This document shows, piece after piece, positions 1 through 64,000 of a stretch of 64,000 nucleotides of DNA. The stretch is taken from positions 1-64,000 of the forward strand of contig WGMP01000035.1 in NCBI GenBank assembly GCA_016124975.1, in the 5' to 3' direction. The notes under the pieces were generated by a model. That model was given only the letters and a program-made list of their open reading frames with translations, had not been told where the DNA came from and searched no databases. Position numbers and translations under genes: made by a program. Each line of letters opens with the position of its first letter. The stretch's first letter is position 1. Source of the stretch: Phycisphaera sp. (GTDB taxonomy: Bacteria; Planctomycetota; Phycisphaerae; Phycisphaerales; SM1A02).

Positions 1-1
1 C

Positions 2-1942
2 CTCGAGACGGCGCAGGTCGTCCGCGGCAAGGTCGTCACGCAGATGGCGCCGATCGAGCTGCCGCACGCCTACGCAGGCCGCGTCCGCGGCGCAGAGTCG
101 AGCAGCGTCTACCTCGGCTTCGGAACGGGCGCCGCGAAGGGCCTTGTCGCGGGCATGGTGATCGTGGGCGACGAGTCGTGGTGGATCTCGAGCGGCCCCG
201 CAGCCGCGCGCGACGCTGGGCTTCCCGCGATGATCGCGCACCGCAGCGCCTTTGCGAACAGCCCGCTCGAGGGACTTTCCTGCGGCGCGATGGCGCTCGC
301 AGGCAACGACGCGCCGCCCGCGCCACCAAACGATGGCGGCGTGGCAGGCGGCTCAGGCTGCCGCGAGTTCCGCATCGCGATCGAGACCGACACCGAGTTC
401 ACCATGACGGCGCAAGGCGGAAACGCCGTCGCCGCCGCGCAGTACGCGCTCCTCCTCATGGGCGCCGCAAGCCAGGTCTACGACCGCGATGTGAGCGTCA
501 GGCTTCCCGTGAGCTACCTGCGGCTCTGGACCGGCGAAGACATCTGGACGGGCCCCGACATGTTCGAGCAGCTCTACCAGTACCGCGACCATTGGTCGGC
601 GAACATGGGCGATGTCGGGCGCGATCTCGGCCACTTCTTCGCAGGCCGCGGCCTCGGCGGAGGCGTCGCGTGGCTCAGCGTCGCATGCTCGGGGCCTGAC
701 TGGTCCTACGGGCTCTCTTCGGGCCTCGGATACGGCTTCCCGTATCCGCTCGTCGACCACAGCCACTCGAACTGGGAGCCGATGGTCGTGAACCACGAGC
801 TCGGCCACAACTTCGGCGCCCCGCACACGCACGATCACAGCCCGCAGGCAGACGGCTGCGGCACAAACGACTGCTCGCAGGCCTTCGGCGGCACGATCAT
901 GTCGTACTGCCACGGCTGCCCGGGCGGCATGTCGAACATCGTGCTGAACTTCCACCCGTTCTCGATCGCGTCGATGCAGGGTCATCTCGCGAATGTGCCG
1001 TGCGGCGAGGCGGGAGTGCGCGCAGTCGACGACGCGGCGACGACCATCACGGGAACGCCCGTCGAGGTCAAGCCGCTCCAGAACGATGCGTTCGTGAACT
1101 GCTCGGCGGTGACGCTGCAGTCGTTCACGGCGACTTCCGCAGCGGGCGGCTCGGTGTCGCTTGTCGCTGGGTCGGCCGCCGATCTCCGCTACACGCCGCC
1201 CGCCAGCTTCTCTGGAACCGACACCTTCTCGTACACGATCAAGGACGACAGCGCGGCGCTCTCGACCGCGACGGTCCATGTCACGGTCAACCCGATCATC
1301 CAGCGCGTCTTTGTTGCAGGCGCCGCCGCGGGCGCGCGCACCTCGTGGTACGCGCTCGCTGGCGACACGCAGATGCTCCCCGACTTCAGCGCAATGACTC
1401 CGTACGGAAGCGTGGTGCTCGGCTCGATCAACATTCCATCGACGGGCGGCAACTTCTCGTCGAGCGGACGCGCCGACAGCGTCGCAGCGGTCTTCGAGGG
1501 CTATCTCCTCGTGCCGAGCGCGGGCTCCTGGAAACTCTCGACCGAATCGGACGACGGATCGCGGCTCCTCATCGGGAACCAGGTCGTGGTCCTCAACGAT
1601 GGCCTTCACGGGATGGTCGAGCGCTTCGGCGAAGTCGCCCTCGAGGCGGGTCTGCACCCGTTCCGCGTCGAGTTCTTCGAGAACTTCGGCGGCGCGGGGC
1701 TTGTGGTCCGCTGGGAGGGGCCTGGGACGGCGCGCGCCATCATCCCCGCGTCTGCCTACTCGCACGGCGGAACACTGATGGCGCTGGACCTCGACGGCAA
1801 CGGCACGGTCGGCGCCCCCGACCTCGCGATCCTCCTCTCGGCCTGGGGCTCCGTGGCCGCGGGAACGCCCGCCGACTTCAACCGTGACGGCGCTGTGAAC
1901 GCCGCGGACCTCTCGACGCTCCTCGCCAACTGGGGGCTATAA
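2..1942 (+). CDS. Secreted zinc metalloprotease with PA14 and dockerin-like repeats (5' end missing)
   Basis: The frame is open from the first bases of the window, so the ATG at 44 is probably internal and the signal peptide lies outside. Numbering from that ATG, the zinc site HELGHNFGAPH sits at residues 251-261, followed by a Cys-rich stretch and a Met-turn (IMSYCH), as in reprolysin-like (M12) metallopeptidases. Next come a cadherin/Big-like module (about 330-415, ending TFSYTIKDDSA), a PA14-type carbohydrate-binding module (about 425-570), and two dockerin-like EF-hand motifs (LDLDGNGTVGAPDL and DFNRDGAVNAADL) ending LLANWG. The last arrangement is common in planctomycete secreted proteins. 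The role is probably extracellular proteolysis with surface or polysaccharide attachment; the substrate cannot be read from sequence. It precedes the ribosomal operon and seems unrelated to it. Confidence 0.85.
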   Translation, partial: LETAQVVRGKVVTQMAPIELPHAYAGRVRGAESSSVYLGFGTGAAKGLVAGMVIVGDESWWISSGPAAARDAGLPAMIAHRSAFANSPLEGLSCGAMALAGNDAPPAPPNDGGVAGGSGCREFRIAIETDTEFTMTAQGGNAVAAAQYALLLMGAASQVYDRDVSVRLPVSYLRLWTGEDIWTGPDMFEQLYQYRDHWSANMGDVGRDLGHFFAGRGLGGGVAWLSVACSGPDWSYGLSSGLGYGFPYPLVDHSHSNWEPMVVNHELGHNFGAPHTHDHSPQADGCGTNDCSQAFGGTIMSYCHGCPGGMSNIVLNFHPFSIASMQGHLANVPCGEAGVRAVDDAATTITGTPVEVKPLQNDAFVNCSAVTLQSFTATSAAGGSVSLVAGSAADLRYTPPASFSGTDTFSYTIKDDSAALSTATVHVTVNPIIQRVFVAGAAAGARTSWYALAGDTQMLPDFSAMTPYGSVVLGSINIPSTGGNFSSSGRADSVAAVFEGYLLVPSAGSWKLSTESDDGSRLLIGNQVVVLNDGLHGMVERFGEVALEAGLHPFRVEFFENFGGAGLVVRWEGPGTARAIIPASAYSHGGTLMALDLDGNGTVGAPDLAILLSAWGSVAAGTPADFNRDGAVNAADLSTLLANWGL

Positions 1943-2024
1943 CCAATCGGACGCACCCGCAATCGAGGCGGGAAACGAGCCGCTCCAAGCGCGGCCTCAA
2001 GACGAACCAAAGACTCCATCCGCG

Positions 2025-2066
2025 CGCCCCGCTGCACCCGCCCGAACAGGCGCTTGCAGCGGGGCG
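2025..2066. terminator. Perfect inverted repeat, probable terminator of the protease gene
   Basis: Two 12-base arms (CGCCCCGCTGCA and TGCAGCGGGGCG) pair perfectly around an 18-base loop, 80 bases after the protease stop. No T-run follows, so classical intrinsic termination is uncertain. The right arm overlaps a promoter-like sequence for rplK. Confidence 0.5.
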
Positions 2067-2082
2067 TGACTTTCGATACCCT
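2054..2082 (+). promoter_or_regulatory. Candidate sigma-70-type promoter of the rplK operon
   Basis: TTGCAG and TACCCT are separated by 17 bases, about 130 bases upstream of rplK. The -35 box overlaps the right arm of the inverted repeat at 2055-2066. The -10 box is a weak match, so this is a prediction only. Confidence 0.35.
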
Positions 2083-2210
2083 GATCGACTCGACATTTCA
2101 AACCGTTCGAACTACCGAACCCCTGCGGCGCGCCAACTCGTCGCAGGGTCCGCAGGAGCGAAGGCCGCGTGCGCCCGACCTCTTGAGTTCGGTGGGAGGT
2201 CACCGGAACC

Positions 2211-2639
2211 ATGGCTGCAAAGAAAGTCACAAAGCAGTTCAAGATCATGGCGCCGGGTGGCAAGGCCACCCCCGCCCCTCCAATCGGCCCCGTGCTCGGC
2301 GCCAACGGCGTCAACCCCGGCCAGTTCATCACGAAGTTCAACGACGCCACGCGCGCCCTCAACGGCCGTGTGGTTGGCTGCGTGATCACGGTCTACAGCG
2401 ACCGAACCTTCGAGTTCGAGATCAAGAGCTCGCCCACCTCGGTGCTCATCGCCGCTGCGTGCAAGGTCGAGAAGGGTTCGGGCCGTCCGAACACCGAGAA
2501 GATCGGCAAGCTCACCAAGGCGCAGGTCAAGGCCATCGCCGAGGAGAAGCTGAAGGATCTCAACACCACCAACATCGAAGCCGCGATGCGAGTCGTCGCG
2601 GGTACTGCGCGCTCGATGGGCGTGACGGTGGAGGGCTAA
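2211..2639 (+). CDS. rplK: 50S ribosomal protein L11
   Basis: This 142-residue protein has the family's standard length and sequence (MAAKKVTKQFKIMAPGGKAT, then PPIGPVLGANGVNPGQF). L11 binds the GTPase-associated centre of 23S rRNA and takes part in factor-dependent GTP hydrolysis. A GGAGGT ribosome-binding site lies about 10 bases before the ATG. The gene starts the rplK-rplA-rplJ-rplL cluster and is 3 bases from rplA. secE and nusG, the usual upstream neighbours, are not here. In other bacteria the operon is repressed by L1 binding to the leader; I did not find an evident L1-binding mimic in the 270-base upstream region. Confidence 0.97.
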   Translation: MAAKKVTKQFKIMAPGGKATPAPPIGPVLGANGVNPGQFITKFNDATRALNGRVVGCVITVYSDRTFEFEIKSSPTSVLIAAACKVEKGSGRPNTEKIGKLTKAQVKAIAEEKLKDLNTTNIEAAMRVVAGTARSMGVTVEG

Positions 2640-2642
2640 CCC

Positions 2643-3320
2643 ATGCCAGTGCTTTCCAAGCGACGCAAGGCGAACATCGCCGCAACCACGAAGAACCCAA
2701 TGAGCGCGGCCGAGGCCATCACGAAGCTCCGCTCGTTCAAGACCCCGAAGTTCGACCAGACGGTCAACGTCGTCATGCACCTCGGCATCGATCCGAAGCA
2801 GGCCGACCAGATCATCCGCGGCTCGATCTCGCTCCCCCACGGCATCGGCAAGTCGGCTCGCGTCGTCTGCTTCTGCCAGTCTGACAAGGTCGCAGCGGCG
2901 AAGGCCGCGGGCGCCGTCGAGGCGGGTGCCGAGGATCTCGTCGCCAAGATCGAGGGCGGCTGGATGGACTTCGACGTCGCGGTCGCGAGCCCCGACATGA
3001 TGCGCGTGGTCTCGAAGCTCGGCAAGGTGCTCGGTCCGAAGGGCCTCATGCCCTCGCCGAAGGCCGGAACCGTGGCGCCCGATGTCATCGGCGCCGTACG
3101 CGAGTATTCGGCGGGCAAGCAGGAGTACCGAAACGACAACGGCGGCAACGTCCACGGCGTCATCGGCAAGCTCAGCTTCTCCGACCAGCAGCTCGTCGAG
3201 AACCTCGAGGCGTTCATCGCCAACATCCAGAAGATCAAGCCCGCCGCCGCGAAGGGCACCTATGTGAAGAAGTGCGTCGTGGCAGCGTGCATGAGCCCGG
3301 GCGTCCAGATCGCCCTCTGA
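2643..3320 (+). CDS. rplA: 50S ribosomal protein L1
   Basis: The 225-residue L1 carries the family signature GKVLGPKGLMPSPKAGTV (about residues 123-140). L1 forms the mobile L1 stalk near the E site and represses its own operon in many bacteria. The start ATG follows the rplK stop after 3 bases, which implies translational coupling. Length and context are standard. The N-terminal segment KRRKANIAATTKNPMSAAEA corresponds to the normal L1 N-terminus with slight sequence divergence. Confidence 0.97.
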   Translation: MPVLSKRRKANIAATTKNPMSAAEAITKLRSFKTPKFDQTVNVVMHLGIDPKQADQIIRGSISLPHGIGKSARVVCFCQSDKVAAAKAAGAVEAGAEDLVAKIEGGWMDFDVAVASPDMMRVVSKLGKVLGPKGLMPSPKAGTVAPDVIGAVREYSAGKQEYRNDNGGNVHGVIGKLSFSDQQLVENLEAFIANIQKIKPAAAKGTYVKKCVVAACMSPGVQIAL

Positions 3321-3341
3321 CGAACTCCGAAAGGACACATC

Positions 3342-3854
3342 ATGAGCAAGCCAGTCAAGGACATGATTGCATCGGAGTACGGCCGTCGATTCGAGGGCGT
3401 GACCGGTGCCGTGGTCGTCGAGATCCGAGGTCTCGACGGAAAGGCCACGACCAACATGCGCGGAAAGCTCCGTGAAAAGGGCATCCGCGTCACCATCGTG
3501 AAGAACGCGCTCGCGCGTCGCAGCTTCCGCGGCAGCCCCCTCGGGTCGCTCGAGAAGGCGCTCAAGGGGCCGTCGGCGCTGCTGACGGGACCCGAGAGCG
3601 CGGTGCTCGTCGCCCGTGAGATCGTCAAGATGGCGGAGGCTGAGAAGAAGGTCGTTCTCAAGGGCGCCCTCTTCGACGGCGAGTACTACGACGGCGAGGA
3701 AGGCGTGAAGAAGCTTGGCAGCTTCCCGACGAGGGAAGAGGCCCAGGCCAAGGTCGTCACGCTCGTACTCTCCCCCGCGCGCAACATCATGGGCGTCGTC
3801 AAGACGATCCAGGAGAAGCTCGAGAAGGGCGAGGCGATCGCCAAGATCGCCTGA
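3342..3854 (+). CDS. rplJ: 50S ribosomal protein L10
   Basis: The 170-residue protein starts MSKPVKDMIASEYGRRFEGV and matches L10, the base of the L7/L12 stalk. Its C-terminal helix (about 140-170) anchors L7/L12 dimers. An AAAGGA ribosome-binding site lies just upstream of the ATG, 21 bases after rplA. In Escherichia coli the L10-L12 complex represses translation from the rplJ leader. Here the rplA-rplJ gap is too short for such a leader, while an unusual structured element lies between rplJ and rplL (see 3997-4045). Confidence 0.96.
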   Translation: MSKPVKDMIASEYGRRFEGVTGAVVVEIRGLDGKATTNMRGKLREKGIRVTIVKNALARRSFRGSPLGSLEKALKGPSALLTGPESAVLVAREIVKMAEAEKKVVLKGALFDGEYYDGEEGVKKLGSFPTREEAQAKVVTLVLSPARNIMGVVKTIQEKLEKGEAIAKIA

Positions 3855-3996
3855 TCACCACACACTCCAATCCAGTTTCCCGAGTCCAGTCCGCCACCGA
3901 CTGGTCCCGCAGGAGACGAAGTCGAGGGACGACCTCCCCCGACCGAAGTCTCGGGATGAAATGCCGCGCGTTGCGGCTCCTCTCGGTGGCAAGACC

Positions 3997-4045
3997 GTGG
4001 CGAGAGCCACAGGAAAGACAGTGGCGCGAGCCACAAGGAAAGACA
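3997..4045 (+). promoter_or_regulatory. Tandem GNRA-tetraloop hairpins with duplicated Shine-Dalgarno before rplL
   Basis: A unit of 24-25 bases occurs twice head to tail: GTGGC-GAGA-GCCAC followed by AGGAAAGACA, then GTGGC-GCGA-GCCAC followed by AAGGAAAGACA. Both stems have 5 perfect pairs, and both loops fit the GNRA tetraloop rule although the loop sequences differ, as if the structure were selected. The second AAGGA is the rplL ribosome-binding site; the first is a decoy copy 25 bases upstream. A weaker CGGT/ACCG pairing precedes at 3984-3997. The role is inferred: translational control or mRNA stability matched to the high L7/L12 demand. Confidence 0.6.
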
Positions 4046-4046
4046 T

Positions 4047-4442
4047 ATGTCCGACACCAAGACCTTTGACGCGAAGATCAGCACCCTCGGCGACTCGATC
4101 GCCAGCCTCACCATCAAGGAGGCCGTCGAGCTCACCGAGTACATGAAGGTCACCTACGGCATCGAGCCCGCGGCCGGCGCAGTCGTCGTCGCCGCCGATG
4201 CGGGTGGTGGCGCCGCCAAGGCCGCTGAGAAGACGGAGTTCAACGTCGTCCTCAAGGCCGCTGGCGCGAGCAAGATCAATGTCATCAAGGCGGTTCGCGA
4301 GGCCACCGGCCTCGGTCTCGCCGAGGCGAAGGCTCTCGTCGACGGCGCTCCCAAGACCGTCAAGGAGAACCTCAGCAAGGAAGACGCGACCAAGCTCGTC
4401 GACGCCCTCAAGGCTGCGGGCGCGGAAGCGGTCGCCGAGTAA
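4047..4442 (+). CDS. rplL: 50S ribosomal protein L7/L12
   Basis: The 131-residue protein has the normal three parts: an N-terminal dimerisation helix ([18 protein letters not shown]), an Ala/Gly-rich hinge (about residues 36-55), and the C-terminal factor-binding domain ([20 protein letters not shown], then [19 protein letters not shown]). L7/L12 recruits translation factors and is present in several copies per ribosome. The 192-base gap from rplJ is longer than usual and holds the paired hairpins described separately. The ATG is preceded by AAGGAAAGACAT. Confidence 0.97.
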
Positions 4443-4480
4443 TCCGATTCGAACGGCCTGCAGGCGTCCGCCGCTTCCAT

Positions 4481-4552
4481 CCCGCCCCCACGGCGGGCTT
4501 GGAGGCGGCGGGCGCCCGCGGCCTGTCCCACCCGTCGCCCCTGCGGCGGGTG
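4481..4552 (+). terminator. Two strong hairpins in the rplL-rpoB gap (attenuator or processing site)
   Basis: CCCGCC-CCCAC-GGCGGG (4481-4497) is followed by a 10-pair stem at 4529-4552 (CACCCGTCGC, loop CCCT, GCGGCGGGTG, one G-U pair). Neither is followed by a U-tract. In well-studied bacteria this gap holds a partial terminator and RNase III site that lower rpoBC expression relative to rplJL. The structures are visible; that function here is inferred. Confidence 0.5.
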
Positions 4553-4611
4553 CCTGCATCCTCGGGAGCCTTCCGCTCCCTTGGCGCTGCAAGTTGGCGG
4601 ACAGCGGGAAC

Positions 4612-4640
4612 TTGCCCCCCTTGCCGCCAGCGTCTACACT
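4612..4640 (+). promoter_or_regulatory. Candidate promoter of rpoB-rpoC
   Basis: TTGCCC and TACACT are separated by exactly 17 bases, about 130 bases before rpoB. The pair is among the best sigma-70-like matches in the window and would give rpoBC transcription independent of rplJL. The 329-base rplL-rpoB gap holds this element and the two hairpins but no gene. Confidence 0.5.
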
Positions 4641-4771
4641 CGTCCCTCTCCGTGGTCTTCAGTCGGAACGCGGCGCTCGCTTGCTGAACCATTCGCTGAT
4701 CACACTCTGACCATTCTGCACCAGGCCGGACTGTCCCGGTCGGGTGTCATTCCTTTGTAGGGGTCTCTCAG

Positions 4772-8608
<3,837 letters not shown>

Positions 8609-8724
8609 CGGCGGCGGCGCGCGGGTTCACCCGCCGCGCCGAGCGACCGCGATGCACGCACCGTGACGGTTGAATGAGATCAGGAACCCCCCCGCCGACG
8701 CGGGTCAACTTGGAAGGCACCACG

Positions 8725-13167
<4,443 letters not shown>

Positions 13168-13230
13168 TCGACGGGAGCCGTCGATCCGCGCAAGCGGCGA
13201 TGTCTCGAGTTCCACATCGTTGAATGCACG

Positions 13231-13263
13231 GCGGCCCCGAGCGATCGGGGCCGCTTTCCTTCT
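13231..13263 (+). terminator. Intrinsic terminator of the rpoBC operon
   Basis: A perfect 10-pair stem (GCGGCCCCGA / TCGGGGCCGC) with a GCGA tetraloop is followed by TTTCCTTCTT, about 60 bases after the rpoC stop. It is the clearest intrinsic terminator in the window. Confidence 0.9.
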
Positions 13264-13292
13264 TCGCCCCGGCGTGGTGCGCGGGGTACACT
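13263..13292 (+). promoter_or_regulatory. Candidate promoter of the homogentisate dioxygenase gene
   Basis: A TACACT -10 hexamer, the same as upstream of rpoB, has a weak TTCGCC -35 match 18 bases before it. It lies directly behind the rpoC terminator and about 37 bases before the hmgA start. Only the -10 box is convincing. Confidence 0.35.
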
Positions 13293-13329
13293 CCGCGCTC
13301 TCGAACGCCTCGACCACGGGATCGACACC

Positions 13330-14685
13330 ATGCCCTACTACACCAAGCTCGGCAAGCTTCCCTCCAAGCGCCACATCCAGTTCCGCCGCCCGGACGGCGG
13401 GCTCTACGCCGAGGAGGTCTTCGGCACGGAAGGCTTCGTCGGCCCGACCTCGACGCTCTACCACATCAACCCGCCGACGCAGGTCATCGGCTGGAAGCCG
13501 CTCTACTCGACCAAGGTCGAGTATGTCGAGCGCGACACCATGCGCATGCGGCATGTGAAGAGCATGCCCATGAAGCCGAAGGGCGACCCCGTGACGGGCC
13601 GCACCGTCCTCTTCGGGAACAACGACGTCGAGATCGGCGTGTGCGTGCCGCGCGAGCCGATGAAGTACCACTTCAAGAACGCCTCTGCGGACGAGTGCTT
13701 CTTCATCCACTTCGGCTCGGGCACGGTCTTCACCATGTTCGGCGCGCTGAAGTTCGGGCCGAAGGACTACATCGTGATCCCGAAGGGCACGATCTACCGC
13801 ATGGAGTTCGACAAGCCGAAGGCGGGCGAGCCAGAGCCGCGCTTCCTCCTGATGGAGAGCGTGAACGGCTCGCACATCCTGCCGCCACCGCGCTACATGT
13901 CGAAGAAGACCGCGCAGTTCCTCGAGCACGCCCCCTACTGCGAGCGCGACCTGCGCCTCCCAGAGCTGCCCATGACATTCGACGAGAAGGGCAAGTTCGA
14001 GGTGCGCATCAAGAGCCGCGACCAGGTGCACTCCTACATGTACAGCTACCACCCGCTCGATATCGTCGGTTGGGACGGCTGCTACTACCCGTACTGCTTC
14101 AACATCGACGACTTCAGCCCGATCGTCGGCAAGCACCACCTGCCGCCGCCGATCCATCAGACTTTCGAAGCCCACAACTTCGTCATCTGCTCGTTCTGCC
14201 CGCGGCCGCTCGACTTCCATCCGCAGGCGATCGTGGTGCCCTACAACCACTCGAACCTCGACTCGGACGAGGTGCTTTACTACGTCGAGGGCAACTACAA
14301 GGCCCGCCGCGGGATCGAGCAGGGCTCGCTCTCGCTGCACCCGCAGGGAATCCCCCACGGCCCGCACCCGGGCACCGTCGAAGCGTCGATCGGGGCGACC
14401 CACACGAACGAGCTCGCGGTGATGTGCGACACCTTTGCGCCGCTCTATCCGACCAAGGCCGCGCTCGCGCTCGACGACCTGAACTACCCGAAGAGCTGGG
14501 AGTCGGGCTGGACCGCGGAGGAGCGCGCCAAGCTTGCCGCCGCCGCGACCAACGGCACCGCCAACGGGCACGCGGCCGCGCCGAGCCGCACTGGGAAGGC
14601 AAAGGGCGCGAAGCAGAAGGCCCCCGCGAAGGCACGCACCGCGGAAGCTCCGAAGCGTGGCGGCGCGGTGAACACCTGGACCTGA
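13330..14685 (+). CDS. hmgA: Homogentisate 1,2-dioxygenase
   Basis: The enzyme opens the ring of homogentisate to maleylacetoacetate in tyrosine/phenylalanine breakdown, using Fe(II). The 451-residue product has the family's cupin core: FHPQAIVVPYNHSNLDSDEV, then LSLHPQGIPHGPHPGT, carrying the expected His-Glu-His iron ligands (NHS, DEVLYY, IPHGPH). The N-terminus MPYYTKLGKLPSKRHIQFR is typical of bacterial forms. About 45 C-terminal residues after TAEERAKLAAA are Ala/Lys-rich and low complexity, beyond the usual end. It is alone between the rpoC terminator and the DUF192 gene; fahA for the same pathway lies 5 kb away on the other strand. Maleylacetoacetate isomerase is not recognisable in the window. 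Confidence 0.9.
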   Translation: MPYYTKLGKLPSKRHIQFRRPDGGLYAEEVFGTEGFVGPTSTLYHINPPTQVIGWKPLYSTKVEYVERDTMRMRHVKSMPMKPKGDPVTGRTVLFGNNDVEIGVCVPREPMKYHFKNASADECFFIHFGSGTVFTMFGALKFGPKDYIVIPKGTIYRMEFDKPKAGEPEPRFLLMESVNGSHILPPPRYMSKKTAQFLEHAPYCERDLRLPELPMTFDEKGKFEVRIKSRDQVHSYMYSYHPLDIVGWDGCYYPYCFNIDDFSPIVGKHHLPPPIHQTFEAHNFVICSFCPRPLDFHPQAIVVPYNHSNLDSDEVLYYVEGNYKARRGIEQGSLSLHPQGIPHGPHPGTVEASIGATHTNELAVMCDTFAPLYPTKAALALDDLNYPKSWESGWTAEERAKLAAAATNGTANGHAAAPSRTGKAKGAKQKAPAKARTAEAPKRGGAVNTWT

Positions 14686-14754
14686 CCGCACGCGTCCTCG
14701 AACACCAGACTCTTGCGGGGCTCGCGCGCGACGCCGCCCTGCGAAGGAGCCCCC

Positions 14755-15483
14755 ATGCCGACACGCAACGACCTCGAAGCGCCGCACACCTCGGTTCTCC
14801 TGCACCCCCTCGGCAGGCTGCTGCCGCTTGCGACGATCTCCGCGCTGATCGCCGTCGTGGGCGCCGCGTCCGTCGGCGTGGCCGAGCCGCCGCGAGCCGC
14901 CCCGCCCGCTGAAGCGCCCGCCGACGGCCCGAAGAAGGAATCGCCGAAGGACGACGCCTCCGCGCCGAAGGACGGCAAGTCCGCCCCCGGAGCGCGCAAG
15001 CCGTGGCCCGCGACCGTTCCCACGGAGAACGACATACTCCATGTGAAGCCGCAGGAAGGCCTTCCCGTCGAGACCTACACCTTCTTCGGCGAGGAGTTCC
15101 GCTGCGAGCTCTGTCTCGACGAGACCTCGCGTTCGACGGGCATGGGGGCGCGCAGCGAGTTTCCCGACGGGACCGCGATGATCTTCGTGCATCCGAGCCC
15201 GAGGCTTCTCCACTACTGGATGAAGGACTGCCTCATCGAGCTCGACATCGTCTATGTCGACGCAAACGGCCGCATCGCGACGATGTACGAGGCGCGCCGC
15301 GAGCGGCTCAGGCAAAAGGGCGAGACCCTCGAGGCGTATGAGGCAAGGCTCCCGCGCTATTCATCGAAGCGACAGGTCAAGTATGTGATCGAGCTTCCCG
15401 CCGGAACGATCGCCCGGCTCAAGCCAAAGGTCGGCGAGCGCGTGCCGATTGACTGGCGCGCGCTTGATGCGCGCGCGAAGTGA
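14755..15483 (+). CDS. DUF192 family secreted protein
   Basis: The C-terminal domain matches DUF192 (UPF0127): FRCELCLDETSRSTGMGARSE, then GTAMIFVHPSP, HYWMKDCLIELDIVYVD. The family's function is unsettled. I choose the ATG at 14755 over 14713 because AAGGAG sits 5 bases before it. The 242-residue product begins with a hydrophobic segment (LLPLATISALIAVVGAASVGVA) that looks like a signal peptide or anchor, then a Pro/Ala/Lys-rich linker of about 60 residues, then the domain. An inserted segment RLRQKGETLEAYEARLPRYS near the end is longer than in simple DUF192 proteins. It converges with the kinase gene; the 103-base gap between them shows nothing notable. Confidence 0.75.
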   Translation: MPTRNDLEAPHTSVLLHPLGRLLPLATISALIAVVGAASVGVAEPPRAAPPAEAPADGPKKESPKDDASAPKDGKSAPGARKPWPATVPTENDILHVKPQEGLPVETYTFFGEEFRCELCLDETSRSTGMGARSEFPDGTAMIFVHPSPRLLHYWMKDCLIELDIVYVDANGRIATMYEARRERLRQKGETLEAYEARLPRYSSKRQVKYVIELPAGTIARLKPKVGERVPIDWRALDARAK

Positions 15484-15586
15484 CGACCGTCGCATCGCCT
15501 CCGACTCCGTCGTCATTCGATCCGAAGGGCAGTTCGCGAGCCAGCTCTCGAGGTGCTCCAAGTGGCAATCCCTCGCGCCCCGCGCG

Positions 15587-18500
15587 TCACTCGCCGAAGC
15601 TGAAGCCGCTCGACGCCGCGCGCCACAGCCGAATCGTCCCGTCGATCGAGCCTGTGGCGAGCGTGCCGCCGTCGGGTGAGAAGACGATGCTGATCACTGT
15701 GTCGCCGTGGCCGCCGAGCGCGAGCACCTGCTCGCCGTCCGATCCATCGAGGATGCGCACGAGCGGGCCCTTGCCGACGGAAGCGACGCGCGCACCATCG
15801 GGCGACAGCGCCACGCGGACATTGTCATCGGGGCTCGCGAGGGTGCGCCAGAGGACTTCGTCCCCCGCGCTGCGACCGAGGTCGACGAGCGCCACATCCC
15901 CGCCGAAGAATCCGACCGCGACGCGATCGGACGCCTCGATCGGAGACAGGCTCGTGATTCTTCCCTCGAACTCGACGCGACGGTCCTCGATCAGACGACC
16001 ATCCTCGAAGCGGTACCTGAGCAGCGCCGCCCCCGCGCTGAGCAGAAGCGTCCGCCCATCCTGCCGACTCCGCATGTCCCCCATCACCGCGGACGGGAGG
16101 CCGATCGTCTGCAACAGCGCGCCTGTCCGGTCGTAGAGCTCGAGGTCCGCGCACTCGAAGCGGCGCACGGCGATGCGCTCACCGCCATCGACGACGGCGA
16201 CGCAATAGGGCGCGGTGGGAAGCGGGAACTCCGTCACGGCGCCATCGCGCGAGACGAACTGGATGCCCCTCCCGCTCGCGACCGCAACGCCGCCCTTCGG
16301 GTCCGCGGAGAGCGACCAGACGATGTTCACAGCGCCCTCGCCGATGGGATGCGCGGCGCGCTCGACGCTGCGGCCCGCGAGGTTCCAGAAGATCACCCTT
16401 CCGTCAGGCGCGGGGGCCTCGCCTGCGCCCGAGACAAGCGTCCCCTCACGCCGCTCGTCGTCGTCGAGATAGAGCAGGCTGTACACCCACGCTCGGTGCT
16501 CACGGAGCACAGGCTCGCGAACGGCCTTCGAGATGCTCCAGCGACGCACGAACCCGTCCTCGCCGACGGAGAGGAGTTCCTGCCGCGGCGCATCGTGGGC
16601 GACGCCACGGACCTGGAGTTCCGCGCCGACCGCCGCACCCACGCGTTCGCCCGTGTCGACATCCCACACATGGATCGATCCATCCGTTGCGCCGCTCGTG
16701 AACTCGAACGGCCCAGGTCCGGGCTCGAGCGTGCGCAGCGCGCCGTCGTGCGCACGGATGCGCCGAACGGGCTCGCCAAAGCGCGCGTCGAACACGGCGA
16801 TCTCGCCGTTGTAGAGCCCGACGAGCACCCTGGCGCCGCCGCGCCCGCGCGCGACGCCCACGCGCTCGACGACACCGCCCGCAAGATCAAGCGGAATCGG
16901 CGCGGCCGACTGGTCATGGTGTATCACCACATGGGGCGATGCGCGGCACCCGATGACGATGCCGTTCCCGTCGGGAAGGAAGCGCACGAGGCCCTCTGCA
17001 CGGCGCACATCTGCGAACCCACGCAGGGCCGAACGCACGGGCTCTCCTGTCGCCGCGTCGATCACGGCGGCGACTCCGAGACTGCCCGCGACGGCGATGC
17101 GGGCTCCGTCGGCGGACCAGTCGACGGAGGTGGTTCCTGCGAACGGGAGCGGCAGTTGCCGTAGCAGCGCCCCATCGATGGTGGAACGGATGGGGAGGGT
17201 CGGCTCGCCCGCGTCGGCCACGACGAACGCACGCCCGTCGGGCGACACAGCGATCTCGGTCGCGCTCGCCTTCCCCTTCGCCAGCGACGCTGCTTCGGAT
17301 CGGCCCGACTCGAATCGGAAGACGCCGCCGTTGAGTCCACCGACGAGAACGAAGTCCCCGTGGGTTCTGATCGCAATCGGCATCTCGGGCACGGGGGTCA
17401 CCGCCGACTCCGCGCCCGCGCGCGCCGCGAGATACCGCCACTCCCAGCCCCGACGGTCCTTCGGAACCGACGAGAGCGCGCGCCGCGAGTCGAGCACCAC
17501 GCCCGCGCGCAGCGCAGCCTCTGCGTCGCGGATGGAGCGGCGGTACTCGAGCCGCTCGCTCGTCTCGAGCGCGCGCGCAAGTTCCGAACCGCGCTGCTCC
17601 GACTCGCGCCAGAGAACCAGCGTGTACCCGAGGAATCCAAGGAGCACGGCGAAGGCGACCGCGGTGGCCGCGATCAGCCCGCGGTATCGCCTCATGAACC
17701 TGCGCGCCCGCTCGAGCCGCGACACAGGCCGCGTTCGCGTCGGCTTCCCCGACAAGTAGAGCCGCAGGTCGGCGGCGAGCTCCTCCGCGCTCTGGTAGCG
17801 CCGATCTGGATCCTTCTCGAGGAGCCGCGACACGACCGTCTCGAGGTCGCCGCGGAAGGCGCGGTTCACGCGCCCGAGCGTCGTCGGCAGCTCCTCGCGG
17901 ATCAGGGCCGCCGCCTCGGGGAGGCTGCGGCGCTCGACGGGATAGGGAAGCCTTCCCGCGAGGCATTCGAAGAGCATCACGCCGAGCGCGTAGAGATCAC
18001 TCCGCGCGTCGACCGATCCCGCGCCCTCGAACTGCTCGGGGCTCATGTAGGGCACCGTGCCGACCACGGACTCCTGTCCCGTGCGGACCGCAAGCGTCAG
18101 TGCCGCCTGGACGCTTCCGGCGAGGGTGCCTGCGGCGTCCGCAAGACCAGAGACGCCGAAATCGAGGAGCTTCGGGTGGCCATCGCGGCCGATCAGCACA
18201 TTGCCCGGCTTCAGGTCACGATGGATCACCCCAGCCGCGTGCGCATGGCCGATGGCGTCGACGATCTCTGCGAACGCGTGCACGATTTCGGCGGGGCTGC
18301 GCCTGCTTCCGTCGGCCCCATCGCGGGCCCACGCCGTCAGCGACACACCGTCGATGTACTCCATCACGAAGTAGGGCCGATGCGGGATCGTGCTGGTGTC
18401 GCTCCCCGCGCCGTAGATCCGCGCGATCCCCGGGTGCTCGAGCCTGCCGAGGAGCCGAATCTCGCGTCGGAAGCGCGTCAGGGCCGATGGGTTCCATCCG

Positions 18501-18994
18501 CCGCTTGCGAGCACCTTGATCGCGACGATGCGGTCGGTGCCGGGCTGACGCGCCTTGAGCACCACACCGCTCGCGCCGAGTCCGATCACGCCGAGCACCG
18601 CGTACTCGCCGATCTCGCTCGGAACCTCGATCGGCTGCTCCACCTCGTCGAGGATCTGCCCGAGGTCGACGAGCGTGCGCACCGTCGGCGCCCCGCTGCG
18701 GTCCAACTCGAGCATCGCGGCGAGCTCGCTCCGAAGCCACGGATCGGAGACGCCCGCCACGAAGCGCCCCGCGTCCTCCCGCGAGAGGTCGCGCGCCTCC
18801 TCGAAGAGGTCGGAGAGTCGCTGGAATCGGTCGCGGTCGTCGGTCACGGTGCTCTGGAGTTCGGGGATCGGCTCCGAGACAGGAAACAAGATCGAGCGGC
18901 GCAACCCTCGGTCGAGTGCTGGCGTTGTCTCGACCGGGCCATGCCGCGGATCCTCAGGCGCCGCCCGCGCCGCCCGCCCGCAGCTCCTTCGCAA
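15587..18994 (-). CDS. Serine/threonine protein kinase with C-terminal WD40 repeats
   Basis: A eukaryotic-type kinase occupies roughly residues 105-400: invariant VAIK lysine near 157, catalytic HRDLKPGN at 258, DFG (LLDFGVSG), and GTVPYMSPEQ in the activation segment. One membrane-spanning helix (GLIAATAVAFAVLLGFLGYTLV) follows, then WD40-like beta-propeller repeats (for example VAISPDGRAFVVADAG, VLALGGHGDTVISIVFSPDGG). This layout is common in planctomycetes. The ATG at 18994 overlaps the sigma-factor gene by 41 bases; a GTG at 18847 (VTDDRDRFQRLSDLFEEA) gives a more typical N-terminus, and TTG codons at 18904 and 18889 are also possible. It probably works with the adjacent ECF sigma factor in one signalling unit. 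The signal sensed is unknown. Confidence 0.88.
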   Translation of the reverse strand: MRRSCGRAARAAPEDPRHGPVETTPALDRGLRRSILFPVSEPIPELQSTVTDDRDRFQRLSDLFEEARDLSREDAGRFVAGVSDPWLRSELAAMLELDRSGAPTVRTLVDLGQILDEVEQPIEVPSEIGEYAVLGVIGLGASGVVLKARQPGTDRIVAIKVLASGGWNPSALTRFRREIRLLGRLEHPGIARIYGAGSDTSTIPHRPYFVMEYIDGVSLTAWARDGADGSRRSPAEIVHAFAEIVDAIGHAHAAGVIHRDLKPGNVLIGRDGHPKLLDFGVSGLADAAGTLAGSVQAALTLAVRTGQESVVGTVPYMSPEQFEGAGSVDARSDLYALGVMLFECLAGRLPYPVERRSLPEAAALIREELPTTLGRVNRAFRGDLETVVSRLLEKDPDRRYQSAEELAADLRLYLSGKPTRTRPVSRLERARRFMRRYRGLIAATAVAFAVLLGFLGYTLVLWRESEQRGSELARALETSERLEYRRSIRDAEAALRAGVVLDSRRALSSVPKDRRGWEWRYLAARAGAESAVTPVPEMPIAIRTHGDFVLVGGLNGGVFRFESGRSEAASLAKGKASATEIAVSPDGRAFVVADAGEPTLPIRSTIDGALLRQLPLPFAGTTSVDWSADGARIAVAGSLGVAAVIDAATGEPVRSALRGFADVRRAEGLVRFLPDGNGIVIGCRASPHVVIHHDQSAAPIPLDLAGGVVERVGVARGRGGARVLVGLYNGEIAVFDARFGEPVRRIRAHDGALRTLEPGPGPFEFTSGATDGSIHVWDVDTGERVGAAVGAELQVRGVAHDAPRQELLSVGEDGFVRRWSISKAVREPVLREHRAWVYSLLYLDDDERREGTLVSGAGEAPAPDGRVIFWNLAGRSVERAAHPIGEGAVNIVWSLSADPKGGVAVASGRGIQFVSRDGAVTEFPLPTAPYCVAVVDGGERIAVRRFECADLELYDRTGALLQTIGLPSAVMGDMRSRQDGRTLLLSAGAALLRYRFEDGRLIEDRRVEFEGRITSLSPIEASDRVAVGFFGGDVALVDLGRSAGDEVLWRTLASPDDNVRVALSPDGARVASVGKGPLVRILDGSDGEQVLALGGHGDTVISIVFSPDGGTLATGSIDGTIRLWRAASSGFSFGE

Positions 18995-19526
18995 GCCAGG
19001 CGCGGGCCATGCGCCAGTCGCCCTCGACGGTGGTCAGGGAGACTCCGATCACCGTCGCGATCTCCTCGTGGGTCAGGCCGCCGTAGATCTTCGCCTCGAC
19101 CACGCGCGCCTTGCGTGGGTCAAGCGCCTCGAGCCGCCGAAGCGCCTCCTCGACGATGAGCACATCGATCTCCGCAAGCCCAAGGTCGGGCGCGGCGACC
19201 CCGTCGCCAAGCTCGGCGGCGGTGCGACCGCCGTTGCGCTTGAGCGCGGCGCGCGCCTCCGCGTGGTTGACAAGGACCTGGCGCATCGCCGTGGCGGCGA
19301 CCGCGAGGAAGTGCGCGCGGTCGGTGAACGACCTCGGGTCGACCTTGGCGAGCTTCAGGAACGCCTCATGGACGAGCGCCGTCGGCTGCAGCGTGTGCGA
19401 GCCCTTCTGGCCACGCATGTAGCTTGCCGCCAGGCCGCGGAGTTCCGAATAGACCACCTCGACGAGGGGGACGGCCCTCCGCGGGCTCTCCGACTTCTCT
19501 TCTATGGCGTCGGGGTCCCCGCACAT
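18954..19526 (-). CDS. ECF-type RNA polymerase sigma factor
   Basis: Region 2 is recognisable in SELRGLAASYMRGQKGSHTL and TALVHEAFLKL, and region 4 in LEALDPRKARVVEAKIYGGL with a helix-turn-helix THEEIATVIGVSLTTVEGDW. It resembles the planctomycete-type ECF group that usually sits beside a Ser/Thr kinase. I start it at the ATG at 19526, with AGGA upstream, giving 190 residues; the ORF-track start at 19592 adds an atypical 22-residue leader. The stop falls inside the 5' end of the kinase ORF, so the two are likely one transcript with the sigma factor first. No anti-sigma factor is seen; phosphorylation by the kinase is an inferred control mode. Confidence 0.88.
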   Translation of the reverse strand: MCGDPDAIEEKSESPRRAVPLVEVVYSELRGLAASYMRGQKGSHTLQPTALVHEAFLKLAKVDPRSFTDRAHFLAVAATAMRQVLVNHAEARAALKRNGGRTAAELGDGVAAPDLGLAEIDVLIVEEALRRLEALDPRKARVVEAKIYGGLTHEEIATVIGVSLTTVEGDWRMARAWLAKELRAGGAGGA

Positions 19527-19616
19527 CGGGGGCGATCCTAACCGAACGCAGCCCGCATCCCAAGCCTTTCGTGCGGGGCTTGGGCCTACCACGCGGGGCT
19601 TGGGCGGCTCGCACGC

Positions 19617-20918
19617 TCAACGGGCGGGCAGCACCACCCCGCTGCACGAACCAAACCCGATCCTCGGACGCCCTTCACGCTCGCAGAAGCCCTTGATGAG
19701 CACCTCGTCGCCGTCCTGCAGGAATCGGCGCTCCGCGCCGTCCCCAAGGGTGAGAGGCTCTGTGCCCCGCCAGGTGCGCTCGAGCAGGCAGCCCCGCGAC
19801 TCCTTCTCGGGGCCGGAGACGGTTCCCGACGCGAGGAGGTCGCCCGCGGCCATGTTGCAGCCGTTCGAGGCGTGGTGGGCCAGCATCTGCGCGGGCGTCC
19901 AGAACATGTCCTTGAAGGAGCCGCGCGAGATCAGCGTGGGCGCAATGCCTTCCGCGCGCATGCGCGCGCTCGAGATGAAGACCTCGAGCGTGATGTCGAC
20001 ATTGCGGCCGTCGGGGTCCGCGAGATACGGCAGCGTCTGCGGGTCGTCCGGGCCGCGCATCGGCCCGGCGACGAGGAACGGCTCGAGCGCTTCCGCCGTG
20101 ACCACCCACGCCGACACGGTCGTCGCGAAGTTCTTCGCGAGGAACGGCCCAAGCGGCTGGTACTCCCACTTCTGCACGTCGCGCGCCGACCAGTCGTTCA
20201 CGAGGCAGAAGCCGAAGATATGGCGCCACGCCTCGCGCACATCGATGCGCGAGCCGAGCTCGTTGCCTTCACCGACGAAGAAGCCGACCTCGAGCTCGTA
20301 GTCGAGGAGCTTCGACGGGCCGAAGGACGGCGGGCCGTCGTCGCTCGCCACGGTCTGGCCGCACGGCCGCACCACGGGCGTGCCCGAGACGACGATCGAG
20401 CTCGCGCGCCCGTGGTAGCCGATCGGCACATGCTTCCAGTTCGGAAGAAGCGGATTCGTGGGGCGGAACATCGAGCCCACGTTCGTCGCGTGGTGGAGCG
20501 ACGCGTAGAAGTCGGTGTAGTCGCCGATCGCGAACGGCAGCTCGGCGACCGCGTCCGCCGCGTCGCGTAGGAGCGGCTCGACGCGCGCACGCGCCGACGA
20601 ACCTTCCGCGAAGAGTCCCGCAAGCTCGCTGCGCAGGAGCGCGCGCACAGAGCGCGGCAGCTCCGCCACGAGGTTCAGGAACGGCGCATCGAGCGACTCC
20701 GCGAGGAACTCCTCGGACGCGAGCTCCTCGGAGAAGAGCCCCGCGCGCAGCGCTTCGCCGAGCGGAAGCACGCGCTCGCCGATGCGCACGGCGACGGCGC
20801 CCTCGACGATTCCGTAGGGAAGGTTCTGGATGGGGAAGTCGCCCGCGGGGTCGTTCGCGCCCGGCACCCAGCTGCGGAGCGCGGGATCGTTCGGGTCGAT
20901 GGTTGGGTTCGTCGTCAT
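19617..20918 (-). CDS. fahA: Fumarylacetoacetase
   Basis: The enzyme cleaves fumarylacetoacetate to fumarate and acetoacetate, the last step of tyrosine catabolism. The 433-residue product carries the family core DYTDFYASLHHATNVGSMFR, then NWKHVPIGYHGRASSIVVSG, LDYELEVGFFVG and NDWSARDVQKWEYQPLGPF, which includes the catalytic and metal-site residues of the family. The ORF-track entry to 21635 is too long; the family N-terminus begins at the ATG at 20918 (MTTNPTIDPNDPALRSW). That ATG overlaps the stop of the upstream gene by 4 bases (ATGA), so translation is probably coupled. Its partner hmgA is on the opposite strand at 13.3 kb. Confidence 0.95.
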   Translation of the reverse strand: MTTNPTIDPNDPALRSWVPGANDPAGDFPIQNLPYGIVEGAVAVRIGERVLPLGEALRAGLFSEELASEEFLAESLDAPFLNLVAELPRSVRALLRSELAGLFAEGSSARARVEPLLRDAADAVAELPFAIGDYTDFYASLHHATNVGSMFRPTNPLLPNWKHVPIGYHGRASSIVVSGTPVVRPCGQTVASDDGPPSFGPSKLLDYELEVGFFVGEGNELGSRIDVREAWRHIFGFCLVNDWSARDVQKWEYQPLGPFLAKNFATTVSAWVVTAEALEPFLVAGPMRGPDDPQTLPYLADPDGRNVDITLEVFISSARMRAEGIAPTLISRGSFKDMFWTPAQMLAHHASNGCNMAAGDLLASGTVSGPEKESRGCLLERTWRGTEPLTLGDGAERRFLQDGDEVLIKGFCEREGRPRIGFGSCSGVVLPAR

Positions 20919-21862
20919 GAAGTCACCTCTTCTTGCGGCGCCGGCAGCAGGCCCAGCGCACGGAGATCGGCGATCGGCTCCTCGAAGGAGCACGAGCCGA
21001 AGCTGTGGGCGAAGCGCTCGCGCGCCTCCGCGATCTCGTCGAAGCGAAGCGCGCGCCGGCGCCACGCAAGGCCCGTCGGCCCGAACTCGAACGCCGCCGC
21101 GCGCTCCTCGACGAGCACCTGCTCGATCTCCGTCTCGGACATCGCGTCGTCCTGCCAGAGCAGGCACGCGGCGATGAAGACATTGAGGAACCCGAACTGC
21201 ATGCATCCGAGGTCGGCCGCGAGATGACGGCACGGATGGTGCAGCCCCGCCGTCGCCTTGAACGGAACCTCGGCCGCGCGGCAGACCTTGAGGAAGCGCG
21301 CCACCTGCGCGGGCGTCGGATGCGCGTCCGCGGTCAGGCCGCCCGTGCGGATCTTGGCGCCCGCATCGAGCGAGGCCATCGCGGCGACGAGCCCGCGCGG
21401 GTCCGCATCGGCGGGAATCTCGAAGTACGCGAAGATCTCGTCGGGCACATACTCGAGCGCGCGGTCGATCTCGTGCGCGGTCGAGGCCTTCGTCTCGATG
21501 GTGTCGATCGAGGCGCGGCCGTGGGCGCGGCTGAACTCGCGGTCCTCCATGCGGGCGTTGAAGCGCTCGATCCGCTCGAGGTCCGCCACGATCTGCCGGT
21601 CGGACGCGGGCGCGACCAGCACCGACATCGGCCACGGCTCCTCGCCCTCGGCGTCGGCGGTCTTGGGAAGCACGGGATCGGCCGCCTCCACGAACTCGGG
21701 GAAGCGCGTCACGGGCACGATCAGCCGCGCGAGCATCCAGCGGTCCGCGCCTCGGCGGTCGCGGGCGAAGTTCGCCACGGTGGTGCGCATGTCGAGCTTC
21801 GCGGGCGGAAAGAGCCCCGCGTAGTCGAGGACGGAATCGAGGAGGATGCGGACGGCGTGCAT
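20915..21862 (-). CDS. Uncharacterised protein coupled to fumarylacetoacetase
   Basis: I do not recognise this 315-residue protein. The ATG at 21862 gives MHAVRILLDSVLDYAGLFPP, which looks like a genuine start; the extra 124 residues of the ORF-track version are Arg-rich shadow sequence. No signal peptide or membrane segment is visible. Alternating hydrophobic strand-like and helical segments (LARLIVPVTRFPEF, EIFAYFEIPADADPRGLVAAM, AKIRTGGLTADAHPTPAQVA, VPFKATAGLHHP) suggest an alpha/beta-barrel-like fold, but that is a guess. It overlaps fahA by 4 bases and precedes it, so a role in aromatic catabolism is plausible. It could supply or regulate a step, but nothing in the sequence shows which. 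Confidence 0.7.
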   Translation of the reverse strand: MHAVRILLDSVLDYAGLFPPAKLDMRTTVANFARDRRGADRWMLARLIVPVTRFPEFVEAADPVLPKTADAEGEEPWPMSVLVAPASDRQIVADLERIERFNARMEDREFSRAHGRASIDTIETKASTAHEIDRALEYVPDEIFAYFEIPADADPRGLVAAMASLDAGAKIRTGGLTADAHPTPAQVARFLKVCRAAEVPFKATAGLHHPCRHLAADLGCMQFGFLNVFIAACLLWQDDAMSETEIEQVLVEERAAAFEFGPTGLAWRRRALRFDEIAEARERFAHSFGSCSFEEPIADLRALGLLPAPQEEVTS

Positions 21863-22022
21863 GGCGGGCTCCGATGCCGCGTCGCCTCGGGTGGAATCCG
21901 AGCGGCGCGCGGGCCGTCGATTATGCCCGAATCGAAGCGGGCGCGCCCCGCGGGCGACTCCGCGGGTATCGTGCCTGCGCCTCGTTCGTCCGACCGAGTG
22001 GAACCGAGCCCGGGAGAACTCC

Positions 22023-24263
22023 GTGAGCACACGAAACCTGCGTCCATCGTCGCTTTCCCTGCGCGCATTCGCACTCTTCGCCGCCCTCGGGGCAGGCCTC
22101 CTCCTCGGCGTCCCCGCCGCGCGCGCGACCCAGGACGACGCCGCGCCCGCGCCGACGCGGATCGCCATCGCGGTGCCGGCGGTCGAGGCGCTTCCCGCTG
22201 TGGTTGAGAAGGTCGCGGGATACGGCCAGCGCAACGAGCTCGCCCAGATCCTCCAGGGCCTCGACGCGAAGCTCGCCGACGCGCTTCAGAACACGCGCAA
22301 GTTCGAGGTGCGCGCCCACGCCGAGCTTGCCAAGATCATCGGCGAGCAGCAGGCGCAGGACTCGGGCAACTTCGATCTCTCCGACCCCGCGCGCGCGAAG
22401 CCCTTCCAACTGGCGGGGATTCCCTACCTCGCCCTCGTCCAGATCGACGACTTCCAGGATCAGGTGCAGACGGCTCGCTTCGAGGGCGTCGGGCAGCAGG
22501 CGACGCGCCGGCAGATCCGCCTGAGCGCCGTGTGCCGCGTGTTCGACGCGACGCGCGGAACGCTCCTTGAGTCGGCGCGCGTCACGCTCAGCGACTTCGA
22601 CTTCAAGAACAACCCGCAGTATGTCGTCGACCAGAAGGGCGGCGACCTGACAGAAGCCGTCGTCAACGTGATCGCCGACAAGATGGCGAACCGCATCGCG
22701 CAGAAGATCACCGACACCGTGTTCCCAGCCAAGGTGCTCGTCGTGCGCGACGGCGTGGTCACGCTGAACCGCGGCGAAGGCACCGACATCGCCGTCGGCG
22801 AGATCTGGGAGGTCTTTGCGCAAGGCGAGGCGCTCATCGACCCGGACACCGGCGAGAACCTCGGCGCAGAGGAGGTCGCGGTCGGGTTCGTGCGGGTGAT
22901 CTCGGTCGCTCCGAAGTTCTCGCGCGCCGAGATCTGCGGGCTCGATCGCGGCATCGCCCGCAACTCGATCCTGCGCAAGACGACGCGGTCGAGCTGCGAC
23001 GACGCGGGCGCCGCCCGAATGTACATGCCCGTACTGCCGCAAGACGACGCAGCGCCCCCGCTGCGTGGCGGGCGCCGCGATGGCGATGGGCCGCCCGTGC
23101 CTCCCGCGCAGGCTGCCCCTGCTGCGCGCGGCGCGCAATCCGCGGAAGCCGAGGCAATCGAGTCAGGCGAGTCGCCGCGATACACCGCGGCGATCTTCGT
23201 TCGGAGCCGCGAGAAGCGCCTCGACGACGAGCGGCTCGGCGCGTTCGAGGACTATCTCGTCGGCGAGCTCGACGGCGCGTGCTTCCGCGTGATGAGCCGC
23301 GAGGACACCGTGAACGCCGTCGCGAAGTATGCGCGCGAAGGGGCAAACGCGGGCTCGGGGCGCGTCCTCGCCGACGCGGATCTTGACAAGCTGCTTTCGG
23401 ACCAGTCCTCCGCGGTCGCGCTCGCGAGGTCGATGGGCGCCGACTATGTGCTCATCGCCTCGATCACCGCGCTCTCGATCGACCGACGCACGCTGAACGA
23501 CCCCGCGCGCGGCGTGCGCAGCGATGTTGAGAGCTACCGCCTCGACGCCTCGTACAGGATCCTCGGCCGCGCCGAGGGCGCCGCGGTCGCATCGGGCGTC
23601 GCGAGCGCAAGCGACGCGATCCGCCAGGGCGCGGGCCTCGCGGTCGAGCGAGATATGGTCTCGGAAGTGCTTCGCACAAGCGCGTCGAAGATGGCGGCCG
23701 CCATGCGCAAGCGCTGCGAGCGCACGCCGCTGCCCGCGCCGGAAGCCCTCGTGCGGGTTCCGCTGCAGATCGACGCGGTCTCCTCCGAGCTCTCGATTCC
23801 CGAGATCGTCCGCGACGCCTCGGGCGCGCTCGTCGTCTCGGGCGGGACCTACCGAATCGCCCCGACGGACTTCCTCGTCGAGATCGACGGCGTCGTCGCG
23901 GGCTCGACGCCAGCGGCCATCGAGGCCGTGAAGGGGCTGCGCAAGCTGCGCGTCACGCGCCCCGACTTCGAGCCCTTCGAGGCGACCATCAACGCGCAGG
24001 CGGGCACGGGCCCGATCAGGGTGCCGATGCGGCTCAACGCCGAGGGGCTCGCGCGCGTCAAGGAGATGAGCGCGTTCTTCTCGAGCCTGAAGCGCGAGGA
24101 GCGGCTCACCGAGGCGCAGGCGTCCGTGCTCGAGGGCTTCGCGGCCTTCCTCGGCAACTCGAAGCACTCGGTCGAGGAGCGCACCGACATCAAGGTCGAC
24201 ACGAAGGAAGCGCCCGTCTTCGAGAACAACAGCTTCTGGCAGGGCCTGCCGTGGGTGCGCTGA
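22023..24263 (+). CDS. Exported protein with two CsgG/LpoB-like domains and a PEGA tail
   Basis: A GTG at 22023 with GGGAG 6 bases upstream gives a 746-residue protein with a signal peptide (SLRAFALFAALGAGLLLGVPAARAT). Two segments have the CsgG/LpoB-like pattern of a short strand, a tested-protein helix and a hydrophobic strand: about 35-300 (FEVRAHAELAKIIGEQQAQD, then YLALVQIDDF) and about 390-580 (FRVMSREDTVNAVAKYAREG, then ADYVLIASITAL). A C-terminal stretch (FLVEIDGVVAGSTPAAIEAV, then LRKLRVTRPDFEPFEATINA) looks like a PEGA domain. It heads an operon with three lipoproteins, one of them LpoB-like, so an outer-membrane or peptidoglycan-associated assembly role is likely. Domain calls are by eye. 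Confidence 0.65.
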   Translation: MSTRNLRPSSLSLRAFALFAALGAGLLLGVPAARATQDDAAPAPTRIAIAVPAVEALPAVVEKVAGYGQRNELAQILQGLDAKLADALQNTRKFEVRAHAELAKIIGEQQAQDSGNFDLSDPARAKPFQLAGIPYLALVQIDDFQDQVQTARFEGVGQQATRRQIRLSAVCRVFDATRGTLLESARVTLSDFDFKNNPQYVVDQKGGDLTEAVVNVIADKMANRIAQKITDTVFPAKVLVVRDGVVTLNRGEGTDIAVGEIWEVFAQGEALIDPDTGENLGAEEVAVGFVRVISVAPKFSRAEICGLDRGIARNSILRKTTRSSCDDAGAARMYMPVLPQDDAAPPLRGGRRDGDGPPVPPAQAAPAARGAQSAEAEAIESGESPRYTAAIFVRSREKRLDDERLGAFEDYLVGELDGACFRVMSREDTVNAVAKYAREGANAGSGRVLADADLDKLLSDQSSAVALARSMGADYVLIASITALSIDRRTLNDPARGVRSDVESYRLDASYRILGRAEGAAVASGVASASDAIRQGAGLAVERDMVSEVLRTSASKMAAAMRKRCERTPLPAPEALVRVPLQIDAVSSELSIPEIVRDASGALVVSGGTYRIAPTDFLVEIDGVVAGSTPAAIEAVKGLRKLRVTRPDFEPFEATINAQAGTGPIRVPMRLNAEGLARVKEMSAFFSSLKREERLTEAQASVLEGFAAFLGNSKHSVEERTDIKVDTKEAPVFENNSFWQGLPWVR

Positions 24264-25720
24264 CGCGGGGCCGACGGCTCGCGCGCGGCTGCGCCCCGTG
24301 CGCGATCGCGGCCGCGCTTCTCGCGGGCTGCTCGCATCAGGAGCGCATGCGGCCCGTCATCGAGCGCTACGAGCTTGGCGACTATGCGCGCGCCGCCGAG
24401 GCGATCGCGCCGCTCCTCGAGGACAGGCGCGAGAGCGAGAAGGACCGCACGCTCTACGAACTCGAGGCGGGCAGCGTCTTCGCGGCGGCGGGCGACCTCG
24501 CGCGCTCGATCGAGGCTTTCGCAGCAGCGGACGAGCGCATGTGGCCCTATCTCGACGAGTCGCCCGAGGTGCGCATCTCGGAAGAGGCGGCGGCGATCCT
24601 CACGAACCAGACGGTGATCACCTATCGCGGCCGCACCTACGACCGCATCATGTGCTGCACCTACCAGGCGCTGAACCACCTCGCGGCGGGTGAACTCGAT
24701 GCGGCGGGCGTGATGCTGCGGCGCGCCTACGAATGGCAGCGCGACGCGACGGAGAAGAACGCCGCGGAGATCGAGGAACTCGAGAAGCAGGCCGACGCAG
24801 CAGCGCAGGAGAAGGGCTACGACGCGAAGGCCGCGATGTCGGATGCAGGCGTCAAGAGCGGCCTCGACTCGGCGTATGGTCCGCTGCGCGAGATGCAGGG
24901 CTACGCGGACTTCGCGGTTCCGTACTCGACCTATCTGCAGGCGCTTCAGCTGCAGCTGACGGGTCGCGCGGATGCGCTCGCGCAGGCCACGGTCGCGTTC
25001 CGCCGCACGGCGGGCATGCTCTCCGAGGAGGACAGGCTCTACGCCGAGCTCGACGCCCAGCTGGCAGAGTCGGCGGCGTCGGGCGCCCCGCTCGCGCCCG
25101 CTGTCCATGTCATCGTCGAGTCGGGAAGCGGACCGTGGCTCGACGAGTTCCGCCTCGACATCCCGCTCTTCATCCGGCAGGTGCCGTACGTCGGGATCGC
25201 GCTTCCCGTCCTCAAGTTCAAGGAAGGCGCCGCGGGTGCCTTCACGGTCCGCGCAGGCGGCGAGGCCTATCCCTCGCGCGTCCTCACCGACATGGACCGC
25301 GTGGTCGCGGACGAGTTCAACCGCAGGCTGCCCGCGATCGTGACCTTGACGATCGTCTCGAGCGCGACCAAAGCCATCGCGACCTACCTCGCCCAGCAGG
25401 CCGTGTACGAGCAGAACCCCGACGCTGCGTGGGTCGTGGCCATCGCGGGCGCGCTCTACCAGGTCGGGACGAACAGCGCCGACCTCCGCATCTGGCTCAC
25501 GCTTCCGAAGCGCGTCCTCTATGCGCGCCTGCCTGCGCCTTCGGACGGATCGCTCGAGATCGACCTCGAGGGTGGCCAGCGGATCGGCCCGATCTCGGTG
25601 GAATCAAACGGCGCGACCATCGTCCATGTGCGGGCGCCTCGCGCAGGCGTGGCCCCCGCGGTGCGTACCATGCGCTTCCCGTCCGCGCAGGGCGCCGTCG
25701 CGACCCGTTCCCGAACCTGA
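24251..25720 (+). CDS. COG3014-like lipoprotein
   Basis: The GTG start overlaps the preceding gene by 13 bases. The 489-residue product begins with a lipoprotein signal peptide (AIAAALLAGC-SH). The first half is helical and TPR-like (YELGDYARAAEAIAPLLEDR, then FAAAGDLARSIEAFAAADER); the second half holds beta-rich sequence and a hydrophobic segment (AIVTLTIVSSATKAIATYLA). It resembles the uncharacterised COG3014 family, which in several proteobacteria is encoded next to YcfL and LpoB homologues; both neighbours are here. Function is unknown, presumably in the cell envelope with LpoB. The family name rests on gene order and general architecture, not on a search. Confidence 0.6.
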   Translation: MGALTRGRRLARGCAPCAIAAALLAGCSHQERMRPVIERYELGDYARAAEAIAPLLEDRRESEKDRTLYELEAGSVFAAAGDLARSIEAFAAADERMWPYLDESPEVRISEEAAAILTNQTVITYRGRTYDRIMCCTYQALNHLAAGELDAAGVMLRRAYEWQRDATEKNAAEIEELEKQADAAAQEKGYDAKAAMSDAGVKSGLDSAYGPLREMQGYADFAVPYSTYLQALQLQLTGRADALAQATVAFRRTAGMLSEEDRLYAELDAQLAESAASGAPLAPAVHVIVESGSGPWLDEFRLDIPLFIRQVPYVGIALPVLKFKEGAAGAFTVRAGGEAYPSRVLTDMDRVVADEFNRRLPAIVTLTIVSSATKAIATYLAQQAVYEQNPDAAWVVAIAGALYQVGTNSADLRIWLTLPKRVLYARLPAPSDGSLEIDLEGGQRIGPISVESNGATIVHVRAPRAGVAPAVRTMRFPSAQGAVATRSRT

Positions 25721-25746
25721 TGCCGACCGCCACGATGGAGAGATTC

Positions 25747-26190
25747 ATGCAGACCACCACATCGAACCGCGCCGCCCGTCACGCCCTCTCGCTCGCAACG
25801 GCCTCTACGGTGCTGTTCCTCGCCGGGTGCAACACCGCCAACACGACGCGCCCGACGGGGCCCGCGGGCGCGGATGGAACCGTCCCCTACCAGCAGATCG
25901 TGACGAACGGCTGGCTCAAGTACAAGGCGAACATAGTCGGCGTGCGCGAAGGCACCGTGAACGGCGACATGAAGCGCGTCGCGGTCGATGTCTACAGCGA
26001 CCAGCTCACGACGCAGCGCTTCAGCTATCGGTTCGACTGGACCGATGCGGGCGGCATGCCCGTCGCGAGCGCGACGAGCTCGATGACGAGCGTCACGATC
26101 AAGCCGAAGGAGACGATCACGCTGACTTCGGTCGCGCCGTCGCCCGCGGCGGTCGAGTGGCGGCTGACCTTCCTCGACGCCCAGTACTGA
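25747..26190 (+). CDS. YcfL-like lipoprotein (DUF1425)
   Basis: The ATG at 25747 has GGAG 6 bases upstream. The 147-residue product has a lipobox (TVLFLAGC-NT) and a short beta-sandwich-like domain (KRVAVDVYSDQLTTQRFSYR, then FDWTDAGGMPVASATSSMTS and VTIKPKETITLTSVAPSPAA) that matches the YcfL pattern of an immunoglobulin-like fold with the F-x-W-x-D-x-x-G motif. YcfL is encoded next to lpoB in E. coli. Its function is unknown. It lies 26 bases after the COG3014-like gene and 85 bases before lpoB. The ORF-track version from 24733 is a frame-shadow extension. Confidence 0.7.
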   Translation: MQTTTSNRAARHALSLATASTVLFLAGCNTANTTRPTGPAGADGTVPYQQIVTNGWLKYKANIVGVREGTVNGDMKRVAVDVYSDQLTTQRFSYRFDWTDAGGMPVASATSSMTSVTIKPKETITLTSVAPSPAAVEWRLTFLDAQY

Positions 26191-26275
26191 CGCAGCGCGC
26201 GGAGCGAGACCGCTCCGCGCACACGGCCTCTCCTCGCACCATCGCCCGCATCACGACTTTCCGACGAGACACACC

Positions 26276-26896
26276 ATGACGACCTCGCTCCGCAGCATCG
26301 CGCTCTTCACGGCAACCGTTCCGCTCGCGCTCTCCATCGGCCTCGGCGGCTGCCAGAAGGCGCAGTACGTCGACCCGAAGGGGAACGATCTCATCGTCAG
26401 CGTCGACCGCATGAACATCCAGGACTGGAACCTGCTCGCCGACCAGGTCGTGGCCTCGATGGTCAACTCGGGCGTGCTCTCGCGGCTTCCGAACCAGCCT
26501 GCGGGGATCCTGCTGAACCCCGTCATCAACACGACCACCCAGCAGTTCGACACCGATGCGATCATGAAGAAGATCCGCATCGCGCTCCTGCAGACGGGCC
26601 GCGCGGAGGTGATCATGACCGCGGGCCCGGGCGGCCGCGCGGAGGACCCGATCGCGAAGGATGCGCAGGCCCTCAAGGACTTCCAGTCGGGCCGCGACAA
26701 CCAGATCAACATGCAGAACGTGCCCGACGCGACGCTGACTGCGAAGCTGCTCGAGGACCGCGCACGCTCGGGCAGCACGCGGCAGATCGCCTATGTGCTG
26801 CAGATGAGCCTGACCAACACCAACACGGGCCGTGCGGTGTGGGAAGGCGAGGCGCAGGTCGTGAAGCAGGGTGCGCGCTCGAGCGTCGGGTTCTGA
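26276..26896 (+). CDS. lpoB: LpoB-like penicillin-binding protein activator
   Basis: The 206-residue lipoprotein (lipobox ALSIGLGGC-QK) matches the LpoB family: IVSVDRMNIQDWNLLADQVV, NTTTQQFDTDAIMKKIRIAL, and the C-terminal RQIAYVLQMSLTNTNTGRAVW with WEGEAQVVKQGARSSVGF. In E. coli LpoB is an outer-membrane lipoprotein that stimulates the peptidoglycan synthase PBP1B. A planctomycete with this gene would be expected to make peptidoglycan. The operon context (CsgG-like, COG3014-like, YcfL-like) supports a common envelope role. It is shorter on the disordered linker than proteobacterial forms with long linkers. Confidence 0.8.
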   Translation: MTTSLRSIALFTATVPLALSIGLGGCQKAQYVDPKGNDLIVSVDRMNIQDWNLLADQVVASMVNSGVLSRLPNQPAGILLNPVINTTTQQFDTDAIMKKIRIALLQTGRAEVIMTAGPGGRAEDPIAKDAQALKDFQSGRDNQINMQNVPDATLTAKLLEDRARSGSTRQIAYVLQMSLTNTNTGRAVWEGEAQVVKQGARSSVGF

Positions 26897-26972
26897 CGCG
26901 CGGGTTCTGAGGCGTGTGTTCTGAGGCGTGTGTTCTGATCGCGGTCCCTGATCGCGGTCCCTGATCGCATGG
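26890..26972. repeat. Two short tandem arrays at the lpoB 3' end
   Basis: Three 14-base units (GTTCTGASGCGYGK, the first containing the lpoB stop codon) run directly into two exact copies of TGATCGCGGTCCC plus a truncated third. Each of the first units places a TGA in the same frame, so the lpoB stop is effectively repeated. Confidence 0.8.
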
Positions 26973-26973
26973 A

Positions 26974-28479
26974 TCAGGCTGCGTCACGCGACGCAACCGC
27001 TGCCGCGACCCCTTCGCCCTGCGCGGGCCGAGTCCCCTCTTCGCGTCGCTTCTTGCGCTCCTCGGGCGTTAGGAACGGCTCGGGGATCTCGCGGCCCGCC
27101 TTCACGGCAAGCCAGCGCGCGAGCGCGAGCGGCGCGGGGTGATCCTTTGCAAGCGAGAGCACGATCTCGAGCGCGGGCGCCGGATCCTGAGACCCGCCGA
27201 GCGCGTCGAGCGCTGCGAGCCAACCGGCCTTGGCGTCGTCCGCGAGCGCGTTCTCCCATGCGCAGTACTGGGCGAGCGCCTCGCCCTCGAGGATGACCGC
27301 TCCGAAGAGCGACTCCTGGCGCTGCGAGGGCAGCGACCAGAAGGCGTAGTACGGCGCCGTGTAGGGCGCATAGCGGTACTTCGTCTCGTAGAACGCGCCC
27401 TTGAACTCGACGCGCCGCGTCTCGGCGTTCCACACGCCGTTCGTGAAGAAGGGTTCCGCGCCCGTGTCGAGAATGACCTCCGCCGCGGTCGTCTGCGGAC
27501 GCTCGAGGAGACGGAAGCCGAACGGCGGCGGCAGCTCGAAGTCCCACGCGCCCTTGCGCACGGACTCCTTGATCGCGTCGGAGATCGCGGGAGAGGCGAG
27601 GACGAGGTCTCTGTACTCGCGCGAGACCTTGAGCCAGAGCAGGAACTCGAGCCCGAGCGGCGCGAAATCCTTCAGCTTCATGTCTTTCCGCGAGGGGTCG
27701 AATCGCGCGACGATGCGCGTGACCGCGGGCGTGACGATCCGCTCGCTCAGCCACTCGCGCTCGCGGGCCGTGGCGCCACCCTTCATGCCCGTCATCTGGA
27801 TGGCCGCAAGTTCGGCAGGCTCGAGCCAGCCGCGCTCGGCGAGCAGGATCGCCAGCGGCTGGAAGACGGAGATGCGGAAGGTCTCGTCGTCGGTGCGGGG
27901 TCCTTCCTCGTCGCGGCCACGGAGGCGCGCGCCGATCCGCTGCGACTGGGCGACCGCCTGCATGCCCGAGTACATGAGGTAGGCGTCCGCGACGAGCGGC
28001 GTGGCCTCGTCGTTCCACCACTTCGCGAAGTCCGCGCGCTCCGCGTCGGTCTTCAGCTTGCGCAGCTCGATGAAGCGGCCGAAGATCTGCATCCACAGGA
28101 TGCCGCCCTCGACGCGCTCGCGCATGGCGGTCCATTCCTCGCGGGGCTCCGCGAACTGCTCGTAGTAGGCCCGCGCGGATCCGAGGCTCGAGTCGAGCCT
28201 GCCGATCGCGCCCCTGTTTCCGATCTCGGACGGCATTGCGCTCTCCGCGAAGGTGCCGCTGAAACGGCGTCCAAGCTCCGCGTCGCGCTCCCCCGTTCCC
28301 CCGTAGGCCTCGGCTGCGGCCGCCAAGGCGCGCGCGCTGGTGTCGTTCGTGGCGAAGGTGCGCGTGGCGCCGTCGCCGGAGGCTGCGATCTCGACCTTGA
28401 CCTTGCGGTTCTGGCATCCGCCGAGGGCGATCGCCGCCACCGAGAGAAAGAGCGCGGCGCGGCGCATGCCTTGTGCCAT
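26974..28479 (-). CDS. Uncharacterised lipoprotein
   Basis: From the ATG at 28479 the 501-residue product starts MAQGMRRAALFLSVAAIALGGC, a clean lipoprotein signal peptide. An ATG at 28524 is also in frame, but it would leave only 23 bases to the divergent MFS start. The mature protein is mainly helical with aromatic-rich stretches (REEWTAMRERVEGGILWMQI, YRYAPYTAPYYAFWSLPSQ) and a Lys/Arg-rich C-terminus (FLTPEERKKRREEGTR). I recognise no family and see no catalytic motif. It converges with the lpoB operon and is divergent from the MFS gene. Envelope location is the only safe inference. Confidence 0.7.
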   Translation of the reverse strand: MAQGMRRAALFLSVAAIALGGCQNRKVKVEIAASGDGATRTFATNDTSARALAAAAEAYGGTGERDAELGRRFSGTFAESAMPSEIGNRGAIGRLDSSLGSARAYYEQFAEPREEWTAMRERVEGGILWMQIFGRFIELRKLKTDAERADFAKWWNDEATPLVADAYLMYSGMQAVAQSQRIGARLRGRDEEGPRTDDETFRISVFQPLAILLAERGWLEPAELAAIQMTGMKGGATAREREWLSERIVTPAVTRIVARFDPSRKDMKLKDFAPLGLEFLLWLKVSREYRDLVLASPAISDAIKESVRKGAWDFELPPPFGFRLLERPQTTAAEVILDTGAEPFFTNGVWNAETRRVEFKGAFYETKYRYAPYTAPYYAFWSLPSQRQESLFGAVILEGEALAQYCAWENALADDAKAGWLAALDALGGSQDPAPALEIVLSLAKDHPAPLALARWLAVKAGREIPEPFLTPEERKKRREEGTRPAQGEGVAAAVASRDAA

Positions 28480-28547
28480 CGGGACGGTTCGCGTGCCCTG
28501 CCTCGGATTGCGCGGAAGCTTCATGGCGCAGATAGTACCCGTCACCC

Positions 28548-29966
28548 GTGACCGATTCGAAGCATGATCCGACAGGCGATCCGACAGGCGATCCGACAGG
28601 CGATCCGACGCACGCCGCGCGACCTCAACCGTCTGCAGGGCCATCGGACTCGTCCGGGCAGCCGTCGGGGCTGGCGGACGCCCGTCCTGCGCAGCACGAC
28701 CCGTTCGCCGCGATGCGCGAGCCGAACTACCGCCTGTACGCGGCGGCCTTCCTCTGCTCGAGCATGGGTCTGCAGATGCTCTCGACCGCGATCGGCTGGG
28801 AGGTGTACGAGCGGACGGGCGACCCCTACGACCTCGGGCTCCTCGGGCTCGCGCGCGCGCTTCCCGTGATCCTCCTCACGCTTCCCGCGGGAACGATCGT
28901 CGACGGCGGGGATCGGCGAAAGATCCTCTCAGCCACCCAGATCGCCTTCGCGGGGGTGGCTTTGTGCCTGGCGCTTGCGAGCCATGCCGCGGTGCCGATC
29001 TGGGTGTACTTCGTCCTTCTCGTCGCCTCGGGATGCGTGCGGAGTTTCAACGCGCCCTCCCGCGGCGCGCTGCTGCCCTCGCTCCTGCCTCGGGAGCGCT
29101 TCGAGAACGCGGTCGCGTGGCAGTCGGGATTCTTCCAGTTCGCGGCCGTGGCGGGCCCGCTCGTGGCGGGCTTCGCGATCGCGGCGTCGGGGCACGCGTG
29201 GGTCGTCTACGCGCTGACGGCGGCGCTGTGCACGGTCGCGGGCGTCGCGGCGATCTTCCTGAAGCCAAGACCGGTCGTCCGCAGGGCGCCGCCGCCGAGG
29301 CTCGCGGACATGTTCCAGGGCGCACAGCACATCTGGCGCGAGAAGACGATCCTCGGCGCGCTGACACTCGACATGCTCGCGGTCCTCTTCGGCGGCGCGA
29401 CGGCGCTGCTCCCGATCTACGCGAAGGAGATCCTGCACTGTGGCCCCGTCGGACTCGGCGCGCTACGGGCGGCGCCGTATCTCGGTGCGTTCGGCATGGC
29501 CGTGTGGCTTGCGGCGAAGCCGAAGTTCCGCCACGCGGGACGCGCGCTCCTCCTGAGCGTCGCGGTGTTCGGCGTGTCGATCATCGTCTTCGGCCTCAGC
29601 ACGTCGTTCTGGCTGTCCATCGTCGCGCTCGGGGTCGGCGGCGCGGCGGACAACATCTCCGTGGTCATCCGACACATCCTGGTGCAGACCCGCACGCCCG
29701 ACGAGCTTCGCGGGCGAACGACCGCGGTCAACAGCGTCTTCATCGAGTGCTCGAACGAGGTCGGGGCATACGAGTCGGGGCTGGTCGCCTCATGGTTCGG
29801 GCCAGTCATCAGCGCGGTCAGCGGCGGTGTTGGAACACTGGCCGTCGCCGCGATCGTGGCCGTGGCGTTCCCCGCACTGCGGCGCATGCGCAACTTGACG
29901 GAGACGCGCGAAGGCATCATTCGTGCAGAGCTCGAGGAGGAGGAGCCGCGCGCCGCGGGGTCGTAG
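28548..29966 (+). CDS. MFS transporter of the EntS/MFS_3 type
   Basis: The 472-residue protein has about 10-12 membrane-spanning helices and the family opening DPFAAMREPNYRLYAAAFLC. The loop motif IVDGGDRRK corresponds to the conserved MFS loop 2-3 sequence (G-x-x-x-D-R-x-x-R/K). NAPSRGALLPSLLPRERFENA and AVAWQSGFFQFAAVAGPLVA match the EntS-like group of exporters that includes macrolide and siderophore efflux proteins; the substrate is unknown. The GTG start at 28548 is chosen because the next in-frame ATG (28713) cuts into the conserved opening. The roughly 50-residue N-terminal tail contains PTGD repeated about four times, encoded by a 12-base tandem repeat. Confidence 0.82.
   Translation: MTDSKHDPTGDPTGDPTGDPTHAARPQPSAGPSDSSGQPSGLADARPAQHDPFAAMREPNYRLYAAAFLCSSMGLQMLSTAIGWEVYERTGDPYDLGLLGLARALPVILLTLPAGTIVDGGDRRKILSATQIAFAGVALCLALASHAAVPIWVYFVLLVASGCVRSFNAPSRGALLPSLLPRERFENAVAWQSGFFQFAAVAGPLVAGFAIAASGHAWVVYALTAALCTVAGVAAIFLKPRPVVRRAPPPRLADMFQGAQHIWREKTILGALTLDMLAVLFGGATALLPIYAKEILHCGPVGLGALRAAPYLGAFGMAVWLAAKPKFRHAGRALLLSVAVFGVSIIVFGLSTSFWLSIVALGVGGAADNISVVIRHILVQTRTPDELRGRTTAVNSVFIECSNEVGAYESGLVASWFGPVISAVSGGVGTLAVAAIVAVAFPALRRMRNLTETREGIIRAELEEEEPRAAGS
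28566..28609. repeat. 12-base tandem repeat in the MFS 5' coding region
   Basis: GATCCGACAGGC occurs 3.7 times without mismatch. The unit is a multiple of three and encodes the PTGD repeat, so copy-number change would keep the frame. Confidence 0.85.
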
Positions 29967-30155
29967 GTCCTGCTTGACGGATCGCGGACTGTCGAACCGC
30001 GCGGCATCCCCGCTGGCCATGATCGGTCTTCGTCGGCTTCGACTCGCTGTATCGCTGCAGTTCCGGCCGCGCCTCGCCTCCTTGGTGGCCGAGCGTCGCG
30101 CGATTCCTTGAGTTCCGCCCGTTCCATAGGCAGCACGCGGCCGCCTCCGCGATGT

Positions 30156-30199
30156 CCGAATCGTCGCGGCGGCGTGGCCGAATCGTCGCGGCGGCGTGG
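30156..30199. repeat. 22-base direct repeat in the gap after the MFS gene
   Basis: CCGAATCGTCGCGGCGGCGTGG is present as two exact adjacent copies. The surrounding gap (29967-30203) shows no gene. Confidence 0.85.
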
Positions 30200-30203
30200 C
30201 CGA

Positions 30204-30368
30204 TCAGCGGCGCTCTGCGTCTTCCGCTAGCTCCGTGGGCGCGGGGTTCTGCTCGAGGAGACGCCTGTCGGTTCCGCGCACGCTGCCGCAGGAGGCGAGC
30301 GTCAACGCGACGGCGGCCAGCGCCCCTGCGGCCAACACCGCCGCAGCTCGGGGGAGCGCGATTGGCAT
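30204..30368 (-). CDS. Putative very small lipoprotein
   Basis: The ORF-track entry of 111 residues contains a good lipoprotein signal peptide only if read from the ATG at 30368: MPIALPRAAAVLAAGALAAV followed by the lipobox ALTLASC at residue 27. The mature part would be just 28 residues (CGSVRGTDRRLLEQNPAPTE and a short acidic tail). No clear ribosome-binding site is visible, and ATG at 30425 is an alternative. It lies 167 bases downstream of dnaE2 on the same strand. A chance ORF cannot be excluded. Confidence 0.4.
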   Translation of the reverse strand: MPIALPRAAAVLAAGALAAVALTLASCGSVRGTDRRLLEQNPAPTELAEDAERR

Positions 30369-30535
30369 CGATGCGGCCGGCGTGGTGACCGACGCGCCCG
30401 TGATCGAACTTGCACGCCCTCTCATGGCGTGTGCGTCGAATGCGGAAGCGGGCCCGTTGCGTCGCGTGCGCTCGTTGGCGGGGAGCATGCGCGGAGGGTA
30501 GCAGCGCCCGGGCCCTGCGTGTCGGACACTCGCGG

Positions 30536-33500
30536 TCATGGAGGTCGCAGCCCCTCCTTCAGGCGAACGGTGAGATCGCGGGCACCCTCGACAAGCACAT
30601 GCACCACGCCGTCGCGCCGCTCGACCGTGCCCTTCACGACGACGAGCGCGGCGGATCGGACTTCGCTCCGGAGCCGCGCGTAGGTCTTCGGGCGAAGGAT
30701 CAGGTTGGCGGAGCCTGACTCGTCCTCGATGGTCATGAAGACGATTCCCTTCGCCGTCGATGGGCTTTGGCGCAGGAGCACGATGCCTGCGACGGTCAGG
30801 CGACGGCCCGCTGGCGTCCTCTCTGGGTGCCGAAGCCAGGAACAGGGCACCGCACCCATTCGCTGGAGGCTGTGCCTGATGCAGGCAATCGGGTGGCGGC
30901 GCAGCGAGACACCCGTCTGAGCGAGATCTGATGCGATCTGCACGAGCTCAGGCTCCGCTGGCAGCGCGGACTCTGTGTCGTCGCTCCAATCTGCGCCCAC
31001 CTCGGTCGGCGGTTTGCCCGAATGCGCGGTGGAGGACCAGATGGTCTCGGTCTCGTCGGACCTGTTCCCGAACGACCAGAGCGGCCGCTCCCGATCCCGC
31101 AAGGCGAGGATCTGCCACGAGGCCTGCTGCCGATCGAGCCCCATCGAGCGGAACGCGTCGGCGGCCGCCAACCTGCGCAGCGTGGGCGTTCCCACGCCAG
31201 ACGCCTCGCGGAGATCCGAGAGCCGCTGAAACGGACCGTGGCGCCGCACGGCCTCGACGAGGCGCGCCGCCTCCTCTGCGCAGAGACCGCGGACCATCTG
31301 CAAGCCGAGACGGACGGCCGCCTGCGATGGCACCAGGAAGCGCGCATGCGTGGCGAGAGCCTCAGTCGGCGGCGAAGCGCCGTCTTCGCCGATCGCGGCC
31401 GATGGACGGGAGGTTCCTGCCCGCGCGTCGGAGGCTTCCACTGGCGCGTGCGTGGCCTCCGCCATCGCGTCGGACGGCCCCGCTCCTACATGCGCGGCCT
31501 CTGCCGGCGCGCAGAGGGGCTCCGCAGGGCGCTGCCCGCAGGGCCGGGACGCGCATCGCGCAAGCCATGGCGCCTCGAGCATGCGCCAGCGGATTGTGCC
31601 TCCGTCGGAGGAAAGACGCTCGAGCTCAGGCGCACCATCTCCTGCACGGACGCGCACGACCGGCTGCAGACGCGGGGCGCACAGCGGATCGTGGGTGCCC
31701 GCTCCGCGACCAGCGCCGTCGCCTGCGAGGAAGGAAACGGGATCCGCGCCACGCTCGAGGGTCGTGTCCCACAGCGAGCAGTGGATGTCGACCGCACGGA
31801 CGGCGACCCCGTGATCCTGCGCATCGCGCACGAGCTGCGCAGGCGCATAGAACCCCATCGGCTGGCTGTTGAGGAGCGCTGCGACGAACGCGGCGGGATG
31901 GTGACGCTTGATCCATGCGCTGGCGTAGACGAGCAGTGCGAAGCTTGCCGCGTGTGACTCGGGAAATCCATAGCCTGAGAAGCCTTTGATCTGCTCGAAG
32001 ACCTGCTGCGCGAAGGCCTGGCTGTAGCCGCGCGTCACCATGCCTTCCTCGAGCGCCGCGCGGAACCGGGCGATCTGGTTGCCGCTGCGCTTCCACGCCG
32101 CGATGGCTCGGCGGAGTTCATCCGCCTGGCCTGGCGTGAAGCCTGCGGCGACGACCGCAAGCGCCATCGCCTGCTCCTGGAAGAGCGGTACGCCAAGCGT
32201 CCGCCCCAGGACGCCGCGCACCGCGTCGTCGGGATAGACGGGCTTCTCGAGGCCGCTCCTGCGTCGGAGATAGGGATGCACCATGTCCCCTTGGATCGGC
32301 CCAGGCCGCACGATCGCCACCTCGATGACGAGGTCGTAGAAGCGGCGCGGCCTGAGCCGCGGCAGCATCGACATCTGGGCGCGCGACTCGATCTGGAAGA
32401 CCCCCACCGTGTCCGCGCGGCAGATCATGTCGTAGGTCGCGGGATCCTCAGCGGGAATGGCGTGGAACCTCAGTGGTTCGTCCCCCTGCGCCACAGGCCG
32501 CAGGCCTGGCGTGAGATGCACGAGGGCTGTTGTGGAAGGCAGGTTGCCCGCGAGGTCCGCGCGGACGCGAGGCGCATCGTGCGCGGGCTGCGCAGATGCG
32601 CCGCCAGCGAGCGCGGCGCGATCGCCGTTCACCAGGTCGATCGACTTCCGGAGCGCCGTCAGCATGCCGAGCGCGAGGATGTCGATCTTCAGCATGCCGA
32701 GCGCCTCGATGTCGTCCTTGTCCCACTCGATCACGGTGCGCCCGTCCATGGCGGCGTGCTCGACGGGCACCGTCTCGCAGAGCGGTGTCTCCGAGATGAC
32801 GAAGCCGCCGACATGCTGCGACCTGTTGCGTGGGAATCCAAGGATCTCCTCGGAGAGCCGTGCGAGCATGCGCACCCGCGGGGCCTCGGGGTCGAGCCCG
32901 GCCGCACGCAGGCGGGCGCAGGCATCGCCTGCATCGGAGGACTCGTCGCGCTGGCCGAGCCCGCCGCCCGACCAACGGTCGACGCTGCGCGCGAGCCGGT
33001 CGACGGCGTCGAGCGGAAGTCCGAGCGCCTTCCCGACATCGCGGATCGCGCTTCGGCTGCGGTAGCTGACGACCTCGCAGACGAGTGCCGCGCGGTCACG
33101 CCCGTACTTTGCGTAGATGTACTGGATGACCTCCTCGCGACGCTCGTGCTCGAAGTCGATGTCGATGTCAGGCGGCTCGTTGCGCTCGCGGCTCACGAAG
33201 CGCTCGAAGAGGACATCGATGCGGTCCGGGTCGACCGCCGTCACTCCGAGCGCATAGCAGACCGCACTGTTGGCCGCGGCGCCCCGACCTTGGCAGAGAA
33301 TGCCGCGCGAGCGCGCAAAGGCGACGATGTCCTGCACGGTCAGGAAGTACGGCGCGTAGTCGAGGTCGGCAATGATGGCGAGCTCGTGCTCGATCTGCCG
33401 CGTCACCTTGGGTGGAATGCCGAGGGGATAGCGTTCGCGCGCACCGATGGAAACGAGCGACCTCAGGTGCTCCATCGGCGTGCGCCCCTCGGGGACGATC

Positions 33501-34765
33501 TCCCGCGGATAGCCGTAGCGCAGTTCGTCGAGCGAGAAGGCGGACGCTCGCTCGAGGAAGCGCCATGCCGTGTCGAGGGCGTCCGGCCTGTCGCCGTAGC
33601 GGCGGAAGACCTCCTCGGGAGGCCGGAGCCTGCGCTCCGCATTCCACGACAAGAGATGTCGCGCGCGATCAATGTCTGTTCCGGTGCGGATGCAGGCCAG
33701 CACATCGAGCAAGGGCCGGCGCGACGGATCGTGCATGCGGATGTCGTTGACGGCCGCCAGCGGAAGGCGCAGCAGTTCCGCCAAGGCCACGGCTCGCTCG
33801 GCGTGGGCGACGCCACCTGGCTCGTCGATGCGCATGAGCGCGATCGCCAGCCGTTCGGGCATGAGACGCGCCAGACCGGCCCCCGCCTCGAGGAAACGCT
33901 GCGACGGGATGCGTGGTGGAAGGAGAACGCCGAGAAGACCCGCACCCGACGCCGCATGACCATGATGCGCACGAGATCCGCCCGCCAGCAACTCGACAAG
34001 GTCGTGCAGCCGAAGGCATGCCATCCTCTGGGCTTTGCTTCGCTGCAGTCGCCCTGTGGACGAAGGCTGCACCTCGCCCTGGTTGTACATTCGCATGTCT
34101 TCGCCAGCCACCTCGGGTAGACCGACGCCGCCCGCCGTTCGTGCATGCGTGAGCAGCCGACAGAGCGCAGCCCATGACGCACGGTCGCTGGCGTAAAGAA
34201 GCATCTCGAGCGGCGGCACAGGCTCGTCTTCGTCATCGATCGCAAGACGCACGCGCGCCCCATGGGCAAGACGGAAGCCTTTCAACGACGCCGACCTGTG
34301 CCTGATCGCTTCCGCGCCCGCGTGTCGGGGCATGGAGCGCTCGGCGTCTCTCGCGGCCACATGCGCCCGAACAGCGCCGCCGACGCTCTCGAGGTCCGTG
34401 AGCGCCATTCCAGCATGGCCAAGACGAACCGCGGCCTCGACGAGTTCCTCGGGGTGGCTGGCGCCCCCGAGGAAGGTGTGATTGCTCGTCACGGCAAGTT
34501 CGCCCCAAGGACGACGCTGCGATGGGCGAGAGCGCGGCGGTTGATGGCCTGACGGGCCAGGGTCTGGCGCGAGAGGACTTGCTGGCTCCAAGCTCGCCCG
34601 AGGCGAGACCGACAGGCGAAGCACGGACAAACCCGCATCAAGGTCCTGACCGCCCTCCTGCGGTGGCAGCTGGCCATCCGCGTCGACTGCCGCAGAAGCT
34701 CCTTGGTCCATGCTCATGACGCGCTTCGGGTGCTGCTTGTGCTTGGGGGGCGGTTCTTCTGGCAT
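30536..34765 (-). CDS. dnaE2: Error-prone DNA polymerase III alpha subunit DnaE2
   Basis: DnaE2 (ImuC) performs translesion synthesis in SOS mutagenesis together with ImuA and ImuB. The catalytic aspartates are in [10 protein letters not shown] (residues 532-537), with [21 protein letters not shown] before it and [21 protein letters not shown] after. The C-terminal OB-fold part ([20 protein letters not shown]) is present. AAGGAGG lies 8 bases before the ATG at 34765, so I prefer it to the GTG at 34771. The product has 1409 residues against about 1050-1100 for typical DnaE2. The excess is an N-terminal tail of about 85 residues and Ala/Pro-rich insertions, notably about 110 residues between [20 protein letters not shown] and the HhH-like part. 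The PHP-domain metal ligands look lost (AVTSNH, TDLES). Confidence 0.92.
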   Translation of the reverse strand: [1409 protein letters not shown]

Positions 34766-34924
34766 GTACACGGCCTCCTTTCCTCGAGAAATCTGCCATG
34801 CAACGATCGTGCGTAACCCACCAGACCTCTCGTCTCTTCGAGCTCCGCCTCTCCGTGCCCGAAGGCGCGCCGACAGATGCCAGCGATTGAGGAGACGGGC
34901 CGCGAAATCGATCGGGCGGAATCG

Positions 34925-37861
34925 CTATCCCCATGCGCCGAGCACCTCGAGCGCGACTCCGCGACGCATGGCTTCTGTGCCGCGCGCGATCCACGGCTCG
35001 TCGGCGGAAGAGCTTGTCGCACGCGGCGGCGGATGGCCCGACGCCGCGCTGCACCTGAGTCGCGCAGGCCAGCGCACGAAGACCCAGAGCCCGCCACCGA
35101 TGCACAGGCGTGCATGGAGACGCCCCCCTTCCGCCTGCGCTTCATGCACACCGATGCTGGCGTCCACGCAGCTCCACCATGGCGGCGCGAGCCGCTCCCA
35201 TCCATCGAGCGCACGCAACCGCCATGTCCGGCTCCGCCAGTGCACGGATGGCGTCGAGAAGGCACCCCATCTCGCTCCCGAAGCGTTGACGATCGGGCAT
35301 CCGATGTGGCTGAGGCCATATGCGGCGGCGCCTGCGCCTTCATGGCGCTCGCGCCATGCCGTCCGCTGCGCCATGCAGCACGACAGTTCGAGGCTGGCAT
35401 CGCCACCACTGAGAAACGCAGGCTCTGGAGGATCGAACTCCACGGACGGGCGCTCGACATGCAGGCGGATGCGCTTCGGCCCAACATGATCCACGCGCGC
35501 GCAAGGCTGTCTGGCGGGATGCAGCCCGTCGCGGCGAGCATGTCGCCCGATGGAAGCGCGCCCACCACGCGATGCAAGGAGATCGAGCCACTGCTGCGTC
35601 TCGGCATGCAAGATGCCCGACTCCGCAGACGCGATCTCGTGCGTGCCGTGATTGAAACCCCCGTGATTGAAACCCCCGTGCTTCAGGCCACCGTGCTTCA
35701 GGCCACCGTGCTTCAGGCCACCGTGCTTCAGGCCACCGTGCTTCAGGCCACCGTGCTTCAGGCCACCATGCCTCAAGCCACCATGCTCCCAAACCTCCAC
35801 CCAGCCCGCGGCGAAATCGGAATCCACTCCAACGATCGGGGGCGTGTGTGCGGCAGGATTGACCCGATGCGCGGGCGGGATTTCAGCCAGATGAGGCTCG
35901 CGCGGAGACGGCAACGGATTGACGCGCGCCAACAGGCGCCGTTGCCTGCACCGAAGGCGCACCGCACCCTCGAGGTGACACCGGATCTCCTCTATGCCGT
36001 AATCAAGCGCCACGCGCTCGAGGCGCGGATGCAGCAGCCGCCAAAGCTGGGTTCGCCGCGCACTCGGGCACGAAAGCTCAAGCATCACGACGGACTCGAG
36101 CCCTGCAGTCGCCCCGGAAGGCGCACATGCGTCCGATGAACGCCCCACCTGCATCGCATCGGTCGAAAGATCCGCAGGCAAGTCGGCATGCCGAAACACC
36201 CAGCGCGCCGACCGAAGCACCTCGCCGCGCCCATGGAGATGGCGCGACAGCCGATCGACGAGCTCACCACACGCGGCCAGCATCGTCTCACGCCTGGCGA
36301 CGGGCCCATCGAACTCCCTTCGAAAGACGACCGCGTCATACGAGCGCAGCGGAACAAGCTCCTCTGGCGAAATCCCGAGCGTCTGATCGAGACGGCGCAG
36401 CACATCTGGCGTCAGTGGCGAGGATCCACCACGGCGCTTGGGGCGCGTCCCGCGGCCTGGGCCAGAAGGATCGGTGCTCTCCGTTGATTCCCCCGTTCCC
36501 TGAAAGAGCCCAGCCTCAGCCTCCCACGGTGCGGGCGAGGCCACATGGCGACGACCGGTGCGCGCCACGCCCCGTCGGATCGGCTGCGCCATGCCGGCCA
36601 CATCCCCTGCAAAGCGTGCCGCGACCCCTTCCCGACGCAGCCGCATCAGCTGACCAACCGTGCGCACGCCCACGGACTCGAGGGCGCCAAGCGACGCCGG
36701 CGAAATGCGCAACGACTCCAGGGGGAGAGGGTCAAGATGCTCCGCCTCGCGCCCTGCGGGCACCGCTTGGACCCGGTCATCAACATCAGAACGAACGTCG
36801 CCATGAAAGTCCCGACGGACTTCCTGAGGGACATCGTCACGGGCATCGACCCACGCGCATCGCGACGGACCCACGACGCGCCGCGTGGTCGCCCGCGCCA
36901 CCGACATGCCGATCGTCGAAGCCGTCGCGGCACGAATGCGAAACCCTTTCACATGAAACGATTCCACGATCCGTCGCATGAGCGCCTGCTCCGTGCCATG
37001 CTCCTTTCGAAAGAGCCTCTGACAGCCCGTCAGGTCGCCGACAAGGCATGCACCTCCGAAGAGTTCCTCCGCCGAGGCCGTTCTTCCCTGATGCTCGCCC
37101 TCAAGAAACACGCTGGCGACGGACGCCCCTGAAGACCGCGCCCCCAAGCTGCCCTTGCCCAGAGAGTCTGCGGGGGCGTCGACATCGCCCGACGGACCGA
37201 CGAGCGCGACCCTCGGGATCCAGCGCTCCAGGCAATGCGCCAGCCTGACGAGCAGGCGGCGCTCCCGCACCCGATCCAGGCGCATGACGAGCGCGCATCC
37301 GCCCCAAGACACGCAACGGCGCCACCAAGACTCAAGCCCTGCTCCGCTCATCGCGCAAAGTCTTGCCAGCAAATCCCGCGCGGCCGAAGACGCCTCGAAC
37401 GGCGGACACATCCCCTCCGCCTGCGCCAGCGTGATTCCTGCGCGGACGCCATGCGCCTCGCAGCGCGCGCATGCAGCAACGATCCGCGCAGCGCCCCGAT
37501 GCTCTTCGACCAACAAAAATGGGCTTTCGACGAGTGCCGTGACACCGCCTCCCGCACCGCCTCCCGCACCGCCTCCCGCACCGCATTCCGCATCGCATTC
37601 CGCATCGCATTCCGAGTCGCTTCTGGCACCCCCCTCCCCATCGTCTGCGGAATGACGCATGAGGGCGCTCTCCTGACGAACCGCCGCCCCCATCATGCGC
37701 AGCAGAGCACGACGCAGCATCGATCGGCTCGCGTCAAGCCTCCAATGCGTGAAGTGAAGCGCGATGAATCGCCTCTGGTCGACCAACGCTTGGCAAGGAA
37801 CCAATGGCGACGAAGAGGCGTTGGCAGCGATGACCCTCGCAGGCTGCAGTGGCGGTGTCAT
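34925..37861 (-). CDS. imuB: ImuB, Y-family polymerase-like mutasome scaffold
   Basis: ImuB lacks polymerase activity in characterised systems and links DnaE2 and ImuA to the beta clamp. Recognisable blocks are RRFIALHFTHWRLDASRS near the N-terminus, RAGITLAQAEGMCP, and LRISPASLGALESVGVRTVG with LMRLRREGVAARF, then LRRLDQTLGISPEELVPLR. The acidic residues of true Y-family polymerases are not evident. The product has 978 residues against about 500-540 for typical ImuB. Insertions include an Asp/Glu/Cys plus Gly-rich run (residues about 80-105), a spacer within the thumb region, and a KHGGL repeat block encoded by a 15-base minisatellite. The ATG overlaps the imuA stop (ATGA). dnaE2 follows after 159 bases. 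Confidence 0.85.
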   Translation of the reverse strand: MTPPLQPARVIAANASSSPLVPCQALVDQRRFIALHFTHWRLDASRSMLRRALLRMMGAAVRQESALMRHSADDGEGGARSDSECDAECDAECGAGGGAGGGAGGGVTALVESPFLLVEEHRGAARIVAACARCEAHGVRAGITLAQAEGMCPPFEASSAARDLLARLCAMSGAGLESWWRRCVSWGGCALVMRLDRVRERRLLVRLAHCLERWIPRVALVGPSGDVDAPADSLGKGSLGARSSGASVASVFLEGEHQGRTASAEELFGGACLVGDLTGCQRLFRKEHGTEQALMRRIVESFHVKGFRIRAATASTIGMSVARATTRRVVGPSRCAWVDARDDVPQEVRRDFHGDVRSDVDDRVQAVPAGREAEHLDPLPLESLRISPASLGALESVGVRTVGQLMRLRREGVAARFAGDVAGMAQPIRRGVARTGRRHVASPAPWEAEAGLFQGTGESTESTDPSGPGRGTRPKRRGGSSPLTPDVLRRLDQTLGISPEELVPLRSYDAVVFRREFDGPVARRETMLAACGELVDRLSRHLHGRGEVLRSARWVFRHADLPADLSTDAMQVGRSSDACAPSGATAGLESVVMLELSCPSARRTQLWRLLHPRLERVALDYGIEEIRCHLEGAVRLRCRQRRLLARVNPLPSPREPHLAEIPPAHRVNPAAHTPPIVGVDSDFAAGWVEVWEHGGLRHGGLKHGGLKHGGLKHGGLKHGGLKHGGLKHGGFNHGGFNHGTHEIASAESGILHAETQQWLDLLASRGGRASIGRHARRDGLHPARQPCARVDHVGPKRIRLHVERPSVEFDPPEPAFLSGGDASLELSCCMAQRTAWRERHEGAGAAAYGLSHIGCPIVNASGARWGAFSTPSVHWRSRTWRLRALDGWERLAPPWWSCVDASIGVHEAQAEGGRLHARLCIGGGLWVFVRWPARLRCSAASGHPPPRATSSSADEPWIARGTEAMRRGVALEVLGAWG
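35651..35785. repeat. In-frame 15-base minisatellite inside imuB
   Basis: Nine 15-base units: two of ATTGAAACCCCCGTG, five exact CTTCAGGCCACCGTG, and two diverged ones. On the coding strand they read as KHGGL/NHGGF repeats. The frame is kept for any copy number. Confidence 0.95.
37546..37617. repeat. In-frame 12-base repeat near the imuB 5' end
   Basis: Three exact CGCCTCCCGCAC units are followed by three of the CGCATTCCGCAT type, all in register. On the coding strand they give the Asp/Glu/Cys tetrads and the Gly-rich run of ImuB. Confidence 0.9.
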
Positions 37862-39465
37862 GCGCTTCTCGCCCTTTCCGCCAATCGCACCTCGAACGCA
37901 TCGCGCCCATACTCGGCGCCACGCACGTCACCTGACTGCCCAAGAAGGCGCAGCGCCTCGGCGTCCACGACCATCGCCTCGGCAAGGTCGCATGGCTTCG
38001 ACACGGTGACCGCCAGGCGGCCATCCGAGATGCCTGCGTGAAGTTCATCCGCCCAAGGCGATCTGGCGATGCGCACCGCGCATTCATGTCGGTCCTCCAC
38101 ACCATGGCGAGACGATGCTTCCTCGGCATCCCGAGGCGTTGCGGCGACCACGCGGGGCGCCACCATCGACGATTTCGGCCGCGCGTGAACAAGTTCCATG
38201 CGCCAATCGAAGCCGAGGGAGCGACCGAACGGCGCGTCGAATGCGCGAGGGCCATCCGCCGTCATGCATGCACGCACCCGCCAGACGGTGCTGGCGCCAT
38301 GGAATCGCCGATGGCCGCGCCGATGCTCTCGGCCCGCCGAATCGTGCGCCAGGCCGCCCATGCGATCGCAGCCCGATGGCGGGGTCACCACGAGAACCAG
38401 CCTTCCACCCAACGACGATTCCGATCCGCGAGGCGACTCATCTCGTCCGCGCATGTCCGTTTCCTCGCCCGAATGGTCGTCGTCGCGCATGCCTGAGCCC
38501 GCCGCCAGCTGCAGCCGCCGCCACATGACATGATCAAGACCCGTTCCATCGAGGACGACGATTCCCACAGCTCCAAGGCGTATCGCCTGCTCCGCGCACC
38601 ACACCCGGGCGCAGGCAAGCCGAGATGCTTCCGTCTGCGCACTATTCGGCAACGCCCGAACTCGATCGCAGCCACCATTCCACGGGAGGCGAGTCCGTTG
38701 CCGAGCCCCCTGCGACAGCGCGAAGTCGGGCACAAAGATGGATCCATCAAGCACCGTCTCGTCAACATGGACTCCGCCAGCCTCGACCCACTTCGATGGA
38801 AGCGCGGCGGGCTGCGGGCAGACCTTGCTTCCGATCCAGGCGATGGCGCGACCTGCAAGCCGAGGGTGCGCCATGGCCCGATGCACGACATGAAGCACGC
38901 ATCCGAAGGGAACGATCCATGCAGGCCTGCCGTGACAACCGACCATGGGCTCGGCAATGTCGTCGCACAGCCCGCCCGCATCCTCATCGAGCACCAACCC
39001 TTCGAACTCATGAACGCCGCCGAGAACGAGCCCGCCCCCGAGCGCCGCGTCGACACTGGAAAGATCCGAGCCAGGACGCCCAGCTTCACATGAATGCCGA
39101 TCGCGGAACGGTGCGCCGACACCGGCATGCAGAACCACGCCATCGCCGACGGAACCGATCGGAACATGGTCCTCTTGCCCGATACCAGGAAGATCCGAGC
39201 AGAACCCCGGCATCAACGCCGCATCGCGGAGTGAGGGCCCGTCCTTCGGCGGGACATCTCCAATCGGTGGCACTCCATAAAGCGGCGGCACTGCATGGAG
39301 CGGCGGAGACAAACCATGCCGCGGCGAAGCATCCGCAGCGTCGAGCGCTGCAAGCTGCACGCGAACCTCGCGCGCGACGCATGCCGCGTCTCGGATAGGC
39401 CTGCGCCCACCCCGCCGACCCGGCAGGAACGACGACGAAAATCCTGTCTCGATGCTTCTCTTCAT
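37858..39465 (-). CDS. imuA: ImuA, RecA/SulA-like mutasome component
   Basis: ImuA is a RecA-like protein that works with ImuB and DnaE2. The core is visible in SSVDAALGGGLVLGGVHEFE and RLACARVWCAEQAIRLGAVG, followed by IVVLDGTGLDHVMWRRLQLA. I choose the ATG at 39465, which has GGAGG 8 bases upstream; the ORF-track ATG at 39561 lies inside a 13-base tandem repeat. The product has 535 residues, about twice the usual 230-250, through Pro/Gly-rich segments around residues 50-120 and insertions such as the one after LQLAAGSGMRDDDHSGEETD. No intact Walker A motif is seen. It is the first gene of imuA-imuB-dnaE2. Confidence 0.78.
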   Translation of the reverse strand: MKRSIETGFSSSFLPGRRGGRRPIRDAACVAREVRVQLAALDAADASPRHGLSPPLHAVPPLYGVPPIGDVPPKDGPSLRDAALMPGFCSDLPGIGQEDHVPIGSVGDGVVLHAGVGAPFRDRHSCEAGRPGSDLSSVDAALGGGLVLGGVHEFEGLVLDEDAGGLCDDIAEPMVGCHGRPAWIVPFGCVLHVVHRAMAHPRLAGRAIAWIGSKVCPQPAALPSKWVEAGGVHVDETVLDGSIFVPDFALSQGARQRTRLPWNGGCDRVRALPNSAQTEASRLACARVWCAEQAIRLGAVGIVVLDGTGLDHVMWRRLQLAAGSGMRDDDHSGEETDMRGRDESPRGSESSLGGRLVLVVTPPSGCDRMGGLAHDSAGREHRRGHRRFHGASTVWRVRACMTADGPRAFDAPFGRSLGFDWRMELVHARPKSSMVAPRVVAATPRDAEEASSRHGVEDRHECAVRIARSPWADELHAGISDGRLAVTVSKPCDLAEAMVVDAEALRLLGQSGDVRGAEYGRDAFEVRLAERARSA

Positions 39466-39540
39466 GAACATTCCCTCCGCATGCAGACGCATGCAGCAGC
39501 TCCTCGCCTCTTGCCGTCGCCTGGCGTCGTCTGTGGTCGT

Positions 39541-39592
39541 CGAGTCATGCCGTCGAGTCATGCCGTCGAGTCATGTCGTCGAGTCATGTCGT
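39541..39592. repeat. 13-base tandem repeat upstream of imuA
   Basis: Four units of CGAGTCATGYCGT, two with C and two with T at the variable position. Confidence 0.9.
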
Positions 39593-39635
39593 CGTGCGCG
39601 ACCGCGCGCACCATCGCTCCTCGAATCCGCAGCCG

Positions 39636-39697
39636 CGAACTCGTCTCTTCGAACTCGTCTCTTCGAACTCGTCTCTTCGAACTCGTCTCTTCGAACT
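39636..39697. repeat. 14-base tandem repeat upstream of imuA
   Basis: CGAACTCGTCTCTT is repeated 4.4 times without mismatch. Each junction creates TTCGAAC. That resembles half of a GAAC-type LexA site, but no inverted partner is present. Confidence 0.9.
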
Positions 39698-39716
39698 TGC
39701 GCCCTCAACCTCATGC

Positions 39717-39779
39717 CCTCAACGCCTCAGACCCTCAACGCCCCAGGCCTTCAACACCCCAGGCCTTCAACGCCCCAGA
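39717..39779. repeat. 16-base tandem repeat upstream of imuA
   Basis: About four degenerate units of CCTTCAACGCCCCAGG. Confidence 0.85.
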
Positions 39780-40140
39780 CACTGAAACACAACCTCACGA
39801 CGTGTCGCGCAGCGCCACTTCGATGCGTGTCGCGAACTGCAACATGCGAGATATGGCGGTGACGGCAGCGCGATCGACGCGGGCAACCGACGCGGGTAAC
39901 CGACGCGAACCAACCGATGCACGAGCGCAACACGCACGCCATAACGCGCCGATCGCCATCACGATCGAAGCCCCCGACGCCTTAAAGTTGCGGGTTGCGC
40001 GAACAGACGCGGGTTACGACCAGACACTGGCCGAAACCCCTTCATCTCGCCCATTCGCGCACCAGATTGTGGCTGCGCCAGAAATTCATCGACGTCAGAA
40101 CGCCAGCGAACTTCAAGCACAGGCCTCCAAACACAGGCCC

Positions 40141-40205
40141 TCAAGCAAAGGTCTCAAGCAAAGGTCTCAAGCAAAGGTCTCAAGCAAAGGTCTCAAGCAC
40201 GAGCC
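40141..40205. repeat. 13-base tandem repeat between imuA and tRNA-Leu
   Basis: Four exact TCAAGCAAAGGTC units and a fifth diverged unit, with further degenerate copies just upstream from about 40111. Confidence 0.9.
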
Positions 40206-40266
40206 CTCAAGCAACCCCCAGAAAATCACAAGCCCCGCCGTCTCAGCCAGATGTTTGGTGTTTGTT

Positions 40267-40294
40267 AGTATACAGCCGACTTCGCCCCCGCCAA
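40267..40294 (-). promoter_or_regulatory. imuA: Candidate imuA operon promoter
   Basis: Read on the minus strand, TTGGCG and TATACT are separated by 16 bases. The -10 box overlaps CTGTATAC, one half of a CTGT-type LexA site, but the second half (ACAG at the right spacing) is absent. If used, it would give imuA a leader of about 800 bases made mostly of minisatellites. Confidence 0.35.
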
Positions 40295-40451
40295 GACCTT
40301 CCGGCCCTTTTTCAGCAAAATCGATCGTGACACGGCCACAGCGTCGCAGTCGATAGACTTGTCGCCTCTTCCATCGCAGCGCGCGCCCGGAAGCAAAGAG
40401 GCACGCCCCCAAAGACACGGGCCTCAAAGCGAGGCGCATCGCGAGGCACCA

Positions 40452-40536
40452 GCCGGTGTGGCGGAACTGGCAGACGCAGCGGATTCAAAATCCGCCGCCC
40501 CCTAAAGGCTTGCAGGTTCGATTCCTGTCACCGGCA
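40452..40536 (+). tRNA. tRNA-Leu (anticodon CAA)
   Basis: The 85-base gene has a perfect 7-pair acceptor stem (GCCGGTG / CACCGGC), anticodon loop TTCAAAA with anticodon CAA, a long class II variable arm, and the T-loop GGTTCGATTCC. CCA is not encoded. It reads UUG codons, which look rare in the GC-rich genes here. Confidence 0.95.
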
Positions 40537-40546
40537 TTCAGACGGC

Positions 40547-40572
40547 GCGGCCGCGGCTTCGGCCGCGGCCGC
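40547..40572. terminator. Shared bidirectional terminator hairpin for tRNA-Leu and guaB
   Basis: An 11-pair perfect stem (GCGGCCGCGGC / GCCGCGGCCGC) is capped by a TTCG tetraloop, 10 bases after the tRNA and 1 base after the guaB stop on the opposite strand. No U-tract exists on either side, so termination relies on stem strength. Confidence 0.75.
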
Positions 40573-40573
40573 C

Positions 40574-42085
40574 TCACTCCGAGCGCACCGCCACGGTGTA
40601 GTTCGGCGCTTCCTTCGTGATCTGGATGCCGTGCGGGTGGTTCTCGATGATCGTCGCGCCCGACACGCGCACGAAGCGCGATCGCCTGCGGAACTCGTCG
40701 ATCGTCGCACATCCGCAATAGCCCATCGCGCTGCGAAGCCCGCCGACCATCTGGTAAATGAAGTCGGCGAGCGCGCCGCGGTACGGCACCATGCCTTCGA
40801 CTCCCTCGGGCACGAACTTGCGCGTGTCCTTGATGTTGCCCTGTCCGTAGCGGTCGCCCGAGCCCGCGCTCATCGCGCCTTCGCTTCCCATGCCGCGATA
40901 GGTCTTGTAGCGGCGGCCGCGCGCGAGGACGACTTCGCCCGGGCTCTCGTCGAGCCCCGCGAGGAGCGACCCGAGCATCACGCTCGAGGCGCCCGCGCCG
41001 ATCGCCTTCGCGATGTCACCCGACTGGCGGATGCCTCCGTCGGCGATGACGGGCACGCCCGCCTTCTCCGCCGCGCGCACGGCCTCCATGATCGCAGTCA
41101 CCTGCGGCATGCCCACGCCCGTCACGACGCGCGTGGTGCAGATCGACCCTGGTCCGATGCCGACCTTGACCGCGTCGGCGCCAGCGTCGATGAGCGCCTT
41201 CGCGCCGTCGGCCGTGCCCACGTTGCCCGCGATCACCTCGATGTTGAAGCGCTTCTTCACCTCGCGCACGGTCTCGAGGACATTCTCGCTGTGCCCGTGC
41301 GCCGTGTCGATCACGACCACGTCGACCTCGGCCGCAAGCAGCTTCTCGACGCGCTCGTACTGGCGGATGCCGACGGCGGCGCCGACGCGCAGGCGGCCGC
41401 GCGCATCGCGGCACGCGCGCGGATGCTTGCGGACGTTCTCGACGTCGCGCATGGTGACAAGGCCGCGCAGGCTTCCCGCTGCGTCGACGAGCAGGAGCTT
41501 CTCGACGCGCGCGCGGCTCATCAGGCGCTCGGCCTCCTCGACGGGGACATCGGGCGCGGCGATGACGAGCTTCTCGCGCGTCATCACCTCATGCACGGGA
41601 ATCGCGGCGAGGTCCTTGCCCTCGAGGAACTTCATGTCGCGCCGCGTGAGGATGCCGACGACCTTGCCGCGGCGCGATCCATCGGAGGTCACGGGAAAGC
41701 CGGAGACGCCCTGCTCGCCCATCAGCTTCGCGGCCTGCGCCAGCGTGTCGAGCGGCGAAAGCGTGACGGGATCCACCACGACCCCGTGCTCCGAGCGCTT
41801 CACCTTCGCCACCTCGCGCGCCTGCACATCGGCGGGCATGTTCTTGTGGATGATGCCGATGCCGCCCTCCTGCGCGAGGGCCCGCGCGAGCGTCGACTCC
41901 GTGACAGTGTCCATCGGCGCCGAGATGAGAGGAATACGCAGCCCGATGCCGCGCGTGAGGCGGGTGCCGGTGTCGGCGAGGTCAGGCGTGACGGCGCTGT
42001 GCGCAGGAATGAGGAGCACGTCATCGAAGGTGATGCCCTCGAGCACGATCTTCGACGCCGCCTGCATGTCGTTCTGGTCTGCCAT
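40574..42085 (-). CDS. guaB: Inosine-5'-monophosphate dehydrogenase
   Basis: The enzyme oxidises IMP to XMP, the committed step of GMP synthesis. The 503-residue product is complete: [18 protein letters not shown] at the start, two CBS modules (about residues 95-215, with [16 protein letters not shown] and [20 protein letters not shown]), the catalytic loop GPGSICTTR with the nucleophilic Cys, [20 protein letters not shown], and the flap with [20 protein letters not shown]. It is a single gene, convergent with tRNA-Leu and divergent from the PilT-type gene. The C-terminus RSE is normal in position. Confidence 0.97.
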
Positions 42086-42146
42086 CGGAGGATCATGCGG
42101 CAGGGAGCGGGAGCCGTCAATACCCCGTCCGAAAACCCGCCTGCCG

Positions 42147-42175
42147 TTCCCGTCAAGGATGTTTTCAGGTAGGGT
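42147..42175 (+). promoter_or_regulatory. Candidate promoter of the PilT-like gene
   Basis: TTCCCG and TAGGGT are separated by 17 bases, about 95 bases before the chosen start codon. It is a modest match. Confidence 0.35.
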
Positions 42176-42270
42176 ACGCGGCTCCGCGCTTGGTTCGCGG
42201 AGGCCGCCGCACGCAGGTCAGGCGTCGCGCGGCCGCAGAAGACGAGGAATGCCTGGCCCCGAGGTCGTCC

Positions 42271-43434
42271 ATGGCCGCTGTCCGCAACGAACTGCTCGTT
42301 CCCCTCTCGATCAACCACCGCGGAACCACCGCGGGTGAAGGCAAGAAGGCCTGGACCTCGTGGCTCGAGGCCATCATTCGCGTGGAAGGCTCCGACTTGA
42401 TCGTGAAGAGCGGCCTGCGCCCCCGCGTGCGCCACCGCGGCACGCTGAAGGACCTCGAGACCGACCTCTGCACGCCCGACCTCATGATGCAGGTCGCGAA
42501 GGACATCCTCGACCCGAACCAGCTCGACTACTTTGCGCGGCACGGCTCGATCGACTTCGCCTACGACTACCGCAAGGCAGGCGACGAAGACGGCGCCACG
42601 ACTCGCCGCTTCCGCGTCAACCTCTTCATGGCGCGCGGCAATCCGTCGCTTGCGGCGCGTCTCATCACGAGCCAGATCAAGAAGTTCGAGGAGCTCTACC
42701 TGCCGCCCATCCTCGGCGACGTGTCGATGTCGGCGCAGGGCCTCATCCTCTTCTCGGGCGTCACGGGCTCGGGCAAGTCGACCTCGATCGCATCGATGCT
42801 CGACTACGTGAACCAGCGCAAGAAGGTCCACATCATCACGATCGAGGACCCGATCGAGTACATCTTCAACGACGCCAAGGCGACGATCAACCAGCGCGAG
42901 ATCGGCATCGACGCGACGAACTTCAACGACGCCCTCCGCGCGCTCGTGCGCGAGAACCCCGATGTCGTCCTCGTCGGCGAAATGCGTGACTACGAGACCT
43001 TCGAGGCCGCCATCCGCGCCGCCGAGACGGGCCACCTCGTGTTCGGAACCATCCACGCAAGCTCGGCGTGGCAGACCTTCGGCCGCATCTACGACCTGTT
43101 TCCTGAGAACGAGCGCGACCAGATCCGCAAGCTTCTTGCGTACAACCTGCGTGCCGTCATCTACCAGAAGCTCCTCCCGACGCTCCACGCCCACATCTCG
43201 CGCATTCCTGCGATCGAGATCCTGCTCAACACCCCCGCCGTCCAGAAGTACATCCTCGAGGGCCGCGAGGGCGAGCTCCTCGACCTCATCAAGCAGGGCC
43301 ACGAGGAGGGCATGGTCGACTTCACCAGCTCGCTCGTGAAGCTCGTCGAGGACAACATGATCCACCAGCGGGTCGCGCTCGAGGCGACGCCGAAGCCAGA
43401 GGAACTGAAGATGCGCCTGAAGGGCATCGGCTGA
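42271..43434 (+). CDS. PilT-type twitching ATPase
   Basis: The 387-residue protein belongs to the type II/IV secretion ATPase family of PilT type. Walker A is GVTGSGKS (residues 163-170), Walker [11 protein letters not shown] (231-240), and the His box [13 protein letters not shown] follows. The N-terminal PAS-like region ([20 protein letters not shown]) corresponds to the PilT HASDLH region. PilT powers pilus retraction at the inner membrane. The ATG at 42271 is preferred to the ORF-track start at 42190. No pilin or PilC gene is in the window; the next gene is a decayed relative, suggesting these form one unit. The typical AIRNLI-like C-terminal motif is not obvious. Confidence 0.85.
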
Positions 43435-43539
43435 CGACCGCGCAGGGCCGCGCCCCGACGGCGCCGGCCGAGCAACCGAAGGACACGCAGCAGTGACGAA
43501 CCCGTGCGTACCAATGCGGGCGCACCCTGAGAAACAGAC

Positions 43540-45276
43540 ATGCACGACCCGACCATGACCGCGACGCTGATGCTGGCCAATGCTCCGATCCTGATGAGCA
43601 TCGCCAAGCCGATCCTCCTCGTCGCGACCTTCGTCGTCTACATGCGCTACGTGGCCCGCTTCGAGGCCGACGCGCGCATGTACACGCTTCCCGTGCTGCC
43701 GTGGAACTTCGCTTTCGTCGGCGCGGCGATCGTCGCGCTGGCGACGGCGGTGCTGATCCCGATCTTCTTCATCGGACTGCCCGTCGCGATCCTCATCCTC
43801 GGCGGCACGATGTACGCCTACTGGAAGTTCCGCGACGCGCGCGTGCCCGAGGGCCGTCAGTTCCGCTTCGGCGGCGACAAGCTGGCGAAGGCGATGGCCG
43901 CGCGGCGGCAGGCCGCGGCCGACCGCGCCGCGAGCGTCATCTTCACCCGCGCGGGCGGCGCCAAGGAGCCTGTTCCGCAGAAGGAAGACCCCGCCCTCGG
44001 CATCTACCTCGCCCTCGAGCGCGTGGTCGTCGAGCCGATGATCGCCCGTGCGAGCCGCGTCGACCTCGTCAGCTCGCAGCAGGGCGTGGCCGTGTCGATG
44101 CTCGTCGACGGCGTCCGAACCAAGCGCGAGCCGCTTCCCCCCGACATGGGGAACGCCGTCATCGACCTCGTCAAGCGCCTCGCGGGGCTCGACGTCAACG
44201 ACCGCAGGCGACGCCAGACGGGCGCCTGCTCGGTCGCGGGCGAGTCGGGCCAGAGCGCGCTCACGGTGACCTCCATCGGAAGTTCGGGCGGCCAGACGGT
44301 GCGGATCGACTTCGACCGCGAGTCGCGTCTCGGAAAGTCGATCGACACCCTCGGCCTCGCGCCCAGTCAGCTCGAGACACTGCGCGCGCTCGAGGATCCC
44401 GCGAAGCGCGTCGGCATCGTGCTCGTCAGCACGCCCCCGGGCCAGGGCCTCACCACGCTCGGCTTTTCGCTCATCGCGCGCCACGACGCCTACACGAGCA
44501 ACATCAAGACCCTCGAGCGCGAGCTCGTCTACCGCGTCGAGGGCGTCGAGCACAAGGCGTTTGCGCCAGAGCCCGGCATCGAGGACTACGCGACCGCGCT
44601 CACGAAGATCCTGCGCCGCGACCCCGATGTCGTCCTTGCAGCCGACATCTCCGAGCCGGGCAGCGCGAAGGCCGCCACGCTCATGGGACTCGAGCGACCG
44701 CTCGTCTACGTGATGATGCCGGCCGAGAGCATGGCCCAGTCGGTCGCGAACTGGATGCAGGCCGTGGGCGACGCGAAGCTCGCCACGCGCGGACTCAGCG
44801 CGATCGTGCACCAGCGGCTCATCCGCCAGCTCTGCCCGAACTGCAAGTCGCCCTTCACGCCGACGCCCGAGCAGGCGAAGAAGCTCGGCATCCCGAGCGG
44901 CAAGCAGGTCGAGCTCTTCCGCCCGAGTGGCAAGATCCAGGTCAAGAACCGCATCGAGGACTGCCCCGTCTGCCAGGGCACGGCCTACTTCGGCCAGATC
45001 GGCATCTTCGAGGTCATGCCGCTCGACGCGGAGGCCCGCAAGTATCTCGCGGAGAACGATTTCCGCAGCGCCTACGCACGCGCCGTGCGCGACTTCAAGA
45101 TGATCCAGCTGCAGGAGGCCGCGCTCCTCAAGGTCCGCGAGGGCCTCACGAGCCTCGAGGAAGTGCAGCGCGTGTTCGCGCCGAAGCAGACAGCCGCCGC
45201 GCGCCCCGCGGGCGCTCCGCCGCTCCCAGCGGGCGCCCCGCCGCTTCCTGGCGGCAAGTCGCCCGCCAAAGGGTGA
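43540..45276 (+). CDS. Membrane-anchored GspE/PilB-like protein with degenerate ATPase motifs
   Basis: The 578-residue protein has two N-terminal membrane segments (about 14-36 and 52-90), which cytosolic GspE/PilB proteins lack. The C-terminal part aligns with the GspE/PilB ATPase: Walker A position reads TPPGQGLTT (298-306) with Leu-304 in place of the invariant Lys; Walker B reads DPDVVLAADISE (361-372) instead of DPDIIMIGEIRD; the His-box position reads VYVMMPAES without His. The zinc tetracysteine is kept (CPNC at 432-435, CPVC at 475-478), and so is the following IGIFEVMPLD. Loss of nucleotide hydrolysis is inferred; a structural or regulatory partner of the adjacent PilT is plausible. 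The tail is Pro/Ala-rich with PPLPAGAPPLPGG. Confidence 0.72.
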   Translation: MHDPTMTATLMLANAPILMSIAKPILLVATFVVYMRYVARFEADARMYTLPVLPWNFAFVGAAIVALATAVLIPIFFIGLPVAILILGGTMYAYWKFRDARVPEGRQFRFGGDKLAKAMAARRQAAADRAASVIFTRAGGAKEPVPQKEDPALGIYLALERVVVEPMIARASRVDLVSSQQGVAVSMLVDGVRTKREPLPPDMGNAVIDLVKRLAGLDVNDRRRRQTGACSVAGESGQSALTVTSIGSSGGQTVRIDFDRESRLGKSIDTLGLAPSQLETLRALEDPAKRVGIVLVSTPPGQGLTTLGFSLIARHDAYTSNIKTLERELVYRVEGVEHKAFAPEPGIEDYATALTKILRRDPDVVLAADISEPGSAKAATLMGLERPLVYVMMPAESMAQSVANWMQAVGDAKLATRGLSAIVHQRLIRQLCPNCKSPFTPTPEQAKKLGIPSGKQVELFRPSGKIQVKNRIEDCPVCQGTAYFGQIGIFEVMPLDAEARKYLAENDFRSAYARAVRDFKMIQLQEAALLKVREGLTSLEEVQRVFAPKQTAAARPAGAPPLPAGAPPLPGGKSPAKG

Positions 45277-45433
45277 TGAGCGCGGGTGAACCCTTGCGGG
45301 CCGATCGAGATCGGCCGACCCGCTTGGACCGACACGAACGGTCGACACCCCGCGCCGCAACGCGCCCCGCTCCACGACATCCCTCGAAAGACCATCGCCA
45401 GACACCAGCCAGCACAGTGAACGAGATTCGAAC

Positions 45434-47095
45434 ATGGAAACCGTCTTCAACATCCTCGTGATCGGATTCATCCTGCTGATCGCCTACTGGTGGGCGAACC
45501 AGGGCCTTTTCAGCGCGATCCTCCACCTCGTGTGCGTGTTCGCAGCGGGCGTGCTGGCCTTCGCGACCTGGGAGCCGATCGCGGGGCTCTGCCTCTCGCA
45601 GGACTGGCTGGTGCCCTACGCATGGGGCGTCGCGCTCCTCCTCCCCTTTGCGATCTACCTCTTCGTCCTTCGCGTCGCCGCCGACAAGCTCGCGCCCGAC
45701 AACCTCAACTTCCCGCAGGTCGTGAACCTCGGTGCTGGCGGCGCGGTCGGACTGGTCGCGGCGATCCTCACCGTGGGCATCACGCTGATCGGCATCGGAC
45801 ACACCCACTCGACCACCGAGATCATGGGTGTCAAGGGCGTGGTCCGCACCTCAGCCGCAAAGGGGCAGCCCGATCTCAAGGCCAGTCCGCTGTGGGTGCC
45901 CGTCCACGACATGACGGCGGGAGTCTTCTCGTGGGTCTCCGAGGGCTCCATGACCCCGACCTTGACCTCGCCGACGCTTGCGTCCATGCAGCCTGAGCTG
46001 GGCAACCAGTCGTTCGCGCTGGTGCGCGACACCTTCGTGAAGGCTGGAAAGCTGTCGCGCACCGTAGCGACCCCTGGCTCGATCCGCCTCGACAAGGCGA
46101 TTCTCGTGGGCTCCTACGCCCTCGGCAACCTGCCGCCGATGCGCGCCTATGTGGTCGACCTCAACCTTGAGCCGGGCGCGAGCGACTTCGGGCAGGGCTT
46201 CGCGATCTCCGCGTCGCAGCTGCGCCTCATCGGCGAGCGCCGCGGCGGCGTGACGCCGATCGCCTACCCCGTTGCGTGGACGCAGCCGAACTCGGGCGGC
46301 GGACGCACGCTCTACCGCTTCGACGACATCTCGAACTACATCACGGCACCCGCCGGAACGACCTCGTTCGGCGTCACGCTGATCTACCCCGCCGCCAACT
46401 TCCCCTCGACGCCGAAGTACCTCCACGCGATGGGCCTTCGCCTCGACTTCCCCGCCATCGCGCAGGAGTCGAACGAGCAGGACGCGCTCGCCATGCAGCG
46501 CGGCGGACGCACGGGCTCCGTCGAGGTCCCCGCGGGAACGCCCACGATCTCGAGCGACGACCTCGTCGTGAACGACTCGATCATGCCCGCGAACGCCAAC
46601 CTCAACAACCTCGGCGCCATGGAGGTCAAGGACACCAACTTCCTCTTCGCCGGCACGGGCGAGTACGAGACGGGCGGCTTCCAGGGCAACAAGAGCGTGG
46701 TCGTGAAGGGCATCTGGGCTCCGCCGAACACACGCGTGGTCCGCCTCAACCTTTCGCGCGGCTCGCGCAACTCGATCGACTTCTGGAACGACCGCGACAA
46801 GATGCGCGAGGAGGTCGGTGAGGAAGCCGAGCTCGCGCTCGTCGACGACGCGGGCAACCTCTACCGGCCGATCGGCTATCTGCACGCGATCAAGGGCGGC
46901 GATCGCCGCGTCGTGATCAATCTCGAGCGCGCAGGCAAGTTCTTCAAGATCGGCAGCTATCCGAACCTCGCGAGCGCAGGCGTCGACGACCTCTTCGCCC
47001 TGTTCACCCCCGCGGTCGGTCGAAAGATCGTGGGTGTCAAGCTCGGCGAACGCTGGGTCGCGAGCGCGAGCCTCGACGTTCCCGTCAAGAACTGA
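45434..47095 (+). CDS. CvpA-like membrane protein with large C-terminal domain
   Basis: The 553-residue protein starts with about four membrane helices (FNILVIGFILLIAYWWANQG, then AILHLVCVFAAGVLAF and others up to about 130) whose pattern resembles CvpA (colicin V production protein). The rest, about 420 residues, is beta-rich and hydrophilic (LDKAILVGSYALGNLPPMRA, FLFAGTGEYETGGFQGNKSV) and resembles nothing I recognise; it would most simply lie outside the membrane. It follows the decayed GspE-like gene by 157 bases in the same direction. The 157-base gap shows no gene. Function unknown; the context suggests envelope transport or assembly. Confidence 0.55.
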   Translation: METVFNILVIGFILLIAYWWANQGLFSAILHLVCVFAAGVLAFATWEPIAGLCLSQDWLVPYAWGVALLLPFAIYLFVLRVAADKLAPDNLNFPQVVNLGAGGAVGLVAAILTVGITLIGIGHTHSTTEIMGVKGVVRTSAAKGQPDLKASPLWVPVHDMTAGVFSWVSEGSMTPTLTSPTLASMQPELGNQSFALVRDTFVKAGKLSRTVATPGSIRLDKAILVGSYALGNLPPMRAYVVDLNLEPGASDFGQGFAISASQLRLIGERRGGVTPIAYPVAWTQPNSGGGRTLYRFDDISNYITAPAGTTSFGVTLIYPAANFPSTPKYLHAMGLRLDFPAIAQESNEQDALAMQRGGRTGSVEVPAGTPTISSDDLVVNDSIMPANANLNNLGAMEVKDTNFLFAGTGEYETGGFQGNKSVVVKGIWAPPNTRVVRLNLSRGSRNSIDFWNDRDKMREEVGEEAELALVDDAGNLYRPIGYLHAIKGGDRRVVINLERAGKFFKIGSYPNLASAGVDDLFALFTPAVGRKIVGVKLGERWVASASLDVPVKN

Positions 47096-47207
47096 CCGCG
47101 TCGCATCGCCAGAGGTCGCACGCGCGTCGCGCGACGAATTCTGGTGAAAAGTGTCCTGCAGAAGTGCAGTGAATCCGGGTTGTGCCGGAAGGCTGTGGCA
47201 TGATGTG

Positions 47208-47235
47208 CCCGCGGGTGACCAGCATCGCCCGCGGG
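47208..47235. promoter_or_regulatory. Paired CCCGCGGG palindromes over the yraN ribosome-binding site
   Basis: CCCGCGGG occurs twice, 12 bases apart, so the two copies can pair with each other. The second copy overlaps GGGAGAAG, the ribosome-binding site of the next gene, so folding would hide it. Confidence 0.45.
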
Positions 47236-47242
47236 AGAAGTC

Positions 47243-47917
47243 ATGCTTGAAGGCAACATGCAGGGGGAGGTTCCGCCCAGTCGATCTGCGGAGGGTGGTC
47301 TGTCGGCGCGGGGAGCTCTTGCCGCGGCGCGGGGCGCTCTTGCCGCCGCGCGGGACGCACTCGCCGCCGGGCACCTCGCGATCGCGGCAGCGTCACGAGG
47401 GATCGGTGGGCCTCTCGCGTCGATTCGTTCCGAAGGTCTTGGCGTCACCTTCGCCTACCTCGTCCACAGGCTGCGTGGCCTCCTGCCGCGCCTTTCCCGC
47501 GACCCTGGAGAACGCACGGCGGAGCGATTTGTCCGCGCGTTGGGCATGAGAGTCATCGCACGGAACTGGCGCAGCGCCCGCGATCGGCGCGACGAGGCCG
47601 ATCTCCTGGCCCTGAGCCCCGATGGCGCCCTCCTCATCGTGGTCGAGGTAAAGCGGGCGGCGGGTCCGTGGGATGCGCTCGAACGGGTCGACGGACGCAA
47701 GCGCGAGGTGCTGTGGCGGCTTCTCTGCGATCTCGAGGAATGCGTGCGCCGCGCGCGAACAGGCGCACCCGCGCGGGGAGATCCCCCTCGGCTCGCGGCT
47801 GTTCGCCGCATCCGGGTCGACCTCGTCGGTGTCGAGGGCTCGGCGCGCCATTCCATGGTGTCGCGCCAAGTCACCGCGCTCTTCGAGCGCGAGGTCTCGC
47901 GACGCGGAGGCTCGTGA
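47243..47917 (+). CDS. YraN/UPF0102 family protein with N-terminal helical extension
   Basis: Residues about 88-150 match YraN/UPF0102, a family with a restriction-endonuclease-like fold: GERTAERFVRALGMRVIARN, then DEADLLALSPDGALLIVVEV and KRA. The catalytic-type residues E, D and E-x-K are present (ERF, DEADLL, VEVKRA). Function in the family is not settled. GGGAGAAG precedes the ATG. The first 85 residues are an Ala/Arg/Leu-rich helix encoded partly by a 21-base repeat (ARGALAAARGALAAARDALA) and are absent from normal YraN proteins of about 120 residues. Confidence 0.75.
   Translation: MLEGNMQGEVPPSRSAEGGLSARGALAAARGALAAARDALAAGHLAIAAASRGIGGPLASIRSEGLGVTFAYLVHRLRGLLPRLSRDPGERTAERFVRALGMRVIARNWRSARDRRDEADLLALSPDGALLIVVEVKRAAGPWDALERVDGRKREVLWRLLCDLEECVRRARTGAPARGDPPRLAAVRRIRVDLVGVEGSARHSMVSRQVTALFEREVSRRGGS
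47305..47367. repeat. 21-base in-frame repeat in the yraN-like gene
   Basis: Three units of the type GGCGCGGGGAGCTCTTGCCGC. The unit encodes seven residues, so copies add two helical turns each. Confidence 0.8.
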
Positions 47918-47925
47918 CGCGTGGG

Positions 47926-48013
47926 CGCGCGCAGGCAGCTGCAGGGGTGCGCGCAGGCAGCTGCAGGGGTGCGCGCAGGCAGCTGCAGGGGCGCGCGCAG
48001 GCAGCTGCATGGG
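47926..48013. repeat. 22-base tandem repeat with GCAGCTGC palindromes
   Basis: Four units of YGCGCGCAGGCAGCTGCAGGGG; only the first base of the unit and one base in the last copy vary. It begins 9 bases after the yraN-like stop codon. Each unit carries the palindrome GCAGCTGC. Confidence 0.95.
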
Positions 48014-48300
48014 CGCCTTGCCAAGTCTTGCGGCAGGTCACCCCTCTCCGTCTCGGGCCGACGGCGGCGCGGTCCGGTGGGCGCCGCAAGCAACCCAGCG
48101 GAGGGCGCGCCGTGCCGTCGGCGATCCGATGCAGGAGCGCGCAGTGCGTTTTGCCTTCGCCCTGCTGCGGTTCTCCTTGAGTGGCCGGTGTGGCTGATGC
48201 TGTCTCGTTCTCGCAGGGAGGCACGGCGGAAGACTCTCTCCTCGCCACGCAGGTAGGCCGAAGTGGGAGACTTGGTCTCGTCGACGCTGCGCCTTAGAAG

Positions 48301-48364
48301 CTCAGGGTCTCAGGGTCTAAGGGTCTAAGGGTCTTAGGGTCTCAGCGCTTCAGGGCCTCAGGGC
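48301..48364. repeat. Telomere-like octamer array
   Basis: Eight units of the type CTMAGGGT: two CTCAGGGT, two CTAAGGGT, one CTTAGGGT and three diverged. The consensus resembles eukaryotic telomere repeats by chance of composition; the location is internal. Confidence 0.9.
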
Positions 48365-48586
48365 GAGATTTCGAGTCCCTGACCTCTCGAAGCTTGAGAT
48401 GGCCGAGAGACCTGGCCGGTGCAGCGGCAGTTCCAAGTCCCCTTCGTTTCTCCGCAGGCCCGTTCTCAGTGCCCGTCTGCCTCCGTGCCTCCACGCCTCC
48501 GCAAGAGACCCCGAGACCGCCAGCCACAGGCTGGCCGCACAAGCTCCCACGGCACTTCGCCGACACGAAAGCCTGAAGACTCGCGC

Positions 48587-48663
48587 AAACAAGGCAGAGA
48601 CAAGGCAGAGACAAGGCAGAAACAAGGCAGAGACAAGGCAGAGACAAGGCAGAAACAAGGCAG
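48587..48663. repeat. 11-base repeat with a 33-base higher-order period
   Basis: Seven contiguous units of ARACAAGGCAG. The variable base runs A,G,G,A,G,G,A, giving a 33-base super-unit and showing that the array grew by duplication of three-unit blocks. Confidence 0.92.
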
Positions 48664-48732
48664 AAACCAGGCCCAATCAACGCAGCAACAAGGCCGCAAT
48701 CAAGGCGGTCATCGAGTCGGAAGCCCAGCCGC

Positions 48733-50046
48733 TCACTGCCAGTATCGCTGCAGCGCGATGTCGATCAGCTTGCGCTCAATGCGCGAGATGTCGTCGGTCA
48801 CCCAGCGGCTGCGAAGGCTCTCGAAGTAGCGCTCGCGCTCGATGATTCTGCGGCGCGCCCGAAGTTCGTCCTCGATGGCGAGCTGGACCTCGGGGTCGTA
48901 GATCGAGCGCGCATCGGGGGTCTCGACATCGAGAACCGCGTACCATGAGACGAAGTCGCGCGACTCAAGCGGCCGGCTCACGGCGCCCTCGGCGAGTCCT
49001 TCGAGCCGGGCCTTGATGGCGTCAGAGAACTCAAGGCCCGCGATGCCGTTCTCAGGCAGTTCGAATGCGTTCCAAAGTCCACCGTCGGCGACCTTGAGCT
49101 CGGCGGCGATGGCTGCGAAGTCCTTGCCCTCAGCCACCCATGCCTTGACCCGCTCGATCGCGGCGGCGTCTGACTCGACGGCAAGCCGGATGCGGCCGAT
49201 GCGGATCCGCGGCCTCGGGTTGAACTCGCTGCGGCGGCGTTCGTACTCCTGCTCGACATCGCGCCAACTGACGATCGCACGCGGCTCGATGCGTTCGTTG
49301 AGCAGGCGTCGCGCGAGCTGCGTGTCGCGCGTGATGCGGAGGAAGTCCTCGATCGAGCCGCCCTCCTCCTCCTGCAGGCTCGCCTCCGCGGCGGCACGGA
49401 TGCCACCACGCTGCGCGATGGTCTCCTCCTGCAGCGAACGAAGCCATGCAAACAGACCTGCCTGCTGCTCGGGCGACAGCTTTGACTCAGCCTCCGCCAC
49501 CACAAGCTCGCTGTCGACCGCGGCCTTGAAGCGCTGTGCGACGAACGCCTCGAGCGTGCGGCGCGCCTGCGCGCGGTCGGCGCCCGCGGCGATCACGCGA
49601 AGCTGGTCCTCGATCGGCTCGAAGAACTCCTCCGCGTAGATCGGACGCCCGTTCACCTGCCCGACGAGGGACTCGACCGGCCACACGCGCACCTCGTCGA
49701 GCGGTGGGCGCATCGCATCGCGCTGCGCCCCGTTGCGTCGATCGGAAGCAGCGGCACCAGATGCGGCGACATCGGCGCCGCCGAAAGGACCCGCATCCGC
49801 ATCGGCTCCAGCCGCGCCCTGCTCTTCCGAGGCGGAGCCGTCCCCGTCGATCCGATCGCGGGAACCGTCGAGCACACGAGGATCCATGGCCACGGCGTCC
49901 GGATCGATTCCCGCGCGCGGCTTGGAGAAGTCTCCAAGCGCCACGGTCGTCGACCGCAGTTCCTCGGACGAACCGCACCCCGCGAAGAGAGACGCGAGCG
50001 ATCCGAGGGAACCAAGAAGGATCGCGGAGGATCGGGTGCGGAACAT
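48733..50046 (-). CDS. SurA/PrsA-like peptidyl-prolyl isomerase lipoprotein
   Basis: The 437-residue protein has a lipoprotein signal peptide (GSLGSLASLFAGC-GS), a Gly/Ala/Asp-rich linker (about 25-115), then a SurA-type N-domain (LVGQVNGRPIYAEEFFEPIE) with helical segments, and a parvulin-like domain (about 280-385: RIRIGRIRLAVESDAAAIER, then KDFAAIAAELKVADGGLWNA and FSDAIKARLEGLAEGAVSRP). Such proteins assist folding of exported proteins at the outer membrane or cell surface. Catalytic parvulin residues cannot be verified by eye. It is divergent from the DUF1844 gene across 57 bases. Confidence 0.78.
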   Translation of the reverse strand: MFRTRSSAILLGSLGSLASLFAGCGSSEELRSTTVALGDFSKPRAGIDPDAVAMDPRVLDGSRDRIDGDGSASEEQGAAGADADAGPFGGADVAASGAAASDRRNGAQRDAMRPPLDEVRVWPVESLVGQVNGRPIYAEEFFEPIEDQLRVIAAGADRAQARRTLEAFVAQRFKAAVDSELVVAEAESKLSPEQQAGLFAWLRSLQEETIAQRGGIRAAAEASLQEEEGGSIEDFLRITRDTQLARRLLNERIEPRAIVSWRDVEQEYERRRSEFNPRPRIRIGRIRLAVESDAAAIERVKAWVAEGKDFAAIAAELKVADGGLWNAFELPENGIAGLEFSDAIKARLEGLAEGAVSRPLESRDFVSWYAVLDVETPDARSIYDPEVQLAIEDELRARRRIIERERYFESLRSRWVTDDISRIERKLIDIALQRYWQ

Positions 50047-50103
50047 GCGGGAATCCTACAGAGCCGACGCCACGGCGGGGCGCTGCGAGGCTATTCTCGC
50101 GGC

Positions 50104-50643
50104 ATGACCGACGAAGCATCACTTGGTGGCAACGGCCCCCGCCTGCACATCGACTCCGACTGGAAGGCGCAGGCCCAGGCCGAGAAGGAGCGCCTGGCCG
50201 AGCGCGAGTCGGCGCGCGGCGCCGCATCGAGCGGCGGCGAGGCGGGCGGGGAGATGCCCCCCGCCGACTTCCGCACGCTCGTCGCCACGCTCGCAAGCCA
50301 GGCCATGATGGGCCTCGGCGCCTACGGCGACCCCCAGACGGGCCGCGTCGTGATCGATGTCGTCGGCGCGCAGTTTGCGATCGATCTTCTAGGCGTCCTC
50401 GAGGAGAAGACCAAGGGCAACCTCTCCACGGAGGAATCCGCCGAGCTCACCGAAGTGCTCGCGCATCTCCGCGCCCGATTCGTGCAGATCGCCCGGCTCG
50501 TCGCGTCGCAGATGCAGCGCGAGCAGGCGGGCGCCGCGGTCGGCGGCTCGCCGGAGGGTTTCGGCGTCGTGGGCAGCATCGGCAAGGGTTCTGCAGCCGA
50601 TGCGCCGGCGCAGCGACCGAGCGGTCTCATCATTCCCGACTGA
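50104..50643 (+). CDS. DUF1844 family protein
   Basis: Residues about 55-140 match DUF1844: FRTLVATLASQAMMGLGAYG, then AQFAIDLLGVLEEKTKGNLS and EESAELTEVLAHLRARFVQI. The domain is short and helical and its function is unknown. The 179-residue product has a charged N-terminus (DSDWKAQAQAEKERLAERES) and an Ala/Gly-rich tail. No signal peptide is seen. It is 126 bases before sdhC in the same direction, separated by a TATACT promoter element. Confidence 0.82.
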   Translation: MTDEASLGGNGPRLHIDSDWKAQAQAEKERLAERESARGAASSGGEAGGEMPPADFRTLVATLASQAMMGLGAYGDPQTGRVVIDVVGAQFAIDLLGVLEEKTKGNLSTEESAELTEVLAHLRARFVQIARLVASQMQREQAGAAVGGSPEGFGVVGSIGKGSAADAPAQRPSGLIIPD

Positions 50644-50732
50644 CGCGACGCTTTCCGAGCGCTGCGCTGACGCACCCGCAACACCCTCAGCCGCCCACGG
50701 GGACCGCGCCGATAGAACAAGGCGCGATCTTC

Positions 50733-50738
50733 TATACT
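50733..50738 (+). promoter_or_regulatory. Candidate -10 element of the sdhC promoter
   Basis: TATACT stands alone in GC-rich sequence 31 bases before the sdhC start. The expected -35 position has no TTG-type match. Confidence 0.35.
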
Positions 50739-50769
50739 CCGCGATCCAACCCCGCTGGAGACCGAACCC

Positions 50770-51585
50770 GTGTCCGAGCAGACCGCACGACCCAAGACCG
50801 AGCTCCCCTTCCTCGAGCGCCACTACCACCTCCTGCGGCGGCTCCACTCGCTGACAGGGGTGTTTCCGATCGGGGTCTTCCTGATCCCCCACCTCACGAC
50901 CAACTCGTCGATCGTGTGGGGCGAGGTCTTCAACGCCGCGAAGTACAGCCATCTCGGCGACAAGGCCGGCGGCGTCGCGACCTTCCAGCACGAGGTCGAC
51001 TTCATCCACAACCTGCCCGCGCTGATCTTCATCGAGATCTTCGTCCTGTGGCTTCCGATCGCCTACCACTCGATCCTCGGCATCTACTTTGCGCGCAGCG
51101 GCCGAGTGAACACCGACCGCTACGGCTACCAGGCCAACTGGCGCTACGCGGCCCAGCGCATCACGGGCTATCTCGGCGTCCTCTTCCTCTTCATGCACAT
51201 CTCGAGCCTGCGCTGGGGCTGGACCTACGGGGGCATCATGCCCTCCTTCGATCCTGACAACGCAGCAAGCACCACGGCGATCCACCTCCAGGGGGGCCTC
51301 TTCCCCTACTTCAACGCGGCGTTCTACCTCGTCTGCGTGCTCGCGCTCGTCTTCCACTTCGCGAACGGCCTGTGGACCGCGGCGATCACCTGGGGCCTCA
51401 CGATCAGCAAGCAGGCGCAGCAGCGCTGGGGCGTGGTGTGCACGGCCGTCGGCCTCGGCCTCGCGGGCGCGGGCGTCGCTGCGATCGTCGGCTTCACCAC
51501 GCTCGACCCTGCGAAGGCGGAAGAGATCGAGAACCGCATGAAGACGGAAGTCGCCGTCCTGAGCCCTGCGACGGACGCGGGCTGA
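50770..51585 (+). CDS. sdhC: Succinate dehydrogenase cytochrome b subunit
   Basis: The GTG start gives a 271-residue membrane protein with about five helices. RRLHSLTGVFPIGVFLIPHL and YRYAAQRITGYLGVLFLFMH match the cytochrome b558-type subunit (as in Bacillus) that binds haem through conserved His residues and anchors SdhAB; no separate sdhD is present. It passes electrons between SdhB and the quinone pool. A C-terminal extension of about 25 residues (TLDPAKAEEIENRMKTEVAV) follows the last helix. It lies 67 bases before sdhA. sdhB is 4.3 kb away. Confidence 0.92.
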   Translation: MSEQTARPKTELPFLERHYHLLRRLHSLTGVFPIGVFLIPHLTTNSSIVWGEVFNAAKYSHLGDKAGGVATFQHEVDFIHNLPALIFIEIFVLWLPIAYHSILGIYFARSGRVNTDRYGYQANWRYAAQRITGYLGVLFLFMHISSLRWGWTYGGIMPSFDPDNAASTTAIHLQGGLFPYFNAAFYLVCVLALVFHFANGLWTAAITWGLTISKQAQQRWGVVCTAVGLGLAGAGVAAIVGFTTLDPAKAEEIENRMKTEVAVLSPATDAG

Positions 51586-51652
51586 ACCGCCGCGCCGAGG
51601 TCCGTCGAAGCACCGAGCAGATTCCAGACACCCGAAACGAGCAGGTACCACC

Positions 51653-53500
51653 ATGGCAGCCCCATCCAAGCGTCGCGTGATCGTTGTCGGCGGCGGACTC
51701 GCAGGCCTTTCCGCGGCGGTGCGCGTCGCAGAGGCAGGTCTCTCCGTCGACCTCTTCTCGATCGTTCCCGTGAAGCGCTCGCACTCGGTGTGCGCACAAG
51801 GCGGCATCAACGCCTGCAACGAGATCGCGCGCCAGCAGGGCTACTCGGAGTACGAGCACTTCGACGAGTCGATCTACGGCGGCGACTTCCTCGCGCACCA
51901 GCCGCCCGTCTACGAGATGGCGCACTGGGCGCCGCGCATCATCGACCTCCTCGACAGGATGGGCGTGCCCTTCAACCGCACCTTCGAGGGGCAGCGCGAC
52001 CTGCGCCTCTTCGGCGGATCGCTCTACAAGCGCACCCACTTCGCGGGCGCCACGACGGGGCAGCAGCTGATCTACGCCTTCGACGAGCAGGTGCGCCGCT
52101 ACGAGAGCGAGGGCAAGGTCAAGAAGTACGAGCATTGGGAGTTCCTGCGCCCGATCCTCGACGCGAACGGCTCCTGCCAGGGGATCGTCGCCCAGGACCT
52201 CCGCTCGATGCAGATCAAGGCCTTCCCCGCCGACGCGGTCGTCATGGCGACGGGCGGCAACGGCCTCATCTTCGGGAAGAGCACGAACTCGGTCATGTGC
52301 ACAGGCGGCGCGGCCAGCCGCTGCTACCAGCTCGGCGCGTGGTACGCCAACGGCGAGTTCATCCAGGTGCACCCGACCTCGATCCCCGGCTCCGACAAGC
52401 TGCGCCTGATGAGCGAGTCCGCGCGCGGCGAGGGCGGCCGCGTGTGGGTGCCGCGCAAGAAGGGCGACAACCGCGACCCGCGCCAGATCCCCGTCGAGGA
52501 GCGCTACTACTTCCTCGAGGAGCGCTATCCGAAGTACGGCAACATCGTGCCCCGCGACATCGCCACGCGCGAGATCTTCGAGATCTGCGTGAAGGACGGA
52601 CTCGGCGTCGGCGGCGGCAACATGGTCTACCTCGACCTCACGCACCTCGACCGCGAGTACTTGGAGCGCAAGCTCGGCGGCATCATCGAGATCTACCGCA
52701 AGTTCGTCGGCGAGGACCCCGCGGAACTCCCGATGAAGATCTTCCCCGGCGTCCACTACTCGATGGGCGGCCTGTGGACGACCTACACCGCCAAGCCCGA
52801 CGGCAAGGGAATGGTCTACGGGGCGCCGAACTCGATGATGACGAACATCGACGGCCTCTTCGCCTTCGGCGAGGCGAACTACCAGTACCACGGCGCGAAC
52901 CGCCTCGGCGCGAACGCGCTCCTCTCGTGCATCTTCGACGGCCTCTTCTGCGGCGCGGGCGTGGCGAACTACGCCCGCGACAGGAAGAACGCGGCCGACG
53001 CCGCCGACGCCGCGATCTTCTCGAACAACGAGAGGATCGAGGAGGACACGCAGCGGCGGCTCATCGAGTCGAAGGGCCCCGAGAACCCCTACGCGATCGC
53101 CAAGGAGATGGGCGAGGAGATGACGGCCGCAAGCACCGTCGTCAAGAGCGCCGAGCGCCTCATGCAGGCGCGCGTCAAGCTCGCAGAGCTCCGCGAGCGC
53201 TTCAAGCGCATCTCGATCTCCGACACGGGCCTCTGGACGAACCAGAATCTCTCGTTCGCGCGCGCGACGGGCGACATGCTCATCCTCGCCGAGGCGATGA
53301 TCGAGGGCGGACTCGAGCGCAAGGAGTCGCGCGGCAGCCACTACCGCACCGACTACCAGCAGCGCGACGACGCGAACTACATGAAGACCACGGTCGCGAA
53401 GTTCGACCCCGAGAGCTCGCGCCCGTCGATCTCGTTCGAGCCGTACGACCTCCCGCTCGTCCAGCCGCGCGCACGCACCTACGGCAAGGTCGGCGGCTGA
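51653..53500 (+). CDS. sdhA: Succinate dehydrogenase flavoprotein subunit
   Basis: The 615-residue protein begins with the FAD-binding motif VIVVGGGLAGLSAAVRVAEA. KRSHSVCAQGGINACN surrounds the FAD-linking region, although the histidine that carries covalent FAD in other SdhA should be checked by alignment (SHSVCAQGGIN holds His at the usual place). HPTSIPGSDKLRLMSESARG and VHYSMGGLWTTYTA are active-site blocks, and EANYQYHGANRLGANALLSC is the C-terminal FAD region. It oxidises succinate to fumarate in the TCA cycle at the membrane. The gene converges with the GT-like gene after only 16 bases, so a terminator must overlap that gene. Confidence 0.96.
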   Translation: MAAPSKRRVIVVGGGLAGLSAAVRVAEAGLSVDLFSIVPVKRSHSVCAQGGINACNEIARQQGYSEYEHFDESIYGGDFLAHQPPVYEMAHWAPRIIDLLDRMGVPFNRTFEGQRDLRLFGGSLYKRTHFAGATTGQQLIYAFDEQVRRYESEGKVKKYEHWEFLRPILDANGSCQGIVAQDLRSMQIKAFPADAVVMATGGNGLIFGKSTNSVMCTGGAASRCYQLGAWYANGEFIQVHPTSIPGSDKLRLMSESARGEGGRVWVPRKKGDNRDPRQIPVEERYYFLEERYPKYGNIVPRDIATREIFEICVKDGLGVGGGNMVYLDLTHLDREYLERKLGGIIEIYRKFVGEDPAELPMKIFPGVHYSMGGLWTTYTAKPDGKGMVYGAPNSMMTNIDGLFAFGEANYQYHGANRLGANALLSCIFDGLFCGAGVANYARDRKNAADAADAAIFSNNERIEEDTQRRLIESKGPENPYAIAKEMGEEMTAASTVVKSAERLMQARVKLAELRERFKRISISDTGLWTNQNLSFARATGDMLILAEAMIEGGLERKESRGSHYRTDYQQRDDANYMKTTVAKFDPESSRPSISFEPYDLPLVQPRARTYGKVGG

Positions 53501-53516
53501 CGCCGTCCGTTCCCGT

Positions 53517-54815
53517 TCACGCGCCGCCGCGCAGGATGTTCATCGCGGAAAGCGCCGCCGAAAGCGCCGCGGCCGCGACGAGCGGCCACGCGCGGTAGCT
53601 GCGTCCAACGAGTGCCATGGCGGCGATCGCCGTGAAGACGAGGACAGGCGGCTGCAGGTAGCGCTCGAAGCACTGGCTGTTCGCGGTCTGCGCGGCGATG
53701 CTTCCGAGGAGCGCGAAGAGGGCGTACGCGCCGACGCCGCGCGCCGCGGCGTCATGCGAACGCGACCAGAGCCTGAGATACGCCGCAAGCGCGGCCGCCC
53801 CAAGCGCAGCAAGCGGCACGAGGAAGAGCGACCGCTCGGCGATCGAGGGGAGTTTCGACGCTATCGTCCACAGGACACCGCCAAAGCGGACATGGACGAC
53901 ATAGTTCGAGGGAACGAGGCAGCACGCCGCGCCCGCGAGCAGCGCGACGAGCGCCACGCGGGGCGTCAGCAGTTCGCGCAGATAGCCTGGAATCCCGAGG
54001 AACGCCGCGAGCCCCCAGATGCCGACGAGCGCGAGCGCGTAGACGGGCGTCGCTGGGTTTCCCCCGCTTCCGTGGTACTGCTGGAACGACGGCGGCACGA
54101 GCCCGCCCCAGAGCCAGGCGAAGAACGCGACGAGAAGAAGCGCGGGGACAAGCGCAAGCGCGGCGCCCGCGAGCGACGCCACGCTCGGCATCCGCCGCTC
54201 CGCACACGCGCGCGCCACGATCGCGGCCCCTGGAAACGCAGCCGCGTAGGCCATGATCTGACGGACGCCCACCGCGGCGACGGCGAGGATCGACGCGGCC
54301 GCGCCCGCGACCGCCGCGCGCGGCGCGCGCCCTGCGGCCAGCGGAAGCGCCGCCGCGAACGCGCCGAGGACGAAGAGCGTCGCAAGGTTGTCGGTCGCGA
54401 GCCAGATCGACGGGTTCAGCGTGTAGGGAGAGAGCGCAAGCGCCGCGCCGAAGGCGAGCGCCGCCCTACCGCCGCCGCGCGCGGCCACGAGCGCGGTGGC
54501 GAAGGCGACGAGCGCGGCGCCGAAGAGCGCGTTCAGCGCGCGCAGCACGGACGCATCGGCCCCGAGCGAGCTCAGCGCCGACATCACGAGGTGAAACCCG
54601 GGCGCGGTCGCGGACTGGTAGTCCGACAGCACGGGGCTCGGCATCTCCGAGGCCATCTTCGCGATGGTCGGCGCGTGATAGGCGACCTGGTCCGAGTGCG
54701 CGTAGGTTCCCTCGAGGCCTGCGAAGACGCCTGCGACCGCAAGCGCGCCGTGCAGCGCCCCTGCGAGGAGCGCGGCCATGAGGATCTCGCGACGCCCGAT
54801 GTCAGTCGCCGTCAC
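53517..54815 (-). CDS. GT-C-like multi-spanning membrane protein, coupled to a UbiA-family gene
   Basis: Read from the GTG at 54815 it has 432 residues and about 10-12 membrane helices. The first loop contains GTYAHSDQVAYHAPTIAKMA, with acidic and His residues in the place where GT-C glycosyltransferases hold their catalytic aspartate. DNLATLFVLGAFAAALPLAA and similar segments fit the ArnT/PMT-like pattern. I infer transfer of a sugar from a polyprenyl-phosphate carrier to an acceptor outside the membrane. The start overlaps the UbiA-family stop by 4 bases (GTGA). The ORF-track entry to 55274 adds a shadow of that gene. Confidence 0.6.
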   Translation of the reverse strand: MTATDIGRREILMAALLAGALHGALAVAGVFAGLEGTYAHSDQVAYHAPTIAKMASEMPSPVLSDYQSATAPGFHLVMSALSSLGADASVLRALNALFGAALVAFATALVAARGGGRAALAFGAALALSPYTLNPSIWLATDNLATLFVLGAFAAALPLAAGRAPRAAVAGAAASILAVAAVGVRQIMAYAAAFPGAAIVARACAERRMPSVASLAGAALALVPALLLVAFFAWLWGGLVPPSFQQYHGSGGNPATPVYALALVGIWGLAAFLGIPGYLRELLTPRVALVALLAGAACCLVPSNYVVHVRFGGVLWTIASKLPSIAERSLFLVPLAALGAAALAAYLRLWSRSHDAAARGVGAYALFALLGSIAAQTANSQCFERYLQPPVLVFTAIAAMALVGRSYRAWPLVAAAALSAALSAMNILRGGA

Positions 54816-55777
54816 GACGCGCTCCCCGCCGACGCGTGCGCGAGGAACACGCCGTCGAGAATCGCGCCCACGGCGGGCACGAAGAGGACGACTCCGAGAA
54901 GCGCCGCGAACAGCAGGATCGTCGCGAGAAGGACGCCATCGGTGCGAAGCGCCTCGAGCGGGCTGTCGGAGCTTCCCTCGTTCGCGCGGCGCCAGAAGCG
55001 ATGGATCGCGACGAGCACCAGCGGCGTCAGCAGCGCAAGGCCCGTCGCGCGAGACCCGAAGAGGGCCTGCGCGTGCTCGCTCAGCGTGTACGAGAGGTAC
55101 ATCAGGACCGTCATCACGGCGGAGAGGCCGAGGAGCCACTGCAGCTCGTCGCGCCCGCGCCAGTCGGCCGACGGCTTCCACGCGCTCCCCGCGCGCTCCG
55201 CGCTCACGAGGTCGCACATCCGCTTGATGAAGCCGAGGTAGAGGCAGAGGAAGAAGACGCAGAGGACGAGCCACACGCTGATGCGCACATCGATCGCGAC
55301 CGCGCCCGCCGCCGCGCGCAGGGCGAACCCTGTCGCGATCGTCGTCACATCCACCACGGGCACGCGCTTCAGCTTGCCGTTGTAGAGGCCTTGGAGGACG
55401 CCGTAGAGCGCGATCGCCCCGACAAGCTCCATCGACACGCTCGCGGCGACGAGAAGCGCCGCGATCTCGAGCGCCACGCCGAGCCCGACCGCGAACGGCC
55501 GCGACACGGCGCCCGACGCGACAGGTCTGCGCCTCTTCACGGGATGCTGGCGGTCCTTCTCCGCGTCGAGCGCGTCGTTGATCGCATAGAAGCCGCTCGC
55601 CGCGAGCGAGAAGGCCGCGAAGGCGAGGAGCGCGTCGAGCCCGCGCCCGACGAGCTCCTCAGAGGTCGCCGTGCGGACGGCGTTCGCCGCCCAGAAGATG
55701 AACGCCAGCAGGACGAAGCTGTTCTTCGTCCAGTCTCCTGGCCGCATCAGCTTGAGGATGGCGCGGGGCTCTGCCAC
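54812..55777 (-). CDS. UbiA-family transferase, decaprenyl-phosphate phosphoribosyltransferase-like
   Basis: The 321-residue membrane protein starts at a GTG and has about eight helices. The two Asp-rich motifs are NDALDAEKDRQHPVKRRRPV and, later, DVTTIATGFALRAAAGAVAI. The opening MRPGDWTKNSFVLLAFIF (R-P-x-x-W-x-K-N) and the HPVKRRRPVASG block resemble Rv3806c-type enzymes that make decaprenylphosphoryl-5-phosphoribose, rather than UbiA of ubiquinone synthesis. The neighbouring GT-C-like gene fits a sugar-carrier pathway. Substrate and acceptor are not shown by sequence. The gene is divergent from sdhB across 149 bases. Confidence 0.65.
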   Translation of the reverse strand: MAEPRAILKLMRPGDWTKNSFVLLAFIFWAANAVRTATSEELVGRGLDALLAFAAFSLAASGFYAINDALDAEKDRQHPVKRRRPVASGAVSRPFAVGLGVALEIAALLVAASVSMELVGAIALYGVLQGLYNGKLKRVPVVDVTTIATGFALRAAAGAVAIDVRISVWLVLCVFFLCLYLGFIKRMCDLVSAERAGSAWKPSADWRGRDELQWLLGLSAVMTVLMYLSYTLSEHAQALFGSRATGLALLTPLVLVAIHRFWRRANEGSSDSPLEALRTDGVLLATILLFAALLGVVLFVPAVGAILDGVFLAHASAGSAS

Positions 55778-55822
55778 GGTGCGGTTCTATCGGCGCTTTG
55801 GCGGGTGCGTCCTGAAGGGTCT

Positions 55823-55856
55823 GTGCGAACGCAGCCGAGAAGCGCGGTGTTCGCAC
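55823..55856. promoter_or_regulatory. Inverted repeat between the UbiA-family gene and sdhB
   Basis: GTGCGAAC and GTTCGCAC pair perfectly around 18 bases, near the middle of the divergent 149-base gap. It may be an operator or a hairpin in the sdhB leader. A TATCAT element at 55900-55905, 22 bases before sdhB, is a possible -10 box. Confidence 0.4.
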
Positions 55857-55926
55857 GCCAAGGGGCATTTCAAGCGCGCCCTGAAGCGCGCAATCCGACT
55901 ATCATCGCGTCTTCCGAGAACACGCC

Positions 55927-56748
55927 ATGGTTTCCGACACCCAGAGTGCCCCACGCCCGTCCGCCAACGCCAGCCGCACGGTCCGATTCCGCATCAAGCG
56001 GCAGGACCGCCCGGGCGAGGCACCTCGCTGGGAGGAGTTCCTCGTCGACGCGGAGCCGGGGTCGAATGTGATCGCCTGCCTCCAGCAGATCGCCCGCATG
56101 TCGAAGACGGCCGAGGGCAAGGCCACGACGCCCGTGTGCTACGACTCGGGCTGCCTCGAGGAGGTCTGCGGTTCCTGCGCGATGGTGATCAACGGCAAGG
56201 TGCGCCCGTCGTGCTCCGCGCTCGTCGACAAGGTCGTCGGCCCCGACGGCACCATCACCCTCGAGCCGATGTCGAAGTTCCCCGTCGTGCGCGATCTCGC
56301 GGTCGACCGCTCGCGCGCGTTCCACAACCTCGAGCGCGTGAAGGCGTGGGTCCCGATCGACGGCACCTATCACCTCGGCGCGGGGCCGAAGGACACTCCT
56401 GCCAACCAGGAGACGCGCTACACGCTGTCGACCTGCATGACCTGCGCGTGCTGCCTCGAGGCGTGCCCGCAGTTCAACCTCGAGGAGGACAAGTCGAAGT
56501 GGGACGGCGAGTTCATCGGCGCCCACGCGATCTCCCAGGCTCGGCTCTTCAACGCCCACCCCACGGGCGCCGCGCTCGCGTCGGAGCGCCTCGATGTCCT
56601 GATGGCCAAGGGCGGCGTGAACGACTGCGGCAACGCGCAGAACTGCGTGAAGGTCTGCCCGAAGGAGATCCCGCTGACCGAGTCGATCGCAGCGATCGGC
56701 CGCGCGGTGACGGTGCACGCGATCAAGAGCTTCTTCAGCGGGCGATAG
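55927..56748 (+). CDS. sdhB: Succinate dehydrogenase iron-sulfur subunit
   Basis: The 273-residue protein carries the [2Fe-2S] ligands in CYDSGCLEEVCGSC and the two ferredoxin-type cluster motifs (STCMTCACCLEACPQ and NCVKVCPKEIP), so [4Fe-4S] and [3Fe-4S] clusters are expected. It passes electrons from SdhA to the SdhC haem. A 20-residue N-terminal extension precedes the family start. It is complete and shows no sign of decay although it is 2.4 kb downstream of sdhA, with two opposite-strand genes in between. Confidence 0.95.
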   Translation: MVSDTQSAPRPSANASRTVRFRIKRQDRPGEAPRWEEFLVDAEPGSNVIACLQQIARMSKTAEGKATTPVCYDSGCLEEVCGSCAMVINGKVRPSCSALVDKVVGPDGTITLEPMSKFPVVRDLAVDRSRAFHNLERVKAWVPIDGTYHLGAGPKDTPANQETRYTLSTCMTCACCLEACPQFNLEEDKSKWDGEFIGAHAISQARLFNAHPTGAALASERLDVLMAKGGVNDCGNAQNCVKVCPKEIPLTESIAAIGRAVTVHAIKSFFSGR

Positions 56749-56761
56749 CCCCAGCGCGCCG

Positions 56762-57031
56762 CCAACGATCTGTATCGCGCGACACGAAAATCAGGCGTGC
56801 CCGCATGCTTCAGCATGCGGAACGGGTGGTGTCAGCCGTCGACTCCGACGCGTGTCGTTCCGCAGGTTGAAACCTGCGGGCACCCCTGGTGAATGACTCC
56901 GACGACCTGAATCGCGCGACACGAAAATCAGGGGTGCCCGCATGCTTCAGCATGCGGAACGGATGACGCCAGCCGTCGACTCCGACGGGCTGCGTTCCGC
57001 AGGTTGAAACCTGTTGACACCCTAGTTGAAC
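56762..57031. repeat. Tandem pair of a REPIN-like palindromic element
   Basis: A unit of about 137 bases occurs twice in tandem. Each has GTGCCCGCA at one end, a hairpin CCGCATGC-TTCA-GCATGCGG, an AACG/CGTT flank, and a second hairpin CCGCAGGT-TGAA-ACCTGCGG with TGCGGGCAC at the other end, the exact inverse of the first terminus. Copy 2 has a diverged right end (TGTTGACAC). The build matches REP doublets mobilised by RAYT transposases; no transposase is in the window. The 299-base gap after sdhB is filled by this element. Confidence 0.8.
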
Positions 57032-57047
57032 GACGCCCACGCACCAG

Positions 57048-57743
57048 TCACCGTCGACGCCGTCGCACCGCCAGCATCCCGACGAGCGCTGCCGCCATCG
57101 CGGGCGGCGCGGGGATGTTCACCGTGAAGATCAGCATCTCGCCCGCGCCAGAGCCGGGCCGAAGCGGATCGGCCATGCCAGGCGTGTTCCGCCAGATCCA
57201 GCGCGCGTCGGTGGTGATGCCCGCGATCACGCCCCACGGCGCGATGCCGTTGTGCTCGCCGACATAGGTCGGTTCCCACGCGCCGAGCCCGTCGGCCGAC
57301 GCGATGTGCGCCTCGATCTCCGACGCGAGCGGATGTGGCGCGCCCGTGTTTCGGTCCGTGTTCGTCGCATAGACGCGCCAGCGCGCGTCGCCCGTCAGCA
57401 GCGTGCCGAGCGACGGCGAGGAGAACTGCGCGAGAAGTCCCTGTGCGACCGAGTTGTCCGACCACGCTGCGATGTAGATCGTCTCGGTCGCCTCGAAGCT
57501 CCAGGTCTCGGCGATCGACCAGTTGAAGGTTCCCGGGTTCCCCGCGAAGCCCGTCTCGTTGCCGCCGATGTAAGTGAAGGTCGACCCCGCGCGCGTGAAG
57601 ATCGCGTAGTGGTTGTCGCAGGTGATCGTGGTGGTGACGAGCTCCGCATGCGCCGACGGCGCGGCGACGAGGAAGAGCGCGGCGAGCGGATGGACGACGG
57701 CGTGCGCGATGGCCCGCGCGCGTCTCGGTTGATCGATGAACAT
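57048..57743 (-). CDS. Secreted protein with PEP-CTERM-like sorting signal
   Basis: From the ATG at 57743 (GAGGGGAA upstream) the product has 231 residues, with an N-terminal signal peptide (VVHPLAALFLVAAPSAHA) and a C-terminal PAPPAMAAALVGMLAVRRRRR: a Pro-Ala-Pro motif, a hydrophobic helix and an arginine run, the tripartite layout of PEP-CTERM-type tags. The middle is a beta-rich domain with many aromatic and Thr/Asn residues (CDNHYAIFTRAGSTFTYIGG, TWSFEATETIYIAAWSDNSV). Function is unknown; it is presumably anchored in the outer envelope after processing by an exosortase encoded elsewhere. It is a single gene downstream of the SWIM protein on the same strand. Confidence 0.7.
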   Translation of the reverse strand: MFIDQPRRARAIAHAVVHPLAALFLVAAPSAHAELVTTTITCDNHYAIFTRAGSTFTYIGGNETGFAGNPGTFNWSIAETWSFEATETIYIAAWSDNSVAQGLLAQFSSPSLGTLLTGDARWRVYATNTDRNTGAPHPLASEIEAHIASADGLGAWEPTYVGEHNGIAPWGVIAGITTDARWIWRNTPGMADPLRPGSGAGEMLIFTVNIPAPPAMAAALVGMLAVRRRRR

Positions 57744-57920
57744 CTGTTTCCCCTCTTTGGTTGTGCGTCGGCCGTGCAGCGCGCACGGCTCGATGCCGCG
57801 AGGGTGCCGCGGATCCTGCGGATTGCAACGACTGCGGCGCCCGCTCAAGGCAGACGGAACCCTGCGGCGTCTACCTGTGCCGCCTATTCCGTCTCTGCGG
57901 CCTCTGCCGTCGCGCGACGC

Positions 57921-58955
57921 CTATTCCGAGGCCTCGTCGCGCCCCGCAGGCGCGTCGGCGGCGCGGTCCTTGAGCTCGCGACCGCGCGCGGCGATCGAGT
58001 CGTAGATCGACGCAAGCAGCCCGACGAGCGGGAACTTCCCCTGCAAGGGCGACTGTCCGAGTCGACGAAGGAGCGCGTGCGGCGCGAACGGCTCTGTCTC
58101 GTCGGAGAGCGCGTCGATCTGCCGTCCCGGCCGCCAGAAGCTGTCGATGCAGCGCTCAAGCGGCTGCGCCTCGGGCGCGCGCTCGACCGCGGGCGGCGTC
58201 GAGTGGGCGCGCGCAACGCCTCGCGTCGCGATCGCGCGCGCTTCCTGGAGCCGCTCGAGGAGCCGCTGTCCGTCGAGGCCGCGCAGCGTGAACGCAAGGA
58301 GCGGGTCGCCCGAGAGGCGCTCCGTCACGAGCGCGCCGACGCAACCGATGTGCTTGCACGGCTTCGGTAGGTCGCAGGTGCAGGTGCGCGTCACGGTCGC
58401 GGGATCGGTGGGCACGAGCTGCTGCCCGAGCGACACGAACGGCTGCTCGACGAGCGGCGGCATCTCGCCCGCGAGAAGCTTCGCCGAGTAGACCGCTTCA
58501 CGCGCCATGATGGAGACCACACGGTCCCAGTCGGCCGCGGAGATCGCGACGGGCGCGATGCGCACGGCGTAGGGCCGCGATGCACGGCCCTGCACGGTCG
58601 CCTCGATGCCCGCAGGCGTGATCTGCAGCGACGCGACCTGCCCTGCGCGCGCATAGTCGAGCGCCTCCGCCTTCACCCCGTCGACGATTCCATCGAGGAG
58701 GATGCCGCACCACGCGTCGGCGGGCCACGAGAGGAGGTCGATTCCCTCGCGCCTGCGCAGGCGGATGCCGTTCTTCAGGCGGCGCGGCGTGTCGGGCCTG
58801 CGCATCTGCCGCACGCCCGGCCCCGCGTTGAAGGTCGAGTTGCGCGCGAAGGGGTTCGGCGCGGCGGGTGCCGCACCAGGCGCGACCTCGGCGGGCTGCG
58901 CCGCGTTTGCCGCAGCGTCCGCCGTGTTGCGGGTGGTGTCGTCGGGAGCGCTCAT
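57921..58955 (-). CDS. SWIM zinc-finger protein, partner of the SNF2 helicase
   Basis: From the ATG at 58955, 344 residues. The SWIM motif is CTCDLPKPCKHIGC (about 190-203), with the C-x-C...C-x-H layout. NGIRLRRREGIDLLSWPADA near residue 65 and YSAKLLAGEMPPLVEQPFVS before the finger fit the SNF2-associated SWIM proteins. The first 50 residues are an Ala/Pro-rich tail. It overlaps the SNF2 gene by 4 bases (ATGA), so both are made together. A role with the helicase in chromosome or RNA-polymerase maintenance is inferred. The ORF-track entry to 61646 is mostly a frame shadow of the SNF2 gene. Confidence 0.8.
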   Translation of the reverse strand: MSAPDDTTRNTADAAANAAQPAEVAPGAAPAAPNPFARNSTFNAGPGVRQMRRPDTPRRLKNGIRLRRREGIDLLSWPADAWCGILLDGIVDGVKAEALDYARAGQVASLQITPAGIEATVQGRASRPYAVRIAPVAISAADWDRVVSIMAREAVYSAKLLAGEMPPLVEQPFVSLGQQLVPTDPATVTRTCTCDLPKPCKHIGCVGALVTERLSGDPLLAFTLRGLDGQRLLERLQEARAIATRGVARAHSTPPAVERAPEAQPLERCIDSFWRPGRQIDALSDETEPFAPHALLRRLGQSPLQGKFPLVGLLASIYDSIAARGRELKDRAADAPAGRDEASE

Positions 58956-61900
58956 TCGCCGTCCTCCAGCGTGTCCCTGCGAAGGGTGAGAAGGTCGCGC
59001 AGCTGGCCCGTCGAGAGTTCGGTGAGCCACGACTCGCCCGCGCCGATGATCTGCTGCGCGAGCTCGGTCTTCTGCTCGATCATCTGGTCGATGCGCTCCT
59101 CGAGCGTGCCTTCCGAGATCATCTTGTGCACGTTCACCGTGCGGTGCTGGCCGATGCGGAACGCGCGGTCGGTCGCCTGGTTCTCGACCGCGGGGTTCCA
59201 CCAGCGGTCGAAGTGGAACACATGGTTCGCGGCCGTGAGGTTGAGGCCGACGCCGCCAGCCTTCAGCGACAGGACGAAGATCGGGCACGCGGGGTCGTTC
59301 GACTGGAAGCGCTCGATGAGGTGCTCGCGCTTCGCCTGCGGCGTGCCGCCGTGGAGGAAGAGCGCCTCGGTGTCGAGCTCCTGCCGCAGCATCGCGACGA
59401 GGAGATGCCCCATCTGGCGGTACTGCGTGAAGATGAGCGCGCGGTCGCCCGCCGCGATCACTTCGTCGACCATCTCCATCATGCGCATCGCCTTGCCCGA
59501 GCGCGCGGAGAGCTTCTCCCCGGGCTTGAGCGTGGGCAGCGGCACAGCGTCGTCGTCGTCCGCGCCCTGGCGCAGGAAGTGGGCGGGGTGGTTGCACACC
59601 TGCTTCAGCTTCACGAGCGCAGAGAGGACGAGGCCGCGTCGCTTCATGCCTTCCGAGTTGTCGACGCGGGTCAGCATGTCGTTCACGACCGAGTCGTAGA
59701 GCTGCGCCTGCTCCGCCGTGAGCGGGACGTTCTGACGCGTCTCGACGAGCGGCGGCAGGTCGGTGATGACGGTCGGGTCGGTCTTCAGGCGCCGCAGCAC
59801 GAAAGGCCGCACGAGGCTCTTGAGGCGATCGGCCTGGCGACGGTCCTTGTGGCGCTCGATCGGCGCCGCGAAGCGCCTGCGGAAGTCGCCCTGCGTGCCG
59901 AGGTAGCCGGGCGTGCAGAACTCGAGGATCGACCAGAGCTCGCTCAGGCGGTTCTCGACGGGGGTGCCCGTCAGCGCGATGCGGTGGCTCGTGCGCAGCG
60001 CGCGGATCGACGCGGTCTGCTTGGTCGGCGGGTTCTTGATGTGCTGCGCTTCGTCGAGGGTGACGCGCCGCCAGTGAACGCGCTCGAGGCTCTCCTTGTC
60101 GCGCACGACGAGCGCGTAGGTCGTCACGACGACATCCGACGAGAGCGCCGTCTCGACGAACTTCTCGCCGATCGGGCGCTCGAGGCCGTGGTGGACATGC
60201 ACCACGAGCTCGGGCGCGAAGCGGTGGAGCTCGCGGTTCCAGTTGCCGACGACCGACATCGGGCAGACGAGGAGCGTCGGGCCGACCACGCGGCCCTGCG
60301 CGCGCTGGCGCTCGTGCTGGAGAAGCGCGATCAGCTGCACGGTCTTGCCGAGGCCCATGTCGTCGGCGAGGCAGCCGCCGAGGCCGAAGCGATCGAGGAA
60401 CGCAAGCCACGAGAGGCCCTGCTGCTGGTACGGGCGCAGCGTGCCCTGGAAACGCTCGGGCGGGTCGACGATCGTGAAGCGCTCGTCGCCCTTGAAGCCG
60501 AGGAGCTCGCTCACCCAGCCCTGCGCGTCGAGACCGAGGATCGGAAGCCCCGTCTCGGGGCCGTCGAGGCCGTTGCCGAGGCGGATCGCCTGCATCACCG
60601 TCATCTGGCCGCCGGGATGCTCCTTCAGGAACCGCACCGCGCCATGGAGGTCGTCGGGGCGGATCTCCACCCACTGGCCGTTCACGCGCAGAAGCGGCGA
60701 GCCTTGTCCCGCGAGCCGCTGGAACGCGTCGATCGAGAGCGTCTGGTCGCCGAGCGCAATCTGCCACGAGTAGTTGACGAGGCTGTGGAGCCCGAGGTGG
60801 CTGCCTTCGCCGTCGGGGCCCGAACCGCCGCCGACAGGCGCGGATCCGTCGCCCGAATCGATGAGAAGCCGCGCACCGAGGCGGCTCGCGGGCTGGCCCC
60901 ACCAGCTCGGCGCAAGCACCACGAAGCCCGACTCCATGAGGATCGGGCGGAAGTCGCGCAGGAACGCGTAGGCCTCCGTCGTCGAGAGCTCGATTCCCGC
61001 GGGCGTCGCGCTCTCGAGCGCGCGCTCGACGCGCGGCCAGATGCGCGCCGCGCGCGCGAGCTCCGCAAGGAGCACATCGCCCGCGGGCTCGTCTTCGCCG
61101 CCGAAGCGCGCGAGGAGGCCGCGCAGGCCGTCGGTGCCCTGCGCCCAGATCTGCTCGGCGTCGATGACGACGGGCGGGTCGTCGTTCGTGATGAGCTTGA
61201 AGGCGATCTGCCACTGCGCGTGGCGGCCGAGCTCGTCGTTCGCGTCGAAACTCGTCGGATCGGGCTCGGTCAGTTCGAACGCGAGGCGCACGAAGCGCGA
61301 CTCGCTTGCCGCGTCGAGCGACGAGAGCCACTGCCGCGCGCCGCGCATCAGGTGCGTGTCCGAGCTCTTCAGGCCCGCCACCGTGCCGTCGCGGCCGAGA
61401 AGGCCCGTGAGCCACGCCACATGCGGGTCGACAGACGGATCGCGCTCCTCGATCGCGTCGCCATAGCTCTCCGACTCGAGCACCGCGCGCACCTCGGCGT
61501 CGATGAAGCCGATGAGCGCGGCCTCGATGATCGCCCACGGCTGCCCGCGGAACTCGTCGTCGACCGCGCGCACGCTCGCGGGAATCGCTGAGAGAAGCGC
61601 CTCGAGCCGCTGGGCGGGCGCGCCGTCGGCGAGCCACGGCTGCCACACCGCGCGGAAGCGTCCCGACTTGTCCTGGATGAGCGACGGCACCACGCGCTGG
61701 TCGGCGATCAGATCGGCGGCGAGGTCGGCGACCTCGCGCCAGAAGCGAAGCTCATGCCCAACGAAGAGGCCCGGCGCGAGCGGACGCTCGTCGTCGTCGA
61801 CGGTGAGCAGGAAGCGCAGGGCCGCGGGGCACTCGACGGCGAGCGCGGGCACCTCGACCGACGCGAGGTGTGCGATCGGTTCGTCGCTCATGCCGAGCGC

Positions 61901-62224
61901 GTTCGCGAGGCGATCGCTCGGAAGCGGCATCACCCGCGCATCGGCCGTCGTCGCAGGAAGCGTGAGGCGCACCTGCGCCGGCTCGGCGCAGAGGTCGTCG
62001 CCTGCGAGGATTCCCGCCGACAGCAACAGCCCGCGCAGCGCGCCAGCGTCGCACGCAAAGGGATGTCGGAAAGCGCCTGCGGCGGGCGCCGTGGGTTCGG
62101 ATGACTCGGAGTCGGCGTCGCCCGCCACGCGCTGCAGAACCGCAAGCGCGGGGGTCGCGGCGTTCGCGTCTTCTGCCCAAAGGTGGAGCCGTTCGCTGGT
62201 CCAGACTGCGTGGAGGACGATCAT
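58952..62224 (-). CDS. SNF2-family DNA-dependent ATPase
   Basis: The 1090-residue protein has a complete SNF2 core: motif I CLADDMGLGKT (about 618-628), DEAQ in VTLDEAQHIKNPPTKQ, motif III LTGTPVENRLSELWSIL, and the C-terminal helicase half with FTQYRQMGHLLVAML, LSLKAGGVGLNLTAANHVFH and DRAFRIGQHRTVNVHK. About 550 residues before the core contain the bacterial SNF2-associated region (QWVEIRPDDLHGAVRFLKEH). Proteins of this type (HepA/RapA-like in broad sense) move along duplex DNA and remodel protein-DNA complexes; the target is unknown. It is translationally coupled to the SWIM gene. The start ATG is 133 bases from tRNA-Lys. Confidence 0.93.
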   Translation of the reverse strand: MIVLHAVWTSERLHLWAEDANAATPALAVLQRVAGDADSESSEPTAPAAGAFRHPFACDAGALRGLLLSAGILAGDDLCAEPAQVRLTLPATTADARVMPLPSDRLANALGMSDEPIAHLASVEVPALAVECPAALRFLLTVDDDERPLAPGLFVGHELRFWREVADLAADLIADQRVVPSLIQDKSGRFRAVWQPWLADGAPAQRLEALLSAIPASVRAVDDEFRGQPWAIIEAALIGFIDAEVRAVLESESYGDAIEERDPSVDPHVAWLTGLLGRDGTVAGLKSSDTHLMRGARQWLSSLDAASESRFVRLAFELTEPDPTSFDANDELGRHAQWQIAFKLITNDDPPVVIDAEQIWAQGTDGLRGLLARFGGEDEPAGDVLLAELARAARIWPRVERALESATPAGIELSTTEAYAFLRDFRPILMESGFVVLAPSWWGQPASRLGARLLIDSGDGSAPVGGGSGPDGEGSHLGLHSLVNYSWQIALGDQTLSIDAFQRLAGQGSPLLRVNGQWVEIRPDDLHGAVRFLKEHPGGQMTVMQAIRLGNGLDGPETGLPILGLDAQGWVSELLGFKGDERFTIVDPPERFQGTLRPYQQQGLSWLAFLDRFGLGGCLADDMGLGKTVQLIALLQHERQRAQGRVVGPTLLVCPMSVVGNWNRELHRFAPELVVHVHHGLERPIGEKFVETALSSDVVVTTYALVVRDKESLERVHWRRVTLDEAQHIKNPPTKQTASIRALRTSHRIALTGTPVENRLSELWSILEFCTPGYLGTQGDFRRRFAAPIERHKDRRQADRLKSLVRPFVLRRLKTDPTVITDLPPLVETRQNVPLTAEQAQLYDSVVNDMLTRVDNSEGMKRRGLVLSALVKLKQVCNHPAHFLRQGADDDDAVPLPTLKPGEKLSARSGKAMRMMEMVDEVIAAGDRALIFTQYRQMGHLLVAMLRQELDTEALFLHGGTPQAKREHLIERFQSNDPACPIFVLSLKAGGVGLNLTAANHVFHFDRWWNPAVENQATDRAFRIGQHRTVNVHKMISEGTLEERIDQMIEQKTELAQQIIGAGESWLTELSTGQLRDLLTLRRDTLEDGE

Positions 62225-62254
62225 GATGCGGAACGCTTCCTCTGCGGGTGTGCC

Positions 62255-62294
62255 GTGGTCTGTCGTGGTCTGCCGTGTTCTGTCGTCTTCTCTC
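62255..62294. repeat. 10-base tandem repeat between snf2 and tRNA-Lys
   Basis: Four degenerate units of GTGGTCTGYC in the gap between the SNF2 start and tRNA-Lys. Confidence 0.7.
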
Positions 62295-62308
62295 GTGTCC
62301 CTGAACTC

Positions 62309-62324
62309 CGCCTCCTGCGAGGCG
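62309..62324 (-). terminator. Hairpin downstream of tRNA-Lys
   Basis: CGCCTC-CTGC-GAGGCG forms a 6-pair stem, 34 bases beyond the 3' end of the minus-strand tRNA. There is no clear U-tract. Confidence 0.4.
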
Positions 62325-62357
62325 AGCGCGACTGGTCGGCGTCCGGTCGGCCGCCAG

Positions 62358-62430
62358 TGATTGCGCTGGGACTCGAACCCAGGACCTACGGCTTAAAAGG
62401 CCGCTGCTCTACCGACTGAGCTACGCAATC
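62358..62430 (-). tRNA. tRNA-Lys (anticodon TTT)
   Basis: The 73-base gene has a perfect acceptor stem (GATTGCG / CGCAATC), D-arm GCTCAGTCGGTAGAGC, anticodon loop CTTTTAA giving TTT, and T-arm CTGGGTTCGAGTCCCAG. CCA is not encoded. Confidence 0.96.
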
Positions 62431-62483
62431 GCGAAGAGAAACAGTGTAGCCGAACCCCGCGCCGCCGCCCCAAACCGCCTCGG

Positions 62484-62519
62484 GCGGGGCCTCGTGCGGG
62501 GCCTCGCGCGGGGCCTCGC
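62484..62519. repeat. 12-base GC-rich tandem repeat
   Basis: Three units of GCGGGGCCTCGY with partial copies at both ends, just upstream of tRNA-Lys on its strand. Confidence 0.85.
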
Positions 62520-62631
62520 GCGGGTGTCGCGTGGGCCACCTGCGGGCTGCGCGGGAATCCCAGTGCGCGGCTCAACCGCACAGACGGAACAGCCGATAGG
62601 ACTCGGCGAGGTCCCCGTACGGAGAATCCCC

Positions 62632-64000
62632 ATGCCCGTTGAAAGCGCCCTTAGGAAGCCCGCAGCCACCGTCCGCATCGCAACCGTCGGTCGCGCCGCC
62701 GTCGCGTCGCTCGCGGCCGTCGTGGCCCTGTGCGGCTGCAGCGCGGTCCAGTCCGTCGCCGATGGCGTCGGGTCGCTTTCGACGCGCAAGGCGGACGCAG
62801 TTCCCGAGCGACGAACCGTCGCCGCGAGCGCAACCCCTGTGTCGACCTCTTCCGCGCGCATGGGCACGGTGTCGCGTTCGCGCGCGTCGACGCCCTCCTT
62901 CGCGGGTGATGACTTCGACGCCGAGACCCCCGATTTCGCCACCGATGGCGGCGATGGCGCCTCGAGCCACCGCGCCAGCGTCAACGCGCCGCTCTCCGTT
63001 CCCGATGCCTCGATGAGCGCCGCGGTCCGCCGCGCGAGCCTCGCGGTTCCGGGCGTCTATGCCCCTGCGAAGTCGGCCGATGCCGACGACTTCTCCGAGG
63101 GCGCGTCCAACCTCTCGCAGGTCAGCTTCGCGGTAGAGGGCGGCGATTACTCGCCCGATGTCGACCGCACGGGCAGCTTCATCGTCTTCGCCTCGACGCA
63201 GCACCGCACGACCTTCGACCTCTACAGGAAGTCCGTCGACGGCCGCACCGTGACGCAGATCACGACCGACCCGAGCGACGACCTCATGCCCGCGATCTCG
63301 CCCGACGGCACGAAGATCGCCTTCGCCTCGAACCGCAACGGCAACTGGGACATCTTCACGATGCCCGTCGGCGGCGGCGCGGCCACGCAGATCACCTTCG
63401 ATGTCGACGAAGAGGTCCAGCCCACCTGGGCGCCAGACGGCAAGCGCCTCGCCTTCAGCCGCAAGAACGGCCGCTCGGGCGCATGGGAGATCTGGATCGT
63501 CGACACCACGACCCCTGGCCTGCGCACCTTCGTGTGCGAGGGCTTCCTGCCGCGATGGTCGCCCGACGCGGCGTCGGACAAGCTCCTCTTCCAGCGCGCC
63601 CGCCAGCGTGGCTCGCGGCTCTACGGGATCTGGACCATCGACATCGTGCGCGGCGAGGGCATCAACCCGACCGAAGTCCTCAGCGCGCGCAACGCAGCGA
63701 TCCTCCAGCCGAGCTGGTCGCCCGACGGCACGCAGATCGTTTTCACGACCGTCGCGGACCCTGATTCTGACTTCGACTGGCCCGATCGCTCCGACATCTG
63801 GGTGATCAGCGCAGACGGCACCTCGCGCAGCGCGCTGACCAACGACCAGTACCGCAACATGCAGCCGATCTGGGCCGCGGACGGACGGATCTACTTCGTG
63901 TCGAACCGCAGCGGCATCGAGAATGTCTGGGCGATGACCGCAGATCGCACCACGATCGAGAAGAATTCGGCTGAGATCGCTGCAGGACGCAAGGTGAAGG
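62632..64000 (+). CDS. TolB-like beta-propeller lipoprotein (3' end outside the window)
   Basis: This gene is missing from the ORF track because its stop lies beyond 64000. The ATG at 62632 has GGAG 7 bases upstream and opens a continuous frame of 456 codons. A signal peptide (AAVASLAAVVALCGC-SA) gives a lipoprotein. After a Ser/Ala/Asp-rich linker (to about 155) come TolB/WD40-like PD40 repeats: MPAISPDGTKIAFASNRNGN, PTWAPDGKRLAFSRKNGRSG, PSWSPDGTQIVFTTVADPDS, and PIWAADGRIYFVSNRSGIEN. TolB acts with Pal in outer-membrane integrity, but TolB is not normally a lipoprotein and no tol-pal gene is seen, so a different propeller protein is possible. Confidence 0.8.
   Translation, partial: MPVESALRKPAATVRIATVGRAAVASLAAVVALCGCSAVQSVADGVGSLSTRKADAVPERRTVAASATPVSTSSARMGTVSRSRASTPSFAGDDFDAETPDFATDGGDGASSHRASVNAPLSVPDASMSAAVRRASLAVPGVYAPAKSADADDFSEGASNLSQVSFAVEGGDYSPDVDRTGSFIVFASTQHRTTFDLYRKSVDGRTVTQITTDPSDDLMPAISPDGTKIAFASNRNGNWDIFTMPVGGGAATQITFDVDEEVQPTWAPDGKRLAFSRKNGRSGAWEIWIVDTTTPGLRTFVCEGFLPRWSPDAASDKLLFQRARQRGSRLYGIWTIDIVRGEGINPTEVLSARNAAILQPSWSPDGTQIVFTTVADPDSDFDWPDRSDIWVISADGTSRSALTNDQYRNMQPIWAADGRIYFVSNRSGIENVWAMTADRTTIEKNSAEIAAGRKVK

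Follow-up and report, generated by a model that had tools for sequence, protein, structure and literature searches.

Motors of the PilT, PilB, GspE and VirB11 type are understood as rings that burn ATP, and one locus in a 64,000-nucleotide stretch of planctomycete DNA (the window) raises the question of what a protein of this family is kept for once its motor residues have gone. The gene at issue, called the dead motor for brevity, lies between a gene for a PilT-family ATPase and one for a CvpA-domain membrane protein (Table 1).

Table 1. Features of the dead motor and its two neighbors, in window positions.
Feature	Position	Strand	Basis or detail
PilT-family ATPase, Walker A, Walker B and His box intact	42271..43434	+	TIGR01420, motifs, tree
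Membrane-anchored GspE/PilB-family putative pseudo-ATPase (P0001)	43540..45276	+	578 aa ORF
Three predicted membrane helices, residues 22-99	43603..43836	+	AlphaFold2, hydropathy
T2SSE (GspE/PilB) domain, residues 159-545	44014..45174	+	Pfam, Foldseek
Walker A equivalent TPPGQGLTT	44431..44457	+	Lys position is Leu304 (44449-44451)
Walker B equivalent DPDVVLAADISE	44620..44655	+	Asp369 at the catalytic Glu position
Region of the lost His box, residues 386-397	44695..44730	+	motif alignment
First zinc cysteine pair CPNC (C432, C435)	44833..44844	+	alignment
Second zinc cysteine pair CPVC (C475, C478)	44962..44973	+	alignment
CvpA (Colicin_V) domain membrane protein	45434..47095	+	Pfam PF02674 in orthologues, AlphaFold2, adjacency

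By fold, the protein belongs with the assembly ATPases. The T2SSE family (PF00437) matched it over residues 159-544 with an E value of 2e-30 (106.1 bits over a cut-off of 24.9), the Pfam scan returned no other credible domain, and T2SSE was also the sole Pfam domain common to 35 orthologues; phmmer and Foldseek both placed it with PilF, PilB and GspE, the latter at E values down to 1.9e-33. It is one of several such proteins in its genome, which holds seven further members of GspE/PilB type, and it falls well short of the equivalog cut-offs TIGR02538 (142.2 versus 675.65 bits) and TIGR02533 (158.5 versus 630.25 bits), as does a Lys-containing relative, L139 (415.6 and 436.3 bits). Ordinary PilB and GspE are soluble cytoplasmic proteins, often with an N-terminal MshEN/T2SSE_N domain; in place of that soluble N-terminal part the dead motor has hydrophobic helices, which by hydropathy occur in every member of its family and are missing from all soluble paralogues. 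Our AlphaFold2 model (35 orthologues; mean pLDDT 90.5) has three of them, at residues 22-47, 52-72 and 76-99, and the hydropathy scan has two strong peaks only. An earlier note, made from the letters alone, had read the gene as a membrane-anchored PilB/GspE paralogue with two membrane helices ahead of the domain; the domain match, the fold and the helices bear out the family and the anchor, but the helix count does not hold in the model.

What the protein has lost is most of the chemistry. The motifs listed in the earlier note (TPPGQGLTT with Leu304, VVLAADISE, CPNC, CPVC, IGIFEVMPLD and a missing His box) are all as described, with YVMMPAES standing where the His box is expected; the Walker B replacement needs softening, since VVLAADISE is present but places Asp369 at the Glu position, a conservative change. 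Set against functional PilB/GspE, the dead motor thus lacks the Walker A Lys, the Walker B Glu and the His box and is not a soluble protein, and it is like them in the whole domain, in the Foldseek fold and, in most members, in the zinc tetracysteine. Not one of 118 distinct class orthologues (the class being Phycisphaerae, to judge from named relatives) has the Lys at position 304, where Leu (60), Arg (24) and Val (12) prevail over Thr, Gln, Ser, Ile, Ala, Gly and Met, so that the case is not one of a single decayed copy; beyond the class, all 13 membrane-anchored homologs carry the Lys. When 97 class members are set beside those 13 Lys-containing proteins, the invariant positions lost include K304, R371, H387, H394, D227 and D173/H175/E177, among others, and those retained include G303 and Glu326 of the Asp box (97/97 each) and R429 (96/97), with Thr or Ser at 305 in 94/97 and Asp or Glu at 369 in more than half. 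No substitute lysine is conserved among the 118 sequences (Lys at 300 in 23, at 301 in 8), and neither the protein nor its orthologues matched another P-loop family in Pfam. An alternative P-loop or a deviant lysine can be ruled out on these grounds, and with no intact Walker A elsewhere in the protein the proposal of a pseudo-ATPase stands, as far as residues can tell.

The loss is matched by retention. Orthologues were found in 59/61 genomes ranging from the same genus to the same order, and across the class a full-length or nearly full-length copy is present in 117/120 genomes, the exceptions being G099, G129 and G160; among relatives in named records, metagenome assemblies of planctomycetes predominate, many of them labeled Phycisphaerales or Phycisphaerae, in keeping with the group that the earlier note had proposed to survey. 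The genome survey covered Planctomycetota, and because the phylum scan scored the best few candidates per genome, relatives of the dead motor may be more widespread than seen. We set aside dN/dS among close relatives, because strong codon bias seems to have compressed the synonymous distances. All four zinc cysteines are found in 111/118 class orthologues, the window protein among them, and these together with the conserved structural residues agree with the earlier view that the gene is retained and not decaying. Three of the four are lost from a clade in genus g23 of the same order (L056, L057, L074, L076), which has ASCS instead; its zinc region reads ALAKSSRE...PCPES and the remainder of the protein is retained. 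Zinc is thus dispensable there, and zinc-dependent docking, as suggested earlier, would not be a universal property.

The dead motor is also kept in company. The neighboring PilT exceeds the TIGR01420 cut-off (390.8 versus 319.1 bits) and has all its motifs, as had been claimed, and with other cluster PilTs it forms a clade of its own (SH-aLRT 99) apart from the PilT of pilus clusters; every complete cluster PilT has the Walker A Lys, two exceptions being truncated at locus ends. Two ATPase genes of one superfamily therefore lie side by side, one with its chemistry lost, which makes a good internal control. Counted over class loci with enough sequence, and leaving out the non-member L130, PilT adjoins the dead motor upstream in about 96/110 and a CvpA-domain gene adjoins it downstream in 113-114/114 (113 scored, one by eye), so that the order of the three genes holds in most class loci and the CvpA-like gene, suspected earlier of being a third member, proves the most constant partner. 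In loci from other Planctomycetota, PilT is the neighbor in 9/15 and CvpA in 13/16 at a loose score threshold, with at least one of the two at every locus. Three sampled genomes of the class family f11 (G065, G102, G108) have the dead motor and CvpA and no cluster-type PilT anywhere, their best PilT matches being 40-43% identical, and one family f8 genome has a cluster-type PilT elsewhere (53% identity). These exceptions leave the dead motor and CvpA as the steady pair, and the f11 genomes mean that docking of PilT cannot be its sole role; the idea of a fixed ring for the adjacent PilT accordingly retains the support of adjacency and loses its claim to be the whole explanation.

The CvpA assignment itself is made at the level of the family. 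The window protein scores 18.6 bits against Pfam Colicin_V, below the cut-off of 29.3, and 25/27 of its orthologues match that family (PF02674), at best with an E value of 1.4e-7. In its AlphaFold2 model (mean pLDDT 85.4), four N-terminal helices are followed by a long C-terminal part rich in beta structure, and a structure search with the model returned no significant match (best E 4e-3, probability 0.11); in Lys-containing relatives the CvpA protein is shorter, at about 185-250 aa. In enteric bacteria, cvpA has been linked to resistance to bile salts and to the export of colicin V, with the mechanism unexplained (PMC6705877).

Beyond these three genes nothing recurs throughout the surroundings: the conserved-neighbor survey of loci found no pilin or platform gene adjoining the cluster, and a larger conserved operon or flanking pilus genes were rejected. 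A hisF-like gene lies directly upstream on the same strand in 13 loci (e.g., L055:4410-5321) and an IMP dehydrogenase gene in 5, both apparently local neighbors. In the window, a tRNA gene (40452-40536) adjoins an IMP dehydrogenase gene, dense short tandem repeats with periods of 8-39 bases lie on both sides of the cluster (35646-40214 and 47306-48706), and a UPF0102 (YraN-like) gene (47243-47917) and a weak PPIC-type isomerase match (48733-50046) lie beside it, the last two recurring in L042 from the same genus. A separate pilus cluster, in which one PilT lies between two genes for soluble PilB, is found on contig C34 of G000 (56664-61056); this PilB-PilT-PilB arrangement also occurs in L120, a few kilobases from the dead-motor cluster, and in L130, and recurs in other class genomes.

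The earlier note had not anticipated that Lys-containing relatives would occupy the same cluster in other Planctomycetota. Outside the class, a small number of the sampled genomes have proteins (families f47, f54 and f68) that are linked to PilT and/or CvpA and possess a three-helix membrane domain and a GspE domain homologous to those of the dead motor; these proteins differ from it in having a GPTGAGKSTT-type Walker A, the Walker B motif GEIRD and a HANDT-type His box, and with these intact they are presumably active motors. Proteins of families f88 and f97, also outside the class, are degenerate again. In a tree built without the catalytic columns, 37 class members group as a single clade (SH-aLRT 99) that adjoins the Lys-containing membrane-anchored proteins, with the soluble paralogues apart save for L007, whose place is uncertain. 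For the GspE-domain tree, one clade uniting every degenerate protein is not rejected (AU p = 0.57), and from the GspE domain alone a single loss of catalysis is possible; in the PilT tree, the f88/f97 PilT falls together with that of f47, and its placement with the class is rejected (p = 1.5e-5). Inheritance of the cluster as a unit would mean two losses of catalysis. A cluster of the same make-up in a few other Planctomycetota, its motor intact and presumably active, points to an active ancestor that lost catalysis once or, taking both trees together, twice, with the cluster PilT keeping all of its motifs.

We propose that the dead motor is a non-hydrolyzing membrane ring that serves, with CvpA, as a scaffold and docking platform, and give this reading a probability of roughly 0.4. 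With its N-terminal helices the protein would anchor itself in the inner membrane, and it would be kept for its shape, not for hydrolysis; it would most likely form a ring or partial ring, presumably hexameric, beneath the membrane and in contact with CvpA, onto which the dedicated PilT, where present, may dock and supply ATP-driven movement. In f11, which does without this PilT, the engine would be another PilT, or none would be needed, and with no pilin or platform gene beside the cluster any link to a filament stays putative; the substrate may be a pilus, an envelope polymer or some other molecule. A precedent that fits such a scaffold is found in Vibrio cholerae, where PilU drives retraction via a catalytically inactive PilT (PMC13142100; also PMC11656802). 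The likeness is a dead ring on which another ATPase of the family depends, a dependence that we infer for the Planctomycetota protein; the inactive V. cholerae PilT is a laboratory mutant, whereas the dead motor is dead by nature and class-wide, of PilB type and membrane-anchored.

A nucleotide-free PilB-like ring might instead move nothing and use its membrane domain and CvpA to report to or restrain another pathway, either envelope polysaccharide or the output of pili. The case that fits such signaling is Myxococcus xanthus, in which ATPase-deficient PilB still regulates exopolysaccharide and the nucleotide-free form is proposed to be the active one (PMC5544727); the two are alike in a PilB function with no need for ATP hydrolysis, but the M. 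xanthus protein is an ordinary, active motor and the dead motor is without motor residues from the start. That the constant partner is CvpA and not PilT, and that f11 genomes manage without this PilT, speak for a regulatory role as well. We nonetheless rank the scaffold above it, because an intact dedicated PilT adjoins most class members and many Lys-containing relatives, which suggests a mechanical past, and consider signaling possible but unlikely.

Improbable, in our judgment, is an inhibitory or assembly subunit that mixes with soluble PilB and PilT rings in the usual machinery of type IV pili or type II secretion. The seven other GspE/PilB-type proteins of the genome and the proximity of the two clusters in L120 would suit such a subunit, as would a T2SSF platform protein in 119/120 class genomes, though at that frequency co-occurrence is uninformative about dependence; against it, the gene lies outside pilus operons elsewhere, its PilT clade is private, and its membrane domain is missing from the ordinary proteins. 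We give little credence to a non-canonical site that still binds nucleotide and perhaps slowly turns it over: the retention of G303, Thr/Ser 305, Glu326 and an acidic residue at 369 would favor it, but no alternative Lys is conserved and Arg371, His387, His394 and the D/H/E at 173/175/177 have gone as well. A single decayed copy, pseudogene or sequencing artifact, for which nothing speaks beyond the motif loss itself, is ruled out for practical purposes by near-universal retention at or close to full length, the same cluster across sampled class families, and the conserved structural residues and zinc cysteines; judged from sequence, the dead motor is a probable non-enzyme that is kept class-wide.

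In agreement with the earlier note, which knew of no system with this make-up, we found no PilB pseudo-ATPase, PilT-CvpA association or such Phycisphaerae system in the open-licence PubMed Central literature, which holds few subscription journals and no preprints. We tentatively suggest, at odds that leave it doubtful, that the cluster may encode an undescribed pilus-derived envelope machine of Planctomycetota, composed of an anchored PilB-like protein, its own PilT and CvpA, with neither pilin nor platform genes to itself. The helices and CvpA would then replace the PilC/GspF platform, and a PilB-like ring that lost hydrolysis twice independently would now be pure structure. The PilT/PilB-like/CvpA cluster is an uncharacterized, near-core gene set in a large and little-studied bacterial class, and it presents a naturally occurring, class-wide example of a motor whose fold was retained while its chemistry was given up. 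The case can be compared directly with relatives that have the Lys and share the cluster, and it allows a test of which part of a PilB-type protein serves structure.

Follow-up and report, generated by a model that had tools for sequence, protein, structure and literature searches.

The gap between sdhB, encoding the iron-sulfur subunit of succinate dehydrogenase (55927–56748, plus strand), and a convergent ORF of 266 amino acids (57048–57848, minus strand) is filled by a hairpin-rich tandem array, and the question arises whether this array is a mobile REPIN-type element or a local duplication. It is located in the window, i.e., the stretch of 64,000 nucleotides of Phycisphaera sp. analyzed here, which belongs to contig C20 of a 3.61-Mb draft genome (G000) consisting of 59 contigs. 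Both neighboring genes point with their 3′ ends towards the array, and no match in Pfam or NCBIfam could be found for the 266-aa ORF. The most probable reading, to which a probability of roughly 0.85 can be assigned, is that of a BIME-like tandem pair of REPINs from a lineage-specific REP family, spread in trans by a RAYT.

The array consists of two direct repeats of 137 nt (56762–56898 and 56899–57035, spacing 137) with 85% identity. The tandem element with 137-base copies described in the original prediction was thus confirmed, with its end about 4 bases downstream of the predicted position 57031. The first copy comprises a partial linker, REPIN 1, and the beginning of the next linker. REPIN 1 (56797–56883) is an 87-bp pair of REPs with outward-facing tags, of which the left one has the TGC stem type (56797–56824, plus strand; GTGC CCGCATGC TTCA GCATGCGG AACG) and the right one the GGT stem type (56856–56883, minus strand; GTGC CCGCAGGT TTCA ACCTGCGG AACG), separated by a conserved spacer of 31 bp (56825–56855). 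A 50-bp linker forming the tag-inward gap (56884–56933) leads to REPIN 2 (56934–57020), also 87 bp long, in which the REP of the TGC stem type (56934–56961, plus strand) is intact and the right arm of the GGT stem type (56993–57020, minus strand) is decayed, with 3 mismatches to the consensus and a broken stem foot.

The 9-base termini of REPIN 1 are exact inverse complements, as predicted (GTGCCCGCA at 56797 and TGCGGGCAC at 56875–56883). The terminus that the second copy was thought to have lost is present and altered by substitutions only (TGCGGGCAC to TGTTGACAC), with no deletion. Likewise, the two hairpins in opposite orientation do exist and face each other, but they are not different elements: both are the same REP 28-mer, made up of a GTGC foot, an 8-bp stem, a TTCA loop, and AACG, and differ by compensated stem changes (on the tagged strand GTGC-CCGCA[TGC]TTCA[GCA]TGCGG-AACG and GTGC-CCGCA[GGT]TTCA[ACC]TGCGG-AACG). 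Since the hairpin patterns are expected only 0.01–0.02 times per window (≤3 mismatches), their occurrence is not due to chance. As single-stranded DNA, REPIN 1 folds into one long interrupted hairpin (z = −6.3; none of 200 shuffled sequences was as stable), as is characteristic of REPINs, and the decayed REPIN 2 folds into separate hairpins. An intrinsic terminator, i.e., a stem-loop followed by a T run, was not detected within 56600–57200, nor was a sigma-70 promoter at the array. The Rfam search revealed no match near a gathering score; of four weak matches, three concerned microRNA families, and all were regarded as chance.

The additional copies expected by the original prediction could be identified throughout the genome. 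The pattern GTGCCCGCANNNTTCANNNTGCGG matches 206 sites compared to 3 for a reversed control (≤3 mismatches), as would be expected of a REP, i.e., a palindrome of 20–40 nt in many copies. In the window and the stretches around the hits, together 345 kb, 186 REPs were mapped in about 60 clusters (≤4 mismatches). Control stretches totaling 400 kb contained no REP (≤5 mismatches); as they were picked away from the listed hits, this result shows only that few sites are missing from the hit list. In line with the REPIN definition of inverted REPs with outer tags and constant spacing, 60 of the 62 tag-outward pairs are spaced by 31 bp, whereas the tag-inward gaps are variable (50/51, 74–76, 93–95, 138 bp and longer). 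For this reason, the 87-bp tag-outward pair is regarded as the constant unit, the REPIN, and the 137-bp period is a REPIN plus linker; the predicted 137-base element is therefore real as a repeat, but the inverted pair of 87 bp is the better candidate for the mobile unit. The copy number of REPs is probably underestimated, since 34 of the 118 contig ends carry a REP within 400 bp and arrays probably broke the draft assembly. A second family of palindromic repeats, GGAGCCGCCGCAGCGGCGACCGCTC, was observed at 128 sites compared to 1 for the control (≤3 mismatches). These repeats are often arranged in tandem at about 50 bp (e.g., G000:C49:2-126, C29:42433-42557, and C48:38663-38787) and also occur inside some tag-inward gaps of REPIN arrays, with examples adjoining the arrays on C2, C5, C6, and C32.

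Four main stem types (CCGCATGC, CCGCAGGT, CCGTGGAC, and CAGCAGAC) occur among the REPs, in which the GTGC foot, the TTCA loop, and the AACG tail are nearly constant. Across 45 distinct REPs, taken from this genome and from two sister genomes, the share of paired stem cells is 94% compared to 78% after shuffling, and 57 cells are changed on both sides compared to 16 after shuffling and at most 9 in slid controls. The REP stems are thus kept by compensatory change. An asymmetry of G-T wobbles on the tagged strand (56 cells versus 6) originates nearly completely from one haplotype and was not used as evidence. Furthermore, identical arms were found in none of the 60 REPINs, with 9–14 expected from shuffling, and in none of 52 after thinning to one per locus, with 7–12 expected; as the units share ancestry, these trials are not independent. 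The arms are also unlike in the few tag-outward pairs with 31 or 36 bp listed for the sister genomes G004 and G006. Purely heterodimeric REP families are known, and protection from hairpin-cutting enzymes was proposed as the reason (PMC3733652).

The location of the REPs was analyzed using gene calls from a purpose-written gene finder based on codon usage. As predicted, the copies are located between genes: only 2 of the 186 REPs fall into predicted genes, compared to 80% of random positions, and both are weak single matches that were omitted from the flank counts. Among the 24 clusters with two assigned flanks, 18 are convergent, 6 co-directional, and none divergent, and 297 control gene pairs comprise 48 convergent, 198 co-directional, and 51 divergent ones. 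The resulting share of convergent gaps, 75% versus 16%, is significantly increased (p = 3e-9). Of the clusters with a single assigned flank, 30 of 34 face the 3′ end of a gene.

This strong bias could mean that the array was kept mainly for a function that it serves for the host where genes converge, with mobility being past or secondary. Roles in relieving supercoiling via gyrase, protecting RNA 3′ ends, or stopping transcription between converging genes are candidates, and roles of these types have been proposed for the BIMEs of E. coli. Such an explanation appears rather unlikely, as only a small share of the gene ends carry an array, 13 of the 16 genomes of the genus are devoid of the REP family (≤1 mismatch), and the copy in the window lacks a terminator with a T run. 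Moreover, the same bias would be produced by selection against insertions into promoters and genes. Published REP families are mostly located downstream of genes as well (PMC3733652).

The REPIN reading calls for a RAYT gene elsewhere in the genome, and such a gene was found on contig C15 (ORF 38526–39209, minus strand, probable start near 39065). Its product scores 89.3 bits against the NCBIfam equivalog NF047646 'REP-associated tyrosine transposase' (cut-off 80) and matches Pfam Y1_Tnp above the cut-off, which places it in the REP-associated class of HUH/Y1 proteins. In an alignment with TnpAREP of E. coli (4ER8), an HVH motif stands opposite HMH, and the Tyr of RYIHLNP aligns with the chain residue counted as 115; Tyr115 is the catalytic tyrosine of the E. 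coli enzyme (PMC8266576). About 125 bp upstream of the probable start, one REP and one REPIN are located (from C15:39190), which have the same TGC/GGT subtype as the array in the window. The gene thus corresponds to a REPtron with REPs of its own type on the upstream side; within 500 bases downstream, no REP of the window type was seen. Genes of the PSD1, PSCyt2, and DUF1501 families are found in the neighborhood and point to a member of the Planctomycetota. According to a rough estimate, a RAYT would lie near a REP cluster by chance with about 1% probability per Y1 gene, which is not negligible.

In total, three Y1 genes were detected in the genome, and mobilization of the REPINs by another Y1 transposase, encoded on C14, on C30, or in a part missing from the draft, was considered for this reason, and also because the sister genomes G004 and G006 carry REPs with no detected RAYT having window-type REPs beside it. 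This possibility is quite improbable, as, among the three, the C15 gene is the sole one for which an adjoining REPIN of the window type was detected. The C14 gene, a RAYT paralog with about 40% identity, is located within its own, different set of REPs, GGTGCCACCACTTCNAGTGGTGG, which occurs at six genome sites; four of these surround the gene, and a single dispersed doublet (C20:66745-66838) lies on the contig of the window, just past the end of the window. The Y1-like protein from C30 (G000:C30:70249-70575) reaches 60.8 of 80 bits and is therefore below the RAYT equivalog cut-off, and there is no window-type REP beside its gene. Usually, each REP type is accompanied by a single RAYT (PMC6006769), a pattern that the C14 and C15 RAYTs with their separate REP types fit. 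At the C14 locus (G000:C14:13278-14164), the gene is enclosed by its REPs with inverted outer flanks (GTCGACAGCC), which recall the TIR-flanked genes (TIRYTs) described in PMC3733652.

Both the dispersed copies and the RAYT gene, in whose absence the original prediction would have had to yield to a local duplication, are present. The rival view that an intergenic hairpin was duplicated locally in tandem, suggested by the direct tandem in the window and by tandem growth at many loci, is refuted by the dispersal of the copies, as the 87-bp unit recurs between unrelated flanks in about 60 clusters spread over about 45 contigs, and can practically be dismissed.

Among 16 genomes of the genus, the REP pattern was found in G000, G004, and G006 only (≤1 mismatch), and the versions in the two sister species are diverged. 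RAYT relatives were detected in G000, G002, G004, and G006. The co-occurrence of REP pattern and RAYT in these 16 genomes (Fisher p = 0.007, uncorrected for phylogeny) is weak support for the pairing, since the sister RAYTs are only about 40–44% identical, and those of G002, G004 (C87), and G006 have other hairpins nearby, whose feet were read as GTGG. The search for related loci with the C15 RAYT resulted in one distant match. The gap 3′ of an iron-dependent-repressor-like gene after acsA holds a RAYT in G000 (L199) and in G004 (L205), and in ten other genomes of the genus no RAYT could be matched to this gap. Due to about 38% identity, opposite orientation, and this absence, orthology of the two genes is not claimed. 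Downstream of sdhB, the REPIN of the window was found in no relative within 330 bases, and no clean empty site was found, as the neighbors differ and some have other repeats. Such other tandem repeats follow sdhB in G002, G004, G005, and G011 (L193, L198, L194, and L195, respectively), as if its 3′ flank were a repeat hot spot of the genus.

All features of the family have precedents among BIMEs, REPINs, and heterodimeric REP families, and the foot tetranucleotide is the sole departure from textbook REPs: directly 5′ of the hairpin, nearly all REPs carry GTGC and not GT[AG]G. For this reason, the window REP was not assigned to the GTAG superfamily, which includes planctomycete members (PMC3733652). 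Tag-outward (HH) dimers, conserved spacers, heterodimer-only families, and a location downstream of genes are common to both; the tag is one base off GTGG, in a comparison that draws on the described features of the superfamily, for which 24 families are listed. REP-like repeats devoid of GT[AG]G are on record beside RAYTs of classes 2.6 and 3 (PMC6006769).

With the REPINs of Pseudomonas fluorescens SBW25 (Bertels and Rainey, 2011, PMC3116915), the family shares inverted REP doublets of constant length as the replicating unit, the intergenic location, some ordered tandem clusters with flanks, and clusters beside RAYT genes. It differs in the sequence, the GTGC foot, and the arms, which are never identical, and tandem arrays are common here, whereas most REPINs of SBW25 are singlets. 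The BIMEs of E. coli, with Y, Z1, and Z2 REPs, are likewise mosaics in which non-identical REPs stand in inverted orientation, often as tandem arrays, and are served by the HUH/Y1 enzyme TnpAREP (4ER8), to which the C15 RAYT was aligned, but their foot is GTAG (PMC8266576). In contrast to the E. coli stems with an AA-GC bulge, a perfect 8-bp stem with a TTCA loop is found here, whose shape comes nearer to that of the Stenotrophomonas group 3 REP, a perfect palindrome of 8 bp with a loop of 3 nt.

The REPIN-type interpretation of the window element is thus supported by a dispersed, intergenic family of tag-outward pairs with a fixed 31-bp spacer and by a RAYT gene with a cluster directly upstream. 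The C15 RAYT, as an HUH/Y1 single-strand endonuclease, would recognize the GTGC foot and the hairpin on single-stranded DNA and would spread REPINs in trans; binding, cleavage, and movement are carried over by analogy from the enzymes of E. coli, Stenotrophomonas, and Marinomonas (PMC8266576). The arrays might then grow and shrink through their linkers by recombination or slippage. Selection would remove insertions into genes and promoters, and copies would mainly persist at the 3′ ends of genes, the least harmful sites.

With this family, a full pair of REPIN and RAYT is added from a little-studied planctomycete lineage, together with clean numbers for the fixed spacer, the unlike arms in every pair, and the strong bias to convergent gaps. 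Its arrays probably account for breaks in the draft genome. Tentatively, it may even represent a re-tagged system, in which RAYT and REPs shifted together from GTGG to GTGC, the predicted cleavage dinucleotide was changed, and the arms were kept unlike so that each REP folds alone. Under the guide model of PMC8266576, a GTGC foot is predicted to select GC or GA and not CT, and GTGC in this genome versus GTGG beside the sister RAYTs provides a natural test of whether the foot guides the cleavage site.
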